A DNA stretch of 64,000 bases from Salinarimonas sp. (GTDB lineage Bacteria > Pseudomonadota > Alphaproteobacteria > Rhizobiales > Beijerinckiaceae): assembly GCF_040111675.1 (NCBI RefSeq), contig NZ_CP157794.1, positions 186,001 to 250,000 of the forward strand, written 5' to 3'. Position numbers and translations under genes: made by a program. Shown piece by piece: positions 1-64,000 of the stretch (position 1 is its first letter; each line of letters opens with the position of its first letter). Under the pieces are notes generated by a model, which saw only the letters and a program-made list of their open reading frames with translations, did no database searches and was not told the origin of the DNA.

Positions 1-904
1 GGTCTCCCGGCGCGAGCGTCTCGGCACGCGCGTAGTCGGCGAGGTTGACGATCGGATCCGCCGCGAAACAGTGCGCGCAGCGCGCCACGTTGTCGAGATA
101 GAGCTGCTCGGGCGCCCAGCCGCCCTGGATCTCGGACATGGCGAGCACCGGGCGGAACACGTTCGTCGGCATGACGGCGCGCACCCCGCCGCGCGGCGTG
201 CCGCTGCGGCGCAGGAGCATGTCGTCGACGCGTGCGTTGAGCTCCGCGCTCAGGCGGGCGCCCTCGTCCATCCGGGCGACGTCGCCGCCGCCGGACATCG
301 CGATGAGGTCGAAACCCGAGCCAGCCCGGCGCGCGTCGCGGGCGCTCAGAACGCAGCTCGCCGCGCCGTCCGAGAACAAGGCGAAAGGCCGCAGGCGATC
401 CTGCGGTCCATGCGCCGCGTCTGCGGCGACCAGGAGAACGTGGCGGTGTCCGCTGGCCACGAGGCCCTCCGCCATCCTCAGCCCCGCCATCAGACCGGCG
501 CAGCGCGCGGCGGTCACCCCGGCGGCCCAGGCGTCCGACACGCCGACCGTGCGCGCGATGTCGCCGATCAGCCGGGCGTGATCCGCGGGCTCGCCGGCGA
601 TCCGGGTCGCGCACAGGAGAAGAGCGTCGATCTCGTGCGGATCGAGATCGGACGCGGCGAGGCTTTCGCCGGCGCTCAGCGCAGCGGTGCGCGCCAGCGG
701 TTCGTCCGCGACGAAGTACCGGTCGAGCCCTAGGAGATCGGGATCGTAGGGCAGGTCGCAGCCCGTGAACAGCGCCTCCATGCCGGGCGTCTCGGCGCAC
801 CGACGCTCGATTCCCCCGAGCCGATACGCGAGTCCGTGAAGATGCGCGCGCGCGACCCCGTCTCGCGCAATGGGCTCGTCGATCCTGTCCGTTCGTGTCG
901 GCAC
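1..904 (-). CDS. 3-oxoacyl-ACP synthase III-like enzyme (partial, 3' end off window)
   Basis: Reading the minus strand from a GTG at 904 gives an open frame of about 300 codons that leaves the window at base 1. It resembles KAS III (FabH/CerJ-like) thiolase-fold enzymes: a putative catalytic Cys at residue 135 in RCAGLMAGL, the SDGAASCVL segment corresponding to the usual GDGA region, and a candidate catalytic His at residue 278 in CAHCFAAD. Such enzymes condense or transfer acyl groups between CoA and carrier proteins. An alternative ATG lies at 781, but it would remove the N-terminal beta-strands. A GAGGTG Shine-Dalgarno-like stretch precedes the GTG at short spacing. It is divergent from the diiron oxidase gene and, by context, belongs to the metabolite cluster. 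Substrate unknown; the C-terminus is not visible. Confidence 0.8.
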   Translation of the reverse strand, partial: MPTRTDRIDEPIARDGVARAHLHGLAYRLGGIERRCAETPGMEALFTGCDLPYDPDLLGLDRYFVADEPLARTAALSAGESLAASDLDPHEIDALLLCATRIAGEPADHARLIGDIARTVGVSDAWAAGVTAARCAGLMAGLRMAEGLVASGHRHVLLVAADAAHGPQDRLRPFALFSDGAASCVLSARDARRAGSGFDLIAMSGGGDVARMDEGARLSAELNARVDDMLLRRSGTPRGGVRAVMPTNVFRPVLAMSEIQGGWAPEQLYLDNVARCAHCFAADPIVNLADYARAETLAPGD

Positions 905-954
905 GGGTCACCTCGCCAGAACGCCGCCGCGCGGTCGAACAGCCGTCCGCGCTC

Positions 955-969
955 GCCTAACCTTTAGGC
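955..969. promoter_or_regulatory. Inverted repeat in divergent promoter region
   Basis: GCCTAA-CCT-TTAGGC is a perfect 6-bp inverted repeat with a 3-bp spacer in the 238-bp gap between the KAS III gene and the oxidase gene. An 8-bp stretch of it, CGCCTAAC, recurs at 18516-18523 in the other divergent intergenic region of the cluster. It could be an operator, but no factor can be assigned. Confidence 0.3.
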
Positions 970-1031
970 CAACGGCGCGGCGCGCCCGTCACGCCGCCGC
1001 ACGCGCGGCCGTAAACCGCGGCGGGCGCGAA

Positions 1032-1048
1032 TTCACGGTGCTTTCACG
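1032..1048 (-). promoter_or_regulatory. Candidate SARP operator: phased CGTGAA direct repeat
   Basis: On the minus strand this reads CGTGAA-N5-CGTGAA, two copies exactly 11 bp apart. The same motif and spacing occur upstream of the cluster's BTAD regulator at 18550-18566. SARP regulators are known to bind short direct repeats spaced by one helical turn, so this is a plausible binding site serving the oxidase (start 1143) and/or the KAS III gene (start 904). Confidence 0.5.
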
Positions 1049-1142
1049 ATCAGGCGACGTCTCGCGTTCCGGTCGTAGGCTATCGAGCAAATGCATCGGC
1101 TCATTTCGCCGGTCGCCATCAGGGAGTTCAAGGGAGGACCCC

Positions 1143-3374
1143 ATGCTCGCGCTCTCACAATCCTGGCGCACGCGCCGCAAGAAGGTGGTTTTCAGCGCCG
1201 GCGCGATCGAGGAAGGCGAGGCCGTGATCGGGCTCGGGGCCGCGGAGGTTCTGCGGCGGCTTCTCCGCGACCGCGAGAGTGAGGCGAGCTTCTACGTCGC
1301 GCGCCGCGTCGTCGCCGCGCGGCTCGAAAGCTTGGCGCCGGACGCGGATCTGGTCGCCGCGACGCTTCCCGCGCCGGGGCGGCTCGATGCGGATGCGCTC
1401 ATCGCCTACGCCGTCGAGCAGGGTGTGGCCTGTGCGCGCACGGTGAGCGACGCGCTCGCGGGCGCCGAGACACGGGTCCATGCGGCGGTCCTGCGCGAGC
1501 GCGCGCCGCTGGCCCTTCTCGCCGGCGGCTGGCTCGATGGAACGAGCCAGCCGGCCGCCCAGCCGGGCGAGACCGCAAACGCCGCCTTCGGCAGGCATTG
1601 GCACTGGCTCGGCGAAGGGATTCCCGAGCGCTCCGCGCCTGCGCAGCGCCGCCGCGGGCTCGAGCGGCGCGGCGTCGTTCTGCCCTCGTGCGCGGCCACG
1701 ACCTTCGTCGACGCGGTCCAGGCGAGCCCCACCACGTCGCTCGCGGCGTCCTTCATGCTCGCGCTCGGCCGGTTCTCGCTGACCTACTTGCCGGAGGTCG
1801 TCGGCTTCGAGGTGGCCTTCCACGCGATCGGCCTCGATCAGGCGCTTCTCGACGCTCCGGACGCGCCGACGGCGGAAGACGGGCGCTTCCTTCTCGAGAC
1901 GATCATGGCCGAGGCGGGTCGGGCGGACGCGGACGAGACGGCGCGGCGCGTCCTTCACGGGGCCGCCGCGGCGCTCTCCATCGAGCGCCGCCATGCAGCT
2001 CTGCTGGCGGAGCTCGCGACGCGCACGGCCGGCCAGAGCCTCGATTCGCGGGTCGCGGCGCTTGTGCGACGCCATGCGCCGATGGCCGGCTCCCAGCACC
2101 GGCGCGTCCGCGTCGGCGGGGTCGCCATGTCGGAGACGTTCTCGCGTCCCGATGTCGACATCGAGGCGTTCATGCGCGCCTTCAAGGCGTCTTCGCATCT
2201 GCGAACCACCTCCGGCGGCTCGTGCCGTTTCGTACAGGCGCTGAAATTCGGCGGGCCGATGTTCGGGATCTTCGATGCCGAGGAGGCGGAGCTGTTCGCG
2301 CTGTGGTCCCGCACGGCGCGCGAGACGGCCGACGGGCCCATCGACCTGAGCGAGCCTAGACCGGAAGATCCCGCGGGTCTGGCCGATCTCGCCGTCCTGC
2401 AGGCCGGCCGGCTCGCAGAGATCGCGATCGCGGACGCCGAGCTCGAGGATCCGCGGGAGACGTTCCACCGCCTCGTGAACGTGGAACTCCATCCGCACGT
2501 GCTCGCCCCGGCGCGCTCCATCGCGGCGGCCAACCTGGAGACCGCTCGGTTCCTGTTCGAGGCCGGCGCTCAGGGCCGTTACACAGACGGCTCGTTCTTC
2601 CCCTATTCCCCCGACGCGCTGCTCGCCCGCGTCGATGCGATCTACTGGGACAAGCTCGTCACGCCCTACACGCCGCTCGAGGCGGTCCCGAGTCGTGACG
2701 AGGTCATCGCTCAGCAGAAAGCCTTCGCGCTCGGCAACCTGATCGACGGAAGCTGGTCCTGGCGCATCGGCGCCGTGAGCGCCTTCGAGCGCCCGAGCGA
2801 TGGGCGACTTTTCGCGATCCACGCCGACGAAATGGGCCTGGGCGACACGCGCAAGAACCACATCACGCTGATCTGCCGCGTCCTCGCCGGCATGGGCGTG
2901 AGCCTTCCGCACATCGCCGATCCGGAGTTCCGGAACGAGACGGAGTTTGCGGACGAGCTCTACGGATTCGCGCTTCACCAGCTGTCGCTGGCGCTGTTCC
3001 CGGACACATTCTACCCGGAGATCGTCGGCTACAATCTCGCCATCGAGATGTTCGGCCTGGGCGAGCTGCGGCTCCACGAGATCCAGAAGCTGAAGGCGCA
3101 CGGCTTCGACGCCATCTACGAGGAGGCGCACCTGTCCATCGACAACGCATCCTCGGGCCATGCGCGGCAATCGGCCGAGATCGTGATCACCTACCTCGAC
3201 GACGTGCGCCGCAGCTTCGGCGAGGCGGAGATGCATGCGGCGTGGGAGCGCGTCTGGACGGGCTATTGCAGCTTCGCGCGCTTCGTCGAGGCGGGGCGGA
3301 TACCGCTTCCCGACGCTCCGGCCGGAATGCCGACGGCCGAGCCCGACGGCGCGCTCGACGTGCTGATCCTATGA
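1143..3374 (+). CDS. Heme-oxygenase-like diiron oxidase (iron-containing redox enzyme) with duplicated fold
   Basis: 743 aa. The start is the ATG after GGGAGGA. The C-terminal half carries the signature of heme-oxygenase-like diiron oxidases (HDO; relatives SznF, UndA, BesC): Glu563 with His573 ten residues on (HADEMGLGDTRKNH), Glu626 in YPEIVGY, and His663-x3-Asp667-x5-His673, all plausible iron ligands. The N-terminal half (about 180-300) repeats the fold, with LPEVVGF near Glu218 mirroring YPEIVGY at 626, but lacks the paired E/H ligands, so it looks like a degenerate second copy. Known HDOs do N-oxygenation, N-N bond formation, decarboxylation or C-C cleavage. In this hydrazine-type cluster an N-oxidation or oxidative-cleavage role is an inference. 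It overlaps the OsmC gene by ATGA, so the two are co-translated. The operon lies divergent from the KAS III gene. Confidence 0.85.
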   Translation: MLALSQSWRTRRKKVVFSAGAIEEGEAVIGLGAAEVLRRLLRDRESEASFYVARRVVAARLESLAPDADLVAATLPAPGRLDADALIAYAVEQGVACARTVSDALAGAETRVHAAVLRERAPLALLAGGWLDGTSQPAAQPGETANAAFGRHWHWLGEGIPERSAPAQRRRGLERRGVVLPSCAATTFVDAVQASPTTSLAASFMLALGRFSLTYLPEVVGFEVAFHAIGLDQALLDAPDAPTAEDGRFLLETIMAEAGRADADETARRVLHGAAAALSIERRHAALLAELATRTAGQSLDSRVAALVRRHAPMAGSQHRRVRVGGVAMSETFSRPDVDIEAFMRAFKASSHLRTTSGGSCRFVQALKFGGPMFGIFDAEEAELFALWSRTARETADGPIDLSEPRPEDPAGLADLAVLQAGRLAEIAIADAELEDPRETFHRLVNVELHPHVLAPARSIAAANLETARFLFEAGAQGRYTDGSFFPYSPDALLARVDAIYWDKLVTPYTPLEAVPSRDEVIAQQKAFALGNLIDGSWSWRIGAVSAFERPSDGRLFAIHADEMGLGDTRKNHITLICRVLAGMGVSLPHIADPEFRNETEFADELYGFALHQLSLALFPDTFYPEIVGYNLAIEMFGLGELRLHEIQKLKAHGFDAIYEEAHLSIDNASSGHARQSAEIVITYLDDVRRSFGEAEMHAAWERVWTGYCSFARFVEAGRIPLPDAPAGMPTAEPDGALDVLIL

Positions 3375-3853
3375 CGAGCCGGAGCGCGATCCGAACGCGC
3401 ATCGTCTGGACCGGCGAGACCCGGATGGACGGCGCCTATTCCCGCGGGCACCTCTGGATGCCGGATGGAGGCCACGCGATCAAGGCCTCGGCGTCACCGC
3501 ACCTGGTGCCGATTCCGCATGCCGATCCCCTCGCCCTCGACCCAGAAGAGGCGCTCCTCGGGGCGCTGGCGAGCTGCCACATGCTGTTCTTTCTTCATCT
3601 GGCCTCGCAGGAGGGCCTCGTGGTGCGCATCTACGAGGACGCCGCGGAGGGTAGGCTCGCGACCGACGCGGACGGCGGGATGAGCCTCGCCTGGGCGCGT
3701 CTGTCGCCGAGCGTCGACTTCGAGGCGATGCTCGGCGACGACGCGCTCGTGGACCTGCACGCGCGCGCCCACGCCCGCTGCATCGTGGCGCGCTCGCTCC
3801 GTACCCGCGTGGAAATCGCCCCGAGGCCGGCGACTACCACCCTCCGGATATGA
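3371..3853 (+). CDS. OsmC family protein
   Basis: 160 aa. It matches the OsmC/Ohr fold: the helix around ALDPEEALLGALASCHMLFF contains the first reactive Cys, and a second Cys sits in HARCIVARSLRTRVEI near the C-terminus. OsmC proteins reduce organic hydroperoxides through this Cys pair in the cytoplasm. The start ATG overlaps the stop of the diiron oxidase (ATGA), implying translational coupling. The 3' end overlaps the convergent P450 gene by 20 bp. A role in detoxifying peroxide by-products or protecting cells from a reactive N-N product is an inference from context only. Confidence 0.8.
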   Translation: MTSRSAIRTRIVWTGETRMDGAYSRGHLWMPDGGHAIKASASPHLVPIPHADPLALDPEEALLGALASCHMLFFLHLASQEGLVVRIYEDAAEGRLATDADGGMSLAWARLSPSVDFEAMLGDDALVDLHARAHARCIVARSLRTRVEIAPRPATTTLRI

Positions 3854-5027
3854 CGGGAATTCGGGCGTTCGCCGAGGGAAGATAGGCGAGCCGGTCGAGC
3901 GCGATCCGCGCCGGCGAGAAGCCGATCTCGGACAGCCCGGCGATCATGCCCGTCGCGATCGCCACCGCGATCCCCGCGCCGGGACAGCGGTGCGCGCCCT
4001 CCGAGAAGGTGTGCAGGACGGGGTCGCGGCGCGCGGGATCGAACACGTCGGGCTCGGGGTTCGCCGCCTCGTCCCGGTTGGCGCTCGCGAGCAGCAGCAG
4101 CACCGTGTCGCCCGGCGCGAGCGCCACCCCGGCGATCTCGGCCGCGTCCGCCAGCACGCGACGAGTGTTCTGGATGGCCGCGTCGTGCCGCGCGGCCTCG
4201 CGTACGACGCCGGCCGCGAGCCCGGGATCGGCTCCGAGGCGCGCCGCGACGTCCGGATGACGGGCGAGCGCGACGAGCGCGTTGCCGACGAGGCCCGCCG
4301 TCGCGTCGTAGGTCTGCGACATGAGCCCGATCACGTTGGCGTCGCGCGCCTCCTCGTCGCCGGGCCGCGCGCGGTCGAGCTCGTCGGCGACGGCGTGCGC
4401 CAGGCCGTGTCCCGGCCGCCGCCACAAGGCGCGCGTCTCGTCCAGCAGCGCAGCGGCGGCGCGCTTCGCGTCCTCGACCTCGGCCGGCGTCGCAATGGGC
4501 GAGATCGCGCCGACGAAGCGCCCGACCAGGGCTGCGAAGGCGCTCGCGCGCTCCGCGGGATAGCCGCAGAGCGCGGCGACGGTCTCGACCGGAATGCGGA
4601 AGGCGAGGTCGGTCGGCGTCGGCGGCGCGGAGGAGTCCTTGGACGACGCCTCGACCGCGGCCCGCGTCCGCGATCGCGCGTCCGCGGCGATCGCCTCCGG
4701 ATCGCAGCCGGCGATCGCCGCGACGATCGCCGTCTTGCGCTGGGCCTGCGCCTGGCCGTCGGTCATCCGTACCAGCCGCCCGAACACGGCGCCGGCGGGC
4801 GAGCCCTCGATGGCCGGCGGCACCGGCTGCCCCGGGGGGCGCACGCGCGCCTGCGGCGCCGCCAGGACGGCTCGCACGGCGGCGCTCGTGGTGGCGAGGA
4901 TGAGCCCGCTCGCCTCGTCGCGCAGCACCGGACCGCGGGCGCGCAGGCCGGCGTAGTAGGGATAGGGATCGGCCATGCCGACGGCATGGGTCGGGTGGGC
5001 GGGCGCTTCGGGCTCGGCTCGGGGCAT
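3834..5027 (-). CDS. Cytochrome P450
   Basis: 397 aa, normal bacterial P450 length. The heme-thiolate loop FSEGAHRCPG carries the axial Cys348; the K-helix ExxR is EAAR. The I-helix segment reads SQTYDATAG: the usual acid-Thr pair appears as Asp-Ala-Thr, so the conserved Thr is replaced by Ala or shifted by one. That is seen in P450s doing non-canonical chemistry. The start at 5027 was chosen because it follows GGAGA and gives a proper N-terminus; the longer frame into the thioesterase gene has none. It is the last gene of the 12-gene operon, 17 bp after the thioesterase. Probably a tailoring oxidation of the cluster's product; substrate unknown. Confidence 0.88.
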   Translation of the reverse strand: MPRAEPEAPAHPTHAVGMADPYPYYAGLRARGPVLRDEASGLILATTSAAVRAVLAAPQARVRPPGQPVPPAIEGSPAGAVFGRLVRMTDGQAQAQRKTAIVAAIAGCDPEAIAADARSRTRAAVEASSKDSSAPPTPTDLAFRIPVETVAALCGYPAERASAFAALVGRFVGAISPIATPAEVEDAKRAAAALLDETRALWRRPGHGLAHAVADELDRARPGDEEARDANVIGLMSQTYDATAGLVGNALVALARHPDVAARLGADPGLAAGVVREAARHDAAIQNTRRVLADAAEIAGVALAPGDTVLLLLASANRDEAANPEPDVFDPARRDPVLHTFSEGAHRCPGAGIAVAIATGMIAGLSEIGFSPARIALDRLAYLPSANARIPVISGGW

Positions 5028-5044
5028 CGCGGGGTCGTCTCCGA

Positions 5045-5803
5045 TCAGATCGTCAGCGAGAGCGCATCGTCCGCGAAGCAGCCTTCGATCTCGGCCACTA
5101 TAGTGGGGCAATTCTCGGTCAGGAACGGGAAGAAGTGCCCTCCCTGGAACACCTGCATGCGCACAGGCGCACGCGTGACACGCTCCCATCCGCGAACGGA
5201 GTCGATCGGCACGTGCATGTCCTCCGCGCCGGCGAGAAGCGTGAAGGGCACGTCGAGGATCGGCTCCGGCGCGAGGCGGTAGGACGCGACGAGAGCGAAG
5301 TCCGCGCGCAGCATGGCCGCGAGATAGGCGCGCACGTCGGCGTCGGCGAGCGCGTCCTCAGGAAGACCGCCGAGCTCCGCCACCGCCTCGACGAAATCGG
5401 CATCCGGCAGCGTCACGGCGCGGCGGACGAAGGGCGACGGGACGAGGCTCGGTTCCCGGCATCCCGAGAGGAACAGGCGCGCCGGCGTATGCGCCTCGCC
5501 GAGACGGCGCGCGACCTCGAAGGCCAGGAGCGCGCCGAGGCTGTGGCCGAAGAAGGCGGTGGGCGCTGGCTCGAGCGCGCCGAGTGCGTCGGCGAGGCTC
5601 GCCGCGAGGCTCGGTATGGCGTCGGCCTGCCCGGCTCCCGCTTCGTGCGGATAGCGCGCAACCAGGAGCTCCACGTCCGGATCGAGACGCGCGCGAAACG
5701 GCTGGAAGGCGTCGGAGGTGCCGCCCGCATGCGGAAAGCAGACGAGCCGCGCACGGGGCGCGCAGCGGCCCTTCTCGCAGAAGAGCTCGTTGAAGAGGGT
5801 CAT
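5045..5803 (-). CDS. Type II thioesterase
   Basis: 252 aa alpha/beta-hydrolase of the TEII family that accompanies NRPS/PKS clusters. The nucleophile is Ser88 in GHSLG, followed by an Asp in the AGAEDMHVP segment and His223 in GGHFF, the usual triad. N-terminal CFPHAGG is the typical oxyanion-side motif. Such enzymes hydrolyse wrongly loaded or stalled acyl groups from carrier proteins. The NRPS here has no integrated TE domain, so this enzyme might also release the product. That is an inference. Confidence 0.9.
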   Translation of the reverse strand: MTLFNELFCEKGRCAPRARLVCFPHAGGTSDAFQPFRARLDPDVELLVARYPHEAGAGQADAIPSLAASLADALGALEPAPTAFFGHSLGALLAFEVARRLGEAHTPARLFLSGCREPSLVPSPFVRRAVTLPDADFVEAVAELGGLPEDALADADVRAYLAAMLRADFALVASYRLAPEPILDVPFTLLAGAEDMHVPIDSVRGWERVTRAPVRMQVFQGGHFFPFLTENCPTIVAEIEGCFADDALSLTI

Positions 5804-5816
5804 GGAGCGCGCTTTC

Positions 5817-7007
5817 TCAGGTCAGCACGCCGTCGGCGAGCGCATCGCCGATGGCGAGAAGCTGTATCTCCGTCGTGCCCTCGTAGATCCGCAGCGCCCG
5901 GATCTCGCGGTAGAGCCGCTCCGTTTCGCTGCCGAGCGCGCAGCCGGCTGCGCCGCACAGCTGCAACGCGTCGTCCACGATCGTCTGCGCCGCTTCGGTG
6001 CCGACGACCTTGGCCATGCAGGAACGCACCGCTGCGCTCGGCTGGCCCGAGTCGGCCTCCCAGGCCGCCTGCAGCGCGACGAGCGTCACCCCGTTCCCGG
6101 CGCACGCCATGCGCGCGAGGCGCGTCGCGCCGAGCTGCGTGCGCGCGAGCGGGCCCGCCTTCACGATCCGCTCGCGCGCATGCCCGAGCGCGACCTGCAG
6201 CGCACGCCGTGCGAACCCGGAGGCGGCTGCGGCCACGGTCAGGCGGAACGCATCGAGCGTCTCTCCCGCGAGCATCAGCCCCAGGCCCTCCTCCCCGACG
6301 AGAGCCGCGCGCGGCGTCTCGCACCCCGAGAGCCGCAGGTGACCGATCGCTCGCGGCGCGACCAGCGCCACCGGCTCCGTGGCGAGGCCGCTCGCAGCGC
6401 GGGCGTCGACGACGACGAGGCTGAGCCCGAGCGGTCCCGGGACGCCCGTCCGCGCCAGGACGCAGTACAGGTCGGCGACGCCGGCATGCGCGATCCACGC
6501 CTTCTCGCCGTCGATTTGGAAGCGGTCCCCCTCCGCCCGCGCCGTGGTGGCGATCCGGGCGAGGTCGGACCCGACGCTCGGCTCCGTGAGCGCGAACGCG
6601 CCGATCACACGACCCTCGCGAAGAGCCCTCACCGCGCCCGCATGGGCGTGGCCTCCGAGCCCGATCGCGAAGGCGCTCAGCGCCTGGATCGAGAAGGAGA
6701 AATCAAGGAGGTCCTCGAGCCAGGCGAAGGCGTGGCGGCACAGGCAGACGGCCCGCAGGTCCCAGGGCGCGCCCGGCTCCGCGGGGATCGCGGCCGCGAG
6801 CCAGCCGTCCCGGGCGAGGAGCGCGACGAAGCCCCGTGCGGCCGCCTCCGGCGCCAAGCCGGCGATGCGGCGCACCTCGTCGCGGGAGTCCCGGACCCAC
6901 CCCTGAAGAGATTCGGCCAGCCGTCGATGCCGCTCCTCGAGCAGCGGCAGCGCCAGCACGGCGGGATCGAACAGCGGCGCGGCGTCGAGATGGTCCGACG
7001 CGTTCAT
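5817..7007 (-). CDS. Acyl-CoA dehydrogenase-like flavoenzyme
   Basis: 396 aa, full length for the ACAD family. Visible features are the FAD-binding segment GAFALTEPSVGSD, the second flavin motif DGEKAWIAHAG, and the C-terminal YEGTTEIQ with the expected catalytic base Glu376. Its start overlaps the stop of the C45 hydrolase gene (ATGA). In metabolite clusters ACAD homologues oxidise carrier-protein-bound amino acyl groups. In triacsin- and azaserine-type pathways a flavoenzyme is thought to oxidise carrier-bound hydrazine intermediates. By context it may desaturate a hydrazinoacetyl-ACP, but that is inferred. Confidence 0.87.
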   Translation of the reverse strand: MNASDHLDAAPLFDPAVLALPLLEERHRRLAESLQGWVRDSRDEVRRIAGLAPEAAARGFVALLARDGWLAAAIPAEPGAPWDLRAVCLCRHAFAWLEDLLDFSFSIQALSAFAIGLGGHAHAGAVRALREGRVIGAFALTEPSVGSDLARIATTARAEGDRFQIDGEKAWIAHAGVADLYCVLARTGVPGPLGLSLVVVDARAASGLATEPVALVAPRAIGHLRLSGCETPRAALVGEEGLGLMLAGETLDAFRLTVAAAASGFARRALQVALGHARERIVKAGPLARTQLGATRLARMACAGNGVTLVALQAAWEADSGQPSAAVRSCMAKVVGTEAAQTIVDDALQLCGAAGCALGSETERLYREIRALRIYEGTTEIQLLAIGDALADGVLT

Positions 7008-8074
7008 GGCAGGGCCTCCGCATTGGGATATTGGGCTCGTGCGCTCAGGACGAGGCCGGGGCCGCGCCGCGGATCGCCGCCACGCAGAGTGATGCGCCCC
7101 GCCGCCGGCTCGAGAACCACCGCCGCGACGGTCCGCTCCCGCGAGAAGCCGGCGGGCGGACGCACGTTGACGGGGGGCTGCGCCAGCGCGTCGAGGATCG
7201 CTTCGGCGTCGTCCGGCAAGGCGTCGATCAGCGACGCAGCCGCCCGTCGACGCGCTGTCGAGCCGTTGCGTGCGAAGATGTTGAGGGTGTCGTCCGCGAG
7301 GTGGTCGGGGTGCTCGAAATGGTTCGCATGGGCGAGGCGCGCACCCTCGATCACGCGCAGCCGTCCCGGCGCCGCCTCGACGCAGGCGACGCGGCGCGGG
7401 TCGCAGAGCATGAAGCTGCGCGACGAGGCGAGCGGCAGCGTCTCCAGCATGGCGAGGGCCTCGGGAACGTCGCGCGCGCGATCGATCAGGTGGCGGATGA
7501 CGAGGTAGGGCGGCACCCCCGCGCCCCATTCGCCGGCGAGGACCAGGTTGAGGCCGACCGCGAGACCCGCCGCGTTCATGCCTAGATAGCCGAGAAGACC
7601 CGTGAAGGTGACGATCACGGCGCGCCCGCCCGCGATGCCTTCGCCGCTCGTCTCGAGGACGTGGAGCTGCTCGTCCATCGGGCCCGCCAGATCCACGGTC
7701 TGGGCGAGGACGGAGCGTCCGTTCTCCGCAACCGCGATCGTGGTGCAGTCGCCCAGCGTGTCGAAACGGCTGTAGCCCATCAGCTCGCGCCGCGCCTGCA
7801 GCAGGACGGCGTCCTCGAGCGGGACGCCCGCGCCGATCGCGAGCCCCTCGATCTCGCTCCAGAGATCGGGCGTGTGGTGCGCGATCGCGCGCGCGATCCC
7901 GGCGAGATCCTCCGAGGCGCGCGCCCGGTCGAACGGCTGTCGCGCGGACAGACGATCGAGCCAGGCGTGCCCGTCGTGGAGGAAGCCGCGGATGCGGTCG
8001 CCTGCGGCGCGACCGTGCGCTTCGCCGCGCAGCCGTGGCGGCCCGCGCAAGGCGATGACCGGGACGCGTCGCAT
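7004..8074 (-). CDS. C45 family Ntn-hydrolase (acyltransferase/amidase)
   Basis: 356 aa. It resembles the acyl-CoA:6-aminopenicillanate acyltransferase (C45, cl. PB) family. The likely nucleophile is Cys110 in LGDCTTIAVAENG, preceded by the helix with RRELMGYSRF, and NAAGLAVGLN forms part of the core. Family members self-process before the Cys, which then becomes N-terminal, and hydrolyse or transfer acyl groups on amines. It sits between a GNAT acyltransferase and an ACAD, with one-base overlaps on both sides. A neat reading is that it removes an acyl group placed by the GNAT after oxidation, or forms an amide in the product. Neither is shown by the sequence. Confidence 0.78.
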   Translation of the reverse strand: MRRVPVIALRGPPRLRGEAHGRAAGDRIRGFLHDGHAWLDRLSARQPFDRARASEDLAGIARAIAHHTPDLWSEIEGLAIGAGVPLEDAVLLQARRELMGYSRFDTLGDCTTIAVAENGRSVLAQTVDLAGPMDEQLHVLETSGEGIAGGRAVIVTFTGLLGYLGMNAAGLAVGLNLVLAGEWGAGVPPYLVIRHLIDRARDVPEALAMLETLPLASSRSFMLCDPRRVACVEAAPGRLRVIEGARLAHANHFEHPDHLADDTLNIFARNGSTARRRAAASLIDALPDDAEAILDALAQPPVNVRPPAGFSRERTVAAVVLEPAAGRITLRGGDPRRGPGLVLSARAQYPNAEALP

Positions 8075-8673
8075 CAGGCGAGCTCCAGATGCGCCTGCAA
8101 CCGCTCCGAGACGGCAGGCCATTCGGCGCGGAGAACGGAATAGAAGATTGCGTCCCGCCGCCGCCCGCCGGGCATGTAGTTGAAGCTTCGCAGCACGCCC
8201 TCCTCGACGGCGCCGATGTTGCGCAGGCCGCGCCGGGCCCGGTCGTTCAGCACGTCGGTCTTGAACTCCACCCGCTCGCAGCCCAGGCGCTCGAAGGCGT
8301 GGCGCAGAAGGACGTGCTTGGCCGCGGCGTTGACCCCGCGCCCCCTGAAATCGCGTCCGAGCCACGACCAGCCGATCTCGATGCGGCGGTCCGCCTCGGC
8401 GAGGTTGCCGAACGACATCGAGCCCGCGACGCGGCCGCTCGCCTTCTCGATCACCGAGAAAACGTAGCGGCGCCCGGCCGCGATATCGGCGAGGCCGGTG
8501 GTCATGAAGGCGTCGAGATCGGCCTCGGCGTCGATCCGGGTGGTGAAGTACGTCCAGATGTCGGATTCGAAGGCGATCTGCGCGAGAGCGTCGCGATCGT
8601 GCGCCTGAAGGGGTCGAAGCAGCACGGTCTCGTTCTCGAGCCGCGCATCGGCGAGTTCGTCGGACCAGGTCAT
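8074..8673 (-). CDS. GNAT N-acyltransferase (RimJ/RimL type)
   Basis: 199 aa. The GNAT fold is recognisable from RIEIGWSWLGRDFRGRGVN, where RDFRGRG is the pyrophosphate-binding loop of motif A, followed by LNDRARRGLRNIGAVEEG typical of RimJ/RimL-like enzymes. It would acylate an amine from acyl-CoA. It lies directly after the ACP gene (1-bp gap) and overlaps the C45 gene by one base. In the triacsin pathway a GNAT acylates the carrier-bound hydrazine (recalled, not checked here), so this enzyme is a candidate for the same step. The acyl donor is unknown. Confidence 0.85.
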   Translation of the reverse strand: MTWSDELADARLENETVLLRPLQAHDRDALAQIAFESDIWTYFTTRIDAEADLDAFMTTGLADIAAGRRYVFSVIEKASGRVAGSMSFGNLAEADRRIEIGWSWLGRDFRGRGVNAAAKHVLLRHAFERLGCERVEFKTDVLNDRARRGLRNIGAVEEGVLRSFNYMPGGRRRDAIFYSVLRAEWPAVSERLQAHLELA

Positions 8674-8674
8674 G

Positions 8675-8932
8675 TCAGGCAGCCTCCGCTCGACGAACGC
8701 GGTCCAGTCGCTCGACCACGCCGCGCCCGGTGGTCATCCCGGCGATATCGGCTTCCGTGAGGCTCGAGAGGCCGACTCCCAGCTCGCGGCAAAGGGCGGT
8801 GACCAGCATCACCAGCTTCATCGACGTGAGGCCGATCTCCTCGGTGAGGTGGGCGTCGAGGTCCAGCTCGGGGCCGACCGCCGGCATCAGTCGCGCGACG
8901 CAGGCGCGCAGCTTCGTCTCAATGTCGTCCAT
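8675..8932 (-). CDS. Acyl carrier protein
   Basis: 85 aa carrier protein. The phosphopantetheine site is Ser37 in EEIGLTSMKLVML, with Leu-Thr replacing the common Asp-Ser-Leu context. The four-helix pattern and length fit a stand-alone ACP. Its start overlaps the end of the AMP-ligase gene by 14 bp, pairing ligase and carrier. It probably carries the acyl or aminoacyl substrate activated by that ligase for the GNAT and ACAD enzymes downstream. Confidence 0.88.
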   Translation of the reverse strand: MDDIETKLRACVARLMPAVGPELDLDAHLTEEIGLTSMKLVMLVTALCRELGVGLSSLTEADIAGMTTGRGVVERLDRVRRAEAA

Positions 8933-10478
8933 GGGTCTCGTCTCCGTATGCGGCGTCGATGGCCTCGCGATGGCGTGCGAGGATGGAGGGTCGGCGGGGC
9001 TTGCCCTGGGAGGTCAAGAGCCCGTTCTCTTCCGTGAAGGGCGGCACGACGATCGCGTCGCCGATTCGGGCGCCGTGCGGGACGCGCAAGGCGCGCACGC
9101 GTCGGCGAGCCTCCTCGGGGTCGGCCCCCTCCGCGAGCGCGATCAGCGCGAGGAGGTGCGGGCGCCCGGAGCCGGCGAGGACGCATTGCGCGATTTCCGG
9201 CAGCGCGAGAGCGGCTTCCTCGATCGGTCGCCCCATAACGTTGCGGCCGTCCTCGAGCACGATCACGTCGTCGGACCGCCCCAGGATCCACAGGAAGCCG
9301 TCGGCGTCGATGCGGCCGAGATCGCCGGTGCAGACGACGTCCTCGCCGCGGAAGATGCGCTCCGACGCGCCCTCGGGCGCGAAGCGGTAGGCGGAGCCGA
9401 CGGGATGGCGGCTGCGCACGAAAACGACGCCGTTCTCGTCGATCCAGACCTCCTTTCCCCAGACCGGCCGCCCGGCGCTTCCCGGACGATGGGCGCCGGG
9501 ATGGTTCTTCGTCACGATGCAGGTCTCGTTCATGCCGTAGCCTTCGTAGATCGGCAGTCGGCAGGCCTCGTGGAGGAAGTCCAGGGTCTCGCGCCGGATG
9601 GGGGCGGATCCGGTCCAGAGGTAGCGGATGCGCGCGCCGGTGACGGTCCGCGCGGCCGTGCGGTGATCGCAGCCCGTCAGAGCGGCCTCCGCCTCGATCA
9701 GCCCGCGAAGGCTTTCGAAGAAGGCGGGGACGCCCATCACCACCGTCGGTGCGCTCTCGGCCAACGTCCCGAGCGCGAGCGTGGGCGTGGTCACGACGAG
9801 ATCGCAACCATAGAGGAGCGCCGTGTAGATCCAGTATCGCTGCTGGAGGAGGGACAGGGGCAGGAAGACGAACAGGCGGTCCGCAGGGCCGTGGTCGAAC
9901 AGAAGCTGCGTCGCGTGGATGCCGGCGCCGATCGAGGCCCGGCTCGCCGCGAGGCCCTTCGCCTCGCCGGTACTGCCGGACGTGAACTTGAGGGCGGCGT
10001 CGTCTTCCGGGCGGCGCGACGCCCACGGCGGGGCGGCGGCGCCGACCTCCTCCGTCTCCAGCGCGTGCAGGAATGCGTCCGGGTCGAGAGTGCCCTCCGC
10101 GCCCGTCGTCGCGAAAAGGGCGGCGAGCCCATAGCGCGCGGCCAGGGCCGCGGAGGCCTCGAACTTGTCGGGCTCGAAGCCCGCGACGACGGCGCCGAGG
10201 CGCAGGCACGCGAGATCGAGCACGATCCATGCGAGGCCATTCGGCGCGCAGATCCCGACGGCGTCGCCGGCGCGGACGCCGAGCCGGGCGAGCCGCGCGG
10301 CCGCGCGCCCGGCGAGCGTCGAGACCTCCGTGTGGCTGAGACGCAGGCGCGTGCCCGGACGGATCACCTCGACGAAGCGATCCCGCGCCGGCTCTAGCGC
10401 GCACAGGCGGTCCATGAGGTGCGCGGGATCGTCCGGCTGGACGAAGTCGCGCGGCATCGGTGCGGCGGTGGCGGTCAT
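8919..10478 (-). CDS. AMP-dependent synthetase/ligase (acyl- or aminoacyl-ACP ligase)
   Basis: ANL-superfamily enzyme of 519 aa from the ATG at 10478. An overlapping GTG at 10487 would add three codons, but GGAG lies at proper distance only from the ATG. Motifs: A3 KFTSGSTGEAKG, A5 IYEGYGMNE, A7 TGDLGRIDADG, A8-like ILGRSDDV. It has no fused carrier. The adjoining ACP gene overlaps its 3' end, so it most likely adenylates a small carboxylic acid and loads it onto that ACP. By analogy with the triacsin ligase the substrate could be hydrazinoacetic acid; a fatty acid cannot be excluded. Confidence 0.85.
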   Translation of the reverse strand: MTATAAPMPRDFVQPDDPAHLMDRLCALEPARDRFVEVIRPGTRLRLSHTEVSTLAGRAAARLARLGVRAGDAVGICAPNGLAWIVLDLACLRLGAVVAGFEPDKFEASAALAARYGLAALFATTGAEGTLDPDAFLHALETEEVGAAAPPWASRRPEDDAALKFTSGSTGEAKGLAASRASIGAGIHATQLLFDHGPADRLFVFLPLSLLQQRYWIYTALLYGCDLVVTTPTLALGTLAESAPTVVMGVPAFFESLRGLIEAEAALTGCDHRTAARTVTGARIRYLWTGSAPIRRETLDFLHEACRLPIYEGYGMNETCIVTKNHPGAHRPGSAGRPVWGKEVWIDENGVVFVRSRHPVGSAYRFAPEGASERIFRGEDVVCTGDLGRIDADGFLWILGRSDDVIVLEDGRNVMGRPIEEAALALPEIAQCVLAGSGRPHLLALIALAEGADPEEARRRVRALRVPHGARIGDAIVVPPFTEENGLLTSQGKPRRPSILARHREAIDAAYGDETHGRH

Positions 10479-10483
10479 CGGCG

Positions 10484-13400
10484 TCACTCCGCAGCCGTCG
10501 AGACGGGCGCCGTCTCGTTCAGGTGGGCGCCGATCGCGCGAATGCTGCCGAGGCGCAGGAAGTCGCGCATGGCGATCCGCACGCCGGTGCGGCGAGCGAT
10601 TTCCAGGATCACGCGCACGGCCGCGAGCGAGGTTCCGCCCAGCTCGCCGAAGCGGGCCTCCACGTCCTCCACCGGCGCACCGAGAACGTCGGCGAAGATC
10701 CCGGCGACGACGCGCTCCCGGTCGTCGGCCGGACCGCGGACGGCTTCTCGCCCGGTCGCGGCCTCCGGTGCGAGCGCACGGCTCGCGAGCGCCTGGCGAT
10801 CCACCTTGCCGTTGGCGCTGAGAGGAATCGCCGGAAGCGCGACGAACCGCTCCGGGACCATGTACCCCGGAAGGCGCGCCGCCACGTGCGCGCGCAGGGC
10901 TTCGGCGTCGAGCGCGGCGCCGGAAGCGGGCGAGACGTAGGCGACGAGAACGTCTCCCGAGGGGCCGCGGGCGGCGACGGCGGCCGCCTCGCGCACGTCC
11001 GGGTGCCCGCCGAGGCAGGCCTCGATCTCCTCGAGCTCCACCCGGTTCCCGTTGATCTTCACCTGAAAGTCGCTCCGGCCGAGAATCTCGATCACGCCGT
11101 CGGCGCGGTACCGCCCGAGGTCCCCGGTGGCGTAGAGGCGCTCCCCCGTCGGCGCGTGCGTGAAGAAGGCGCGCTGCGTTCGTTCCGGGTCACGCCAGTA
11201 GCCGCGCGCCAGCCCCGTTCCGGCCGCGTGGAGCTCGCCGGTGACGTCGTCGGGGCACTCGCGCAGGTATCGGTCGAGCACGTAGTAGAGATTGTTCGTC
11301 GTGGGGACGCCGTAGGGAACGAGGGTCGCCTGCGGATCCGAGTTCTCGATCGGATGCACGATGTTCCAGACCGTGGTCTCCGTCGGGCCTCCGAGCCCGT
11401 AGACGGCGAGATCCGGCCGCGCCCGCGCGAGATCCACCGTCAGCGGCACGGGGATCTTGTCGCCCGACATCATGACGAGCCTCAGGCTCGGCGGCAGGCC
11501 GGCGTCGAGCAGGAGCCGAACGATCTGCGGCACCGAGTTCCAGATCGTCACCCCGGCCGCGCGCGCCCGCTCCGCCCAGGCCTGCGGCTCGAGTATCTCG
11601 TCCGCGCGCGGCAGGACCAGCGCCGCTCCGCAGGAGAGCGCCCCGAAGATGTCGTATACGGACAGGTCGAAGTTGAAGGCCGAGATCCCGAACAGCCTGT
11701 CGGTCGGCCCAGCCTGAAAGCGCTGGTTGATGTCGTGCACGAGGTTGAGCACCGAGCAGTGGCTGATCATCACGCCCTTGGGCACGCCCGTCGATCCGGA
11801 GGTGAACAGGACGTATGCGAGATCGTCCTGGGCGCGCCGTTCGCGCCGGTTGTACGCGAAGGCGATCGGGTCGCCGCACAGGCTCGCATCGACGCCGAGG
11901 CGCGCGGTTCCCGCCAGCGCCTCCTCGGCGTGCGCGGGCAGCACCGGCTGCGCCAGCGCGAGGCGCGCTTCGCCGAGAGCGAGGAGCGCGTGGATCCTGT
12001 CGCGCGGCAGATCGGCCGCGACGGGAAGGTAGGCGCCGCCCGCCATCAGCACGCCGAGCGCGGCGGCCACCTGCTCCCAACCCTTCGTCATGACGACAGC
12101 GACGAGCTCGTCGCGCTGCAGGCCGCGCTCCGTGAGCCAGGCGGCGATCGCGGACGCGCGGGCGGCGAGCGCGCCGTAGGAGATCGTCTCTTCCGGCGCG
12201 ACGATCGCTACGGCGTCGGGACGCTCCGCCGCGAGCCGCAGGAACGCGTCCTGCACCATGCCATCCGGAATTGCATCTTCCGTCGCGTTGACGGCCGCGC
12301 GGCGGGCGCGCTGCTCCGGCGGCAGCAGGTCGGGACGGGCCTCGCTCCACCCGCCGCCGTAGGCGAGCTTGCGCAGGAAGGCGCCGAATGAGTCGGCGAA
12401 GGCGTCCGCGAAGCCCTTGGCGAAGAGTGCCTCCACCACGTCCAGCTCGATCTCGAGCCCCTGATCGGTCTCCAAGACGAAAGCGTTGAGCCAGACCTGC
12501 GGCGTCTGCGAAACGGCGTAGATGCGCCGCCCGAGCCGCGCGAGGGCGCGCCCGTCCGCTCCAGGCGCGCCGATCGCGCAGTTGAAGGTCACGGGCAGCG
12601 GCAGCGGCGCTCCGCCGGGCCTGCCGAATCCGCGCATGATCTCCAGGCCCGAGACGCTGCGATGGTCGAGCGCGGCGGCGAGCCCGCCGCGCAGGGCCGC
12701 CGCACGCGCCTCCACCGTCGCCGGCTCGTGCCGGAACGGCGCCGGGAGCGGCCGCGTGAAGACGCCGACCACCGCCTCGACCTCGGGAACCGTCGGCGGA
12801 CGATCGGCCAGGGTCACGTTGAGCGAGAAGTCCTCGCCGCCGCACCAGCACGAGAGCGTCTCGCAGAAAGCGCTCGCGAGAGCCACCGGCGCCGACAGCC
12901 CGCGATCGCGCGCCGCGGCCTGGAGGCGCGACCAGTCGCGTGGGCTCAGACGAACCAGGCGGCGCGCCGAGCGCGCTCCGCTCAGTCCGTTCGGGTCCTT
13001 TCGGGTCGGCAAGGCCGGCCCGGGCGGCAACGTCGCGGCGGCCTCGCGCCAAAAGGCGAGATCGTCGGCGTCGGGGACCTCGCGCGCGAGCGCCTCGAGG
13101 CAATCCGCGAAGCAGCTCGACGGGGCGGAGGCGAAAGCCGCCGGATCGTCGTAGGCGTCGCAGAGGTCGCGCACGAGCAGGAACATGCTCAGCCCGTCGA
13201 CGGCGAGACCGTCGTGGGAGAGATGCAGCCGCATCCGGTCCGGGCCGAGCAGGCTCAGCCGCACGGTGAGCAGCGTGGCGCTCGCGAGCGGCGCGACGCG
13301 GTGGGACAGCCGATCGCGCAGCGTGGCCAGCGCCTCCTCCCGCTCCTGCGCGCCAGCCTGGGCGAGATCGAGGACGTCGAAGTCCGGCTCGACGCCTCCC

Positions 13401-13786
13401 GGCGGCAGGAAGCGCGCGCCGTCCGCGCAAACCCGCATGCGCAGGGCATCGTGCCGGTCCACCACGGCGCGGACGGCGTCGCGCAAGCGCGCGACGTCCC
13501 AGACGCCGTCGAACTCGTGATAGACGTGCGCGGAGACGCCGCCGAGCGGCATGCCCTCCTCGCGCCCGACGAGATAGGCCGCCTGCATGGCGGAGAGGGG
13601 ATGAACCGGCGCTTCCGCGAGCGCCCGCAAATGCGCGACCAGGTCCGGCTTGCGGGCGCGCACCGCGCCGACCAGCTCCGGAGTGAGGCGTTCGCGCGAC
13701 CCCTCCAGCTTCAGGTCGTCGCCTTCCAGGCAGAGCCGCAGGCCGGCTGCGGCGAGATGGTCGAGCAGATCGGCGAGCGGAGCCAT
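10484..13786 (-). CDS. NRPS: TubC docking - heterocyclization - adenylation (Cys) - carrier
   Basis: 1100 aa. Residues 1-60 are a TubC-type N-terminal docking domain. Residues about 60-490 form a condensation-fold domain whose active site reads DGLAVDGLS (Asp192, Asp197). That is the DxxxxD signature of heterocyclization (Cy) domains rather than HHxxxDG. The A domain (about 500-1010) has FTSGSTG at 661 and FNFDLSVYDIFG. Specificity positions read D707-L708-Y711-N750-M-S-L-V-W-K, nearly the cysteine code DLYNLSLIWK. A PCP follows with Ser1053 in GGTSL. There is no TE, epimerase, methyltransferase or oxidase insertion. The expected reaction is condensation of an upstream carrier-bound acyl group with Cys and cyclodehydration to a thiazoline. 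The start overlaps the preceding carrier-protein gene by one base. Confidence 0.93.
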   Translation of the reverse strand: MAPLADLLDHLAAAGLRLCLEGDDLKLEGSRERLTPELVGAVRARKPDLVAHLRALAEAPVHPLSAMQAAYLVGREEGMPLGGVSAHVYHEFDGVWDVARLRDAVRAVVDRHDALRMRVCADGARFLPPGGVEPDFDVLDLAQAGAQEREEALATLRDRLSHRVAPLASATLLTVRLSLLGPDRMRLHLSHDGLAVDGLSMFLLVRDLCDAYDDPAAFASAPSSCFADCLEALAREVPDADDLAFWREAAATLPPGPALPTRKDPNGLSGARSARRLVRLSPRDWSRLQAAARDRGLSAPVALASAFCETLSCWCGGEDFSLNVTLADRPPTVPEVEAVVGVFTRPLPAPFRHEPATVEARAAALRGGLAAALDHRSVSGLEIMRGFGRPGGAPLPLPVTFNCAIGAPGADGRALARLGRRIYAVSQTPQVWLNAFVLETDQGLEIELDVVEALFAKGFADAFADSFGAFLRKLAYGGGWSEARPDLLPPEQRARRAAVNATEDAIPDGMVQDAFLRLAAERPDAVAIVAPEETISYGALAARASAIAAWLTERGLQRDELVAVVMTKGWEQVAAALGVLMAGGAYLPVAADLPRDRIHALLALGEARLALAQPVLPAHAEEALAGTARLGVDASLCGDPIAFAYNRRERRAQDDLAYVLFTSGSTGVPKGVMISHCSVLNLVHDINQRFQAGPTDRLFGISAFNFDLSVYDIFGALSCGAALVLPRADEILEPQAWAERARAAGVTIWNSVPQIVRLLLDAGLPPSLRLVMMSGDKIPVPLTVDLARARPDLAVYGLGGPTETTVWNIVHPIENSDPQATLVPYGVPTTNNLYYVLDRYLRECPDDVTGELHAAGTGLARGYWRDPERTQRAFFTHAPTGERLYATGDLGRYRADGVIEILGRSDFQVKINGNRVELEEIEACLGGHPDVREAAAVAARGPSGDVLVAYVSPASGAALDAEALRAHVAARLPGYMVPERFVALPAIPLSANGKVDRQALASRALAPEAATGREAVRGPADDRERVVAGIFADVLGAPVEDVEARFGELGGTSLAAVRVILEIARRTGVRIAMRDFLRLGSIRAIGAHLNETAPVSTAAE

Positions 13787-14046
13787 CACGGGCCTCCATG
13801 GACCGAGGTTTCGAGCAGGCTGTCCGACAGCGCGGCTATGCTGCGGTCGGTCATGAGGGCCTCGAAGCCCACCTTGAGCCCGAGCTCCGCGCGCAGCCGG
13901 TACTGCAGCGTGACGGCGGCGAGCGAGGTGAGCCCGAGATCGGCCACGAGCGTGGCCGAGGGCGCAGGCGGGTCCGGCAGACGCAAGACGCGGTGGAGGG
14001 CGCCGGAAAGCCACGCCTCGAGATCGGTGCGGTCGAGCGCGCTCAT
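13786..14046 (-). CDS. Stand-alone carrier protein (PCP/ACP)
   Basis: 86 aa. Phosphopantetheine attachment Ser41 in ADLGLTSLAAVTLQYRL. The helix pattern and the following GFEALMTDRSIAAL fit a peptidyl or acyl carrier. It sits between the cupin/MetRS-like gene (4-bp overlap) and the NRPS (1-bp overlap). It could therefore carry the upstream acyl partner accepted by the NRPS Cy domain, or the N-N unit. It is the second free carrier in the operon besides the ACP at 8675-8932, so two loading events are likely. Confidence 0.87.
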   Translation of the reverse strand: MSALDRTDLEAWLSGALHRVLRLPDPPAPSATLVADLGLTSLAAVTLQYRLRAELGLKVGFEALMTDRSIAALSDSLLETSVHGGP

Positions 14047-16085
14047 TCCGCAGCCTCCGGCGTCCGAGTCGCGACGGAGACGGGCGAGGCGTCCCCGATC
14101 GGCATGAAGAACGCCGCGCGTGCGAGCGCGATTGCGCTCCCGTACGGGACGAGCCGCGCTGCGTCCGGCCAGCGCGTCGCGCCCTCGAGGCCGAGCGCTT
14201 CCGCGAGCGCCGCAGAGAAGCGCGGCGCGAGGGCCGCGGCGGCGTCGGCCAGGAGACGCGCCGCGGCGAGCTGGAGCGCGACGGCGGTGCGCCAGCGGTC
14301 CGCCTGTGCGGGGCGGCCGCGCAGATGCGCCTGCGAGTCCATGTAGCGGCGGGACGTCGTCACGAGATCGTCGAGTCGGGCGCAAGCCCGGTTGAGCGAG
14401 AAGCTTCGGGCCCCGAGCAGGCGTCCGAGCGCGCGCCGGGTCTCCTCGAGGTCGCCGAGGAAGGCCGTCTGCTCGGGCGTCCAGTCGCCCGCGTCGGGCG
14501 CACGCCCATCAAAGTCCCGCTCGACGATCGCGCCCACGTCGCGCAGCCAGCTCTGCCAGCTCCCGATGAGCGTTTCCGAGACGAACCGATCGAAATCGGC
14601 GCGGCTGAAATTCGTGCGCGACACCTCCCCACGGGTGAGCGAGAGGTAGAGCCGCACGGCGTCGACGCTGCTTTCGTCGAGGATCTCCTTGCCCCAGATC
14701 GCGTGCCGCCGGCTGGTGGAGAACTTCAGGCCGTCGAGGAGGTAGAACTCGTTGTAGTGATAGTCGATGTCCGGCGTCCAATCCGGATAGGCGGCGGCGT
14801 ACAGCGCGGGATACAGGATGGCGTGGTAGAAGCTGTTGTCGTACCCGAAGAAGTGCACGATCTTCCAATCGTCCTTCGGCGCGAGCTTGTCCCAGTCGCG
14901 ACCGGCCCGTCGTCCGACGGCCTCGATGCCGTAAAGGAAGCCGTAGGCCATTTCCGGCCAGACCCAGATCACCAACCGTCCCTCTTCGTCCTGCGTGGGC
15001 GCGACGCCCCAGGCGGCGGGGTGGGTGAGAGGCACGGCCGGGGCGGCGGCGATCACCGCGTCGGTGAGAGCGCGGATCCGCGCCGGAACGCGCGCACGCG
15101 CCTGATGCGCCCGGATCGCCTCTCCGGCGCGGCCGAGATCGATCGCCGGCCGCGTGAGCGCGCCGACGCGCGGCGGCGCTTCCGAAAGGCGCGAGCGCGG
15201 CTCGTCCAGGTCGACCACGAGGTTCGGCATGCCGCACTCCTCGCAGATGTTGCCGCCGCAGCCGGAGCCGCAATGCGGGCAGCGCCCGCCGACATCGACC
15301 TCGTAGAGGTACGCGCCGGTGCCGCCGTCGAACAAGGCGGGCGTCTCGCCGACGGTGACGGCCGCATGCGTCAGGACCCGGCCGAAGAAGGCGCGCAGTC
15401 CCTCCTGGTATTCCGGAGCGGAGCGGGTCAGCGTGAACTGGTCGAGCGCGACATCCATCAGGCCGAGCGTCGCCTCGATCTCGGCGGCGTAGTGCGCGGC
15501 GACGGCCTCGGGCGTCGTCCCCTCGTCGCGGGCGCGCCCGACGACGTAGCTCTGAAAGTCGTCGCTGCCGGTGACATGGTAGGCCTCCGCACCGTTCATG
15601 CGCTGGAAGCGGGTGTAGACATCCGCCGCGAGATAAGGGCCGGAGAGGTGGCCGATATGGAGGTCGCCGTTCGGAGTCGGAGGCGTCGAGAACACGAAGA
15701 CCGGCCGCCCGCGAATCACGTCGGCGTCGCCGGCGGCCGCAGCCTCGGCGGCCTGACCCGGGTCGCGCCAGTAGAGGTCCGAGAAGACGAGCTCCTCGTC
15801 GGAATCGTTGCGCAGGACGTGACCCTCGAACGGCTCGAAGACGACCACGTCGCCGGCGTGGACGGGAACCGGCCCGTCTGCGGTCTCGACCACGCCGCGG
15901 CCCGCCAGGATGACGAAGGTCTCGGCCTCGTCGTGCCGATGCGGGCGGGTCTCGCCGCCGGGCGCGATCCGTCCCCAGGACGCGTGCGCGGCGGGAGCGT
16001 CGACGCGACCCAAGGGGCCGGCCGCAGCCATGGCGATCCCAAAGCTCGGCGCGAAGGATGCGTCTTTCAGGCGTTGAACTCTCAT
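14043..16085 (-). CDS. Cupin / methionyl-tRNA-synthetase-like fusion (hydrazine-forming enzyme)
   Basis: 680 aa. Residues 1-120 are a cupin with metal ligands His49, His51, Glu55 and His89. From about residue 130 it is a class I aminoacyl-tRNA synthetase of MetRS type: HIGH at 143-146, a four-Cys zinc knuckle (C269, C272, C276, C281 with C284 nearby), and KFSTS at 454-458 in place of KMSKS. Fusions of this architecture (Spb40 in s56-p1, Tri28 in triacsin) join N6-hydroxylysine and glycine. The MetRS-like part activates glycine and the cupin rearranges the ester to an N-N bond, giving N6-(carboxymethylamino)lysine. The gene follows the N-hydroxylase and FAD oxidase in the same order as those clusters and overlaps both neighbours by 4 bp. 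A housekeeping MetRS role is unlikely given the fusion and context. Confidence 0.93.
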   Translation of the reverse strand: MRVQRLKDASFAPSFGIAMAAAGPLGRVDAPAAHASWGRIAPGGETRPHRHDEAETFVILAGRGVVETADGPVPVHAGDVVVFEPFEGHVLRNDSDEELVFSDLYWRDPGQAAEAAAAGDADVIRGRPVFVFSTPPTPNGDLHIGHLSGPYLAADVYTRFQRMNGAEAYHVTGSDDFQSYVVGRARDEGTTPEAVAAHYAAEIEATLGLMDVALDQFTLTRSAPEYQEGLRAFFGRVLTHAAVTVGETPALFDGGTGAYLYEVDVGGRCPHCGSGCGGNICEECGMPNLVVDLDEPRSRLSEAPPRVGALTRPAIDLGRAGEAIRAHQARARVPARIRALTDAVIAAAPAVPLTHPAAWGVAPTQDEEGRLVIWVWPEMAYGFLYGIEAVGRRAGRDWDKLAPKDDWKIVHFFGYDNSFYHAILYPALYAAAYPDWTPDIDYHYNEFYLLDGLKFSTSRRHAIWGKEILDESSVDAVRLYLSLTRGEVSRTNFSRADFDRFVSETLIGSWQSWLRDVGAIVERDFDGRAPDAGDWTPEQTAFLGDLEETRRALGRLLGARSFSLNRACARLDDLVTTSRRYMDSQAHLRGRPAQADRWRTAVALQLAAARLLADAAAALAPRFSAALAEALGLEGATRWPDAARLVPYGSAIALARAAFFMPIGDASPVSVATRTPEAAE

Positions 16086-17146
16086 GCCGCGATCTCCGAA
16101 GGAAGAAGGTGGGTGAGCCGCTCGACCGCGGCCTGCGCGATCGCCGGGGCGAGGCGGTATCCGGAGCCGTTGCAGGCTCCGACGAACAGCATGCGGCCGC
16201 CGGCGCCCACCGGGGCCACGAGCGGGGCTCGATCGGGCGAGTAGGCGTCGCAGAACACCCGCCCGCCGCGAACTCGATCGACGAAGGACGGCGCAAGACC
16301 GTGGAGCAGCGCGGTCGCCTCCGCGAGGTGCGCTGGCGCGACGCCGCCGACGCAGGCGTCGGGATCGACGTCCCAATCCTCGCACGTGTAGGAGAACAGC
16401 CAGGCCCCGAGCCACGGAATCGGCAGCAGGAACGCGTCCTCCGCGATCAGCAGCTCGGCCGCGTCCTCCGCTGCGACCGGCGCCGCGACGTGGAGCGCCA
16501 CGATCCGCTTGGTGCGGACCCCGAGCGGCTCCGTCAGCGGGGCGAAGGGGGGCGAGGCAGCCCAGGGCCCGGGCGCGAGCACGGCGGCCCGCGCGAGGAG
16601 GGTGTCGCCCGTCGTGAGCCCGAAGGCGATCCCGTCGTCGCGCTCGGTGATCGTCGCGACGCCGACGCCCTCGATGCGCGCCACACGTCCGTGAAGCTCC
16701 GTGGCGAGCGTGCGGGCGAGCTGCCCGACATCGGCGTGGTTGGCCCCGTCCACGTCGAAGGCGGAGCGCTCCGGCCGGCTCGGGACGACGGGTCCGGCGT
16801 CGCGGGCCGGCCTCACTCGCGACTGCCGGGTGAAGCGCTCGAGCCAGCGTGGCTCCGCCGTCGGCGCGTGCACCCGCATGCGGACCCGGCGCCAGCGCAG
16901 CGCCGGCCGGGCGGCGGCGAAGGTCTCGTAGAAGATCTGGGACGCGTGCGCCATCTCCCGGACCACCTCGGTCCGCCCGGTCGGGAAGTGCATTCCCGCC
17001 GAGCGGGCCGAGGCGCCGAGGGCGACGAGGTCGCGATCGATTACCGTGACGCCGAGGTCGGCGGCCGCCGCGAGGCGGTGGGCGACCATCCAGCCGACGA
17101 CGCCCCCGCCGACCACGACGACGTCCGTTCGAAGCCGTTCTTGCAT
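16082..17146 (-). CDS. FAD-dependent amine oxidase (DAO family)
   Basis: 354 aa. The N-terminal Rossmann motif is VVVVGGGVVGW at residues 9-19, followed by the DAO-fold pattern. The C-terminal segment FVGACNGSGYRLAPAIAQ is the usual FAD-contacting end of glycine/D-amino-acid oxidases. In the s56-p1 and triacsin cassettes the equivalent flavoenzyme (Spb39/Tri27) oxidatively cleaves N6-(carboxymethylamino)lysine to hydrazinoacetic acid plus 2-aminoadipate 6-semialdehyde. The same place between hydroxylase and cupin/MetRS fusion supports that role here. It starts 8 bp after the N-hydroxylase stop and shares ATGA with the fusion gene. Confidence 0.88.
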   Translation of the reverse strand: MQERLRTDVVVVGGGVVGWMVAHRLAAAADLGVTVIDRDLVALGASARSAGMHFPTGRTEVVREMAHASQIFYETFAAARPALRWRRVRMRVHAPTAEPRWLERFTRQSRVRPARDAGPVVPSRPERSAFDVDGANHADVGQLARTLATELHGRVARIEGVGVATITERDDGIAFGLTTGDTLLARAAVLAPGPWAASPPFAPLTEPLGVRTKRIVALHVAAPVAAEDAAELLIAEDAFLLPIPWLGAWLFSYTCEDWDVDPDACVGGVAPAHLAEATALLHGLAPSFVDRVRGGRVFCDAYSPDRAPLVAPVGAGGRMLFVGACNGSGYRLAPAIAQAAVERLTHLLPSEIAA

Positions 17147-17154
17147 GACGAACC

Positions 17155-18456
17155 TCACGCGCTCTGGAGCTGGGCGTCGGGAACCTGCGGCCGCCAGTCG
17201 ATCATCGAGGGGAGAGCCGCGACGCCGCGGGGGCGGCCGAGCAGGCGCGACAGGATTTGCCCGCTTCTCCAGGCGAGGAGGCTCAGGTTGGGGTCGGCGA
17301 GGCCCTTTTGGCGCATCGCCCGGTTCTGTACGAAGATGTGCCGGTCCGGCGGGCCGTCCCAACGGGCGGCGTAGGTGTCGTCGAGCGCGATCTCCTCGCC
17401 CTCCCACGTCAGGCGCGGGGCGAGACCCGACAGCATCTCGAGGTCGGGATAGCGATAGCCGGTCGCCAGGACGATCACGTCGGCGTGGACCAGCTCCGTC
17501 TCGTCGGTCTCGACGTGTCGCGTTACCGCGAGCCAGGCGCCGCCGTCGCGGCCGACCGTCTTCAGGCGGCGCCCGGGCATAAGGGCCGCAAAACCGCTCT
17601 CGCCGTCCACGAACCGGCGCATGTACAAGGCCTGGTAGATCGCCTTCAGGGTCTCGGGGGAAATGCCGTCGCTCGCGAGGATGTTGCGCGTCACGAAGTC
17701 CGCACGGTCGGCGAGCTGCCGCGACGCGAAGAGCGCGACCTGGCAGGGCATGAAGAGGTCGTTCGTGAACGGGCTGTCGTCGATCGGCCAGAAGCATTCC
17801 CGGCTCGAGATCCAGGTGGTCCGCGCGGGCCGTTGCGACCCGCGTCGCGTGAGCAGGTCGAGAACCACCTCGGCTCCCGACTGGCCGCCGCCGACGACCA
17901 CGACACGCCGGCCAGCAAGCGAGGCGCCAATCGTGAGATGATTGTTGCAATGATAGATCGTATCTCCCAGCTTGTCTGCGAGCTGCTCGGGAACCTTCGG
18001 CGTCTTGCCGATGCCGATCGAGACGGAGCGCGCCCGCAGCAGACGCTTGCTCGTGCGCACCGTGAAGTCGCCGTCGAACCCGATCTCCTCGACCGGCTCG
18101 CCGAATCGAACGAGCGTGTTCCGATCCGCCGCCCAGGTCATGTAGTCGGCGAACTCCCGGCGCGAGACGGATTCGAAGCGCGCGTTGAGGAAATGGTACA
18201 GGCGCCCGGCCTGATGCAGATAGTTGACGAAGGAATAGGGATTGGACGGATCGTGAAGGGTCACGAGGTCCTTGAACAGCGAGACCTGAAGGCTCGCGTC
18301 CTCGATCTGCATGCCGTCGTGCCAGCTGAACGACGGCTTCGCGTCCAGGAATGTCGCGTCGACCCCAGCCCGCTCGAGAAGGCAGGCCAAGCTCAGGTTC
18401 GCTGGGCCGACGCCGACGCCGATGCAGGTGTGGACGGGTTCGTTCGCCTGCGTCAT
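17155..18456 (-). CDS. Flavin-dependent L-lysine/L-ornithine N-monooxygenase
   Basis: 433 aa, SidA/IucD/PvdA family. FAD site GVGVGPANLS near residue 13, NADPH site VVVVGGGQSGAEV near residue 190, substrate-region DDSPFTNDLF, and the C-terminal VLATGYRYPD motif near 330. Members hydroxylate the side-chain amine of Lys or Orn. Downstream partners (DAO oxidase, cupin/MetRS) point to lysine N6-hydroxylation as the first step of hydrazine formation rather than hydroxamate siderophore synthesis. First gene of the operon. A good ribosome site GGGAGGA lies 5-6 bases before the ATG. The promoter should lie in the 18457-18599 divergent region. Confidence 0.93.
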   Translation of the reverse strand: MTQANEPVHTCIGVGVGPANLSLACLLERAGVDATFLDAKPSFSWHDGMQIEDASLQVSLFKDLVTLHDPSNPYSFVNYLHQAGRLYHFLNARFESVSRREFADYMTWAADRNTLVRFGEPVEEIGFDGDFTVRTSKRLLRARSVSIGIGKTPKVPEQLADKLGDTIYHCNNHLTIGASLAGRRVVVVGGGQSGAEVVLDLLTRRGSQRPARTTWISSRECFWPIDDSPFTNDLFMPCQVALFASRQLADRADFVTRNILASDGISPETLKAIYQALYMRRFVDGESGFAALMPGRRLKTVGRDGGAWLAVTRHVETDETELVHADVIVLATGYRYPDLEMLSGLAPRLTWEGEEIALDDTYAARWDGPPDRHIFVQNRAMRQKGLADPNLSLLAWRSGQILSRLLGRPRGVAALPSMIDWRPQVPDAQLQSA

Positions 18457-18515
18457 GCCTTTCCTCCCGGTGGCTCCGCCGAAGCGCTGAGACCGCTTCT
18501 AATTGTTTGTCATTG

Positions 18516-18523
18516 CGCCTAAC
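18516..18523. promoter_or_regulatory. CGCCTAAC element shared with region 954-961
   Basis: CGCCTAAC recurs in both divergent intergenic regions of the cluster in the same orientation. Here it is a half-site without its inverted partner. It is short enough to be chance, so the regulatory role is only suggested. Confidence 0.2.
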
Positions 18524-18549
18524 AGTTGCCACGGAGGGGCGCGAAGTTA

Positions 18550-18600
18550 CGTGAACGTGGCGTGAAATTCGTGTTTTTGAGCGTTGCGCACTGCGTGAAA
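18550..18600 (+). promoter_or_regulatory. Candidate SARP operator array upstream of the regulator
   Basis: CGTGAA occurs at 18550, 18561 and 18594, offsets of 11 and 33 bp, i.e. all on one helical face. A degenerate CGTTGC lies near the intermediate phase at 18582. The same CGTGAA-N5-CGTGAA unit sits in the other divergent region at 1032-1048. Placement between the N-monooxygenase operon and the BTAD regulator gene suggests autoregulation and control of the large operon. The local sequence is also richer in A/T than its surroundings. Confidence 0.5.
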
Positions 18601-20690
18601 TGCATGCGATGGTTCCTGTAGAATGTGCGGTCGAGATCGGCATGGTCGAGTTGTTCCTCTTCGGTGAGCCCTGTCTGCGAGGCGGCGTCGGCCGGGCGAA
18701 CGCCCCCGCCTTGCGCCGGCAGACCACCACGCTGCTCGGACTCCTCGTCGTCGCTGGCGCGGCGGGGATGCGGCGCGAGAGGCTCGCCTCCCTGCTCTGG
18801 CCGGACCGCGACGAGGAACATGCGCGCGCCAGCCTGCGGCAGGCGCTCACGGCGTTGAGGCGGGTTCTCGAGGGGACGAGCCTTACTCTCGTCGCGGGCG
18901 TCTCAATGGTGCAGCTGCAGGGCGAGGCGTCCAGCGTGGACGTCTGGGCGTTCGAGCCCGAGGCCGCCGACCTCATCGAGCGCAGCGGCCCGCCGGAGCG
19001 GTTCGCGGCGGTGGCGGATCTCTACCGCGAGGAGCTGATGCCGGGTCACCTGTGCGCTCGCCCCGCCGAGGAGGCGATCGCCGCCGCTCGCGAGCGAATG
19101 CACCAGATGGCGCTGCGGCTCGTCGAGGCCTACAGCCGACTGACCAACCCCGGCGCGCCCTGCGAAGCGTTCGCCCGCAAGCTTCTCGCGACCGATCCCG
19201 TGGCCGAGGAGGCGCACCGCGCTCTGATCCGATGTGCGCTGCATGACGGGCGCAGCAATCGGGCCCGTCGTCTCTTCGATCAATGCCGCGAACTCCTGAG
19301 CGTCGAGCTCGGCGTCGAGCCGGAGCCCGAGACCCTCGAGCTCGCGGGTGCGCTCGGCGCCGGCGCAGCGCCGGCGCGCGATGTGACGTGCGCTCCCGAG
19401 GCGGAGAGCCCGACGCTTTCGCGACACGAGGACTTACCCCCGCCCGGCGTCCCCGCGCCGGGCCCCAAGAGGCCGAACGGCGTCGCGCCGAACGTGTCGG
19501 CCAGGCCGGCGCTCGTCGTCCTCCCGTTCGAGGCGCGCGGCGACGACGAGGCTTTCGCGATCGCGCACGGCATCGTCGAGGAGCTCGCCTGTGGGATCGC
19601 TCGGATGCGGAATTGCGACGTGATCGCGCGACAGTCAGCCTATGCCTACAAGGACCGTTTCGTCGACGCGCGCACGATCGGCCAACAGCTCGGCGTCGGT
19701 TACATCGTCGACGGCGCGCTCAATCTCGAGGGTCCCGTGCTGCGGCTCCACGTGCAGCTGGTCGACGCGCGTTCCGCCGTGGTGATCTGGAGCAGACGAT
19801 ACGACGAGCGCATCTCGAATGCGATCGATCTCCAGCAATCGGTCGCGAGCCAGATTGCGGGTGCGCTCGCGCCCGGAATTCGGCGCCGGGAGATCGAGCT
19901 CGTCGGCGCGCGCCCGCTCGGCGATCTGGACGTTTATGGGCTGGTGCTGCGCGCCTATCCTCAATTATGGACACATCGGCGCGACGGCAACGCGAGCGCG
20001 CTCTCGCTCCTCGACCGTGCGCTGGAGATCGATCCGGGCCATTGTCTCGCGCTGTCTCTGAAGAGCTGGCTCCTGGCGATGAAGGTCTGCTATCTTTGGT
20101 CGGGTCAGCCGGAGCGTGAACGCGCCTCGTCTCTCGAGCTGGCCGACCGGGCGGCGCAAAACGCCGACGACGATCCAACGGCGCTCGCCGCTCTCGCAGC
20201 GACCTATTCCCTCTCCTCTGCCGATCTCCACCGGGCCGCCTTCTTCGTCGCCTCTAGCCTGGAGGCAGATCCCTGCAATGCCTGGGGGTGGATGCGAAAG
20301 GGCTGGCTGCACGCCATCGCCCGGGAGCCGGCTGAGGCGATCGCCGCGATCGATCGCGCCCAGACGCTCAGCCCGATCGACCCGTTCCTGTTCAACTGCT
20401 ATTTCGGGCGCGCGATGGCCGAGAGCGTGACCGGCAATTTCGCGGCTGCCGCCGACCTCGTCCGAGGCGGCATCAACCGGAGCCGCGGCGCTGTCTGGGC
20501 CTACCGAATGCTCGCCTCGTTCTGCTGTCGCGCGGGCGACATGGATGGCGCGCGCGAAGCCGTCGACCGCTTCCGCCAGCACCATCCGACCGTCACGATC
20601 TCGGACCTGCGCCGCTGCCTGCCCCCTGCGCTGGTGGCGGGCGACCAGGACCACCTCGTGGCGCTCGCTGCGCTCGGGCTGCCCGATTGA
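18600..20690 (+). CDS. SARP/BTAD-type transcriptional regulator with TolB-like and TPR domains
   Basis: 696 aa from the first ATG; in-frame ATGs at 18609 and 18642 are possible, and the last gives the most family-like N-terminus (MVELFLFGEP) with a weak GAGAT ribosome site. Order: winged-helix OmpR/PhoB-type DNA-binding domain (RRERLASLLWPDRDEEHARASLRQAL), BTAD helical domain to about residue 250, a Pro-rich linker, a TolB-N/adenylate-cyclase-associated domain (PALVVLPFEARG onward, about 300-430), and tetratricopeptide-like helices to the end. Such regulators activate neighbouring biosynthetic operons, as SARPs do in actinomycetes. It is divergent from the 12-gene operon and lies beside phased CGTGAA repeats, so it is the likely cluster activator. 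Confidence 0.87.
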   Translation: MHAMVPVECAVEIGMVELFLFGEPCLRGGVGRANAPALRRQTTTLLGLLVVAGAAGMRRERLASLLWPDRDEEHARASLRQALTALRRVLEGTSLTLVAGVSMVQLQGEASSVDVWAFEPEAADLIERSGPPERFAAVADLYREELMPGHLCARPAEEAIAAARERMHQMALRLVEAYSRLTNPGAPCEAFARKLLATDPVAEEAHRALIRCALHDGRSNRARRLFDQCRELLSVELGVEPEPETLELAGALGAGAAPARDVTCAPEAESPTLSRHEDLPPPGVPAPGPKRPNGVAPNVSARPALVVLPFEARGDDEAFAIAHGIVEELACGIARMRNCDVIARQSAYAYKDRFVDARTIGQQLGVGYIVDGALNLEGPVLRLHVQLVDARSAVVIWSRRYDERISNAIDLQQSVASQIAGALAPGIRRREIELVGARPLGDLDVYGLVLRAYPQLWTHRRDGNASALSLLDRALEIDPGHCLALSLKSWLLAMKVCYLWSGQPERERASSLELADRAAQNADDDPTALAALAATYSLSSADLHRAAFFVASSLEADPCNAWGWMRKGWLHAIAREPAEAIAAIDRAQTLSPIDPFLFNCYFGRAMAESVTGNFAAAADLVRGGINRSRGAVWAYRMLASFCCRAGDMDGAREAVDRFRQHHPTVTISDLRRCLPPALVAGDQDHLVALAALGLPD

Positions 20691-20705
20691 AGCCCGCGTG
20701 AAGCC

Positions 20706-21335
20706 TCAGAAGGCGTGACCGAGCACGGCCGCACCGAGCCCCGCGAAGACGAGGCCGAAGCCGCCGTCGACGACGACGCGCGCCCGCCCGTAGAAGCGGC
20801 GGGGATGCTCGGAGGAGAAGACGAGCCCGTATCCGCCGTAGATGAGCAGCGCCTCAAGGGCGATCGCAACCGCGAAGAGCACCAGCAGCAGGTTCGAGGT
20901 CGTCACGGAGGTGACGTAGGTCGCGATCGAGGCCCAGAAGAGCGCCACCTTCGGGTTCGTAGCCGTTACGGCGAGGCCCTTGAGAAAAGCACGCCCGCTG
21001 CGGATATCGCCGCTCGCGGCGATGTCGGCGCTCCCCGCCTTCAGCACGGACCGAACGCTCTTGTAGCCGAGGAACAGGAGGTACATGCCGCCGAGGATGC
21101 TGAGGACGCGCAGCGCTTGCGGATAGGTGTCGAACAGCGTGGCCATTCCGAAGGACATGCTCAGCGACCAGAAGAATGCCCCGAAGGCGATGCCGCACGC
21201 CACCGCGAGGCTCGGCCCGCGGCCCGCGCCCAGCGCGGTCGAGGCGACGGCGACCATGTTGGGTCCCGGCGACAAGGCGGCGAGGCCGAAGGCGATCCAC
21301 GCCGCCCCGAGTCCGAGAAAGACGGTCTGTTCCAT
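20706..21335 (-). CDS. LysE/RhtB family exporter
   Basis: 209 aa from the ATG at 21335, which follows GGGAG; the longer frame to 21383 lacks a ribosome site. About six hydrophobic segments and the family motif LSPGPNMVAVAS with ATNPKVALFWAS identify a LysE/RhtB translocator. These inner-membrane proteins export amino acids or small amino-acid-derived molecules using the proton gradient. It converges on the regulator gene, 15 bp after its stop. Export of the cluster's product or of an amino-acid by-product is conceivable from position but is not demonstrated. Confidence 0.85.
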   Translation of the reverse strand: MEQTVFLGLGAAWIAFGLAALSPGPNMVAVASTALGAGRGPSLAVACGIAFGAFFWSLSMSFGMATLFDTYPQALRVLSILGGMYLLFLGYKSVRSVLKAGSADIAASGDIRSGRAFLKGLAVTATNPKVALFWASIATYVTSVTTSNLLLVLFAVAIALEALLIYGGYGLVFSSEHPRRFYGRARVVVDGGFGLVFAGLGAAVLGHAF

Positions 21336-21448
21336 TGCGTTCAGCTCCCATGCGGACGGTAGGTCCGGAGCGAACGCTTTCACGTCCGCGTGGAAATGGG
21401 CGGGAACACGGCGTCAAGTCGGCGTGCGCGCCGCGGGAAAACAGCGCG

Positions 21449-22246
21449 TCAGGGCGACAGGACACGCGCGATAGCGCCGCCGACGCTCGTCGAGGGGTCG
21501 GCGAGGAGCCTCAGCGCCATGGCGCAGGAGGTCAGGACGATGAGCGGACGAATCAGCCGTGCGCCGTGCGCCATCGCGAGACGAGCGCCGATCTGCGCGC
21601 CGATGATGGATCCGAGCGCCATCACGAGCCCGGCGCTCCAGACGACCGCGCCGGCCGCGACGAAGAAGACGAGCCCGGCGAAGTTGCTCGCGGCGTTGGC
21701 CGTCTTGGTCAGCGCGGTCGCCTTCACGAGCCCGTAGCCGCGAGCGGCGACGAAGCCCGCCATGTAGAACGACCCTGCGCCGGGGCCGAACAGGCCGTCG
21801 TAGAAGCCCACCGCCGGCACGACCGTCGCCGAGAAGCGCCGCTGCGACATCCGCGCCTTCACGTCCGCATCGCCGATGCGCCGGGCGAAGCCGAAATAGA
21901 CCGCGATGGCGATCAACAGGATGGGCACGATGGCCTCCAGGGCCGCGCGCGGCAGAAGGGTCGCGCATAGCGCGCCGAGCAGGGACGCGGCCCCGGCGAT
22001 CGCCGCGGCCGGGGCCGCCCTTCGCCAGTCGATCAGTCCCTTGCGGCCGTACGCGGAGGCGGACGAGACGGTCGCCGCCGTTGCGAGGACCTTGTTCGTG
22101 GCGATCGCCGACAGGGGATCGAGGCCGGCCAGCATCAGAACGGGCACGGTGACCAGCCCGCCGCCGCCGCCGATCGAATCGATGACGGCTGCACCGATCG
22201 CGACCGCGAACAGGATCGCCAGCAACTCGAACTCGAGGCCGGTCAT
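21449..22246 (-). CDS. TauE/SafE (TSUP) family membrane transporter
   Basis: 265 aa from ATG 22246. A second ATG at 22252 touches the GGGAGG ribosome site and is too close to be used well. The Gly-rich DSIGGGGGLVTVP at the N-terminus and the repeated GFYDGLFGPGAGSFYM in the second half are the paired motifs of TSUP transporters, with about eight membrane helices. Members export sulfite, sulfoacetate or other small anions. Its relation to the cluster is unclear, although sulfur-containing (cysteine) chemistry occurs next door. Confidence 0.85.
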   Translation of the reverse strand: MTGLEFELLAILFAVAIGAAVIDSIGGGGGLVTVPVLMLAGLDPLSAIATNKVLATAATVSSASAYGRKGLIDWRRAAPAAAIAGAASLLGALCATLLPRAALEAIVPILLIAIAVYFGFARRIGDADVKARMSQRRFSATVVPAVGFYDGLFGPGAGSFYMAGFVAARGYGLVKATALTKTANAASNFAGLVFFVAAGAVVWSAGLVMALGSIIGAQIGARLAMAHGARLIRPLIVLTSCAMALRLLADPSTSVGGAIARVLSP

Positions 22247-22309
22247 TATCATCCTCCCTATACGTAACGCCGGCCCCCGGAAGGGCGCCGCGCGTCGAGT
22301 CGAGGCCTA

Positions 22310-23365
22310 GAGCAGATTCTCACCACTCGGGTTCATATCCTGCTGCGGTGAAGAAGTTCGCGCATTCCTCTGGCGGGAAGGCTTCGATGGCGTCGGCGAC
22401 GGCGCTCCAGAGGGCGTCGCGCGTCCGGGCGGCGACCTTCCTGAGCAGGGCCTTCAGCTTGGCGAAGGCGTTCTCGATGGGGTTGAAGTCCGGGCTGTAG
22501 GGCGGCAGGAAGCGCAGCTCGGCTCCGGCCGCCTCGATGGCCTCGCGCACGGCGGGGGTCTTGTGGCTGGCGAGGTTGTCCATGATCACCACGTCGCCGG
22601 GGCTCAGCGTCGGAACCAGGACCTGCTGGACGTAGGCGAGGAAGCTCGCCGCGTTGATCGCGCCGTCGATCAGCATCGGCGCGTCGATCCCGCCGATCCT
22701 GAGCCCGGCCACGAAGGTCGTGGTGCGCCAATGGCCGTGAGGGATGCCGGCGCGCAGGCGCTCGCCTTCGGGGGCGCGGCCCCGCAACCGCGCCATCTTG
22801 GTGTTGAGCCAGGTCTCGTCGATGAAGATCAGCCGCTGCGGGTCGAGCTCGGGCTGCTCCTCGAACCAGGCCTCGCGGGCCGCGGCGACGTCGGCGCGGT
22901 CCTACTCGCTGGCGTGGCCGGACTTTTTTTGAACGTCAGGCCGTGGCGGCCGAAGAAGCGGTGCACCGTCGAGGGCGCGAAGCGCTCGCCGTGCTCGCGC
23001 TCGAGCCGCTCGGCGATCTCGACGAGGGTGAGATCCGGCGCCTCCTCCACCATCGCGAGGATGACCGGGCCGAGCGCCTCGATCCGCCCGGACCGCGTGT
23101 CGCCGCCTTGCGCCCGCGGCGCGACCGAGCCCGTCTCGCGCCGAAGGTTGAACCACTTCACCGCCGCGGACGGCGCGATCCCGAAGCGGTCCGCCGCGGC
23201 CCGGCGGCTCATGCCGGCATCGACCGCAGCGAGGACGCGCTGCCTCAGATCCATCGAGAGGGGCTTCGTCATGGCGGCTGGCCTCCTCCGCCAGCCTCTA
23301 CCGTGAATCACGAACTGGCCTCGAAGGGAATCCCCCGCGCGATTCCATCAGGAAGCGATCTGCTC
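22310..23365. mobile_element. IS630-family insertion sequence (degenerate)
   Basis: The element is bounded by matching ends GAGCAGAT (22310) and ATCTGCTC (23365), terminal inverted repeats. Each is flanked by TA (22308-22309 and 23366-23367), the target duplication expected of IS630/Tc1 elements. Length is 1056 bp. It contains one transposase reading frame in two phases with an additional stop. It inserted between a TSUP transporter gene and a small unknown gene and appears not to break either. Confidence 0.87.
22320..23272 (-). pseudogene. IS630-family transposase, frameshifted and with an in-frame stop
   Basis: The N-terminal part (from ATG 23272) encodes the helix-turn-helix region MDLRQRVLAAVDAGMSRRAA. 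At an A7 run (minus strand, 22930-22924) the frame must shift -1 to reach the DDE part. A7 slippage is a known programmed device in IS630 elements, so the shift alone need not be a lesion. A TAG at 22904-22902 follows in the shifted frame (...HASE-stop-DRADV); CAG is expected there, so this looks like a real inactivating change. Beyond it all three catalytic acids are kept: [17 protein letters not shown] and [11 protein letters not shown]. Confidence 0.85.
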
Positions 23366-23404
23366 TAGCCTACAGGACTCGGCTCGGACGAACGGGAGCG
23401 ATCC

Positions 23405-23668
23405 ATGTCAAATCACGCGCAGAACCTGGCCGGCGGCCTCTTCGGTGCGGTCATGGCGGTGGGCCTCGCCGCACGCCAGCGGCAGGCGCAGGCGCCGATC
23501 GTGCGGACGTCGCCGCGCCTCGTGCGTTCCACCCAGCGCCTCGTCGACGCGCTTACCGCCGAGCGCGAGAAGACCCGGGCGCTGAGCGCCCGGATCGAGA
23601 GCATCGAGGCCGAGAATGCGAAGCTGCGGCGAGCCCTCCGGCTCAGTGCAGCCGCGGCGCGTCGCTGA
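23405..23668 (+). CDS. Small membrane-anchored coiled-coil protein, unknown
   Basis: 87 aa. A hydrophobic N-terminal stretch (AGGLFGAVMAVGLA, residues 9-22) could anchor it in the membrane. The C-terminal half is a predicted coiled coil with heptad-like TAEREKTRALSARIESIEAENAKLRRAL. GGGAG lies 9 bases before the ATG. Its end overlaps the opposite-strand unknown gene by 26 bp. No family is recognised. Confidence 0.6.
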   Translation: MSNHAQNLAGGLFGAVMAVGLAARQRQAQAPIVRTSPRLVRSTQRLVDALTAEREKTRALSARIESIEAENAKLRRALRLSAAAARR

Positions 23669-24197
23669 CCGAGGACGCCGGATCTGCGATCATCGCCGCC
23701 GGCATGGCGTAGCGGATCTCCTCGCGGCGATCGCGGATCGCCGCCCGCGTCATCGGCAGCAGGCGGGGATGCGCCCGCTCGCCGTCCACATGGGCGAGGA
23801 TCACGTCCGGTGCGTCGTCCAGCACTGTGCGGGCCTGCTCGACCGTCAGCGCCAGCGCCCAGGCGCGCAGCTCCGACGGCAGCGCACGGAGGCTCGAGGC
23901 GCGCGGACGGCGGCCGTGGATCTTCGCCGTGCAGACGTCGTGAAGGGCGAAGATCCGGCGAACCCCGGGCCCGAGCTCGTCGGGCGAGCAGACGTCCTCG
24001 AGGTAGGGGCTGCGCCGCGCCGCCCCGACGTCCCGCGGCTCGGGGCCGTCGATCGCGTCGGCGGGTGCGGCGTCGAGGACGTCGTCTACGTCCTGTGCGA
24101 GGTCGGCGCCGGCCTCGACGACCGGACGGCCGGGCGCGCCGAAGTCGTCGATGAGCCGCCCGACGACGTCGTCCAAATCGTTCCGCCCCGTCTTCAC
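23643..24197 (-). CDS. Hypothetical protein
   Basis: 184 aa from a GTG start. The C-terminal half has convincing protein-like composition (LPSELRAWALALTVEQARTVLDDA) and the N-terminal half is Asp- and Ala-rich. No domain, signal peptide or membrane segment is recognised and no ribosome site is evident, so the true start may be further in. The opposite strand is also open here and remains a less likely alternative. Confidence 0.5.
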   Translation of the reverse strand: MKTGRNDLDDVVGRLIDDFGAPGRPVVEAGADLAQDVDDVLDAAPADAIDGPEPRDVGAARRSPYLEDVCSPDELGPGVRRIFALHDVCTAKIHGRRPRASSLRALPSELRAWALALTVEQARTVLDDAPDVILAHVDGERAHPRLLPMTRAAIRDRREEIRYAMPAAMIADPASSVSDAPRLH

Positions 24198-24401
24198 CGA
24201 GCCGCAGTCGATCAGGATCTTGCGCGTGCGGCCGGACCTCCGCCGGCGCGCCGTGACCGTTATTTCCGAGCTTTCCGGCGCCGCTCCGCGGCCTCAGTCG
24301 TCAGACCCGCCCCTTCTAAGGTGCGCAGCGATGATAGATGTCACAGGTAGTGAGACGCCCGAGGAGGGCGGCGTGGAAAGCCGAGGTCCTGCTTGGATTT
24401 G

Positions 24402-24423
24402 GCCTGAACGAAGGGTTTCAGGC
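24402..24423 (-). other. Hairpin just 3' of tRNA-Thr
   Basis: A perfect 7-bp inverted repeat GCCTGAA / TTCAGGC with an 8-base loop lies directly after the tRNA 3' end. There is no following T-run, so it is more likely a processing or weak termination structure than a classical terminator. Confidence 0.3.
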
Positions 24424-24498
<75 letters not shown>

Positions 24499-24624
24499 GG
24501 ATGCGGGCGCCGGCGTTCCCGAGGGGCGCGGCGCGCGGTGACCGGGTGCATAGAGGATCGCGGGCGGGGACGCAAGGCGAAATGTGCCCGCTCCGTCCCG
24601 CCCCCGGGCGGCGCGGCGCGGCGC

Positions 24625-25854
24625 CTATTCGGCGGCCTGCGCCTGCGGCTCGAAGGCCAGCCCCAGCGTGCTCCAGACCTCGACCAGCGCGTCGCGCAGG
24701 CGCTGGATGTCGGCCTCCGTATGCAGCGGGGTGGGCGTGACGCGAAGCCGCTCCGTCCCGCGCGGGACGGTGGGGTAGTTGATCGGCTGGATGTAGATGC
24801 CGTGGCGCTCCAGCAGCCGATCGGATGCGGCCTTGCAGGCCTCGGGGTCGCGCACCATCACCGGGACGATGTGGGTGGGCGTCGGCATCACCGGGATGCC
24901 GGCGGCCATCAGCACCGCCTTCGTACGCGCCGCCTGGCGCTGCTGGCCCTCTCGCTCGACGCGCGACTGCTTCAGGTGGCGCACCGAGGCCGCCGCCGCG
25001 GCGCAGATCGCCGGCGGCAGGGCGGTGGTGAAGATGAAGCCCTGCGCGTAGGAGCGCACGGCGTCGATCACGGCGCTCTTCGCCGTCACGTAGCCGCCGA
25101 GCACGCCGAAGGCCTTGCCGAGCGTCCCCTCGATCACGTCCACGCGGCCCATCACGCCGTCGCGCTCGGCGATGCCGGCGCCGCGCGCGCCGTACATGCC
25201 CACCGCATGCACCTCGTCGAGATAGGTCATGGCGCCGTAGCGCTCCGCGAGGTCGCAGATGCGCCCGATCGGGGCGACGTCGCCGTCCATCGAGTAGACG
25301 CTCTCGAAGACGATCAGCTTGGGCCGGTCCCCGGCCGCCCGGAGGAGCTCCTCCAGATGGGCGAGGTCGTTGTGGCGCCAGATCTTCTTCTCGCAGCCGG
25401 ACTGGCGCACGCCCTCGATCATGGAATTGTGGTTGAGCGCGTCCGACAGGATCAGGCAGTTCGGGATCAGCTTGGCGATCGTCGAGATGCCGGCCTGGTT
25501 GGAGATGTAGCCGGAGGTGAAGACCAGCGCCGCCTCCTTGCCGTGGAGGTCGGCGAGCTCGCGCTCGAGCTCCACGATCGGGTGGCTGTTGCCGGAGATG
25601 TTGCGGGTGCCGCCGGCGCCGGTGCCGCAGCGCTCGGCCGTCGCGGTCATCGCCGCGATCACGTCCGCGTGCTGGCCCATGCCGAGATAGTCGTTGGAGC
25701 ACCAGACCGTGATCTCGCGCGGGCCGCCGGGCGCGCCGTGCCAGGTGGCCCGCGGGAAGCGGCCGGCGATGCGCTCGAGATCCGCGAAGACGCGGTAGCG
25801 CCGCTCGGTCTTGAGGGCCTCGACGGCCGTCTCGAAATAGCGTGTGTAGTCCAT
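24625..25854 (-). CDS. hemA: 5-aminolevulinate synthase
   Basis: 409 aa, the Shemin-pathway enzyme of alphaproteobacteria that condenses glycine with succinyl-CoA to 5-aminolevulinate for heme. The PLP lysine is Lys247 in EGTLGKAFG; other signatures are [21 protein letters not shown] and [10 protein letters not shown]. The start MDYTRYFE with GGTGAGG before it matches the family; an ATG at 25872 is possible. An FNR/FixK-type box lies 74 bp upstream (25928-25941), suggesting induction at low oxygen. The frame continues open far upstream, antisense to murA, but that extension has no meaning. Confidence 0.97.
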
Positions 25855-25927
25855 GACCTCACCGGGGGACATGCGGGCGTCGGGGGCGCGCCCGTGCGCA
25901 TCGAGCCTGTTCGAACGGCTTTTTGCC

Positions 25928-25941
25928 TTGACGTTGATCAA
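25928..25941. promoter_or_regulatory. FNR/FixK-type box upstream of hemA
   Basis: TTGACGTTGATCAA matches the TTGA(T/C)-N4-ATCAA palindrome bound by FNR, FnrL and FixK proteins, with one departure from perfect symmetry. It sits 74-87 bp upstream of the hemA start, where an activator site could act. Oxygen-responsive hemA is known in several alphaproteobacteria. Confidence 0.65.
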
Positions 25942-26106
25942 ACCGTCCACCGCTAATATAGCCGCAGCGCGCGCCGAGGCACGCCCACGACCGCCCGGAA
26001 TCGGCACGAGCGACGACGCGTCGCGCACGGATGCCGGGCGAACGGCGCCGCCGGCGGCCGCGTTCCGACCCGTCCGCATCACGCCCGAGGAGCCCCGAGG
26101 AGATCC

Positions 26107-26268
26107 ATGGCAGACGATCTGCGCGCCGCCCGCCTGAAGGCGGCCTTGCGCGAGAACCTCAAGCGTCGTAAGGCCCAGAGCCGCGGCCGCGCCGTCGCGG
26201 ACCGCCCGGACGACGGCGTCTCGGAGCCCGCCGCCGACGACGCGCCGGGGCCGCCGTCCAAAAGCTGA
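26107..26268 (+). CDS. Small basic/acidic hypothetical protein upstream of murA
   Basis: 53 aa. Preceded by GAGGAG at good spacing. The N-terminal half is a basic amphipathic helix ([20 protein letters not shown]) and the C-terminal half is acidic and Pro-rich. It looks like a conserved small protein found next to murA in this group, from memory only. Function unknown; 87 bp separate it from murA. Confidence 0.65.
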
Positions 26269-26355
26269 CACGGTTTCGCGTACCACCTCTCGACCGGCCC
26301 GCCTCCGGGTCTCGCACGCCGCGCCCTCCGCGCGAGTACGCATAGGGATTGTTCG

Positions 26356-27645
26356 ATGGATCGCATCCTCATCACAGGCGGCGCGCCGCTTTCCGGGACC
26401 CTGCCGATCTCGGGGGCGAAGAACGCCGCGCTGCCGCTGATGATCGCGAGCCTGCTGACGGGAGACACGCTCGAGCTCGCCAACGTGCCGCGGCTCGCCG
26501 ACGTGCAGCTGCTCCTGCGCATCCTCGGCAATCACGGCGTCGATCACACGGTGGTGGGCCGCCGCCCCGGCGAGACCGCCGAGACCGGGCAGACGCTGCG
26601 CCTGTGCGCCTCCACCGTCATCGACACGACGGCGCCCTACGAGCTGGTCTCGCGGATGCGCGCCTCGTTCTGGGTGATCGCGCCGCTGCTCGCCCGCTTC
26701 GGCGAGGCGCGGGTCTCGCTGCCGGGCGGCTGCGCCATCGGCACGCGGCCGGTGGACCTGCTGATCGAGGCGCTGGAGCGGCTCGGCGCGCAGATCGACA
26801 TCGAGGCCGGCTACGTCGTGGCGAAGACGCCCAGGGGGCTGAAGGGCGCGGAGATCGTCTTCCCGAAGGTGACCGTGTCCGGCACCCACGTCGCGCTGAT
26901 GGCGGCGACGCTCGCCCACGGCACGACGGTGATCGAGAACGCCGCGCGCGAGCCCGAAATCGTCGACGTCGCCGAGTGCCTGATCAAGATGGGCGCGAAG
27001 ATCTCCGGCCACGGCACGTCGCAGATCGTGGTGGAGGGCGTGCCGCGCCTCGGCGGGGCCCGCCACGAGGTGGTGCCCGACCGCATCGAGACCGGCACCT
27101 ACGCCATGGCGGTGGCCATGGCCGGCGGCGACGTGCTGCTCGAGAACGCCCGCGCGCCGCTCCTGCAGAGCGCGCTCGACACGCTGGTGCGGGCGGGCGT
27201 CACGGTGGAGCCGACGAATACGGGCGTGCGCATCGCCCGCAACGGCGCCGGCCTCGCACCCGTCGACGTGACGACCGAGCCCTTCCCGGGCTTCCCCACC
27301 GATCTCCAGGCGCAGCTGATGGCGCTGATGACGCGGGCGACGGGCTCCTCGCGCATTCGCGAGACCATCTTCGAGAACCGCTTCATGCATGTCCAGGAGC
27401 TCGCGCGGCTCGGCGCCCGCATCCGCCTCGACGGCGACCTCGCGACCGTCGAGGGCGTCGAGCGCCTGCGCGGCGCGCCGGTGATGGCGACCGACCTGCG
27501 CGCCTCGGTCTCCCTCGTCATCGCCGGCCTCGTCGCCGAGGGCGAGACCACGATCAACCGCGTCTACCACCTCGACCGCGGCTTCGAGGCGCTGGAGACC
27601 AAGCTCGGCCGCTGCGGCGCGCAGATCGAGCGCATCCGCGCCTGA
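26356..27645 (+). CDS. murA: UDP-N-acetylglucosamine 1-carboxyvinyltransferase
   Basis: 429 aa. First committed step of peptidoglycan synthesis: enolpyruvyl transfer from PEP to UDP-GlcNAc, in the cytoplasm. N-terminal [12 protein letters not shown] contains the substrate-binding Lys-Asn. The catalytic, fosfomycin-reactive Cys is Cys126 in [11 protein letters not shown]. Length and ends match the family. It is followed by a convergent gene with a 16-bp gap. Confidence 0.97.
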
Positions 27646-27661
27646 TCGCGCGGGCCGCGCC

Positions 27662-28468
27662 TCAGCGCTCGCCGATGGGGGGCTCGTCGGTCATGCCGGC
27701 GAGCACCTCGGCGACGTGGCGGACCTTCACCTCCCGGCCCTCGCGCTGGAGCTTGCCCGCCATGTTCATCAGGCAGCCGAGATCGCCGGCGAGCAGCGTC
27801 GGCGCGCCCGAGGCGACGATGTTCTGCGCCTTCTTGTCGACGATGGCGTCGGAGATCTCGCCGTACTTCACCGCGAAGGTGCCGCCGAAGCCGCAGCAGA
27901 CGTCGGTCTCGGCCATCTCGACGAGCTCGAGGCCGTCGACGCTGGCGAGCAGCTTGCGGGGCTGAGCCCGCACGCCGAGCTCGCGCAGGCCCGCGCAACT
28001 GTCGTGATAGGTCACCTTGCCCTCGAACGTCGCGTCGACCTGCGAGACGAACATCACGTCGGTGAGGAAGGAGACGAGCTCGTGCGTCTTCGCCGCCAGC
28101 GCATGCGCCTTGGGCGCCCAGTTCGGGTCGTCGGCGAAGAGCTCGGGGAAGTGCCGCTTGATCTGCCCGGCGCAGGAGCCCGACGGCGCGACGACGTAGT
28201 CGAAGCGCGCGAATTCCCGGATCGTCTGCTCCGCCAGGGCCCGCGCCGTGGCGCGATCGCCCGAATTGAAGGCCGGCTGGCCGCAGCAGGTCTGGGAGGG
28301 AACCTCCACCGTGCAGCCGGCGTCCTCCAAGAGCTTCACCGCCGCGAAGCCGACGGAGGGCCGCATCAGGTCGACGAGGCAGGTGGCGAACAGGCCGACC
28401 CGCGGCGGGCGCGCGGGCCTCGCCTTGGGTGCGGGCTTCGTCTCGGCGGGAGCGGTCTCGGCGGGCAT
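27662..28468 (-). CDS. LutA-like (Fe-S)-binding CCG-domain protein
   Basis: 268 aa. Two cysteine-rich CCG domains: [11 protein letters not shown] ... [11 protein letters not shown] in the first half and [11 protein letters not shown] ... [10 protein letters not shown] in the second. This is the architecture of LutA/YkgE and of the C-terminal part of GlcF, which hold Fe-S clusters in lactate or glycolate oxidation. No lutB or lutC gene adjoins it on the right, and murA lies on the left. An Ala/Pro/Lys-rich tail of about 20 residues precedes the domain. Exact substrate unassigned. Confidence 0.85.
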
Positions 28469-28553
28469 ACGCGACGTCCTCTCTGCGGGACGCGCATCTT
28501 CCCCCGCGGGAGCCCCGCGTCAAGCCGGGCGCGGCGGTTTGCCCGGGGGCGGG

Positions 28554-29153
28554 TCAGCGCCGGCCGTTCTTGCGGATGAGATCGAGGAGGACGTCGACAT
28601 CTGTGTAGGGGTTCGTGCCGCCGTCCTGCGCGCGGGCGGCGCGCAGGCGCTCGGCGCGGATGACGGCGGCGTCGTGGTTCGGGCGGAGCGTGTCGTAGTC
28701 GAGACGCTTTTCCCGGCGATAGCTCGGCTGGTGCGCGCAGATGCGCTCGATCGCCTCGGGCGAGGTCATCGGCCCGGCGCCGTCGACGAAGTGCAGCAGC
28801 GCCCAGACCTCGAAGCAAGGCTCCGAAAAGGCGACGCGGACGTCGTTCTCCGCCGCCCGGCGGCGCAGCTCGGGGATGTGCGGGTGGTCGTCGCGGTCGA
28901 ACACGGCCCAGATCTCGTGCGCGCCGGCGAAGCCGTCGGTTCGCGCCGCCCGGCGGGCCGCGATCGCCGCCTCGACCAGCTCGGCGGGCTTGCCGCCCTT
29001 CTGCCCGAACAGGAGCTTGATCCCGACCTCCGCGGCGAATCGACCGAGATAATCGGGCTCCGTCACCGCGCCCTCGCAGAAGATCATGATCTTGACCCGC
29101 GGCTCGCGGCGTGGCGGCCGACGCGACAGCGAGCGCGCGCCGCCCCTAGCCAT
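28554..29153 (-). CDS. RloB-like protein (TOPRIM-like nuclease partner)
   Basis: 199 aa. Matches the RloB/AbiLii family: CEGAVTEPDYL near the N-terminus and AVFDRDDHPHIPEL with the acidic TOPRIM-like cluster, then SEPCFEVWALLHF. The basic N-terminus is Arg-rich. It overlaps the upstream ATPase gene by 8 bp, forming a two-gene unit. RloA/RloB pairs occur in restriction islands and AbiL-type phage-abortive systems, where the ATPase regulates the nuclease. Defence activity here is inferred. Confidence 0.78.
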   Translation of the reverse strand: MARGGARSLSRRPPRREPRVKIMIFCEGAVTEPDYLGRFAAEVGIKLLFGQKGGKPAELVEAAIAARRAARTDGFAGAHEIWAVFDRDDHPHIPELRRRAAENDVRVAFSEPCFEVWALLHFVDGAGPMTSPEAIERICAHQPSYRREKRLDYDTLRPNHDAAVIRAERLRAARAQDGGTNPYTDVDVLLDLIRKNGRR

Positions 29154-30372
29154 CCGCCTCCTCCTCGTGTCCGCGGGCGAAGGCCTCCAGCGGCGCGAGA
29201 TAGGGCACCGCGCCGAAGCGGCCGTCGAGATAGCCGCGCTCGATGTTGTCCTCCCGCCGCGTGCGGAAGTCGGTCAGCGGGAACAGCGTCGTCGCACCCT
29301 CCCGGTCCTTCTCGGTGAACCAGACCTGGTCGCGGCGCAGGACGCCGGAGGACAGAAGGTTGGTGTCGTGGGTGGTGGCGATGAGCTGGGCGCCCGTCGT
29401 GTTGATGCGCGGATCGGTGAAGAGCGAGACGATGCGGAGCGCGAGGTCGGTGTGGAGGCTGGCGTCGAGCTCATCCAGGACCATCAAGCAGCCTCGCTTA
29501 ATGGCTCGGAGGGCGTCCAAGCCGAGCGAGATCATCTGACGTGTTCCTCGGCTCTCCTGGTCAAGTCCTAGAGCGAAACGCGCCCCGTCTCTCCCTCGGT
29601 GCGAGAACCTGATCAGCTCCTTGCGCGGCATCAAGCCAACAACAGTTGGATCGAAGCTTGGATTCGGCGCGCTCTCGAAGCCGTCGATGCCGAGGTCCGC
29701 ATGCGAGAGGAACTCGATAACCCGCTCAGCCTGGTCTTTGCGGAGGCCATGGTCGAGCCACCCAGGCTCGTCGTCATTGAAGTCGATCTCAACCTGGTCG
29801 TGGAAGAAGTCGGAGATGCTCAGGGTGGGCCAATGCCCATGCTGCGCCGCCGTCGACAAGAACAACGCGTTCGGCCGCAGGAACCCCTCGATCGCCCGGT
29901 TCGCGCCCTTCATCCCCTTGCCGAAGCGCATCGGCCCCTCGGCGTCGCGCTCGAACCAGACCTGCCGGTGGCCGTGCGGGTAGGCGTGGAGCCATTCGCG
30001 GGTGAAGGCGCGGTCGCCGACGTCGAAGCCGTAGGTGTAGCGCACGCCCGCGAGCAGCAGATCCACCTCGAAGGTCGTCGGCGCGTCGTTGCGCTCCGTC
30101 AGCGCGAAGGGGGCGCGGGCGATCTTCCCGTTCGGCTCGTTCTTGCGGAACGAGTCCACAACGTGCCGGCGCATCTCCGAGAGCGCGTCGAGCACGTTCG
30201 ACTTCCCCGAGGCGTTCGCGCCGTAGATCAGGGCGGCGGGCAGGAGCCGCTGCTTCAGGCCGGGCGCCTCGATCGTCTGGCTGGCGCCGCCCTTCAGGGA
30301 GGAGGCGACGAAGGAGATCTCCTGCCAGTCGCGGATCGACTTGTGGTTGGCGACGCCGAAGCGGATCAACAT
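29146..30372 (-). CDS. RloA-like AAA/ABC-type ATPase
   Basis: 408 aa from the ATG at 30372, which has a strong GAGGAGG site; longer frames upstream are not supported. Walker A is GANASGKSN with Lys57; Walker B is LMVLDELD with Asp300/Glu301, followed by the His-loop ATTHDTNLL. This is the SMC/OLD-like ATPase family paired with RloB. The pair is a candidate anti-phage defence unit; the surrounding genes are housekeeping, so it looks like a small isolated insertion. Confidence 0.85.
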   Translation of the reverse strand: MLIRFGVANHKSIRDWQEISFVASSLKGGASQTIEAPGLKQRLLPAALIYGANASGKSNVLDALSEMRRHVVDSFRKNEPNGKIARAPFALTERNDAPTTFEVDLLLAGVRYTYGFDVGDRAFTREWLHAYPHGHRQVWFERDAEGPMRFGKGMKGANRAIEGFLRPNALFLSTAAQHGHWPTLSISDFFHDQVEIDFNDDEPGWLDHGLRKDQAERVIEFLSHADLGIDGFESAPNPSFDPTVVGLMPRKELIRFSHRGRDGARFALGLDQESRGTRQMISLGLDALRAIKRGCLMVLDELDASLHTDLALRIVSLFTDPRINTTGAQLIATTHDTNLLSSGVLRRDQVWFTEKDREGATTLFPLTDFRTRREDNIERGYLDGRFGAVPYLAPLEAFARGHEEEADG

Positions 30373-30610
30373 GGCCCGTTCCTCCTCGGATGCCCCGAAT
30401 GCGGTTTTCAGGTCGACTTTGCGGAAAATCCGCAAACAGGCGCTTAAATTGGCGCGCCCGCCGTCGTCCGTCCAGCACTTTCGCCGCACCCCTCCCCCGC
30501 CCGTCCCCGCGCCGCGTCTCGCGACTTCCCCATTGCGCTGCGGCCTCGCTTCGACCATCGTGGCGCGCCGTCGCGCGGGTGCGGCGCGGCGCGGGTCGAG
30601 AGGAGCTTGC

Positions 30611-32005
30611 ATGGGGCGCATGAACGGGGAGCTCGAGGCCCATCCCTTGCGCGCGCGGGTGCTGGCGGAGGTGCATGCGCGCCCGTTCGCGCCCGTCGAG
30701 ACCCCCAAGCGCATCCTGCACTACGCCTTCATGACCGACGGCGAGGCGGCGCAGCGCGACCGCGAGGCGCTGTCCGCCTTCTGCGCCTCGCTCGGGCTCG
30801 AGGGCCCGCCGGCCAACGCCAAGCACCACCGGGTGGCGTTCTCAGGCACGCTGCTGCGCTGGGAGAGCCATTCCGAGTTCACCACCTATTCCTGGGAGTT
30901 CGGCGACGCGAGCGTCTCCGACGCGCCGACGCCGCAGCCCTTCCGGCCCGCGGCGGACGGCCTCCAGGGGGTGATGAGCCTCGTGCCCCAGCCGGGGCCC
31001 CTGATGGTCTCGATCGACCTGCATCTCGTCCCGGCCGCCAGTGTCCCGAACGGGCCGCAGGCGATCTTCGCCGAGACGCACCTCGCCGCCTCCACCGTGG
31101 AGAACGGCGTCGCCACGGTGGCGACCGACTTCCGCACCGACGCCCACGGCTTCGTGCGCATCCTCGTCGTCGACGACCGCATGGAGCGCGCCCAGGCCGG
31201 CGCGATCATCCAGCGCGTGCTCGAAATCGAGACCTACCGCACGCTCACCCTGCTCGGCCTGCCGGAGGCGCAGGCGATCGGCCCCTCGGTCCGCAGGATC
31301 GAGACCGAGCTGCCGCGCGTGATGGACGCGATGGAGCGCTCGGACGGGCTGGAGAACAACCGCCAGCTCCTCGACCGGATCACCCGGCTCGCGGCCGAGC
31401 TCGAGACCGGCGCCGCCGGCGCGCTGTTCCGCTTCGGCGCGACGCGAGCCTATTCGGAGCTCGTGCGCATCCGCCTCGCCGCGCTGGAGGAAAAGGCGCT
31501 GCCGGGCTTCGATTCCTGGTCGGAATTCCTCGATCGGCGCCTGCAGCCGGCGATCCGCACCTGTTCCTCCATGGAGGAGCGCCAGGCCAACCTCTCGCGC
31601 AAGCTCACCCGCGCCGCGCAGCTGCTGCGCACGCGCATCGACATCGAGCTGGAGAGCCAGAACCGCGACCTCCTGCGCGCCATGAACGAGCGCGCGCGCA
31701 TCCAGCTGCGCCTCCAGCAGACCGTCGAGGGGCTGTCCGCGGCGGCCATCACGTACTACATCACCGGGCTGATCTTCTACGTCCTGCGGGGCTTGAAGGA
31801 AGGCGGCGTCGCGTGGCTGAACCCGTATGTCGGCGCGGCGATCGCGGTGCCGCTGGTGCTGATCGGCATCCTCCTCCTGGTGCGGCGGCTGCGGCGTCGC
31901 CACATGGACGAGGAGGCCGCCGAGGAGGCGGCGATCCGCGACGCCGTCGCGCGCGAGCGCCGGCGCGACGCAAAGGCGAGCGAGCGAGAGGACACGACGT
32001 CATGA
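30611..32005 (+). CDS. DUF3422 family membrane protein
   Basis: 464 aa. The start ATG follows GAGAGGAGC. The N-terminal region (HPLRARVLAEVHARPFAPV) and the central helical part with SSMEERQANLSRKLTRAAQLLRT match DUF3422. Two transmembrane segments near the C-terminus (about 380-400 and 415-430, AAIAVPLVLIGILLLVRRL) anchor it, and a basic/acidic tail follows. Function is unknown. Its stop overlaps ybaB (ATGA), so the two are co-translated. Confidence 0.88.
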   Translation: MGRMNGELEAHPLRARVLAEVHARPFAPVETPKRILHYAFMTDGEAAQRDREALSAFCASLGLEGPPANAKHHRVAFSGTLLRWESHSEFTTYSWEFGDASVSDAPTPQPFRPAADGLQGVMSLVPQPGPLMVSIDLHLVPAASVPNGPQAIFAETHLAASTVENGVATVATDFRTDAHGFVRILVVDDRMERAQAGAIIQRVLEIETYRTLTLLGLPEAQAIGPSVRRIETELPRVMDAMERSDGLENNRQLLDRITRLAAELETGAAGALFRFGATRAYSELVRIRLAALEEKALPGFDSWSEFLDRRLQPAIRTCSSMEERQANLSRKLTRAAQLLRTRIDIELESQNRDLLRAMNERARIQLRLQQTVEGLSAAAITYYITGLIFYVLRGLKEGGVAWLNPYVGAAIAVPLVLIGILLLVRRLRRRHMDEEAAEEAAIRDAVARERRRDAKASEREDTTS

Positions 32006-32322
32006 AGGATCTGATGGGGCTCATGAAGCAGGCCCAGGCCATGCAGGAGAAGATGCAGGCCGTGCAGGCCGAGCTGGAGGAAATGGTGGTCGAGGGGCAG
32101 GCTGGCGGCGGCGCCGTCGTCGTGCGCCTCTCCGGCAAGGGCGCGCTCAAGGGCGTGACCATCGACCCCTCGCTGATGGTGCCCGACGAGAAGGAGATCC
32201 TCGAGGACCTCATCGTCGCCGCGGCGAACGACGCCCGCGCCAAGTCCGAGCGCGAGACCCAGGAGCGCATGTCCGAGCTCACCAAGGGCCTGCCGCTGCC
32301 GCCCGGCATGAAGCTGTTCTGA
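32002..32322 (+). CDS. YbaB/EbfC family nucleoid-associated protein
   Basis: 106 aa. A coiled-coil N-terminus rich in Met/Gln (LMKQAQAMQEKMQAVQAELEE) followed by the YbaB core GQAGGGAVVVRLSGKGALKGVTIDPSL. It is a small dimeric DNA-binding protein. It normally sits between dnaX and recR; here recR follows 27 bp on, but dnaX is replaced by the DUF3422 gene. Confidence 0.95.
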   Translation: MKDLMGLMKQAQAMQEKMQAVQAELEEMVVEGQAGGGAVVVRLSGKGALKGVTIDPSLMVPDEKEILEDLIVAAANDARAKSERETQERMSELTKGLPLPPGMKLF

Positions 32323-32349
32323 GGCAGGCCGGGAGCTTAGTCCGACATC

Positions 32350-32955
32350 ATGGCCCGTGGCGTCGCCGGCCCCGAGATCGAGCGGCTGATCCAGCTTCTC
32401 GCACGCCTGCCGGGGCTCGGGCCCCGGTCGGCGCGCCGCGCCGCGCTCGGCCTCCTGCAGAAGCGCGAGGGTCTCCTCGCGCCCCTCGCCGAGGCGATGC
32501 GCGTCGCCGCCGAGCGCGTCGTCGCCTGCTCGACCTGCGGCAACATCGACACCACCGACCCCTGCGCCATCTGCGCCGACCCCAGCCGCGACCCGTCCAT
32601 CATCGTGGTGGTGGAGGACGTCTCGGATCTCTGGGCGCTGGAGCGCGCCGGCGCGCTGCACGCCCGATACCACGTGCTCGGCGGCGTGCTCTCGGCGCTG
32701 GACGGGATCGGCCCGGAGCAGCTGACCGTCGCGGGCCTCCTCGCCCGCGCGCAGGACGCGACCGTGCGCGAGGTGATCATCGCGCTGCCCGCCACCGTCG
32801 ACGGGCAGACGACCGCGCACTACCTCGGCGAGGCGCTCTCCGGCCTGCCCGTCAAGGTCACCCGCCTCGCCCACGGCGTGCCGGTGGGCGGCGAGCTCGA
32901 TTATCTCGACGAGGGGACGCTGTCGGCGGCGCTGAAGCGAAGGACGGCGGTGTAG
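32350..32955 (+). CDS. recR: Recombination mediator RecR
   Basis: 201 aa. N-terminal HhH ([21 protein letters not shown]), Cys4 zinc finger [16 protein letters not shown], and TOPRIM domain ([15 protein letters not shown]). RecR with RecO and RecF loads RecA at gaps. The ribosome site is weak; GGGAG lies 18 bases away, and ybaB upstream may provide coupling. Confidence 0.97.
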
Positions 32956-33015
32956 GTCGGCGGGCGACGGTTTCGCGACTCGGATTGCTTTTCCGCTTGC
33001 CATGCGCGCGAGGAT

Positions 33016-33498
33016 ATGCTGAATTCAGGTACGAACCGGAAACGGGAGGGGCCGGTGCCGCCGCAGGAGCCGGAGACGACGCGCCCGCACGGCATGCGGG
33101 AGGACGGAGCGCCTTGGATCAGGGTGGAGGGCGGTGGCGCCGTCCGTGCGCGCGCGCTCGTCCGAGGGCGTCTTTTCGAGCTGCGGGAACTCGCGGCCGA
33201 GGACGAGATCGCGATCGAGACGCGATCCGAGGAAGGGCTCGTGCGCTTTCTCGCCGGGGAGGGGGTCACCGTTCGGCCGGCGCTCGCGCTGCTCGACAGC
33301 GGGGAACTGCGTGCGCTCTGGCAGTCGGGCGAGGACCAGGTGGGCCTGCGCTTCATGCCCGACGGGCGCATCGCCTATGTCTGCCTCGCACAGCGGGAGG
33401 GCTGCGCCGATCTCGTGCGATCCCACGGCGTGGAGGAGGCGGGCCGGATGATGCCGCTGATCGAAACGCTCGGGCTGGGTGCGCTGCTGCGGGGATGA
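33016..33498 (+). CDS. Hypothetical protein (unknown pair, gene 1)
   Basis: 160 aa from ATG 33016, but the start may be GTG 33055, which has a strong GGGAGGGG site (147 aa). Predicted soluble, with central strand-helix composition (VRARALVRGRLFELRELAAEDEIAIETRSE). No family recognised. Its stop overlaps the next gene (ATGA), so the two proteins are made together and may interact. Confidence 0.6.
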   Translation: MLNSGTNRKREGPVPPQEPETTRPHGMREDGAPWIRVEGGGAVRARALVRGRLFELRELAAEDEIAIETRSEEGLVRFLAGEGVTVRPALALLDSGELRALWQSGEDQVGLRFMPDGRIAYVCLAQREGCADLVRSHGVEEAGRMMPLIETLGLGALLRG

Positions 33499-33956
33499 CG
33501 AAACCGCGAGTCCCGGATGCGGATCACGTCCTCCGCCATGCGCGCGCTCGATATGTCGACCGGCGCGCGGACGGGATCGAGGTCGTGATCGGCGCAGCCT
33601 TCATCTCCCGTCCGATGGAAGACAATTCGCCGTCGGTGAACTGGCTGGAGGTCCTCTCGGCCGACGTCGAGACGGCGATCGCAGGCGTGCGCGCGGTCAC
33701 CCGTCTCCGTTACGGCGGCAGGGATCGGCTCGCGCGGCTGAACGCCGGCCGCGTGCGCCGCGAGGTCGCCGCGTTCGGGCCGCCGGGCTGGCCCGTCGAC
33801 GTCGTCCACGACCCGCTGGAGCCCGAGGGGGACTGGCCGGCCGATCCCTCGCATGCGCTCCTGACGAACGTCCCCGCCGAGAGCGACCTCGACAAGGACC
33901 TCGTCGGCGATCTCATCGCCCGCTGCGTCGTCTCCCTCCACCCTGCGCGGCCCTAG
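33495..33956 (+). CDS. Hypothetical protein (unknown pair, gene 2)
   Basis: 153 aa, translationally coupled to the preceding gene. Contains SRPMEDNSPSVNWLEVLSADVETAI and a C-terminal DLDKDLVGDLIARCVVSLHPA. No domain, membrane segment or motif recognised. A two-gene partnership is clear from the 4-bp overlap. Confidence 0.6.
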   Translation: MTKPRVPDADHVLRHARARYVDRRADGIEVVIGAAFISRPMEDNSPSVNWLEVLSADVETAIAGVRAVTRLRYGGRDRLARLNAGRVRREVAAFGPPGWPVDVVHDPLEPEGDWPADPSHALLTNVPAESDLDKDLVGDLIARCVVSLHPARP

Positions 33957-33996
33957 ACCCCTTCCCCCCGGCCGCCCGCTCGCCTACACAGGGGCC

Positions 33997-35001
33997 ATGA
34001 CAGACGCCGCGCCCTCCCTCGTCGATCTCGTGCGGCCGGTCGAGACCGGCGCGCACGTCACCGCAATCGCCTTTTTGGGCGAGGTCGCCGCCTTCGCGCT
34101 GGGGGACGGCGGCGTGCATCTCTGGAGAGGGGGCGAGAGCCACCGCGTCGAGGCGCATCCGGACGGCTCCGTGCTCTCGGCGGCCTGCGACGGCGAGCGC
34201 CTCGTCACCGGCGGCGACGACGGGCGCGTCGCGGTCACCGGGCCGGACGGCTCGACGCGCACCTTCGCCGAAGCCGGCGCCTTCGCCTGGATCGACGCGC
34301 TCGCGCTGCACAAGGACGGCGGCGTCGCCTGGTCGGCGGGGAGACGCGTCTTCGCCCGCGACCCGAAGGGCAAGGAGAAGACGCTCGAGACGCCCTCCAC
34401 CGTGCGCGGCCTCGCCTTCGCGCCGAAGGGCTACCGGCTCGCCGTCGCGCATGTCGACGGCGCGACGCTCTGGTTTCCCAATCTGGAGACCGCGCCCGAG
34501 AGGCTCGAATGGAAGGGCGCGCATCTCGACGTCGTCTGGTCGCCGGACGGGCGCTTCGTCGTCACCTCGATGCAGGAGAACGCGCTGCACGGCTGGCGGT
34601 TGCAGCCGGACAAGGGCCACATGCGGATGTCGGGCTATCCCGGCAAGACGCGCTCGCTGTCGTGGACGCACGACGGCAAGTGGCTCGCCACCTCCGGGGC
34701 CGACGCCGTGATCCTCTGGCCCTTCGATTCGAAGGAGGGCCCGACCGGCAAGCAGCCGCGCGAATGCGGCGTGCGCCCGGCCCAGGTCTCCCGCGTGGCC
34801 TGCCATCCCGAGGCGCCGGTGGTGGCGGCGGGCTTCCAGGACGGGGCGATCCTGCTGATCCGGCTCTCGGACGCCTCCGAGCTCCTGGTGCGCCCGGCGG
34901 TGAAGGGGTCCGGGATCACGGCGCTCGCCTGGGACGCCAAGGGCCGGCAGCTCGCCTTCGGCGCCAAGGACGGCGCCGGCGGCGTCCTGGCGCTGCCCTG
35001 A
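33997..35001 (+). CDS. WD40-repeat protein
   Basis: 334 aa. Successive beta-propeller blades can be followed by repeats such as VLSAACDGERLVTGGDDGRVAV, VVWSPDGRFVVTSM, LSWTHDGKWLATSGADAVILW and ACHPEAPVVAAGFQDGAILLI, about seven in all. No signal peptide. Probably a cytoplasmic scaffold; partner unknown. The next small gene starts 7 bp on. Confidence 0.87.
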   Translation: MTDAAPSLVDLVRPVETGAHVTAIAFLGEVAAFALGDGGVHLWRGGESHRVEAHPDGSVLSAACDGERLVTGGDDGRVAVTGPDGSTRTFAEAGAFAWIDALALHKDGGVAWSAGRRVFARDPKGKEKTLETPSTVRGLAFAPKGYRLAVAHVDGATLWFPNLETAPERLEWKGAHLDVVWSPDGRFVVTSMQENALHGWRLQPDKGHMRMSGYPGKTRSLSWTHDGKWLATSGADAVILWPFDSKEGPTGKQPRECGVRPAQVSRVACHPEAPVVAAGFQDGAILLIRLSDASELLVRPAVKGSGITALAWDAKGRQLAFGAKDGAGGVLALP

Positions 35002-35008
35002 GGCCGGC

Positions 35009-35293
35009 ATGGCGGGACTGCTCTCCGCCTTCGCCCGCCGCTTCGGGCGGGACCGACCGGAGCCCGAGGCGCACGGGCGCCTCAAGACGCTCGCGCGCGA
35101 GGCGCTCGCCCTCTCCGACGACGTCGCCCTCGCCGCCAACGAGATCGTCTGCGCCGACCCGGCCTGCCCTGGCCTCGAGACCGTGATCCTGGTGATGGCG
35201 CCGGGGCGGCGCACGCGGGCGCTCAAGATCGGAAAGCCGCTCGCGGAGGTGACGCCGCAGGACATCCGCGCGGCGGCGGCGGAGCCGGGCTGA
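35009..35293 (+). CDS. Hypothetical protein, 94 aa
   Basis: 94 aa, within an apparent operon with the WD40 and DUF2937 genes (7-bp gap before, one-base overlap after). Contains one Cys pair, VCADPACPG. The C-terminus KIGKPLAEVTPQDIRAAAAE is helical. Function unknown. Confidence 0.7.
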   Translation: MAGLLSAFARRFGRDRPEPEAHGRLKTLAREALALSDDVALAANEIVCADPACPGLETVILVMAPGRRTRALKIGKPLAEVTPQDIRAAAAEPG

Positions 35294-35871
35294 TGGCGCT
35301 CGCGCGCATCGCCGCCATGGGCATGGGCCTCGCCGGCGCTCTCGCGGCCTCGCAGGGGCCGGAATTCGCGCAGCAATACGCCCAGCGCCTCGGCGGCGCC
35401 ATCGACGAGCTCGAGACCGTGGTCGCGCGCTTCGACGAGAGCGCGGCCAAGGCCGGCCTCGCGCGCGAGGAGGCGCTGGCCCGCCTCGCCGAGAACCCGG
35501 AGCGTCTCGTGCGCAGCCAGGGCGAGAGCGCGAGCCTCGCCGCCGCGCGGCTGGAGCGGCTGCGCGCCGACGCGGCGCGGCTCGATGAGGCCGGAGACTT
35601 CGATCGGGTGATCACCCTCATGCGCGTGGCGGATGCGGAGATCGCCCGAAACGCCTACCTCGCCTACAGGCCGGCCGTGCCGGTGACCTCGGAGGGCCTC
35701 CTCGCCGCGGGTCTCGGTTTCGCTCTGCTGTGGCTCCTCACCTTCGGCGCGGCCAAGGGCACGAAGCATGCCGGCCGCAAGGGCGCGGCCATGGTCCGCG
35801 CGCGCCTCGCCAAGCGGCGCGACGCAACGGGAACGGGGCCGTTCAAGACCTGGCGGAGCGAGGACGCCTGA
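35293..35871 (+). CDS. DUF2937 family protein
   Basis: 192 aa. The N-terminal GMGLAGALAASQGPEFAQQYAQRLGGA is the hallmark of DUF2937. A Glu/Ala-rich coiled-coil middle and one transmembrane segment near residues 135-155 (LLAAGLGFALLWLLTFGAA) follow, with a basic tail. Function unknown. Start overlaps the preceding stop (TGATG). Confidence 0.85.
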   Translation: MALARIAAMGMGLAGALAASQGPEFAQQYAQRLGGAIDELETVVARFDESAAKAGLAREEALARLAENPERLVRSQGESASLAAARLERLRADAARLDEAGDFDRVITLMRVADAEIARNAYLAYRPAVPVTSEGLLAAGLGFALLWLLTFGAAKGTKHAGRKGAAMVRARLAKRRDATGTGPFKTWRSEDA

Positions 35872-35878
35872 GCCCGCG

Positions 35879-36211
35879 TCACTGCGCCGGGCCGCCTCCG
35901 AGCTGCACGAAGAAACCGAGACCGTCCGGCCCCGGCAGCGGCGCGAGGCTCTCGACCACGCCCGCCTTCTTCGCCTCGAGCAGCGCCCGCCCCACCGGCT
36001 GGAACGCCGTCTCGCCCGCGCCGGGGATCGGCGCGGCGAGCCGCACGGCGACCGAGCGGGGCTTGCCCGTCCCCGCCGCCGCGACGAGATCCGCCACCGC
36101 GCGCTCCGCCGCGTCGCGGGTCGAGAGGCGCAGGTCGAGCACGGAATCGGCGTCGGCGACGCCGCGGGCGCCCCTCAGCTTGTCGGCGTAGAACGGGTCG
36201 AAATGCGGCAT
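35879..36211 (-). CDS. Hypothetical protein next to leuB
   Basis: 110 aa, immediately after leuB on the same strand (one base between the leuB stop and this start), so likely co-transcribed. N-terminus MPHFDPFYADKLRGARGVAD; no family, signal or membrane segment recognised. It converges with the DUF2937 gene. Confidence 0.6.
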   Translation of the reverse strand: MPHFDPFYADKLRGARGVADADSVLDLRLSTRDAAERAVADLVAAAGTGKPRSVAVRLAAPIPGAGETAFQPVGRALLEAKKAGVVESLAPLPGPDGLGFFVQLGGGPAQ

Positions 36212-36212
36212 G

Positions 36213-37319
36213 TCACATCCGTTCGAGGGCGCTCACGATGGCGTCGCCCATATCGGCGGTGGAGACGGCATTGGCGCCCGGGGCGGCGAGGTCCTTGGTG
36301 CGCACGCCCGACGCCAGCACGTCGGTGATCGCGCCCTCGAGCCGATCCGCCGCCTCGCCGAGGCCGAAGGAATAGCGCAGGCACATGGCGAGCGAGCCGA
36401 TCATGGCGAGCGGGTTGGCGAGGCCGCGGCCCGCGATGTCCGGCGCCGAGCCGTGCACGGGCTCGTAGAGCGCCTTGCGCTTGCCGGTCGCGGGATCCTC
36501 GGCGCCGAGCGACGCCGAGGGCAGCATGCCGAGCGAGCCCGTCAGCATGGCCGCGACGTCGGAGAGGATGTCGCCGAACAGGTTGTCGCAGACGATGACG
36601 TCGTACTGCTTCGGAAAGCGTACGAGCTGCATGGCACAATTGTCGGCGAGCACGTGCTCGAGCTCGACCTCCGGATACTCGGCCTTGTGCACGGCGGTGA
36701 CGACCTGCTTCCAGAGGACGCCGGACTTCATCACGTTGTGCTTCTCGGCCGAGGAGACCTTGTTGCGGCGCTTCTTGGCCAGCTCGAAGGCGACGCGCGC
36801 GATCCGCTCGATCTCGCCCGTCGTGTAGAGCTGGGTGTCGACGGCGCGCTTCTGGCCGTTCTCGAGCGTGACGATCTCCTTCGGCTCGCCGAAATAGACG
36901 CCGCCGGTGAGCTCGCGCACGATCATCAGGTCGAGGCCCTCGACGAGCTCGCGCTTGAGCGCCGAAGCATCGGCGAGCGCCGGGTAGCAGATCGCCGGGC
37001 GCAGGTTGGCGAACAGGCCGAGATCCTTGCGAAGCCGCAGGAGTCCCGCCTCTGGGCGGGCTTCGTAGGGCACGTCCGCCCATTTCGGCCCGCCCACCGC
37101 GCCGAACAGGACGGCGTCCGCGGCCTGGGCGCGCGCCATGGCGTCCTCGGAGATCGCCTTGCCGTGGGCGTCGTAGGCGGCGCCGCCGACGAGGTCGCGC
37201 TCGGTCTCGAAGGAGGCGAGGCCCGCGCGGCCGAACCACGCCACGATCTTCTCGACCTCCGCCATCACCTCGGGGCCGATCCCGTCGCCGGGGAGGAGGA
37301 GGAGCTTGTGCGTGGCCAT
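36213..37319 (-). CDS. leuB: 3-isopropylmalate dehydrogenase
   Basis: 368 aa from ATG 37319 ([18 protein letters not shown]), the family-standard start; a longer frame to 37385 adds an unlikely tail. Oxidative decarboxylation of 3-isopropylmalate in leucine synthesis, NAD and Mg dependent. Signatures: [23 protein letters not shown], and [11 protein letters not shown] with the metal-binding Asp residues, plus [12 protein letters not shown]. Confidence 0.97.
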
Positions 37320-37416
37320 GGCGTGTCGATCCGGTTCGTTCGTTGCGTTGGGGAGCCTTGTGACGAAACGCGCGGCCGGGGGCAAGGGGGGAGACGGGTG
37401 GCGCCGCCCGCGCCCT

Positions 37417-38040
37417 TCAGGTCAGCGGCTGCGCCACGTGCTGGGCATAGGCCGGCCGGGCGAGGAGGCCCTCGTACCAGGCGCGGAGGTAGGGCAGGTC
37501 GGGCCGCTCGATCTCCGGCATCGCGTACCAGCGGTGGACGTAGCACCCGAGCGGGATGTCGGCGAGGGTGAAGCGGCCGGCTTCCAGGTGCTCGCGGCCG
37601 GTCAGATGCGCGTCGAGAAGCCGCCAGCAGCTCTCGGACGCGGCGCGGGAGCGCTCGATCGCATCCGGGTCGCGCTTCTCGGGTGGCGTGCGCACGAGAC
37701 CCCAGAACATCCCGTGCATCGCGCCGCCGACGGTCGAGAGCGTCCAGTCCATCCAGCGCTCGATGCGGCCGCGATCGGCCGGATCCTCGGGGTAGAGGCC
37801 GTGCGCCGCCGTCTTCAGGGCGAGATAGCGCAGGATCGCGTTGGATTCCCACAGCACGACCTCGCCGTCGACCAGGGTCGGGACCCTGCCGTTCGGGTTG
37901 AGCGTGCGGTAGGCCGGCGTGTCGACGACCCCGAAGGCGCCGCCGGCGTCGATGCGCCGGTAGGGCAGGGCGAGCTCCTCGAGCAGCCAGATCACCTTCT
38001 GCACGTTGACCGAGTTCGTGCGTCCCCAAAGCTCCATCAT
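37417..38040 (-). CDS. Glutathione S-transferase family protein
   Basis: 207 aa (an ATG at 38037 is equally possible). N-terminal thioredoxin-fold with [19 protein letters not shown], the GSH-binding cis-Pro in RVPTLVDGE, and [10 protein letters not shown]. The helical C-domain includes [16 protein letters not shown]. Resembles the Ser/Thr-type class used in conjugation or isomerisation; substrate unknown. GAGGAGGG precedes the start. Confidence 0.88.
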
Positions 38041-38136
38041 GGCCGGCCCTCCTCGTCGCGCCCGTCTCTCCCGCGCACTATCGGGGCAAGCGCGCCCCGC
38101 GTCGAGGCGCGGCGCGCGCCGTCCGCCGGATGCGCG

Positions 38137-39570
38137 TCAGCGCACCAGGATGTTCCGGAACTGCCAGGGATCGCTCGTGTCGATGTCCTCGGGGAAGAGG
38201 CCCGGGCGGCCGTCGAGCGGCGTCCAGTCGGTGTAGACGCCGACCACGGGGCCGAGATAGGGCGTCTGCACCTCGAGGCAGCGCCTGTAGTCCATCTCGT
38301 CCGCCTCGACGATGCCGGCGTTCGGGTTCTCCAGCGCCCAGACCATGCCGGCGAGGACCGCCGAGGAGACCTGCAGGCCCGTCGCGTTCTGGTAGGGCGC
38401 GATCCGGCGCGTCTCCTCGATGGAGAGCTGCGAGCCGTACCAATAGGCGTTCTTGCCGTGGCCGAAGAGCAGCACGCCGAGCTCGTCGATCCCGTCGACG
38501 ATCTCGTGCTCGTCGAGGATGTGGAACGTCTCCTGCGCCACGCCGCCCGCGCCGAACATCTCGTGCAGCGACAGCACCGCGTCGTTGGCGGGGTGGTAGG
38601 CGTAATGGCAGGTCGGGCGGTAGACGACCTCGTCGCCCTCACGCACGGTGAAATAGTCCGCGATCGAGATCGACTCGTTGTGCGTGACGAGGAAGCCGTA
38701 CTGGGCCTGCGCGGTCGGCGTCCAGGAGCGCACGCGGGTGTTCGCGCCGGGCTGGAGCAGGAAGATCGCCGCGCCGCAGCCGCTCGTATGCGTGCGGGCG
38801 TTGTCCGGCGTCCAGGTCTCGTGCGTGCCCCAGCCGAGCTCGGAGGGCTGCAGCCCCTCGGAGACGAAACCCTCGACCGACCAGGTGTTGATGAACACGC
38901 CCTGCGGCTTCGGGTTGCGCGCGCGCTGGGTGTCTCGCTCGGCGATGTGGACGCCCTTGACGCCGACGCGGCGCATCAGGTCGCCCCATTCGGCGCGGCT
39001 GGTCGGCTCGGCGAAGTCGAGGCCGAGATCGGTGGCGACGTTGACGAGCCCCTGCTTGACGAACCAGGACACCATGCCCGGATTGGCGCCGCAGCAGGAC
39101 ACGGCGGTCGTGCCGCCCGGCCGCTCGCGGCGCTCGGCCAGGATCGTCTCGCGCAGCGCGTAGTTCGTGCGCGCCTCCGGCCCGGCGCTCTTGTCGAAGT
39201 AGAAGCCCTTCCACGGCTCGACGACGGTGTCGATGTAGAGCACGCCGAGCTCGCGGCACAGCCGCATCAGGTCCCGCGAGGAGGTGTCGACCGACAGGTT
39301 CACGCAGAAGCCCTGGCCCTCGCCCTTGGTGAGCAGCGGGGTGAGCAGCTCGCGATAGTTCTCGCGCGTGACCGACTCGTGCACGAAGGCGATGCCGCGA
39401 TCGTCGAGCATGGCCCGGTCGGCGTCGTTCGGGTCGACGACCGTGAAACGGTCCTTGTCGAACGTGAAGTGACGCTCGATCAGGGGCAGGGCGCCCTTGC
39501 CGATCGAGCCGAAGCCGATCATCACGATCGGGCCGGTGATCTCGCCATGCACGGGCCAGACGGCAGTCAT
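38137..39570 (-). CDS. hss: Homospermidine synthase
   Basis: 477 aa. Rossmann-type N-terminus IVMIGFGSIGKGALPLI, middle SVDTSSRDLMRLCRELGVLYIDT, and TTAVSCCGANPGMVSWFVKQGL. Converts two putrescines, or putrescine plus spermidine, to homospermidine in an NAD-dependent reaction; typical of Rhizobiales polyamine metabolism. Complete length. No other polyamine gene lies beside it. Confidence 0.93.
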   Translation of the reverse strand: MTAVWPVHGEITGPIVMIGFGSIGKGALPLIERHFTFDKDRFTVVDPNDADRAMLDDRGIAFVHESVTRENYRELLTPLLTKGEGQGFCVNLSVDTSSRDLMRLCRELGVLYIDTVVEPWKGFYFDKSAGPEARTNYALRETILAERRERPGGTTAVSCCGANPGMVSWFVKQGLVNVATDLGLDFAEPTSRAEWGDLMRRVGVKGVHIAERDTQRARNPKPQGVFINTWSVEGFVSEGLQPSELGWGTHETWTPDNARTHTSGCGAAIFLLQPGANTRVRSWTPTAQAQYGFLVTHNESISIADYFTVREGDEVVYRPTCHYAYHPANDAVLSLHEMFGAGGVAQETFHILDEHEIVDGIDELGVLLFGHGKNAYWYGSQLSIEETRRIAPYQNATGLQVSSAVLAGMVWALENPNAGIVEADEMDYRRCLEVQTPYLGPVVGVYTDWTPLDGRPGLFPEDIDTSDPWQFRNILVR

Positions 39571-39731
39571 CGCGCGCTGTCTCCTTCGGGGTGCGGGGAC
39601 AAGCCTCCGCGGGAACGGGAGCGCGCACCTTTAGTTCGTGCGCCGCCCGCGTCAACGGTGGAGGGCGTCGCGGGGGAGGAAAGTGGCGGAGCGATTAGGC
39701 GCGGCCGCTCCCGGCCGCGCCCCACTGACCC

Positions 39732-40505
39732 TCACATCACCACCACCCGCGTGCCGATCCCGACCCGCCCGTACAGGTCGATCACGTCGTCGTTCATCAT
39801 CCGGATGCAGCCCGAGGACATGGCGCGGCCGATGGAGCTCGGGTCGTTGGTGCCGTGGATGCGGTAGAGCGTGCCGCCGAGATAGAGCGCGCGGGCGCCG
39901 AGCGGGTTCGCCGGGCCGCCGGGCATGAAGGCCGGCAGCTCGGGCTGGCGCCGGCGCATGGCCGCGGGCGGGCGCCAGTCCGGCCACTCCGCCTTGCGGG
40001 TGATCCGCTCCGTGCCGCGCCATTCGAAGCCCTCGCGGCCGACGCCGACCCCGTAGCGCAGGGCCGTGCCGCCCTCCTGGACCAGGTAGAGGAATTTCCG
40101 GCCCGTATCGACCACGACGGTGCCCGGCCGGTGCGGGCCGTCGTAGGGCACGGTCCGGCGGCGGAAGACGTCGGCGACGGCGCCGCCGCCGGGCGTCACC
40201 GCCGCGACCTGCGGCCGCGCCTGCGGCTGCGGCGCGGCCTGGCGGCGCTGGACCGGCGGCGCGGCGCGGGTCGGCGCCGCCGCGGCGGGCGGCGGGGCGG
40301 CGTAGCGGGCTGCGGCCTGGCGACCCGGCGTCGGGTCGCGGCCGGTGAGCAGCAGCTCGATGAAGCCGCCGCCGAGATCGGCGGTGACGATCGGCTGCTC
40401 CTGCCCCTGGCCCCGGGCGCGGGCGTCGGGCGCGGTCGCGACGGCGAGCGCCGCGGCGGCGGCGATGGCGGCTAGGCGGCGCAGGCGCGCCCGGATCGTG
40501 GACAT
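39732..40505 (-). CDS. L,D-transpeptidase (YkuD domain), secreted
   Basis: 257 aa from ATG 40505, which follows GGAGGGAG at good distance; the longer frame is unsupported. A signal peptide (RARLRRLAAIAAAAALAVATAPDARA) and a Pro/Ala/Gln-rich linker precede the YkuD domain. Catalytic Cys233 in SSGCIRMMN with RIHGTND upstream. Acts in the periplasm, making 3-3 peptidoglycan cross-links or linking Braun-type lipoprotein. Confidence 0.92.
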   Translation of the reverse strand: MSTIRARLRRLAAIAAAAALAVATAPDARARGQGQEQPIVTADLGGGFIELLLTGRDPTPGRQAAARYAAPPPAAAAPTRAAPPVQRRQAAPQPQARPQVAAVTPGGGAVADVFRRRTVPYDGPHRPGTVVVDTGRKFLYLVQEGGTALRYGVGVGREGFEWRGTERITRKAEWPDWRPPAAMRRRQPELPAFMPGGPANPLGARALYLGGTLYRIHGTNDPSSIGRAMSSGCIRMMNDDVIDLYGRVGIGTRVVVM

Positions 40506-40770
40506 GGTGTCTCCCTCCTCTCCCCGAGGCGCGGACCGGCCGGAACGGGCCGCCCGCGCGTCGCCGCAACGGAACGGGAGGAGGTCTTGCCGGGACGTGG
40601 ACGCGCCCCGACGACCTGCGCTTAACCTTAAGCGCGCGTGGGCATTCATCGTAAACGGCGTGCCCGGACGGCGGCCGATCGCGGCGTCGTCGCCCCCGTT
40701 CACGCAATCCTAAAGTTTTTCGAAGCAGGCTTCAGGGAGATCGTCCTCTCCGCAGAAGCGCCCGTCACCG

Positions 40771-41544
40771 ATGACCCTGCCCCAGAAGCGATACCGCATC
40801 GAGGAAACCCTGCGCCGTGACCCGATCACGCTGCCGCGACCCCTGAACGGTCACGCCGGCCCGCCGCCGGCGCCGGCCGGAGAGGCGGGGGCGCCGGGCG
40901 GCGATCCGCGCATCGACGAGATCCTCGCGGCCGTGCAGGAGCTGCGACACTTCCTCGATCCGTCCCACCGGCTCGCGTCCGACGTGATCGAGGCCTATCG
41001 CAAGGAGATTTCCGAGGTCTACGCGCTGCGCCAGGAGATCGACGCCATGAAGGCGGCGATCACGCAGACCAAGCGCGAGATCGCCTCGCTCTACAAGTCC
41101 GAGGAGGAGGGCAAGGGCATGCGCCGCGTCGCGGGCGAGCTCGACGCCGTGGTCTCCGCCACCGAGGCGGCGACGGGCTCGATCCTGTCCGGCCTCGAGG
41201 ACATCGAGTCCTACGCCAACATGCTGCGCGCGTCGGGCGGCAGCGGCGCCGGCGACGAGATCGGCGCGATCCTCGATCGCGTGATCTCGATGTACGAGGC
41301 CTGCAACTTCCAGGACCTGACCGGGCAGCGCATCACCAAGATCGTCAACGTGCTGAAGTTCGTCGAGGAGCGCCTCGACAAGATGATCGACGTCTGGGGC
41401 GGGCTCGACGCCTTCCAGGAGCTGATCCAGCACGAGGCCATCGCGCCGGCGCTCGACGAGGAAAAGGCGCTCCTCAACGGGCCGAAGCTCGAGGAGGACC
41501 ACGGCCACGTCTCGCAGGACGACATCGACTCGCTGTTCGACTGA
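40771..41544 (+). CDS. cheZ: CheZ-like chemotaxis protein phosphatase
   Basis: 257 aa. The catalytic helix is FQDLTGQRITKIVNVLKFVEERL; Asp182 and Gln186 correspond to E. coli Asp143 and Gln147, the residues that dephosphorylate CheY-P. The C-terminal SQDDIDSLFD is the CheY-binding peptide. An Ala/Pro/Gly-rich N-terminal tail precedes a long coiled coil. No other chemotaxis gene is in the window, so it is an orphan gene. Confidence 0.92.
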   Translation: MTLPQKRYRIEETLRRDPITLPRPLNGHAGPPPAPAGEAGAPGGDPRIDEILAAVQELRHFLDPSHRLASDVIEAYRKEISEVYALRQEIDAMKAAITQTKREIASLYKSEEEGKGMRRVAGELDAVVSATEAATGSILSGLEDIESYANMLRASGGSGAGDEIGAILDRVISMYEACNFQDLTGQRITKIVNVLKFVEERLDKMIDVWGGLDAFQELIQHEAIAPALDEEKALLNGPKLEEDHGHVSQDDIDSLFD

Positions 41545-41674
41545 CGGGTCGCGGCCGGCGGGGCCCGGCCCGGAACTTGCGCAATTCGACGCGAATGCCA
41601 CGCGTTCGGCGCGTGGCGGGACGCGACCGCTCGAAAACGACACGGCCGCGCCCCTGCGACGAGGAGAGCCGGCC

Positions 41675-42757
41675 ATGCCCGACCACGCCCTGTCCCGTTC
41701 CGGAACGCCCGCCGCCGCCGCGCCCCGGGTCGGCTGGGTCGACGCGGCCAAGGGCGTGTGCATCGTCCTCGTGGTGATGATGCACGCGACGCTCGGCGTC
41801 GGCGAGGCGATGGGAGGCGAGGGCTTCATGCACTCCGTCGTGGCCTTCGCCGCGCCGTTCCGCATGCCGGACTTCTTCCTGATCTCGGGGCTGTTCCTCG
41901 CCCGCGTGATCGATCGCGACTGGCGCACCTACGGCGACAAGCGCATCCTGCATTTCGTCTATTTCTATCTGCTGTGGCTCGTCGTCCAGTCGGTGGTGAA
42001 GGTCGGCTCGGTCTCGGGCGGATCGCTCGCCGGCTTCGTCGAGCATCTGGTCGTCTCGCTGGTCGAGCCCTTCTCGACGCTCTGGTTCGTCTACATGCTG
42101 GCGATCTTCTCGATCGTGGCGAAGCTCGTGCGGCGGGTGAACCCGGTCGTGCTGCTGGCGATCGCGGCGGCGCTCGAGATCGCGCCGATCCATACCGGCT
42201 CGCTGCTCGTCGACGAGTTCTGCGCCCGCTTCGTCTATTTCGTCGCCGGATGGCGCCTCGCGCCCGCGATCTTCCGCCTCGCCGCGGCGGGGCAGGCGAG
42301 GCCCGCGGCGGCGCTCGCCTGTCTCGCGGCCTGGGCCGCCGTCAACGGCGCCCTCGCGCTCGCCACGGTCGAGGTCTCCGGCGCGACGACGACGCTCGCC
42401 GCTCTGCCGGTCGTGAGCCTCGCGCTGGGGGCCGCGGGCGCCGCGGCGATCGTGGTGGTCTCGGCCCTCCTCGCACGCACGCCCGCGGCCGCGCCGTTCA
42501 CCTATGCGGGGCGGCACTCGATCGCGGTCTATCTCGCCTTCTTCTTCCCCATGGCGGCGACGCGCGAAATCCTGATCCGGACCGGGATCGTCGAGGACGT
42601 CGGCCTCGTCTCGCTCGTCGTGACCCTCGTCGCCGTGATCGCGCCGCTCGTGCTCGAGCGGATCGTGCGCCGCACCCCGCTCTCCTTCCTCTTCGAGCGG
42701 CCGGCCTTCGCCCGGCTGACGCCACGTCCGCGCGCCGTCGTCCAGCCGGCCGAGTGA
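41675..42757 (+). CDS. Acyltransferase 3 family membrane protein
   Basis: 360 aa, about ten transmembrane helices. The family signature GWVDAAKGVCIVLVVMMHA at the N-terminus carries the conserved His, and FRMPDFFLISGLFLAR follows. Such proteins (OafA/YrhL type) acylate sugars or other envelope molecules across the inner membrane. GAGGAGAG precedes the start. Target unknown. Confidence 0.9.
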   Translation: MPDHALSRSGTPAAAAPRVGWVDAAKGVCIVLVVMMHATLGVGEAMGGEGFMHSVVAFAAPFRMPDFFLISGLFLARVIDRDWRTYGDKRILHFVYFYLLWLVVQSVVKVGSVSGGSLAGFVEHLVVSLVEPFSTLWFVYMLAIFSIVAKLVRRVNPVVLLAIAAALEIAPIHTGSLLVDEFCARFVYFVAGWRLAPAIFRLAAAGQARPAAALACLAAWAAVNGALALATVEVSGATTTLAALPVVSLALGAAGAAAIVVVSALLARTPAAAPFTYAGRHSIAVYLAFFFPMAATREILIRTGIVEDVGLVSLVVTLVAVIAPLVLERIVRRTPLSFLFERPAFARLTPRPRAVVQPAE

Positions 42758-43034
42758 CGGGAGGGCCGTCGCCCGCGACCTTGCGCCTGCGCCGACCTCG
42801 GCTTGCGCCTCGCGTCTCCTGTGCATCGCGGACGCCGCGGGCGCGCCGCGCTTGAAACGCCGGGCCGAACGCGCCACCTTATCGAATGTGCGAAGCGGGC
42901 GCGCTCACCCATCAGGCGCCCGCCACGCATGTCCCGCGCGTCGATCGAGACGGGAGCGCGGGGCGGGACCGCTCGCGGCGGCCTGCTTCTCGCGAGAGGC
43001 GCGCCGGGGCGCAAAGGGAAGAGGATCACCCTTC

Positions 43035-45458
43035 ATGACTCAATCCAAGACGCGGCAGCCCGTCGTTCCGGGGTCCGAGGGCACCTATCCGGTGCTGCCT
43101 CTGCGCGACATCGTCGTCTTCCCGCACATGATCGTGCCGCTCTTCGTCGGCCGCGAGAAGTCGATCCGCGCCCTCGAGGAGGTCGTCAAGACCGACCGGC
43201 ACATCCTGCTCGCGACCCAGAAGAACGCCGCCGACGACGATCCGGCGGCCGACGCGATCTACGAGGTCGGCACGCTCGCCAACGTGCTCCAGCTGCTCAA
43301 GCTGCCCGACGGCACCGTCAAGGTGCTGGTCGAGGGCGCGGGCCGGGCGAAGGTGACGGACTACGTCCGCACCGACGAGTATTACGAGGCGCAGGCCAAG
43401 GTGCTGGCCGACGAGCTCGGCGACCGAATCGAGGCGCAGGCGCTCGCCCGCTCGGTGGTCGGCGAGTTCGAGAACTACGTGAAGCTCAACAAGAAGGTCT
43501 CCCCCGAGATCGTCGCCGCGGTGACGCAGATCGAGGAGCCCGCCAAGCTCGCCGACACGGTGGCCTCGCACCTGGCGGTGAAGATCTCCGACAAGCAGGA
43601 GCTGCTGGAGACCCCGACCGTCGCCCAGCGCCTCGAGCGCGTGCTCGGGCTGATGGAGAGCGAGATCTCCGTGCTCCAGGTGGAGAAGCGCATCCGCACG
43701 CGGGTGAAGCGTCAGATGGAGAAGACGCAGCGCGAGTACTACCTGAACGAGCAGATGAAGGCGATCCAGAAGGAGCTCGGCGACGAGGACGGCCGGGACG
43801 AGATCGCCGAGATCGAGCAGAAGATCGAGAAGACGAAGCTCTCGAAGGAGGCCCGCGACAAGGCCACCGCCGAGGTCAAGAAGCTGCGCCAGATGTCGCC
43901 CATGTCCGCGGAGGCGACGGTGGTGCGCAACTATCTCGACTGGATGCTCTCGATCCCGTGGAACAAGAAGTCCAAGGTCAAGAAGGACCTCCCCGGGGCG
44001 CAGGCGATCCTCGACGCGGACCATTTCGGCCTCGACAAGGTCAAGGAGCGGATCGTCGAGTACCTCGCCGTGCAGCAGCGGGCGAACAAGCTCACCGGGC
44101 CGATCCTGTGCCTCGTCGGCCCGCCCGGCGTCGGCAAGACCTCGCTCGGCAAGTCGATCGCGCGCGCCACGGGCCGCGAGTTCGTGCGCATGTCGCTGGG
44201 CGGCGTGCGTGACGAGGCGGAGATCCGCGGCCATCGGCGGACCTACATCGGCTCGATGCCCGGCAAGATCATCCAGTCGATGCGCAAGGCCAAGACCTCG
44301 AACCCGCTCATCCTGCTCGACGAGATCGACAAGATGGGCCAGGACTTCCGCGGCGATCCGTCGGCGGCGCTCCTGGAGGTGCTCGACCCGGAGCAGAACA
44401 ACACCTTCAACGACCATTATCTCGAGGTGGACTACGACCTCTCGAACGTGATGTTCGTCACGACGGCGAACACGCTCAACATCCCGGCGCCGCTCCTCGA
44501 CCGCATGGAGACGATCCGCATCGCCGGCTACACCGAGGACGAGAAGGCCGAGATCGCGCGTCGGCACCTGATCCCGAACGCGGTCAAGAAGCACGGCCTG
44601 AAGTCCGAGGAATGGGCCATCGACGATGCGGGCCTGCTGCTCCTCGTGCGCCGCTACACCCGCGAGGCGGGCGTGCGCAATCTCGAGCGCGAGATCTCCA
44701 ACCTCGTCCGCAAGGCGGTGAAGGAGATCCTCATGACCGAGACGGATCGGGTGGTCGTCACCGAGCAGAACCTCTCCGACTATCTCGGCGCGCCGAAGTA
44801 CCGCTTCGGCGAGGCGGAAGCGGAGGACATGGTCGGCGTCGTCACGGGCCTGGCCTGGACCGAGGTCGGGGGCGAGCTGCTCACGATCGAGGGCGTCATG
44901 ATGCCCGGCAAGGGCAAGATGACGGTCACGGGCAACCTGCGCGACGTGATGAAGGAATCGATCTCGGCGGCGGCGTCCTACGTGCGCTCGCGGGCGGTCG
45001 ATTTCGGTCTCGAGCCGCCGCTCTTCGACCGCAAGGACATCCACGTCCACGTGCCCGAAGGCGCCACGCCGAAGGACGGCCCGTCCGCCGGCATCGCCAT
45101 GGCGACCGCCATCGTCTCGATCATGACGGGCATCCCCGTGCGCAAGGACATCGCCATGACCGGCGAGGTGACGCTGCGCGGGCGGGTGCTGCCCATCGGC
45201 GGCCTGAAGGAGAAGCTGCTCGCGGCGCTCCGCGGCGGGCTCAAGACGGTGCTGATTCCCGAGGAGAACGTGAAGGACCTGGCCGACGTGCCGGACAACC
45301 TGAAGTCCGGCCTCGAGATCGTCCCGGTGTCCCGCATGGAGCAGGTCCTGAAGCACGCGCTCGTGCGCGGGCCCGAGCCGATCGAGTGGGACGAATCGAC
45401 GGTTCCCGCTCCCGCGCGCTCCACGGAAGAGGAGCAGCCCGGCTTCGTCGCTCATTGA
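43035..45458 (+). CDS. lon: ATP-dependent Lon protease
   Basis: 807 aa from ATG 43035 ([16 protein letters not shown]), with GAGGATC before it; the frame is open further up without meaning. LonA architecture: substrate-binding N-domain, AAA module with Walker [10 protein letters not shown] (Lys368), and protease domain with catalytic Ser684 in DGPSAG and Lys727, 43 residues later as in E. coli. Degrades misfolded and regulatory proteins. Ends in a strong terminator at 45498. Confidence 0.98.
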
Positions 45459-45497
45459 GGGCGGGGCCGTCGCGACGGCCCCTCTCGACCTCTCCAG

Positions 45498-45529
45498 AGG
45501 CCTCCGGACCCCGTTCGGAGGCCTTTTTT
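45498..45529 (+). terminator. Rho-independent terminator of lon
   Basis: Perfect stem AGGCCTCCG / CGGAGGCCT with a 9-base loop, followed directly by a T6 run at 45524-45529. Confidence 0.93.
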
Positions 45530-45666
45530 CCGGCCCGAGAGGGGCTATCCACAACGAAATCGCGCTTTTCGCGCTTGCGACGCTCTCGCTTTCCGCTAAA
45601 CGGGGAAGGACCAAACGACGGCGGAGCAAGGGTTTGCGCGCCGATCAAGCTCTGGAGGAGGTTGCG

Positions 45667-45942
45667 ATGAACAAAGGCGAGCTCGTCAGCGCCGTGGCCG
45701 AGAAGACCGGCCTCAGCAAGGCTCAGGCCGGCGAGGCCCTCGACGCCGCACTGGAGTCGATCCAGGAGACGCTGAAGAAGGGCGAGGAAGTGAAGATCGT
45801 CGGCTTTGGCACCTTCACCGTCGCCGACCGCCCCGCGGGCGAGGCGCGCAACCCGCGCACCGGCGAGAAGGTGCAGGTCCCCGCGTCCAAGACCCCGAAG
45901 TTCAAGGCCGGCGCCGGCCTCAAGGACGCGGTCAACGGCTGA
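45667..45942 (+). CDS. hupB: HU family DNA-binding protein
   Basis: 91 aa. The HU/IHF signature [36 protein letters not shown] is split here by the conserved Pro at the tip of the beta arm. N-terminus [21 protein letters not shown]. Strong GGAGGAGG site before the ATG. Bends and packages DNA; abundant nucleoid protein. It has its own terminator downstream. Confidence 0.97.
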
Positions 45943-45964
45943 TCGTCGTTCCGCTCGGGACGTG

Positions 45965-46005
45965 CGAAGCCGTCGGCGCGCTTGCGCCGGCGGCTTCGCG
46001 TTTTT
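45965..46005 (+). terminator. Rho-independent terminator of hupB
   Basis: Long GC stem CGAAGCCG-T-CGGCGC / GCGCCG-G-CGGCTTCG (one mismatch) with a 4-base loop, then CG and a T5 run at 46001-46005. Confidence 0.9.
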
Positions 46006-46050
46006 ATGTAGGTTTCGTTCGGCGCGGGCGCGCGACGCCTCGCCGGGCAC

Positions 46051-46126
46051 GGGCGGTTAGCTCAGCTGGTAGAGCATCTCGTTTACACCGAGAGGGTCGG
46101 CGGTTCGAGCCCGTCACCGCCCACCA
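46051..46126 (+). tRNA. tRNA-Val(TAC)
   Basis: 76 nt. Acceptor GGGCGGT/ACCGCCC, D-arm TAGCTCAGCTGGTAGAGC, anticodon stem TCTCG/CGAGA with loop TTTACAC, anticodon TAC, T-loop GGTTCGAGCCC, encoded CCA. Confidence 0.95.
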
Positions 46127-46192
46127 AGTCCCTGGTCTCCAAGGGTTCCGGGAGGCCCCGCAGAAAAAGCGCGCGGCGCGGTGCGGGATCGC

Positions 46193-46221
46193 TTGACACC
46201 GGTCGCGGGGGGCCGTAAACC
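46193..46221 (+). promoter_or_regulatory. Sigma-70 promoter of tRNA-Asp
   Basis: TTGACA at 46193 and TAAACC at 46216, separated by 17 bases, about 43 bp before the tRNA-Asp 5' end. The -35 is a consensus match; the -10 is partial. Confidence 0.6.
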
Positions 46222-46263
46222 CCCGCCACTGCCGCCGCGGAGACCACCCAGGCGGCCTGGTCA

Positions 46264-46340
46264 GCGGGCGTAGCTCAGTCGGTTAGAGTGCCGGCCTGTC
46301 ACGCCGGAGGTCGCGGGTTCGAGCCCCGTCGCCCGCGCCA
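46264..46340 (+). tRNA. tRNA-Asp(GTC)
   Basis: 77 nt. Acceptor GCGGGCG/CGCCCGC, D-arm TAGCTCAGTCGGTTAGAGT, anticodon stem CCGGC/GCCGG with loop CTGTCAC, anticodon GTC, T-loop GGTTCGAGCCC, encoded CCA. Its 3' end abuts a truncated gene, so this could have been an integration site. Confidence 0.95.
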
Positions 46341-46350
46341 CCCTCGCAGC

Positions 46351-46812
46351 TTGAAGAACACTCGTCACTCGTTGATAACTCTCCGAGTTGCGCTGCCATT
46401 CGACTTGCCTTCAGTCGTCACGATCGAGTTCATCGCCCGCAGCGAAGCGGACGGCGACCTGATAAAGGCGCGCCGCCTCTTCATCCGGCTCGCGAAGGCG
46501 CCGCCGGGCCTCGCCGTCTGGGCCGCCGACGACACGGAGCGGACCGAGGAGACGCAGGCGATCGCGCTCGTCCTGAACGAGTTCGAGCTCATCTCCATCG
46601 GCATCCAGGGCGGCATCATCGATTTCGAGCTCTACGAGCGCTGGCAGCGCCAGGGCACGCTGGCCTATCGGCGCAACGCCCTCCCCTTCATCACCGCGCT
46701 GCCGGACCGCACCGGCAACGAAACGCTCTTCCACGACTTCGAGGAGATGGTCGGTTGGATGAAGGAGGAGAAGCTCCCGAGGCGCAGCTGGAAGGAGCGG
46801 CGCTGGTGGTAG
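46351..46812 (+). pseudogene. 5'-truncated DUF4760-like gene fragment
   Basis: Convincing protein sequence (RSEADGDLIKARRLFIRLAKAP ... VLNEFELISIGIQGGI) begins right after tRNA-Asp and ends at 46812. The only in-frame ATG lies inside the tRNA, and no ribosome site or ATG exists near the apparent beginning; TTG 46351 is only a nominal boundary. DUF4760 proteins usually start with a membrane helix, missing here. The most likely reading is a remnant whose 5' part was lost at the tRNA junction; a functional gene with a rare start cannot be excluded. Confidence 0.55.
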
Positions 46813-47106
46813 CTGGGCCCTCCCATCCCCGCGCCGACGCCTGCGGCGCACGGTAACACCCCCTGTGTGCACGCTTTCGCGTTGATTATGTCGGGCGTGG
46901 CGGCGATGCGGACCTCCGACGGCCCGTCGCCGCCACCGACGAAAACGCCGCGAAACCGCATCGAACGCGGGGCCGTGCGACCCCTCGGGGCCTTGTCACC
47001 CGGGGAGGCGTGGGCTAAGCGTCGCCTCGCGAAACGCCGTCCAGTCCGCCCTCGTTCGAAGGTGGAGCCGCGCGGCGTTCCCCGGGTCTCGTGGGAAGGG
47101 AGCGTC

Positions 47107-47472
47107 ATGACCTCGCTTTTGGCCGATTACCTGCCGCTCGTGATCTTCATGGGCGTGGCTCTGTTCATCGGCGTGGTCCTCCTCGCCGCACCCTTCGTGG
47201 TGGCCTACAAGAAGCCCGACTCGGAGAAGCTCTCGGCCTACGAGTGCGGCTTCAACGCCTTCGACGACGCACGGATGAAGTTCGACGTGCGCTTCTACCT
47301 CGTCGCGATCCTGTTCATCATCTTCGACCTCGAGGTCGCCTTCCTGTTCCCCTGGGCGGTGACGTTCGGCGAGGTGGGCTGGTTCGGCTTCTGGTCGATG
47401 ATGATCTTCCTCGGCGTGCTCACCGTCGGCTTCGTGTACGAGTGGAAAAAGGGAGCCCTGGAATGGGACTGA
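47107..47472 (+). CDS. nuoA: NADH-quinone oxidoreductase subunit A
   Basis: 121 aa, three transmembrane helices. [39 protein letters not shown] is the family hallmark, broken here only by position: conserved Cys-Gly and Asp-Leu-Glu sit in the quinone-site loop and second helix. Start after AAGGGAG. First gene of the complex I operon; overlaps nuoB by 10 bp. Confidence 0.96.
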
Positions 47473-48044
47473 TCGATCCCGGCAAGACGCGCCTCGAGGC
47501 GCCGCAGACCGAGGACACGTTCGGGCTGAAGCACGGCGCGCCGCGGGGCGAGGACCCCTTCTTCGCCAACGTCTCGGCGGAGCTCGCCGACAAGGGCTTC
47601 CTCGTCACCTCGGTCGACGACCTGATCACCTGGGCGCGCACCGGCTCGCTGATGTGGATGACCTTCGGGCTCGCCTGCTGCGCCGTCGAGATGATGCAGA
47701 TGTCGATGCCGCGCTACGACGCGGAGCGCTTCGGCTTCGCCCCGCGCGCCTCCCCGCGCCAGTCGGACGTGATCATCGTCGCCGGCACGCTGACCAACAA
47801 GATGGCGCCCGCCTTCCGCAAGGTCTACGACCAGATGCCGGAGCCGCGCTACGTGATCTCCATGGGGTCCTGCGCCAACGGCGGCGGCTACTACCATTAT
47901 TCCTATTCGGTGGTGCGCGGCTGCGACCGCATCGTGCCGGTGGACGTCTACGTGCCGGGCTGCCCGCCCACCGCCGAGGCGCTCCTCTACGGCGTGCTGC
48001 TCCTGCAGAAGAAGATCCGCCGCACCGGAACGATCGAGCGCTGA
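47463..48044 (+). CDS. nuoB: NADH-quinone oxidoreductase subunit B
   Basis: 193 aa. Holds terminal 4Fe-4S cluster N2: [10 protein letters not shown] with the tandem Cys pair, GSCANGGG and [11 protein letters not shown] provide the four ligands. Peripheral arm next to the quinone site. Start overlaps nuoA. Confidence 0.97.
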
Positions 48045-48057
48045 GGGAGCGGACCGG

Positions 48058-48690
48058 ATGACCGACACGACCATCGCCGCCGATCCGCTCTTCGCGCTCG
48101 GCCGCCACATCCAGGACGCCATGCCCGCGGCCGTCACCGGCTTTTCGGTCGCGCACGGCGATCTCGCGATCGAGGTCGAGGGCGCGGCTATCCGCGACGT
48201 CGTCGCCTTCCTGCGCGACGACCCGAAATGCCTGTTCGTCTGCTTCATCGACATCTGCGGGGTGGACTTCCCCGAGCGCGAGAAGCGCTTCGACGTGGTC
48301 TACCACTTCCTGTCGCCGAAGCACAACACGCGCGTGCGGGTGAAGGTGCAGACCGACGAGCGCACCCCGGTGCCCTCCATCATCGACGATTTCCCGGCGG
48401 CGAACTGGTACGAGCGCGAGGCCTACGACCTGTACGGCATCCTGTTCTCGGGCCATCCGGACCTGCGCCGGCTCCTCACCGATTACGGCTTCGAGGGCTT
48501 CCCGCTGCGCAAGGACTTCCCGCTCACGGGCTTCGTCGAGGTGCGCTACGACGAGGCGCAGGGCCGCGTGGTCTACGAGGCGGTGAAGCTCAATCAGGAA
48601 TTCCGCAACTTCGACTTCCTCTCGCCGTGGGAGGGCACGGAATACGTGCTTCCGGGCGACGAGAAGGCCGCGGGTTCCGAGAAGCGCTGA
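48058..48690 (+). CDS. nuoC: NADH-quinone oxidoreductase subunit C
   Basis: 210 aa, the 30-kDa peripheral-arm subunit. Motif [40 protein letters not shown] is split by the conserved Glu-Arg-Glu and the terminal Lys-Asp-Phe-Pro. Separate from nuoD, i.e. not the fused CD form. Confidence 0.97.
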
Positions 48691-48710
48691 GGATCGAGGA
48701 GAGGGGCCCC

Positions 48711-49901
48711 ATGGGCGAGCACGACATTCGCAACTTCTCGATCAATTTCGGCCCGCAGCATCCGGCGGCGCACGGCGTGCTGCGCCTCGTGCTCGAGCTC
48801 GACGGCGAGGTGGTCGAGCGCGTCGACCCGCATATCGGGCTCCTGCACCGCGGCACGGAGAAGCTGCTGGAGTACAAGACCTATCTCCAGGGCACGCCCT
48901 ATTTCGACCGGCTCGACTACGTCGCGCCGATGAACCAGGAGCACGCCTTCTGCCTCGCGGCGGAGCGCATGCTCGGCATCACGGTGCCGCGCCGGGCGCA
49001 GCTCATCCGCGTGCTCTTCTGCGAGATCGGCCGCATCCTCTCGCACCTCCTCAACGTGACGACCCAGGCCATGGACGTCGGCGCGCTCACCCCGCCGCTC
49101 TGGGGCTTCGAGGAGCGCGAGAAGCTGATGGTGTTCTACGAGCGCGCCTCCGGGGCGCGGCTCCACGCCAACTACTTCCGCTTCGGCGGCGTCCACCAGG
49201 ACCTGCCGCCGGACCTGATCGACGACATCGAGGCCTGGTGCGACCCCTTCCTGAAGGTGGTCGACGACCTCGACGCGCTGGTGATGGAGAACCGCATCTT
49301 CAAGCAGCGCAACGTCGACATCGGCGTGGTGACGCTCGAGGAATGCTGGAAGTGGGGCTTCTCCGGCGTGATGGTGCGCGGCTCGGGCGCGCCGTGGGAC
49401 CTGCGCAAGGCGCAGCCCTACGAGTGCTACGAGGAGATGGAGTTCGACATCCCCATCGGCAAGAACGGCGACAATTACGATCGCCAGCTGATCCGCATGG
49501 AGGAGATGCGCCAGTCCGTGCGCATCATGCGCCAGTGCATCACGAAGCTGCGCGCGCCGGACGGCCAGGGTCCCATCGCCACCAAGGACGGCAAGGTCGC
49601 CCCGCCCAAGCGCGCCGAGATGAAGCGCTCGATGGAAGCGCTCATCCACCATTTCAAGCTCTACACCGAGGGCTTCCACGTGCCGGAAGGCGAGATCTAC
49701 GCGGCGGTCGAGGCGCCCAAGGGCGAGTTCGGCGTCTATCTCGTCTCGGACGGCGGCAACAGGCCCTACCGGTTGAAGATCCGCGCCCCGGGCTTCGCCC
49801 ATCTCCAGGCGATGGACTTCATGTGCCGCGGGCACATGCTGGCCGACGTCTCGGCGATCCTGGGCTCGATCGACATCGTCTTCGGCGAGGTCGATCGCTG
49901 A
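48711..49901 (+). CDS. nuoD: NADH-quinone oxidoreductase subunit D
   Basis: 396 aa, the 49-kDa subunit lining the quinone cavity. Start [22 protein letters not shown] after GAGGAGAGG. Contains LLHRGTEKL and the C-terminal DIVFGEVDR end. Related to NiFe-hydrogenase large subunits without the metal ligands. Confidence 0.97.
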
Positions 49902-49993
49902 TTTCGACCCGCGCGGGGGAGGGCTCCCGCGCGGCGTGACGACTGGCGGGCGGCGCGCATTCGCGGGTCGCTCCAACGAGCGAGTAGAGGCAG

Positions 49994-51223
49994 ATGGCCG
50001 TTCGCAGGCTGGCGCCCGATGCGGTGCAACCGAAATCCTTCGCCTTCGCGCCCGAGACCGAGGCGTGGCTGGTCGAGCAGCTGACGAAATTCCCGGAGGG
50101 CCGGCAGGCCTCCGCGGTGATCCCGCTGCTCTGGCGCGTGCAGAAGGATTGCGGGAACTGGCTGCCGCAGAAGGCCATCGAGGCCGTCGCGGAGCGGCTG
50201 GCCATGCCCTACATCCGCGTCTTCGAGGTCGCGACCTTCTACACGATGTTCAATCTCGAGCCGGTGGGCAAGTTCTACATCCAGATGTGCGGGACGACGC
50301 CCTGCCAGCTGCGCGGCTCGGACGCGATCAAGAAGGTGCTATCCCGCAAGGTCGGCGCGCCGCACCACGTCACCGAGGACGGCCTGTTCTCCTGGATCGA
50401 GGTCGAGTGCCTCGGCGCCTGCTGCAATGCGCCGATGGTGCAGATCAACGACGACTATTACGAGGACCTGACCGAGGAGAATTTCGAGACGCTCCTCGAC
50501 GACCTCGCCGCCGGGCGCGCGGTCCGCAAGGGCTCGCAGACGGGCCGCGTCTCCTCCGAGCCGACGCAATCCGTGCACACGCTGCAGGACCCGACCCTCT
50601 ACGACGGCTCGCGCGTCGGCGCCTGGAAGAAGCGCTTCGAGGAGGAGGCCATCCGCAAGGCCGCGGAGGCGAAGGAGGCCGAGAGGAGGGCCGAGGCGGA
50701 GGCCGCCGCCGCGACGAAGGAGGCCGCGGTCGAGCCGAAGCCGGGCAAGCCGGATTCCGGTCGCGCCACGGCGACGCCCGTCGCCGACGCCCCCGCCCAG
50801 CGCGCCGCCGCCGGCGAGCGGCCGGTCGACCCGGGCGCGCGCGTCACGGCCTCCGAGGACGACACCCGCACCACCGTCGATCCGAAGGCCGTCGAGGAAG
50901 AGGAGGAGATGGCCACCCGCCTCGCCGCCCTGCCGAAGGACGCGACCAACGAGGACAAGGCGAACGCGGTGGGCGAGCGCCCGGCCGGCCTCGACGCGCC
51001 GCGCGGCGGCGATGCCGACGATCTCAAGAAGATCCTCGGCATCGGCCCCGCCAACGAGCGCAAGCTCAACGAGCTCGGCGTCTATCATTACGACCAGATC
51101 GCCGGCTGGGAGCGCCCGCAGATCCGCTGGGTCGGCGCCTATCTCGCCTTCCCCGGTCGCATCGACCGGGAGAACTGGGTCGAGCAGGCGCGCGCACTCG
51201 CCGCGGAAACCAAGACGTCCTGA
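49994..51223 (+). CDS. nuoE: NADH-quinone oxidoreductase subunit E with C-terminal HhH extension
   Basis: 409 aa, versus about 170-240 for ordinary NuoE. The N-terminal 180 residues are the thioredoxin-like 2Fe-2S (N1a) domain: CGTTPCQLRG and ECLGACCNAPM carry the four Cys ligands. Then comes a charged Ala/Glu/Lys-rich linker (about 220-330) and a C-terminal helix-hairpin-helix unit with KKILGIGPANERKLNELGVY. Such extended NuoE forms are seen in Rhizobiales; the tail's role is unknown. Confidence 0.95.
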   Translation: MAVRRLAPDAVQPKSFAFAPETEAWLVEQLTKFPEGRQASAVIPLLWRVQKDCGNWLPQKAIEAVAERLAMPYIRVFEVATFYTMFNLEPVGKFYIQMCGTTPCQLRGSDAIKKVLSRKVGAPHHVTEDGLFSWIEVECLGACCNAPMVQINDDYYEDLTEENFETLLDDLAAGRAVRKGSQTGRVSSEPTQSVHTLQDPTLYDGSRVGAWKKRFEEEAIRKAAEAKEAERRAEAEAAAATKEAAVEPKPGKPDSGRATATPVADAPAQRAAAGERPVDPGARVTASEDDTRTTVDPKAVEEEEEMATRLAALPKDATNEDKANAVGERPAGLDAPRGGDADDLKKILGIGPANERKLNELGVYHYDQIAGWERPQIRWVGAYLAFPGRIDRENWVEQARALAAETKTS

Positions 51224-51238
51224 GAGGAATCCATCGTC

Positions 51239-52540
51239 ATGCTTCAGGACAAGGATCGCATCTTCACCAACCTCTACGGCTTCCAGTCGCCGGGCCTCGA
51301 GGCCGCGCGCAAGCGCGGCGCGTGGGACGAGACGAAGTTCCTCGTCGACCAGGGCCGTGACTGGATCATCGACGAGATGAAGAAGTCGAACCTGCGCGGC
51401 CGCGGCGGCGCGGGCTTCCCGACCGGGCTCAAGTGGTCGTTCATGCCCAAGCAGAACGACGGGCGCCCGCATTACCTCGTGGTCAACGCCGACGAATCCG
51501 AGCCCGGGACCTGCAAGGACCGGGAGATCATGCGGCACGACCCGCATCTCCTGATCGAGGGATGCCTCCTCGCCTGCGTCGCCATGGGCGCGCACGCGGC
51601 CTACATCTACATTCGCGGCGAGTACGTCGCCGAGCGCGAGGCGCTGCAGCGGGCGATCGACGAGGCCTACGCGGCGAACCTGATCGGCAAGGACAACGTC
51701 CACGGCTACCCGTTCGACTGCTACGTCGCCCACGGCGCCGGCGCCTATATCTGCGGCGAGGAGACGGCTCTGCTCGAGAGCCTCGAGGGCAAGAAGGGCA
51801 TGCCGCGCCTCAAGCCGCCCTTCCCGGCGAACATGGGCCTGTGGGGCTGCCCGACGACGGTGAACAACGTCGAGTCCATCGCGGTGGCGGGCACGATCCT
51901 GCGCCGCGGCGGCGCCTGGTTCGCCGGCCTCGGCCGGCCGAACAACCACGGCACCAAGCTCTTCTGCGTCTCGGGGCACGTGAACGAGCCCTGCAACGTC
52001 GAGGAGGAGATGGGCATCACCTTCCGGGAGCTCATCGACACGCATTGCGGCGGCATCCGCGGCGGCTGGGACAATCTCAAGTGCGTCATCCCGGGCGGTT
52101 CCTCCGTGCCGCTGGTGCCGGGCGAGCAGATCATCGATGCGCCGATGGACTTCGACACCCTGCGCGGGCTGGGCTCCGGCCTCGGCACCGCCGCGGTGAT
52201 CGTGATGGACCGCTCCACCGACATCATCCGGGCGATCGCGCGGATCTCGTACTTCTACAAGCACGAGTCCTGCGGCCAGTGCACGCCCTGCCGCGAGGGC
52301 ACCGGCTGGATGTGGCGGGTCGTCTCGCGCATGGCGGAGGGCCGCGCCCAGAAGCGCGAGATCGACATGCTGCTCGAGGTGACGAAGCAGGTCGAGGGCC
52401 ATACGATCTGCGCGCTCGGCGACGCGGCGGCCTGGCCGATCCAGGGCCTGATCCGGCATTATCGCCACGAGATCGAGCAGCGCATCGACGACTACGCCGC
52501 CAATCCGCATCCGGACCCGGTCCGGGTCGCGGCCGAATGA
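51239..52540 (+). CDS. nuoF: NADH-quinone oxidoreductase subunit F
   Basis: 433 aa, the 51-kDa flavoprotein where NADH is oxidised. NADH/FMN loop [19 protein letters not shown]-binding [14 protein letters not shown], and 4Fe-4S N3 ligands in [12 protein letters not shown]. Complete. The next gene is not nuoG but a VOC protein. Confidence 0.97.
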
Positions 52541-52553
52541 GGAGAGACGTCCC

Positions 52554-52931
52554 GTGAACGCGCGCATCGCCAGCGCCTGCCCCCTCTTCCCGGCGCCGCA
52601 GCCCACGGCGACGGCGCAGTGGTATGCGCGGGCGCTGGGGTTCGAGATCGCGCTGGCGCGGGAGGACTACGCCATCGTGCGCCGGGAGGGGGCGGAGATC
52701 CACCTCTATCCCTGCGCCGACCGCCACATCGCGGAGAACACCTCCGCCTATCTGCGGGTGCAGGGGATCGACGCCGTCCGGGCCTCCTTCCCCGAGGCGC
52801 TCGCGGACGGCGGGCGCATCTCCCCGGTCGCCACCCGCGACTGGGGCATGCGCGAATTCTACGTATGGGATCCGAGCGGGAACCTGATCCGCTTCGGCGA
52901 GCCCGCTGCGGACGACCAGAGAGCCGGCTGA
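52554..52931 (+). CDS. VOC-family (glyoxalase/bleomycin-resistance-like) protein inside nuo operon
   Basis: 125 aa from a GTG start 13 bp after nuoF, preceded by GGAGAGACG. Vicinal-oxygen-chelate fold: ATAQWYARALGFEIALARED at the start and MREFYVWDPSGNLIRFGEP at the end, the latter as in bleomycin-resistance proteins. Nothing ties it functionally to complex I. Spacing and strand fit co-transcription with nuoG, 14 bp further. Confidence 0.85.
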   Translation: MNARIASACPLFPAPQPTATAQWYARALGFEIALAREDYAIVRREGAEIHLYPCADRHIAENTSAYLRVQGIDAVRASFPEALADGGRISPVATRDWGMREFYVWDPSGNLIRFGEPAADDQRAG

Positions 52932-52945
52932 GGACGAGCGAGACC

Positions 52946-55027
52946 ATGCCCAAGATCATCGTCGACGACATCGAGGTCGACGTCCCCGCCGAGTACACGC
53001 TGCTCCAGGCCTGCGAGGCCGCGGGGGCCGAGATCCCGCGCTTCTGCTTCCACGAGCGGCTGTCCATCGCCGGCAATTGCCGCATGTGCCTGGTCGAGCT
53101 CAAGGGCGCGCCGAAGCCCGTCGCGTCCTGCGCCTGGGGCGTGAAGGATTGCCGGCCCGGCCCGAACGGCGAGCCGCCGACGGTCTATACGAAGTCGGCG
53201 AGCACCAAGAAGGCGCGCGAGGGGGTGATGGAGTTCCTCCTCATCAACCACCCGCTGGACTGCCCGATCTGCGACCAGGGCGGGGAGTGCGACCTCCAGG
53301 ACCAGGCGATGGCCTACGGGGTCGACTCGACGCGCTTCCACGAGAACAAGCGCGCGGTCGAGGACAAGTACATCGGCCCGCTGGTGAAGACGTGGATGAA
53401 TCGCTGCATCCACTGCACCCGCTGCGTGCGCTTCGCCACCGAGGTCGCCGGCGTGCCCGACCTCGGCGCCATCGGCCGTGGCGAGGACATGGAGATCACG
53501 ACCTATCTCGAGAAGGCGATGGGCTCGGAGCTCCAGTCCTGCGTGGCGGACCTCTGCCCCGTCGGCGCGCTGACCTCGAAGCCCTACGCCTACAACGCCC
53601 GCCCCTGGGAGCTGACCAAGACCGAATCGGTCGACGTCATGGACGCGGTCGGCTCCGCCATCCGCGTCGACACCCGCGGGCGCGAGGTGATGCGCATCCT
53701 CCCGCGCGTCAACGAGGCGATCAACGAGGAATGGATCACCGACAAGACGCGCCACATCGTCGACGGCCTGCGCCGCCAGCGGCTCGACCGCCCGTATGTG
53801 CGCGGCGCCGACGGCCGGCTCGCCCCGGCCTCCTGGAGCGAGGCCTTCGCGGCCATCGCCGGCGCGATGAAGGGCAAGGACCCCTCCCGCATCGGCGCCA
53901 TCGCCGGCGACCTCGCCGCCGTCGAGGAGATGTGGGCGCTGAAGTCGCTGATGACCGCGCTCGGCTCCCCCAATGTCGATTGCCGCCAGGACGGCGCGGC
54001 GCTCGATCCGGCGCTGGGCCGCGCCTCCTACCTGTTCAACCCCACCATCCAGGGGCTGGAGCAGGCGGACGCGATCCTCATCGTCGGCGCGAACCCGCGC
54101 ATCGAGGCCTCGCTCGTCAACGTGCGCATCCGCAAGCGCTGGCGCATGGGCCCGGTCGCCATCGGCCTCGTCGGCGAGCCGGCGAACCTGACCTACGACG
54201 TCGACTATCTCGGCGCCGGCCCGGAGACGCTGCAGGCGCTCGTCGACGGCGAGCATTCATTCGCGGACACGCTGAAAGCGGCCGAGCGGCCGGTGATCAT
54301 CGTCGGCCAGGGCGCGCTGACGCGGCCCGACGGGCGCGCCGTGCTCTCGCTCGCCGCCAAGGCCGCGCAGGCCTTCGGCGCGGTGAGGGAGGGCTGGAAC
54401 GGCTTCGCCGTGCTGCACACGGCGGCGGCGCGCGTCGGCGGCCTCGACATCGGCTTCACGCCGGGCGAGGGCGGGAAGTCCGCCCGCGAGATGGCCCAGG
54501 CCGGCGCGCTCGACGTGATTTGGCTGCTCGGGGCCGACGAGATCGAGGTGGCTCCCGGAGCCTTCGTGGTCTACCAGGGCACCCACGGCGATCGCGGCGC
54601 GCATCGCGCCGACGTGATCCTGCCGGGCGCGGCCTACACCGAGAAGAACGGCACCTACGTCAACACGGAAGGGCGCCCGCAGCCCGGCTTCCGCGCGGCC
54701 TTCCCGCCGGGAGACGCCCGTGAGGACTGGGCCATCCTGCGTGCGGTCTCGGACGTCATCGGTGCGCGCCTGCCCTTCGACACGCTCTCGCAGCTGCGCC
54801 AGGGGCTCCACGCCGCCCACCCGCATCTCGCGCGGGACGAGCAGGTCGAGCCGGCCGATCCGGCGGCGATCGCGTCGCTCGCCGGCATCGGCGGGGCGGT
54901 GGAGAAGGCGCCCTTCGCGAGCCCGATCACGGACTTCTACCTGACGAACCCGATCGCCCGCGCCTCGGCGATCATGGCGGAATGCTCTGCGCTCGCTCAA
55001 GGAGCGCGGCAGGAAGCGGCCGAGTGA
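52946..55027 (+). CDS. nuoG: NADH-quinone oxidoreductase subunit G
   Basis: 693 aa, 75-kDa subunit. Ligands for 2Fe-2S N1b ([16 protein letters not shown]), 4Fe-4S N5 and N4 ([42 protein letters not shown]) are all present, followed by a molybdopterin-oxidoreductase-like domain without cofactor use. Start [11 protein letters not shown] with the GACGAGCGAGA region upstream. Confidence 0.97.
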
Positions 55028-55043
55028 GGACGGACGTAGGATC

Positions 55044-56072
55044 ATGACCTTCTGGCAAGCCACCCTCGACATCGGCCTCATCGCCCTGGCCAGCCTGACG
55101 CTGATGTCGGGGCTGATGATCTACATCGCCTACGTCCTCTACGCCGACCGCAAGATCTGGGCGGCGGTGCAGCTGCGCCGCGGCCCGAACGTGGTCGGCC
55201 CCTGGGGCCTGCTGCAGAGCTTCGCGGACTTCCTCAAGTTCGTGCTCAAGGAGCCGGTGATCCCGGCATCGGCGAACAAGGGGCTGTTCCTGCTCGCGCC
55301 GCTGGTGCTCGTGTTCCTGGCGCTCTCCGCCTGGGCGGTGATCCCGGTGGACGCCGGCTGGGTGATCGCGGACCTCAACGTCGGCATCCTGTTCATCTTC
55401 GCCGTGTCCTCGCTGCAGGTCTACGGCGTGATCATGGCCGGCTGGGCCTCGAACTCGAAATACGCCTTCCTCGGCGCGCTCCGGTCGGCGGCGCAGATGA
55501 TCTCCTACGAGGTCTCGATCGGCTTCGTGATCATCACGGTGCTGCTGTGCGTCGGCTCGCTGAACCTCACCGCGATCGTCGAATCGCAGAACTCGGAATG
55601 GGGCATCTTCGGCTGGTACTGGCTGTGGCTCTTCCCGATGTTCGTGATCTTCCTGATCTCGGCGCTCGCGGAGACGAACCGCCCGCCCTTCGACCTCCCG
55701 GAGGCCGAATCGGAGCTCGTGGCCGGGTTCATGGTGGAGTACTCCTCCACGCCGTACCTGCTGTTCATGCTCGGCGAGTACGTGGCCATCATGACCATGT
55801 GCGCGCTGATGACGATCATGTTCCTGGGCGGCTGGCTGCCTCCGTTCCCGGTGGCGCCCTTCACCTGGGTGCCGGGGATCGTCTGGTTCGTGCTCAAGGT
55901 GTCGTTCGTCTTCTTCCTCTTCGCGATGGTGAAGGCGTTCGTGCCGCGCTACCGCTACGACCAGCTGATGCGGCTGGGCTGGAAGGTGTTCCTGCCCCTG
56001 TCGCTGGCGGCCGTGGTGATCGTGGCCTTCGTGCTCAAGCTCACCGGGCTCGCCCCGGGAATGGGCGCGTGA
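55044..56072 (+). CDS. nuoH: NADH-quinone oxidoreductase subunit H
   Basis: 342 aa, about eight membrane helices. [21 protein letters not shown] and [21 protein letters not shown] are the conserved quinone-chamber loops with catalytic Glu/Asp. Membrane arm next to the peripheral arm. Confidence 0.97.
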
Positions 56073-56076
56073 GGCG

Positions 56077-56322
56077 ATGGCGTGGCTGTCCCCGGCCGGG
56101 CTGATCGGGGCCTTCATCGGCCTCGTCATCGGCTGGGTGGACTACAGGATCGTCGCCGGCGTCGTGGAAGGCCGGCTGCGCCGTCTCGACAAGAGCGAGA
56201 CGGCGGCGGACAAGGCGGATTTCGAGCGCCGCATCAAGCTGATGCGCGTGCTTCTCCTCGCCGCGACCGTGGTGGCCTTCCCCGTCATCGGCTATTTCGC
56301 CGGGCGCGCGCTCGGCGGCTGA
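56077..56322 (+). CDS. Small two-helix membrane protein between nuoH and nuoI
   Basis: 81 aa, beginning 4 bp after nuoH. Two hydrophobic stretches (GLIGAFIGLVIGWVDYRIV and VLLLAATVVAFPVIGYFAG) flank a charged central loop rich in Arg/Asp/Lys. It is not one of the 14 core subunits. Tight spacing implies co-translation; it may be an accessory or assembly factor, or an unrelated passenger. No family is recognised. Confidence 0.72.
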   Translation: MAWLSPAGLIGAFIGLVIGWVDYRIVAGVVEGRLRRLDKSETAADKADFERRIKLMRVLLLAATVVAFPVIGYFAGRALGG

Positions 56323-56358
56323 GGCACATACGAGAGGACCTCGAGAGGAGGTTTCGCC

Positions 56359-56847
56359 ATGAGGCTCGACCAGAGCGCCAAGTCGCTGTTCCTGAAGGAG
56401 TTCGCGTCCGCCTTCGTGCTGTCGCTGCGCTACTTCTTCAAGCCGAAGGCGACGCTGAACTATCCCTTCGAGATGAACCCGCGCTCGCCCCGCTTCCGTG
56501 GCGAGCACGCGCTGCGCCGCTATCCCAACGGCGAGGAGCGCTGCATCGCCTGCAAGCTCTGCGAGGCGGTGTGCCCGGCCCAGGCCATCACCATCGAGGC
56601 CGGCCCGCGCCGCAACGATGGCACGCGACGCACGACGCGCTACGACATCGACATGGTGAAGTGCATCTATTGCGGCTTCTGCGCCGAGGCCTGCCCGGTG
56701 GACGCCATCGTCGAGGGGCCCGGCATGGAATTCTCGGTGGAGACGCGCGAGGAGCTCTACTACGACAAGCAGAAGCTCCTCGAGAACGGCGAGCGCTACG
56801 AGCGCGCCATCGCCAAGAACATCGCGCTGGACGCGCCTTACCGCTGA
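56359..56847 (+). CDS. nuoI: NADH-quinone oxidoreductase subunit I
   Basis: 162 aa. Two 4Fe-4S motifs for N6a/N6b: [12 protein letters not shown] and [13 protein letters not shown]-terminal amphipathic region binds the membrane arm. GAGAGGAGG precedes the ATG. Confidence 0.97.
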
Positions 56848-56910
56848 GGACCGATGCGGATACGGCGCGCATCGGGTTGTGCGCCCCGGACCGCGGGTCT
56901 ATAGACACGA

Positions 56911-56932
56911 CCGCCCGGGCCCCTCCGGGCGG
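56911..56932 (+). other. Strong hairpin between nuoI and nuoJ
   Basis: Perfect 8-bp stem CCGCCCGG / CCGGGCGG with a 6-base loop, followed by CTTTCCCT rather than a T-run. It may protect the upstream mRNA end or weaken read-through; not a clear terminator. Confidence 0.4.
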
Positions 56933-57008
56933 CTTTCCCTGAGAGGCCTTACCGCGACGCCCGGCCACCCGGCGGCGTCCCCCGCAGACGGGCTTCGAGC
57001 GAGCGAGC

Positions 57009-57620
57009 ATGAGCGTCACGGCTGCCTTCTTCTATCTCTTCGCCGGCATCACGGTGGCCTCGGCCTTCCTCGTGATCGCCTCCAGGAATCCCGTGCACTC
57101 GGTGCTGTTCCTGATCCTCGCCTTCGTCAACGCGGCGGGCCTGTTCCTGCTGCTCGGGGCGGAGTTCCTGGCGATGATCCTGATCGTCGTCTATGTCGGC
57201 GCGGTCGCGGTCTTGTTCCTGTTCGTGATCATGCTGCTCGACATCGACTTCGCCAGCCTGCGCCAGGGCGTGCTGCAATACCTGCCCATCGGCGCGACGG
57301 TGGGCGTGATCTTCCTCGTCGAGCTGATCCTGGTGGTGACCACCTACACGGTCGACCCGGCGCTGCTCGCCGCCGAGCCGGTCGTCGGCGAGACCCCCGT
57401 GATGACGAACACCGCCGCGCTCGGCTCGGTGCTCTACACCCGCTACGTCTACTTCTTCCAGCTGGCCGGGCTGATCCTGCTCGTCGCCATGATCGGCGCC
57501 ATCGTCCTGACCCTGCGCGAGCGGGTGGGCGTCAAGCGCCAGGACGCCGTCGCCCAGGGCCTGCGCACCAAGGAGACCTCCATCGAGGTCGTCAAGGTGC
57601 GCTCGCGGGAAGGCGTGTGA
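57009..57620 (+). CDS. nuoJ: NADH-quinone oxidoreductase subunit J
   Basis: 203 aa, five membrane helices. Conserved helix [21 protein letters not shown] with the pi-bulge Tyr. N-terminus [21 protein letters not shown] is typical. It follows a 161-bp gap after nuoI, the largest inside the operon. Confidence 0.96.
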
Positions 57621-57637
57621 GGAGCGCGAAGGACATC

Positions 57638-57943
57638 ATGATCGGCCTGACCCACTTCCTCACCGTCGCCGCGATCCTGTTCACGCTCGGCGTGGTCGGG
57701 ATCTTCCTCAATCGGCGCAACGTGATCATCATCCTGATGTCCGTCGAGCTGATCCTGCTCGCGGTGAACATCAACCTCGTCGCCTTCTCCGCCTTCCTGA
57801 ACGACATCGTGGGCCAGGTCTTCGCGCTGTTCGTGCTCACGGTGGCGGCGGCGGAGGCCGCGATCGGCCTCGCCATCCTGGTCATCTTCTTCCGGAACCG
57901 CGGCTCCATCGCGGTGGAAGACATCAACGCGATGAAGGGCTGA
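57638..57943 (+). CDS. nuoK: NADH-quinone oxidoreductase subunit K
   Basis: 101 aa, three membrane helices. [25 protein letters not shown] carries the conserved Glu in helix 2. ATG 57638 after GAAGGA; the longer open frame is spurious. Confidence 0.96.
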
Positions 57944-57953
57944 AGGCCGCGCC

Positions 57954-60011
57954 ATGTATCAAGCGATCGTCTTCCTGCCGCTGCTCGGGTTCCTGATCGC
58001 CGGCGTCTTCGGCCGGATCATCGGCGCGCGCCCGAGCGAGATCGTCACGACCGCGCTGCTCGCGGTCTCGGGGCTGCTGTCCTGGGTCGCCTTCTTCGAC
58101 GTGGCGCTCGGCGAGGGGCCGGAGGTGTTCCGCGTCCAGGTCGCCACCTGGATGATGTCGGGCGATCTCGCGGTGGACTGGGCCTTCCGCATCGACACGC
58201 TGACCGTGGTGATGCTGGTCGTCGTCAACACCGTGTCGTTCCTCGTGCACCTCTACTCCATCGGCTACATGCACGAGGACCCGTCGCGGCCGCGGTTCTT
58301 CGCCTACCTGTCGCTGTTCACGTTCGCCATGCTCATGCTGGTGACGTCGGACAACCTCGTCCAGATGTTCTTCGGCTGGGAGGGCGTCGGCCTCGCCTCC
58401 TACCTGCTGATCGGCTTCTGGTACCAGAAGCCCTCGGCCAACGCGGCTGCGATCAAGGCCTTCGTCGTCAACCGCGTCGGCGATTTCGGCTTCGCGCTCG
58501 GCATCTTCGCCGTGTTCTTCCTGTTCGGCTCGGTGCAGTTCGAGACGATCTTCGCGCAGATCCCGGACTTCGCGGCGGGCGAGGGGGCGATCACCTTCCT
58601 CGGCCTGACCAATGTCGGCGCGCTCGAGCTCGCGGCGCTGCTCCTGTTCATGGGCGCCATGGGCAAGTCGGCGCAGTTCCTGCTGCACACCTGGCTGCCG
58701 GACGCGATGGAGGGCCCGACCCCGGTCTCCGCGCTGATCCACGCCGCCACCATGGTCACCGCCGGCGTCTTCCTCGTGGCGCGCATGTCGCCGCTCTACG
58801 AGTTCACGCCGATCGCGCTCACCGTGGTCACCTCCATCGGCGCGCTCACCGCCTTCTTCGCGGCGACCGTCGGTCTCGTGCAGAACGACATCAAGCGCGT
58901 CATCGCCTACTCGACCTGCTCGCAGCTCGGCTACATGTTCGTCGCGCTCGGCATCGGGGCCTACGGCGCGGGCATCTTCCACCTGTTCACGCACGCCTTC
59001 TTCAAGGCGCTGCTCTTCCTCGGCGCCGGCTCCGTCATCCATGCGCTGCATCACGAGCAGGACCTGCGCAACATGGGCGGGCTTCGCCGCCACATCCCGT
59101 TCACCGCGGCGATGATGGCGATCGGCACGCTGGCCTTGACCGGTTTCCCCTTCACCGCCGGCTACTACTCCAAGGACGCGATCATCGAGGCCGCCTACGC
59201 CTCGCCGACGACCGCCGGCGACATCGCCTTCGTCGCCACCGTGATCGCGGCGCTGATGACCTCGTTCTATTCCTGGCGCCTGTTCTTCCTCGCCTTCGAG
59301 GGCGCGCCGCGCTGGGCGGGCGGGCACGACGCGGTTCACGCGTCGCATGGCCACGACGACCACGAGGGCGTCGCCCACGGCGCCCACGACCAGGATCTCG
59401 AGCCGGCCTCCGCCGCCCCGCACGAGCATCACGGACACGCCCATACGCCGCACGAGAGCCCGCTCGTCATGACGATCCCGCTCGGCGTGCTCGCCGTCGG
59501 CGCCGTCGCGGCCGGCTTCCTGTTCAAGGAGAGCTTCGTGGGGCACGACTGGTCGCACTTCTGGGAGGGCGCGATCTACACCCGCGAGGGCAACACGATC
59601 ATGGACGACTTCCACTACGTCCCGGCCTGGGTCGTGTGGTCGCCCTTCGTGATGATGGTGCTGGGCTTCGCGCTGGCCTTCTGGATGTACGTCCGCGACC
59701 GTTCGGTGCCGGTGCGCCTCGCCGCCCGCCACCCGGTGATCTACCGCTTCCTGCTCAACAAGTGGTACGTCGACGAGCTCTACGACATGCTCTTCGTGCG
59801 TCCCGCCAAGCGCCTCGGCCGCTTCCTGTGGCGCACCGGCGACGGCAAGGTGATCGACGGGCTCGGGCCGGACGGCGTCTCCGCCCGGGTGTTGGACGCG
59901 ACCTCGTGGGTCGTGCGGCTGCAGACCGGCTACATCTACCACTACGCGTTCGTCATGATGATCGGCGTCGCCGCGCTGGTCACCTGGTACCTCGTCACGG
60001 GAGCCCGTTGA
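57954..60011 (+). CDS. nuoL: NADH-quinone oxidoreductase subunit L
   Basis: 685 aa, largest proton-pumping antiporter-like subunit, with the long lateral C-terminal helix. Conserved helices include [19 protein letters not shown] and the Lys in [21 protein letters not shown] His-rich periplasmic-type loop near 460-500 ([15 protein letters not shown]) may bind metal or be a linker. Stop overlaps the nuoM start (TGATG). Confidence 0.97.
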
Positions 60012-61522
60012 TGTTCGGCTTCGGCATACTCTTCGGGCTCCTCGTCCTGCCGCTGATCGGCGCGGCCTTCATCCTGGTCCAGCGCGGCGAGGACGAGGCG
60101 ACGATCGGCAACGTGCGCTGGGCGGCTCTGGCGACCACGATCGTCACCTTCCTGCTCGCGCTCGTCGCCTGGGCGCGCTTCGACACGGGCGTCTCCGACT
60201 TCCAGCTGGTCGAGACCCACGCCTGGATCTCCGAGGAGATCGCGTTCAAGCTCGGCGTCGACGGCTTCTCGATGCCGTTCGTGCTGCTCACCGCCTTCCT
60301 GATGCCGTTCTGCATCCTCGCCTCGTGGGAGACGATCACGAAGCGGGTGAAGGAGTACATGGTCGCGTTCCTGGTGCTCGAGACGCTGATGATCGGCGTG
60401 TTCGTGTCCCTCGACCTGTTCCTGTTCTACATCTTCTTCGAAGGCGTCCTGATCCCGATGTTCCTCATCATCGGCGTCTGGGGCGGCAAGAGGCGCATCT
60501 ACGCCTCGTTCAAGTTCTTCCTCTACACGCTGCTCGGCTCCGTCCTGATGCTCATCGCCATGATCGCGATGTACTGGACGGCGGGCACCTCGGACATCGA
60601 GCGCCTGCTCGCCTTCGGCTTCGACCCGTCCCTGCAATGGTGGCTGTGGCTCGCCTTCTTCGCCTCCTTCGCGGTGAAGATGCCGATGTGGCCGGTTCAC
60701 ACCTGGCTGCCGGACGCGCACGTCGAGGCGCCGACCGCGGGCTCGGTGATCCTGGCCGGCATCCTGCTGAAGATGGGCGGCTACGGCTTCGTGCGCTTCT
60801 CGCTGCCGATGTTCCCCGACGCGTCGGTGGAGTTCGCGCCGCTCGTGTTCACGCTCTCGGTCATCGCGATCGTCTACACCTCGCTGGTCGCGCTGATGCA
60901 GGAGGACATGAAGAAGCTCATCGCCTACTCGTCGGTGGCGCATATGGGCTTCGTCACGATGGGCCTGTTCACGATGACCCCGCAGGGCATCGAGGGGGCC
61001 ATGTTCCAGATGGTCTCGCACGGGCTGATCTCGGGCGCGCTGTTCCTGTGCGTCGGCGTGATCTACGACCGCATGCACACCCGCGAGATCGCCGCCTTCG
61101 GCGGGCTGACGAACCGCATGCCGCTCTACGCGGTGGCGTTCCTCACCTTCACCATGGCGAATGTCGGCCTTCCCGGCACGTCGGGCTTCGTCGGCGAGTT
61201 CCTGACCATGCTCGGCGCCTTCCGCGCCAATTTCTGGGTCGCGTTCTTCGCCGCCTTCGGCGTCATCCTCTCGGCGGCCTACGCGCTGTGGCTCTATTGG
61301 CGGGTGATGAACGGCCCGCTGGAGAAGCCGGCGCTCGCCGCGATCCCGGATCTCAATCGCCGCGAGATCCTGATGCTCGCGCCGCTCGCGATCCTCGTCA
61401 TCTATTACGGCGTCCAGCCGCAGCCGATCCTCGACGCCTTCGCGGCGCCGACGGAGGCGGTCCTGCGGGCGGCGGCGCCCGCGCTCGAGGGGGCGGCCAC
61501 CGCCCTCGCCGGCGCGCAGTGA
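60011..61522 (+). CDS. nuoM: NADH-quinone oxidoreductase subunit M
   Basis: 503 aa, antiporter-like subunit. Key Glu in [22 protein letters not shown], the Lys in [20 protein letters not shown], and [13 protein letters not shown] are present. About 14 membrane helices. Confidence 0.97.
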
Positions 61523-61531
61523 GGACCTGAC

Positions 61532-62992
61532 ATGCTGCCCGAATCGACCGTCCCGCTCCCGGTCTTCCCCGTTCCCGCGCTCGGCCCGGCCCTGCCGGAG
61601 ATCGTGCTCGCGGCGGGCGCGCTCGTCCTCGTCCTCGTCGGCGCCATCCGCGGCGAGCGCTCGACCGGCATCGTCTCCGCCGGCGCGGTGGGGCTGATGC
61701 TGGTGGCGCTCGCGCTGGTGTTCTTCGCCCCCGCGGGCACCCAGACGACCTTCTTCGGCGCCTTCGTCGACGACGCCTTCGCGCGCTTCTTCAAGGTGCT
61801 GGTGCTGATCGGCTCGATCGTGGCGCTGCTGATGGCGCACGACCACTTCAGGCGCCTTCGCATCGACCGGTTCGAGTATCCTCTGCTGATCGTGCTCGCC
61901 ACGATCGGCATGATGGTGATGGTCTCCGCCAACGACCTGATCGCCGTCTATATGGGGCTCGAGCTGCAGTCGCTCGCCGCCTACGTCATCGCCTCGATCC
62001 ACCGCGACGACGCCAAGTCCACCGAGGCCGGCCTGAAGTACTTCGTGCTCGGTGCGCTCTCGTCCGGCATGCTGCTCTACGGCGCGTCGCTGGTCTACGG
62101 CTTCACGGGAACGGTGTCCTTCGAGGGCATCCAGCTCGCCCTGGCCGGTGGCGCCTCGACGGGCGCGATCTTCGGCCTCGTCTTCGTGGCCGCCGGTCTC
62201 GCCTTCAAGATCTCCGCCGTGCCCTTCCACATGTGGACGCCGGACGTCTACGAGGGGGCGCCGACGCCGGTGACGGCGTTCTTCGCCTCCGCGCCGAAGA
62301 TGGCGGCGATGGCGCTCGCGGTTCGGGTGTTCATGGACGCCTTCCCGACCATCGTCGAGGAGTGGCGCCAGATCGTGGTGTTCATCTCGCTCGCCTCCGT
62401 GATCCTCGGCTCCTTCGCCGCGATCGGCCAGACGAACCTCAAGCGCCTGATGGCCTATTCCTCCATCGGCAATATCGGCTTCGCGCTGGTCGGCCTCGCC
62501 GCCGGCACCGAGACCGGCGTGCAGGCCGTCTTGATCTACATGGCGATCTATCTCGTGCTCACGCTGGGCGGCTTCGCGGCGATCCTCGGCATGCGCCGCG
62601 GCGGCGTGGTGCTGGAGGACATCAAGGACCTGGCCGGCGTCTACCGCCACCATCCGGGGCTCGCCTTCTGCCTCGCCGCCGTGGTGCTCTCGCTCGCCGG
62701 CATCCCGCCGCTCGCCGGCTTCTTCGCCAAGCTCTACGTCTTCCTCGCCGCCGTCGAGGCGGGGCTGATCTGGCTCGCCGTGATCGCCGTCGTCGCCAGC
62801 GTGCCGGGGGCGTTCTACTACCTGCGCATCGTCAAGACGATCTACTTCGACGAGCCGGTCGCGGCCTACGACCCGATGCCGGCGCCGATCGGCGGGGTGA
62901 TGATCGCATCCAGCGTCTTCAACGTGGTCTTCTGGCTCGTGCCCGCCCCGCTGTTCGCGGCGGCGCTGATCGCGGCCCGGTCGCTGTTCTGA
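61532..62992 (+). CDS. nuoN: NADH-quinone oxidoreductase subunit N
   Basis: 486 aa, the third antiporter-like subunit. IAVYMGLELQSLAAYVIAS has the conserved Glu; FKISAVPFHMWTPDVYEGAPTPV and LKRLMAYSSIGNIGF are hallmarks. Last core subunit; birA begins 5 bp on. Confidence 0.97.
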   Translation: MLPESTVPLPVFPVPALGPALPEIVLAAGALVLVLVGAIRGERSTGIVSAGAVGLMLVALALVFFAPAGTQTTFFGAFVDDAFARFFKVLVLIGSIVALLMAHDHFRRLRIDRFEYPLLIVLATIGMMVMVSANDLIAVYMGLELQSLAAYVIASIHRDDAKSTEAGLKYFVLGALSSGMLLYGASLVYGFTGTVSFEGIQLALAGGASTGAIFGLVFVAAGLAFKISAVPFHMWTPDVYEGAPTPVTAFFASAPKMAAMALAVRVFMDAFPTIVEEWRQIVVFISLASVILGSFAAIGQTNLKRLMAYSSIGNIGFALVGLAAGTETGVQAVLIYMAIYLVLTLGGFAAILGMRRGGVVLEDIKDLAGVYRHHPGLAFCLAAVVLSLAGIPPLAGFFAKLYVFLAAVEAGLIWLAVIAVVASVPGAFYYLRIVKTIYFDEPVAAYDPMPAPIGGVMIASSVFNVVFWLVPAPLFAAALIAARSLF

Positions 62993-62997
62993 GACCG

Positions 62998-63783
62998 GTG
63001 GAGCTCTCGCCGCACGCCCGCGCCCTCGGCTATCGGCTCGACGCGCGCGCCGTCACCGGGTCGACCAACGACGACGCCGGTGCGGCGCTGCGGGCCGGCG
63101 ATCCGGGCCGGCTCTGGATCGTCGCCGCGCGCCAGGAGACGGGGCGGGGGCGGCTCGGGCGCTCCTGGACCTCGCCGGAGGGGAACCTCTACGCCACGCT
63201 GGCGCTGCGCGACCCGTGCCCCATGCGCGAGGCGCCGCAGCTCGGCTATCTCGCCGGCCTCGCCCTTCTCGACGCCGCCCGCGCGCTCGCGCCCGACGCG
63301 GCGGCGCCGCGGCTGAAGCTGAAATGGCCGAACGATCTGCTCCTCGACGGCGCCAAGATCTCGGGGATCCTGCTCGACGGCGTCGGCCTCCCGGGCGGGG
63401 GCGGCGGTCTCGTGATAGGCTTGGGCGTCAACGTGGCCTGGGCTCCCGAGGGCGCGCCCTATCCGGTGGCGCGCCTGACGGACGTCGCCCCGGGCGCGAC
63501 GCGCGAGAGGCTGTTCCTCGCGCTCTCGGACGCGATGGCCGAGCGCCTCGCGGCGTTCGAGGCGGCGGACCCGAAGACGCGGTTCGCGCGTCTACGTGAG
63601 GACTGGCTGCGCGAGGCCGCGGGCCTCGACGGCGGCGCGCGCGTGCGCGTCGGAGACGGATTCAAGTACGGGCGGGTGGCCGGCCTCGACGCGCAAGGCC
63701 GCCTCCTGCTCGAGACCGAGACCGGCGTCGAGACCATCGACGCCGGCGACCTGACGATCTTGTCCCGTGAGACGAGCGAATGA
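62998..63783 (+). CDS. birA: Biotin--[acetyl-CoA-carboxylase] ligase
   Basis: 261 aa from a GTG start. Catalytic core GSTNDDA, RQETGRGRLGRSWTSPEGNLY (biotinyl-AMP loop) and LKWPNDLLLDGAKISGIL. It lacks the N-terminal helix-turn-helix of E. coli BirA, so it is a ligase without repressor function. Position directly after nuoN is the usual one in Rhizobiales. Confidence 0.95.
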   Translation: MELSPHARALGYRLDARAVTGSTNDDAGAALRAGDPGRLWIVAARQETGRGRLGRSWTSPEGNLYATLALRDPCPMREAPQLGYLAGLALLDAARALAPDAAAPRLKLKWPNDLLLDGAKISGILLDGVGLPGGGGGLVIGLGVNVAWAPEGAPYPVARLTDVAPGATRERLFLALSDAMAERLAAFEAADPKTRFARLREDWLREAAGLDGGARVRVGDGFKYGRVAGLDAQGRLLLETETGVETIDAGDLTILSRETSE

Positions 63784-63828
63784 CGGGGTTCGCACGACGA
63801 TTATCGAACGAAAAGGTGAAGACCGAAC

Positions 63829-64000
63829 ATGGCTGACAGAAACGACGAGCTCGTCTTCCTGCCCCTCGGCGGGCTGGGCGAGATCGGCATGAACGCGGCG
63901 CTCTACGGCTACGGGCCGGAGAACGACCGCCGATTCGTCCTGGTCGATTGCGGATTGAGCTTCGCGGGCGAGGAGGCGCCGGGCGTCGACCTCGTCCTGC
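63829..64000 (+). CDS. rnj: Ribonuclease J (partial, 3' end off window)
   Basis: 57 codons visible. N-terminus ELVFLPLGGLGEIGMNAALYGYG followed by FVLVDCGLSF is the start of the metallo-beta-lactamase fold of RNase J, a 5'-3' exo/endoribonuclease. It is cut by the right edge. Follows birA at 45 bp, the order known in Rhizobiales. Confidence 0.9.
   Translation, partial: MADRNDELVFLPLGGLGEIGMNAALYGYGPENDRRFVLVDCGLSFAGEEAPGVDLVL

What the first reader, a model, noticed from the sequence alone, without database searches (positions are those of the whole stretch)
14043..18456. Complete hydrazinoacetic-acid (N-N bond) cassette in an alphaproteobacterium
Three adjacent, coupled genes encode an amino-acid N-monooxygenase, a DAO-type FAD oxidase and a cupin/MetRS-like fusion. 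Seen directly: domains, HIGH and KFSTS motifs, zinc Cys knuckle, cupin ligands H49/H51/E55/H89. Established knowledge (recalled): Spb38-39-40 (s56-p1) and Tri26-27-28 (triacsin) make N6-hydroxylysine, fuse it to glycine, and cleave the product to hydrazinoacetic acid. Gene set and order are the same. The characterised examples I recall are mainly actinomycetes, so a Rhizobiales version with a different downstream set is noteworthy.
Basis: partly seen in the sequence, partly recalled or inferred. Interest (0 to 1): 0.95.

Follow-up and report, generated by a model that had tools for sequence, protein, structure and literature searches.

The report
Azaserine-type diazo gene cluster, unfused carrier
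One bacterial genome, likely that of an alphaproteobacterium, carries homologues of every gene in the published minimal set for azaserine, a reactive diazo antibiotic, with one carrier protein still encoded on its own where nearly all compared relatives have it fused to its neighbour, and it is predicted to make azaserine or a close analogue.

Summary
The three genes are there and form a hydrazinoacetic-acid (HAA) cassette, but they open something larger. Read on both strands and just past the left window edge, the locus holds homologues of AzsL-M-N-O-P-Q-S-T-F-B-G-E-D: the published minimal azaserine set plus AzsP and AzsD. The NRPS has AzsO's ester-forming Cy signature. So the downstream set is not "different", and azaserine-type clusters also occur in named Gram-negatives; a 2026 survey reports hydrazone clusters in Proteobacteria.

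New: (1) the carrier protein that 34 of 36 compared clusters fuse to the cupin/MetRS enzyme is a separate 86-aa gene here (13786-14046) and in one Bradyrhizobium, the ancestral state that Shikai et al. 2023 proposed. (2) The diiron oxidase AzsE ends in a short acidic-hydrophobic tail in 31 of 33 loci where the NRPS is seen, 0 of 6 without it. The thioesterase AzsB, shown by others to act on AzsO, has it in 10 of 10 loci against 0 of 4, though the window's own misses the rule. AzsO begins with a docking domain of the kind that binds such tails, so the unresolved hydrazone-to-diazo step may happen on the NRPS.

The parts
1..904 (-). AzsD homologue (KS-III-like acyl transferase), start at 904; the gene runs off the window's left edge (G000:C1:185927-186904, 325 aa)
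   Evidence: PF08541 hit across the window edge; protein P0132; PF08545+PF08541; 36% identity over 269 aa to the KS of the L034 azs-type cluster
1143..3374 (+). AzsE homologue, haem-oxygenase-like diiron oxidase (HDO), 743 aa, C-terminal tail ...ALDVLIL
   Evidence: PF14518; 49% identity to the HDO of the S. fragilis genome, L112; E563/H573/E635/H663/D667/H673 conserved; tail
3834..5189 (-). AzsG homologue, cytochrome P450 (start uncertain)
   Evidence: PF00067; 46% over 84% to S. fragilis L024
5045..5803 (-). AzsB homologue, thioesterase; tail ...DDALSLTI (does not meet the strict tail rule)
   Evidence: PF00975 E 5e-41; 39% over 209 aa to the G. harbinensis locus L074
5817..7007 (-). AzsF homologue, acyl-CoA-dehydrogenase-like hydrazinoacetyl-CP oxidase
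   Evidence: PF00441/PF02770; 47% to S. fragilis L024 over the 65% held there; Glu377 in 52 of 52
7004..8074 (-). AzsT homologue, C45 autoproteolytic peptidase (desuccinylase)
   Evidence: PF03417, NF040521 above its cut-off; Cys107 (counted from 8065) in 59 of 59
8074..8673 (-). AzsS homologue, GNAT (HAA succinyltransferase)
   Evidence: PF13302; 64% over 100% to S. fragilis L024
8675..8932 (-). AzsQ homologue, stand-alone carrier protein
   Evidence: PF00550; 48% over 61% to the G. harbinensis locus, no hit to S. fragilis at 1e-5
8919..10487 (-). AzsP homologue, AMP-dependent ligase that would load succinyl-HAA
   Evidence: PF00501; 50% over 89% to S. fragilis L024
10484..13786 (-). AzsO homologue, NRPS: TubC-type docking domain - Cy - A - CP
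   Evidence: PF18563, PF00668, PF00501, PF00550; DxxxxD, Asn, Asn signature; A pocket DLYNMSLVW; 43% over full length to S. fragilis L024
13786..14046 (-). stand-alone carrier protein (86 aa), homologous to the C-terminal CP domain of AzsN; ATGA overlap with the fusion gene, TGATG overlap with the NRPS gene
   Evidence: PF00550 E 1e-10; blastp match at 1e-3 to 33 of 34 fused carrier tails
14043..16085 (-). AzsN homologue, cupin/MetRS-like hydrazine synthetase, 680 aa, without the C-terminal CP
16082..17158 (-). AzsM homologue, DAO-type FAD oxidase
17155..18456 (-). AzsL homologue, lysine-type N-monooxygenase
18600..20690 (+). BTAD/TPR (SARP-like) regulator divergent from azsL; likely cluster regulator
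   Evidence: PF03704; association by position only

Best explanation
The locus encodes homologues of every enzyme of the published minimal azaserine gene set, in an almost co-linear array, and is predicted to make azaserine or a close O-(hydrazono/diazoacetyl)serine from lysine, glycine and serine. Inferred order: AzsL would hydroxylate lysine N6; the cupin/MetRS enzyme would join it to glycine; AzsM would release hydrazinoacetic acid; AzsS would succinylate it and AzsP load it on AzsQ; AzsT and AzsF would give hydrazonoacetyl-AzsQ; AzsD would move this to the separate 86-aa carrier protein, which takes the place of the fused AzsN carrier domain; the Cy domain of the NRPS would esterify it to the serine hydroxyl; the thioesterase would release it. 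The last oxidation, hydrazone to diazo, is most likely done by the HDO, probably docked by its C-terminal tail to the NRPS N-terminal docking domain. Gene content, motifs and tails are shown. All chemistry is inferred from the characterised Azs, Tri and Dob enzymes.
For: Gene content against the Shikai Table 1 and minimal set by tblastn: L 49, M 46, N 55, O 43, P 50, S 64, T 47, F 47 (cut at the locus edge), G 46% to S. fragilis L024, E 49% to L112, B 39% and Q 48% to G. harbinensis L074, D 36% to L034. Ester-Cy signature D/D/N/N as in S. fragilis; Thr to Asn in 36 of 36. A pocket close to that of AzsO. Stand-alone CP at the place of the fused CP. Coupled or overlapping frames through L-M-N-CP-O-P and S-T-F. 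Each cluster ORF named here is open. The first 60 residues of all 36 NRPSs align as one docking domain with R/K in the strand (PF18563 itself was run on the window's only). HDO and thioesterase tails.
Against: No product or expression data. No AzsH/I (lysine supply, dispensable in triacsin), AzsC, AzsK, AzsR or AzsU appeared among the ORFs scanned around the cluster; they were not searched for one by one. PPTase-type domains exist elsewhere in the genome. The strict tail rule fails for the window's own thioesterase. The HDO step is unproven in any azaserine system. Shikai found that AzsO takes HDA only from AzsN's CP, not from AzsQ, so the separate CP must do that job here, which is untested.
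Confidence: 0.77

Rival explanations
1. The end product is the nitramine N-nitroglycine or another N-oxidised derivative rather than the diazo ester, because the same gene set is shared with the nng cluster.
For: S. noursei locus L057 has matches to 13 of 14 window queries, all but the 86-aa carrier at 1e-6; nng and azs inventories are nearly the same.
Against: NNG needs a second P450 (NngS) and a hydrolase (NngA). Only one P450 was found among the cluster ORFs scanned; NngS and NngA themselves were not searched for.
Confidence: 0.08
2. The pathway stops at the hydrazone, or builds it into a larger peptide, as may be the case in Sinorhizobium meliloti pSmeSM11b or Xenorhabdus.
For: The S. meliloti cluster lies beside other NRPS genes and shows no P450 or thioesterase match in the 38 kb held; the two Xenorhabdus genomes have no HDO match at 1e-40.
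Against: The window has HDO, P450 and thioesterase, and no further NRPS was seen among the neighbouring ORFs scanned.
Confidence: 0.1
3. The cassette uses other amino acids (N-hydroxy-DABA or -ornithine, or an acceptor other than glycine), as Apy9 or Por11 do.
For: The best NCBIfam model of the N-monooxygenase is a histamine N-hydroxylase, far below its cut-off; the family is promiscuous.
Against: The N-monooxygenase is 49% identical to that of the S. fragilis, 48% to the G. harbinensis and 47% to the S. noursei locus, against 33% to that of the second cassette; the later enzymes are HAA-type.
Confidence: 0.05
4. The fusion is a true methionyl-tRNA synthetase with a cupin appendage.
For: PF09334 and MetRS structures are its nearest solved relatives by sequence.
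Against: All MetRS models listed score far below their cut-offs, whereas a separate gene of the same genome passes two of them; cupin ligands invariant; cluster context.
Confidence: 0.01

Closest known systems
azaserine clusters azs (Streptomyces fragilis) and aza (Glycomyces harbinensis)
   Same: Homologues of L, M, N, O, P, Q, S, T, F, B, G, E and D; L-M-N-O-P-Q-S-T in the same order; ester-Cy DxxxxD and Thr-to-Asn; docking domain; HDO tail.
   Different: Carrier domain of AzsN is a separate gene; no saccharopine dehydrogenase, isocitrate lyase, MFS or LuxR gene among the cluster ORFs scanned; D is divergent from E; F-B-G follow T.
azaserine-type cluster of Bradyrhizobium sp. U87765 (L010)
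   Same: Separate carrier protein between N and O; D and E divergent.
   Different: Its CP ends in ...GKSGVLI, the window's does not; NRPSs only 44% identical; the stretch held ends inside E.
Sinorhizobium meliloti SM11 plasmid pSmeSM11b (L103) and Caulobacter sp. CCUG 60055 (L013)
   Same: Alphaproteobacterial azs-type clusters with the D/E divergent pair.
   Different: Carrier fused to AzsN; L103 has no P450 or thioesterase match in the stretch held and neighbours larger NRPS genes.
N-nitroglycine cluster nng (S. noursei, L057)
   Same: 13 of 14 window queries match.
   Different: Needs a second P450 and a hydrolase (PMC13274452); carrier fused.
dob (Nocardia ninae), triacsin, s56-p1
   Same: HAA cassette and hydrazonoacetyl-carrier enzymes (from the papers).
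   Different: PKS or other downstream logic; dob uses a ferritin-like oxidase Dob3, and none showed among the ORFs scanned here.

Membership tests
HAA cassette (Spb38-39-40 type) | N-monooxygenase, DAO, cupin-MetRS adjacent, with cupin ligands and HIGH/KFSTS | tested here: met
HAA cassette (Spb38-39-40 type) | makes hydrazinoacetic acid from Lys and Gly | not testable with these tools
   needs enzymes and LC-MS
azaserine cluster | minimal set L, M, N, S, T, F, Q, O, B, G, E (PMC10445470) | tested here: met
   Q found against G. harbinensis but not S. fragilis at 1e-5
azaserine cluster | ester-forming Cy domain: DxxxxD with Thr replaced by Asn | tested here: met
   D, D, N, N
azaserine cluster | NRPS activates serine | tested here: inconclusive
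   pocket DLYNMSLVW against DLWNMSLIW in S. fragilis; pocket positions recalled; predicted as Cys in the literature although Ser is used
azaserine cluster | AzsN carries a fused CP domain | tested here: not met
   separate gene. Shikai says most CP-bearing AzsN homologues lie in azs clusters, does not list the fusion as defining, and proposes a separate ancestor
azaserine cluster | azaserine is produced | not testable with these tools
   no metabolite data
N-nitroglycine cluster | NngS (second P450) and NngA | not tested
   only one P450 among scanned cluster ORFs; no direct search
SLiM / beta-hairpin docking pair | TubC-type N-terminal domain on the NRPS | tested here: met
   PF18563 on the window's NRPS; aligned N-terminus in 36 of 36
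SLiM / beta-hairpin docking pair | short charged-hydrophobic C-terminal tail on the partner | tested here: met
   HDO of the window; the window's thioesterase (...LSLTI) does not meet the rule
SLiM / beta-hairpin docking pair | physical binding | not testable with these tools

The most novel reading that the evidence does not exclude
[quoted passage not shown] This would explain why no oxidation of the free ester was seen in published assays. The window's cluster, with its carrier unfused, would show the pathway in an early, modular form.
Probability: 0.5. Interest if true: 0.82.

Novelty: new variant of a known kind. Interest (0 to 1): 0.62.

Why it matters
[quoted passage not shown] The tail pattern gives a direct, cheap test: oxidise the NRPS-bound rather than the free hydrazone, with and without the tail. 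The unfused carrier gene supports a published guess about how the azaserine assembly line evolved and gives a separate, small protein for in vitro work. The cluster also adds a chromosomal azaserine-type locus of a likely alphaproteobacterium, the deepest NRPS branch of those compared, to a family characterised in actinomycetes.

Tried and rejected
Different downstream set: rejected. True MetRS: rejected. No AzsD: first believed from the window alone, then found across the left edge. AzsN with fused CP: not so here. A Pfam scan of the small carrier found nothing because I gave a stretch of 277 bases in the wrong frame; in frame it is PF00550 at 1e-10. Separate carrier as one shared oddity: on 20 rows chosen by me (14 of 36 NRPSs, 6 of 12 outgroup rows, model LG+G4) window plus Bradyrhizobium as one clade is rejected (AU p 0.0099), all fused rows as one clade is rejected (p 0.001), window+L010+L013 is not (p 0.30), so the basal place of the window is not certain. 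The AU test on the full 48 rows did not finish. Of 14 other NRPSs, two without a DxxxxD match were dropped as outgroup. The carrier as query against 5.8 billion proteins found only itself, among 18 candidates: a word-based search, so weak evidence of rarity. The first N tree used L006 as outgroup, which is far too long a branch, and is not relied on. Fusion lengths overran a stop in a few NRPS-free loci; lengths here are.

Weak points of the tail result: the rule ([DE], 0-3 residues, [VILM][VIL] end) was written after the HDO tails had been seen; the six HDOs without NRPS form one clade, hence one event; L086 was counted with the NRPS group although its contig ends before the NRPS, so I give 31 of 33 without it (32 of 34 as run). 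Of the 35 NRPS loci four gave no HDO tail: L010 (cut, not held for extension), L039 (not extended) and the two Xenorhabdus (no HDO). L061/L130, whose HDO frame breaks early, was left out. The thioesterase check came later with the rule unchanged: 9 of 13 at a 60% length filter, then 10 of 10 with and 0 of 4 without the NRPS when all 14 complete thioesterases in the stretches held were split by NRPS; the window's own, not in that count, fails. Three of those four are from Nocardia.
Full report
Check of the observation. The three genes are present as described on the minus strand. The N-monooxygenase (17155-18456), the DAO oxidase (16082-17158) and the cupin/MetRS fusion overlap by a few bases. 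The fusion starts at ATG 16085, not at the upstream end of the open frame. The MetRS models that match the fusion do so far below their cut-offs, while another gene of the 5.35 Mb single-contig genome passes two of them. The genus is not named by any search. The 40-64 kb stretch of the window matches Shinella, Sinorhizobium and Methylobacterium plasmid records at the DNA level, so an alphaproteobacterium is likely.

The cluster. Codon-position GC and Pfam show that the same strand continues with an 86-aa carrier protein, an NRPS (TubC docking domain, condensation-type domain, A, CP), an AMP ligase, a carrier protein, a GNAT, a C45 peptidase, an acyl-CoA-dehydrogenase-like enzyme, a thioesterase and a P450, down to 3834. 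An iron-containing redox enzyme of the haem-oxygenase-like class is on the other strand at 1143-3374. A KS-III-like gene crosses the left edge of the window. Table 1 and the discussion of Shikai et al. 2023 (PMC10445470; parts 1-4 of 6 of the text read) list these same functions for azaserine, and name L, M, N, S, T, F, Q, O, B, G and E as the minimal set. Against the S. fragilis locus L024 (contig NZ_BEVZ01000003.1) the identities are L 49, M 46, N 55, O 43, P 50, S 64, T 47, F 47 (cut at the locus edge) and G 46%; the HDO is 49% identical to that of the S. fragilis genome. Q has no hit there at 1e-5 but is 48% identical over 61% to G. harbinensis. AzsD is 36% identical to the L034 homologue.

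The NRPS. AzsO forms an ester with a Cy domain in which DxxxxD is kept and Thr and Asp are replaced by Asn. In an alignment of 36 such NRPSs (35 loci and the window) DxxxxD and the Thr-to-Asn change are in 36 of 36. At the second place 27 of 36 have Asn, the window and S. fragilis among them, and 9 keep Asp, G. harbinensis among them. The A-domain pocket, at positions that I recalled, reads DLYNMSLVW in the window and DLWNMSLIW in S. fragilis. The C45 Cys107 is in 59 of 59 homologues, and E563, H573, E635, H663, D667 and H673 of the HDO are conserved in the alignments; that these are catalytic or metal ligands is inferred from recalled family knowledge.

The separate carrier. From genome contigs the best 80 of 249 relatives of the fusion were fetched. 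In 35 of the 80 an AzsO-type NRPS directly follows. In 34 of these 35 the fusion protein is 743-774 aa, and the 86-aa protein of the window matches 33 of these 34 C-terminal tails by blastp at 1e-3; the ORF meets or overlaps the NRPS start, or lies 24 bases from it. In one, Bradyrhizobium L010, the fusion is 670 aa and a PF00550 carrier lies between. The window is the second separate case. In all 45 loci without this NRPS the fusion is under 700 aa. Shikai et al. proposed that the carrier was once an independent gene upstream of azsO. Rooted with 12 other Cy-type NRPSs, the AzsO group is one clade and the window is its deepest branch, with L010 (separate) and L013 (fused) next. Tests on 20 of the 48 rows reject all fused as one clade (p 0.001) and window+L010 as one clade (p 0.0099), but not window+L010+L013 (p 0.30). 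So the state changed at least twice. The short fusion in all NRPS-free loci favours a separate ancestor, but parsimony alone does not settle it, and the window is a long branch.

The tails. HDOs end alike where the NRPS is present: a variable linker and then a [DE]-L-[VLI]-I-like end. With one written rule, 31 of 33 HDOs from loci where the NRPS is seen match (window and S. meliloti L103 included), plus L086, whose contig ends before it (32 of 34 as run), against 0 of 6 without it; 6 of 518 other cluster proteins match, and 0 of 19 AzsD, 0 of 30 P450 and 0 of 39 AzsQ. The two misses, Caulobacter and S. meliloti, end in AFTL and ALTL; their fused carriers end in EEEGVSI (which fails the rule) and EEEGVLI (which meets it), and L010's separate carrier ends in GKSGVLI, without an acidic residue. 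With the rule unchanged, thioesterases match in 10 of 10 loci with the NRPS whose thioesterase lies in the stretch held, and in 0 of 4 without; the window's own (LSLTI) does not. All 36 NRPSs start with an alignable docking domain with R or K in the strand that would face the tail. In beta-hairpin docking the last five residues of a partner bind such a domain by salt bridges and two hydrophobic side chains, polarity may be reversed, and such tails have been listed on oxidases (PMC9113145, PMC6195595; passages read). AzsB is reported to release the product from AzsO. The oxidation of free hydrazonoacetyl-Ser was tried by Shikai et al. with recombinant enzymes and not seen. From this I infer that AzsE acts on the NRPS-bound ester. 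A search for papers holding both 'azaserine' and 'docking domain' gave only the Shikai paper, in which AzsO's domain is said presumably to bind a trans-carrier. I found no statement of an AzsE tail in the passages read.

Distribution. The fusion gene is in 1 of 385 sampled genomes of the class and 1 of 297 of the order at 1e-90, and 1 of 398 of the phylum at 1e-120, each time only the window's own; the samples overlap and did not draw the known Gram-negative carriers. Transposase or integrase-like genes lie on both sides, so gain by transfer is likely. A second N-monooxygenase, DAO and cupin/MetRS set lies elsewhere in the genome, beside a polyketide synthase gene.

Novelty. The 2026 Nature paper (PMC13061610; abstract and sections 6-10, 25, 26 and 60 read) found 129 hydrazone clusters in Actinobacteria and Proteobacteria, and a review (PMC11705231; passages) lists hydrazine synthetases of Mesorhizobium, Pseudomonas and others. 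The N-nitroglycine paper (PMC13274452; passages and section 15 read) treats the azaserine oxidation as unresolved and proposes the HDO for it, without docking in what I read. The locus is therefore a member of a known kind with an uncommon architecture. Which clusters the survey holds could not be checked, as supplements were not open to me.

Noticed in passing
L006 7144-11707 (G000:C1:4755144-4759707): A second N-monooxygenase - DAO - cupin/MetRS cassette in the same genome, 37-39% identical in the fusion, beside a KS-AT-KR-DH polyketide synthase gene on the other strand (14458-19953) and a DHDPS-like and an HMGL-like gene. Its nearest database relative is 97% identical, the next 66%. Product unknown.
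   Followed up: partly
L103 (S. meliloti SM11 pSmeSM11b 91723-129699): An azs-type cluster on a plasmid typed as conjugative, with AzsD and HDO but no P450 or thioesterase match in the stretch, next to larger NRPS genes, an MbtH gene and a PPTase: hints that the P450 is not needed for the diazo step.
   Followed up: partly
L059, L068 (Xenorhabdus): azs-type clusters with the ester NRPS but no HDO match at 1e-40 in the whole genome; they may stop at the hydrazone.
   Followed up: no
window 3371-3853 (+): OsmC-like gene directly after the HDO gene on the same strand; role unknown.
   Followed up: no
window 20706-21383 (-) and 21449-22252 (-): LysE-type exporter and TauE-type transporter beyond the regulator; a LysE exporter would suit an amino-acid-like product.
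   Followed up: no
window 22320-22796 (-), 22829-23311 (-); L007 10687-11706 (+) and 14266-14814 (-): DDE transposase and a transposase-like HTH gene on the right, integrase-core and DUF6538 genes on the left, with a gyrB gene (L007 11832-14309) between: mobile-element remains on both sides.
   Followed up: no
L025 (Kitasatospora aureofaciens ATCC 10762): Carries an azaserine-type cluster with fused carrier and ester NRPS.
   Followed up: no
window 18600-20690 (+): SARP/BTAD-TPR type regulator divergent from azsL; an AfsR/SARP site is reported at the nng cluster too.
   Followed up: no
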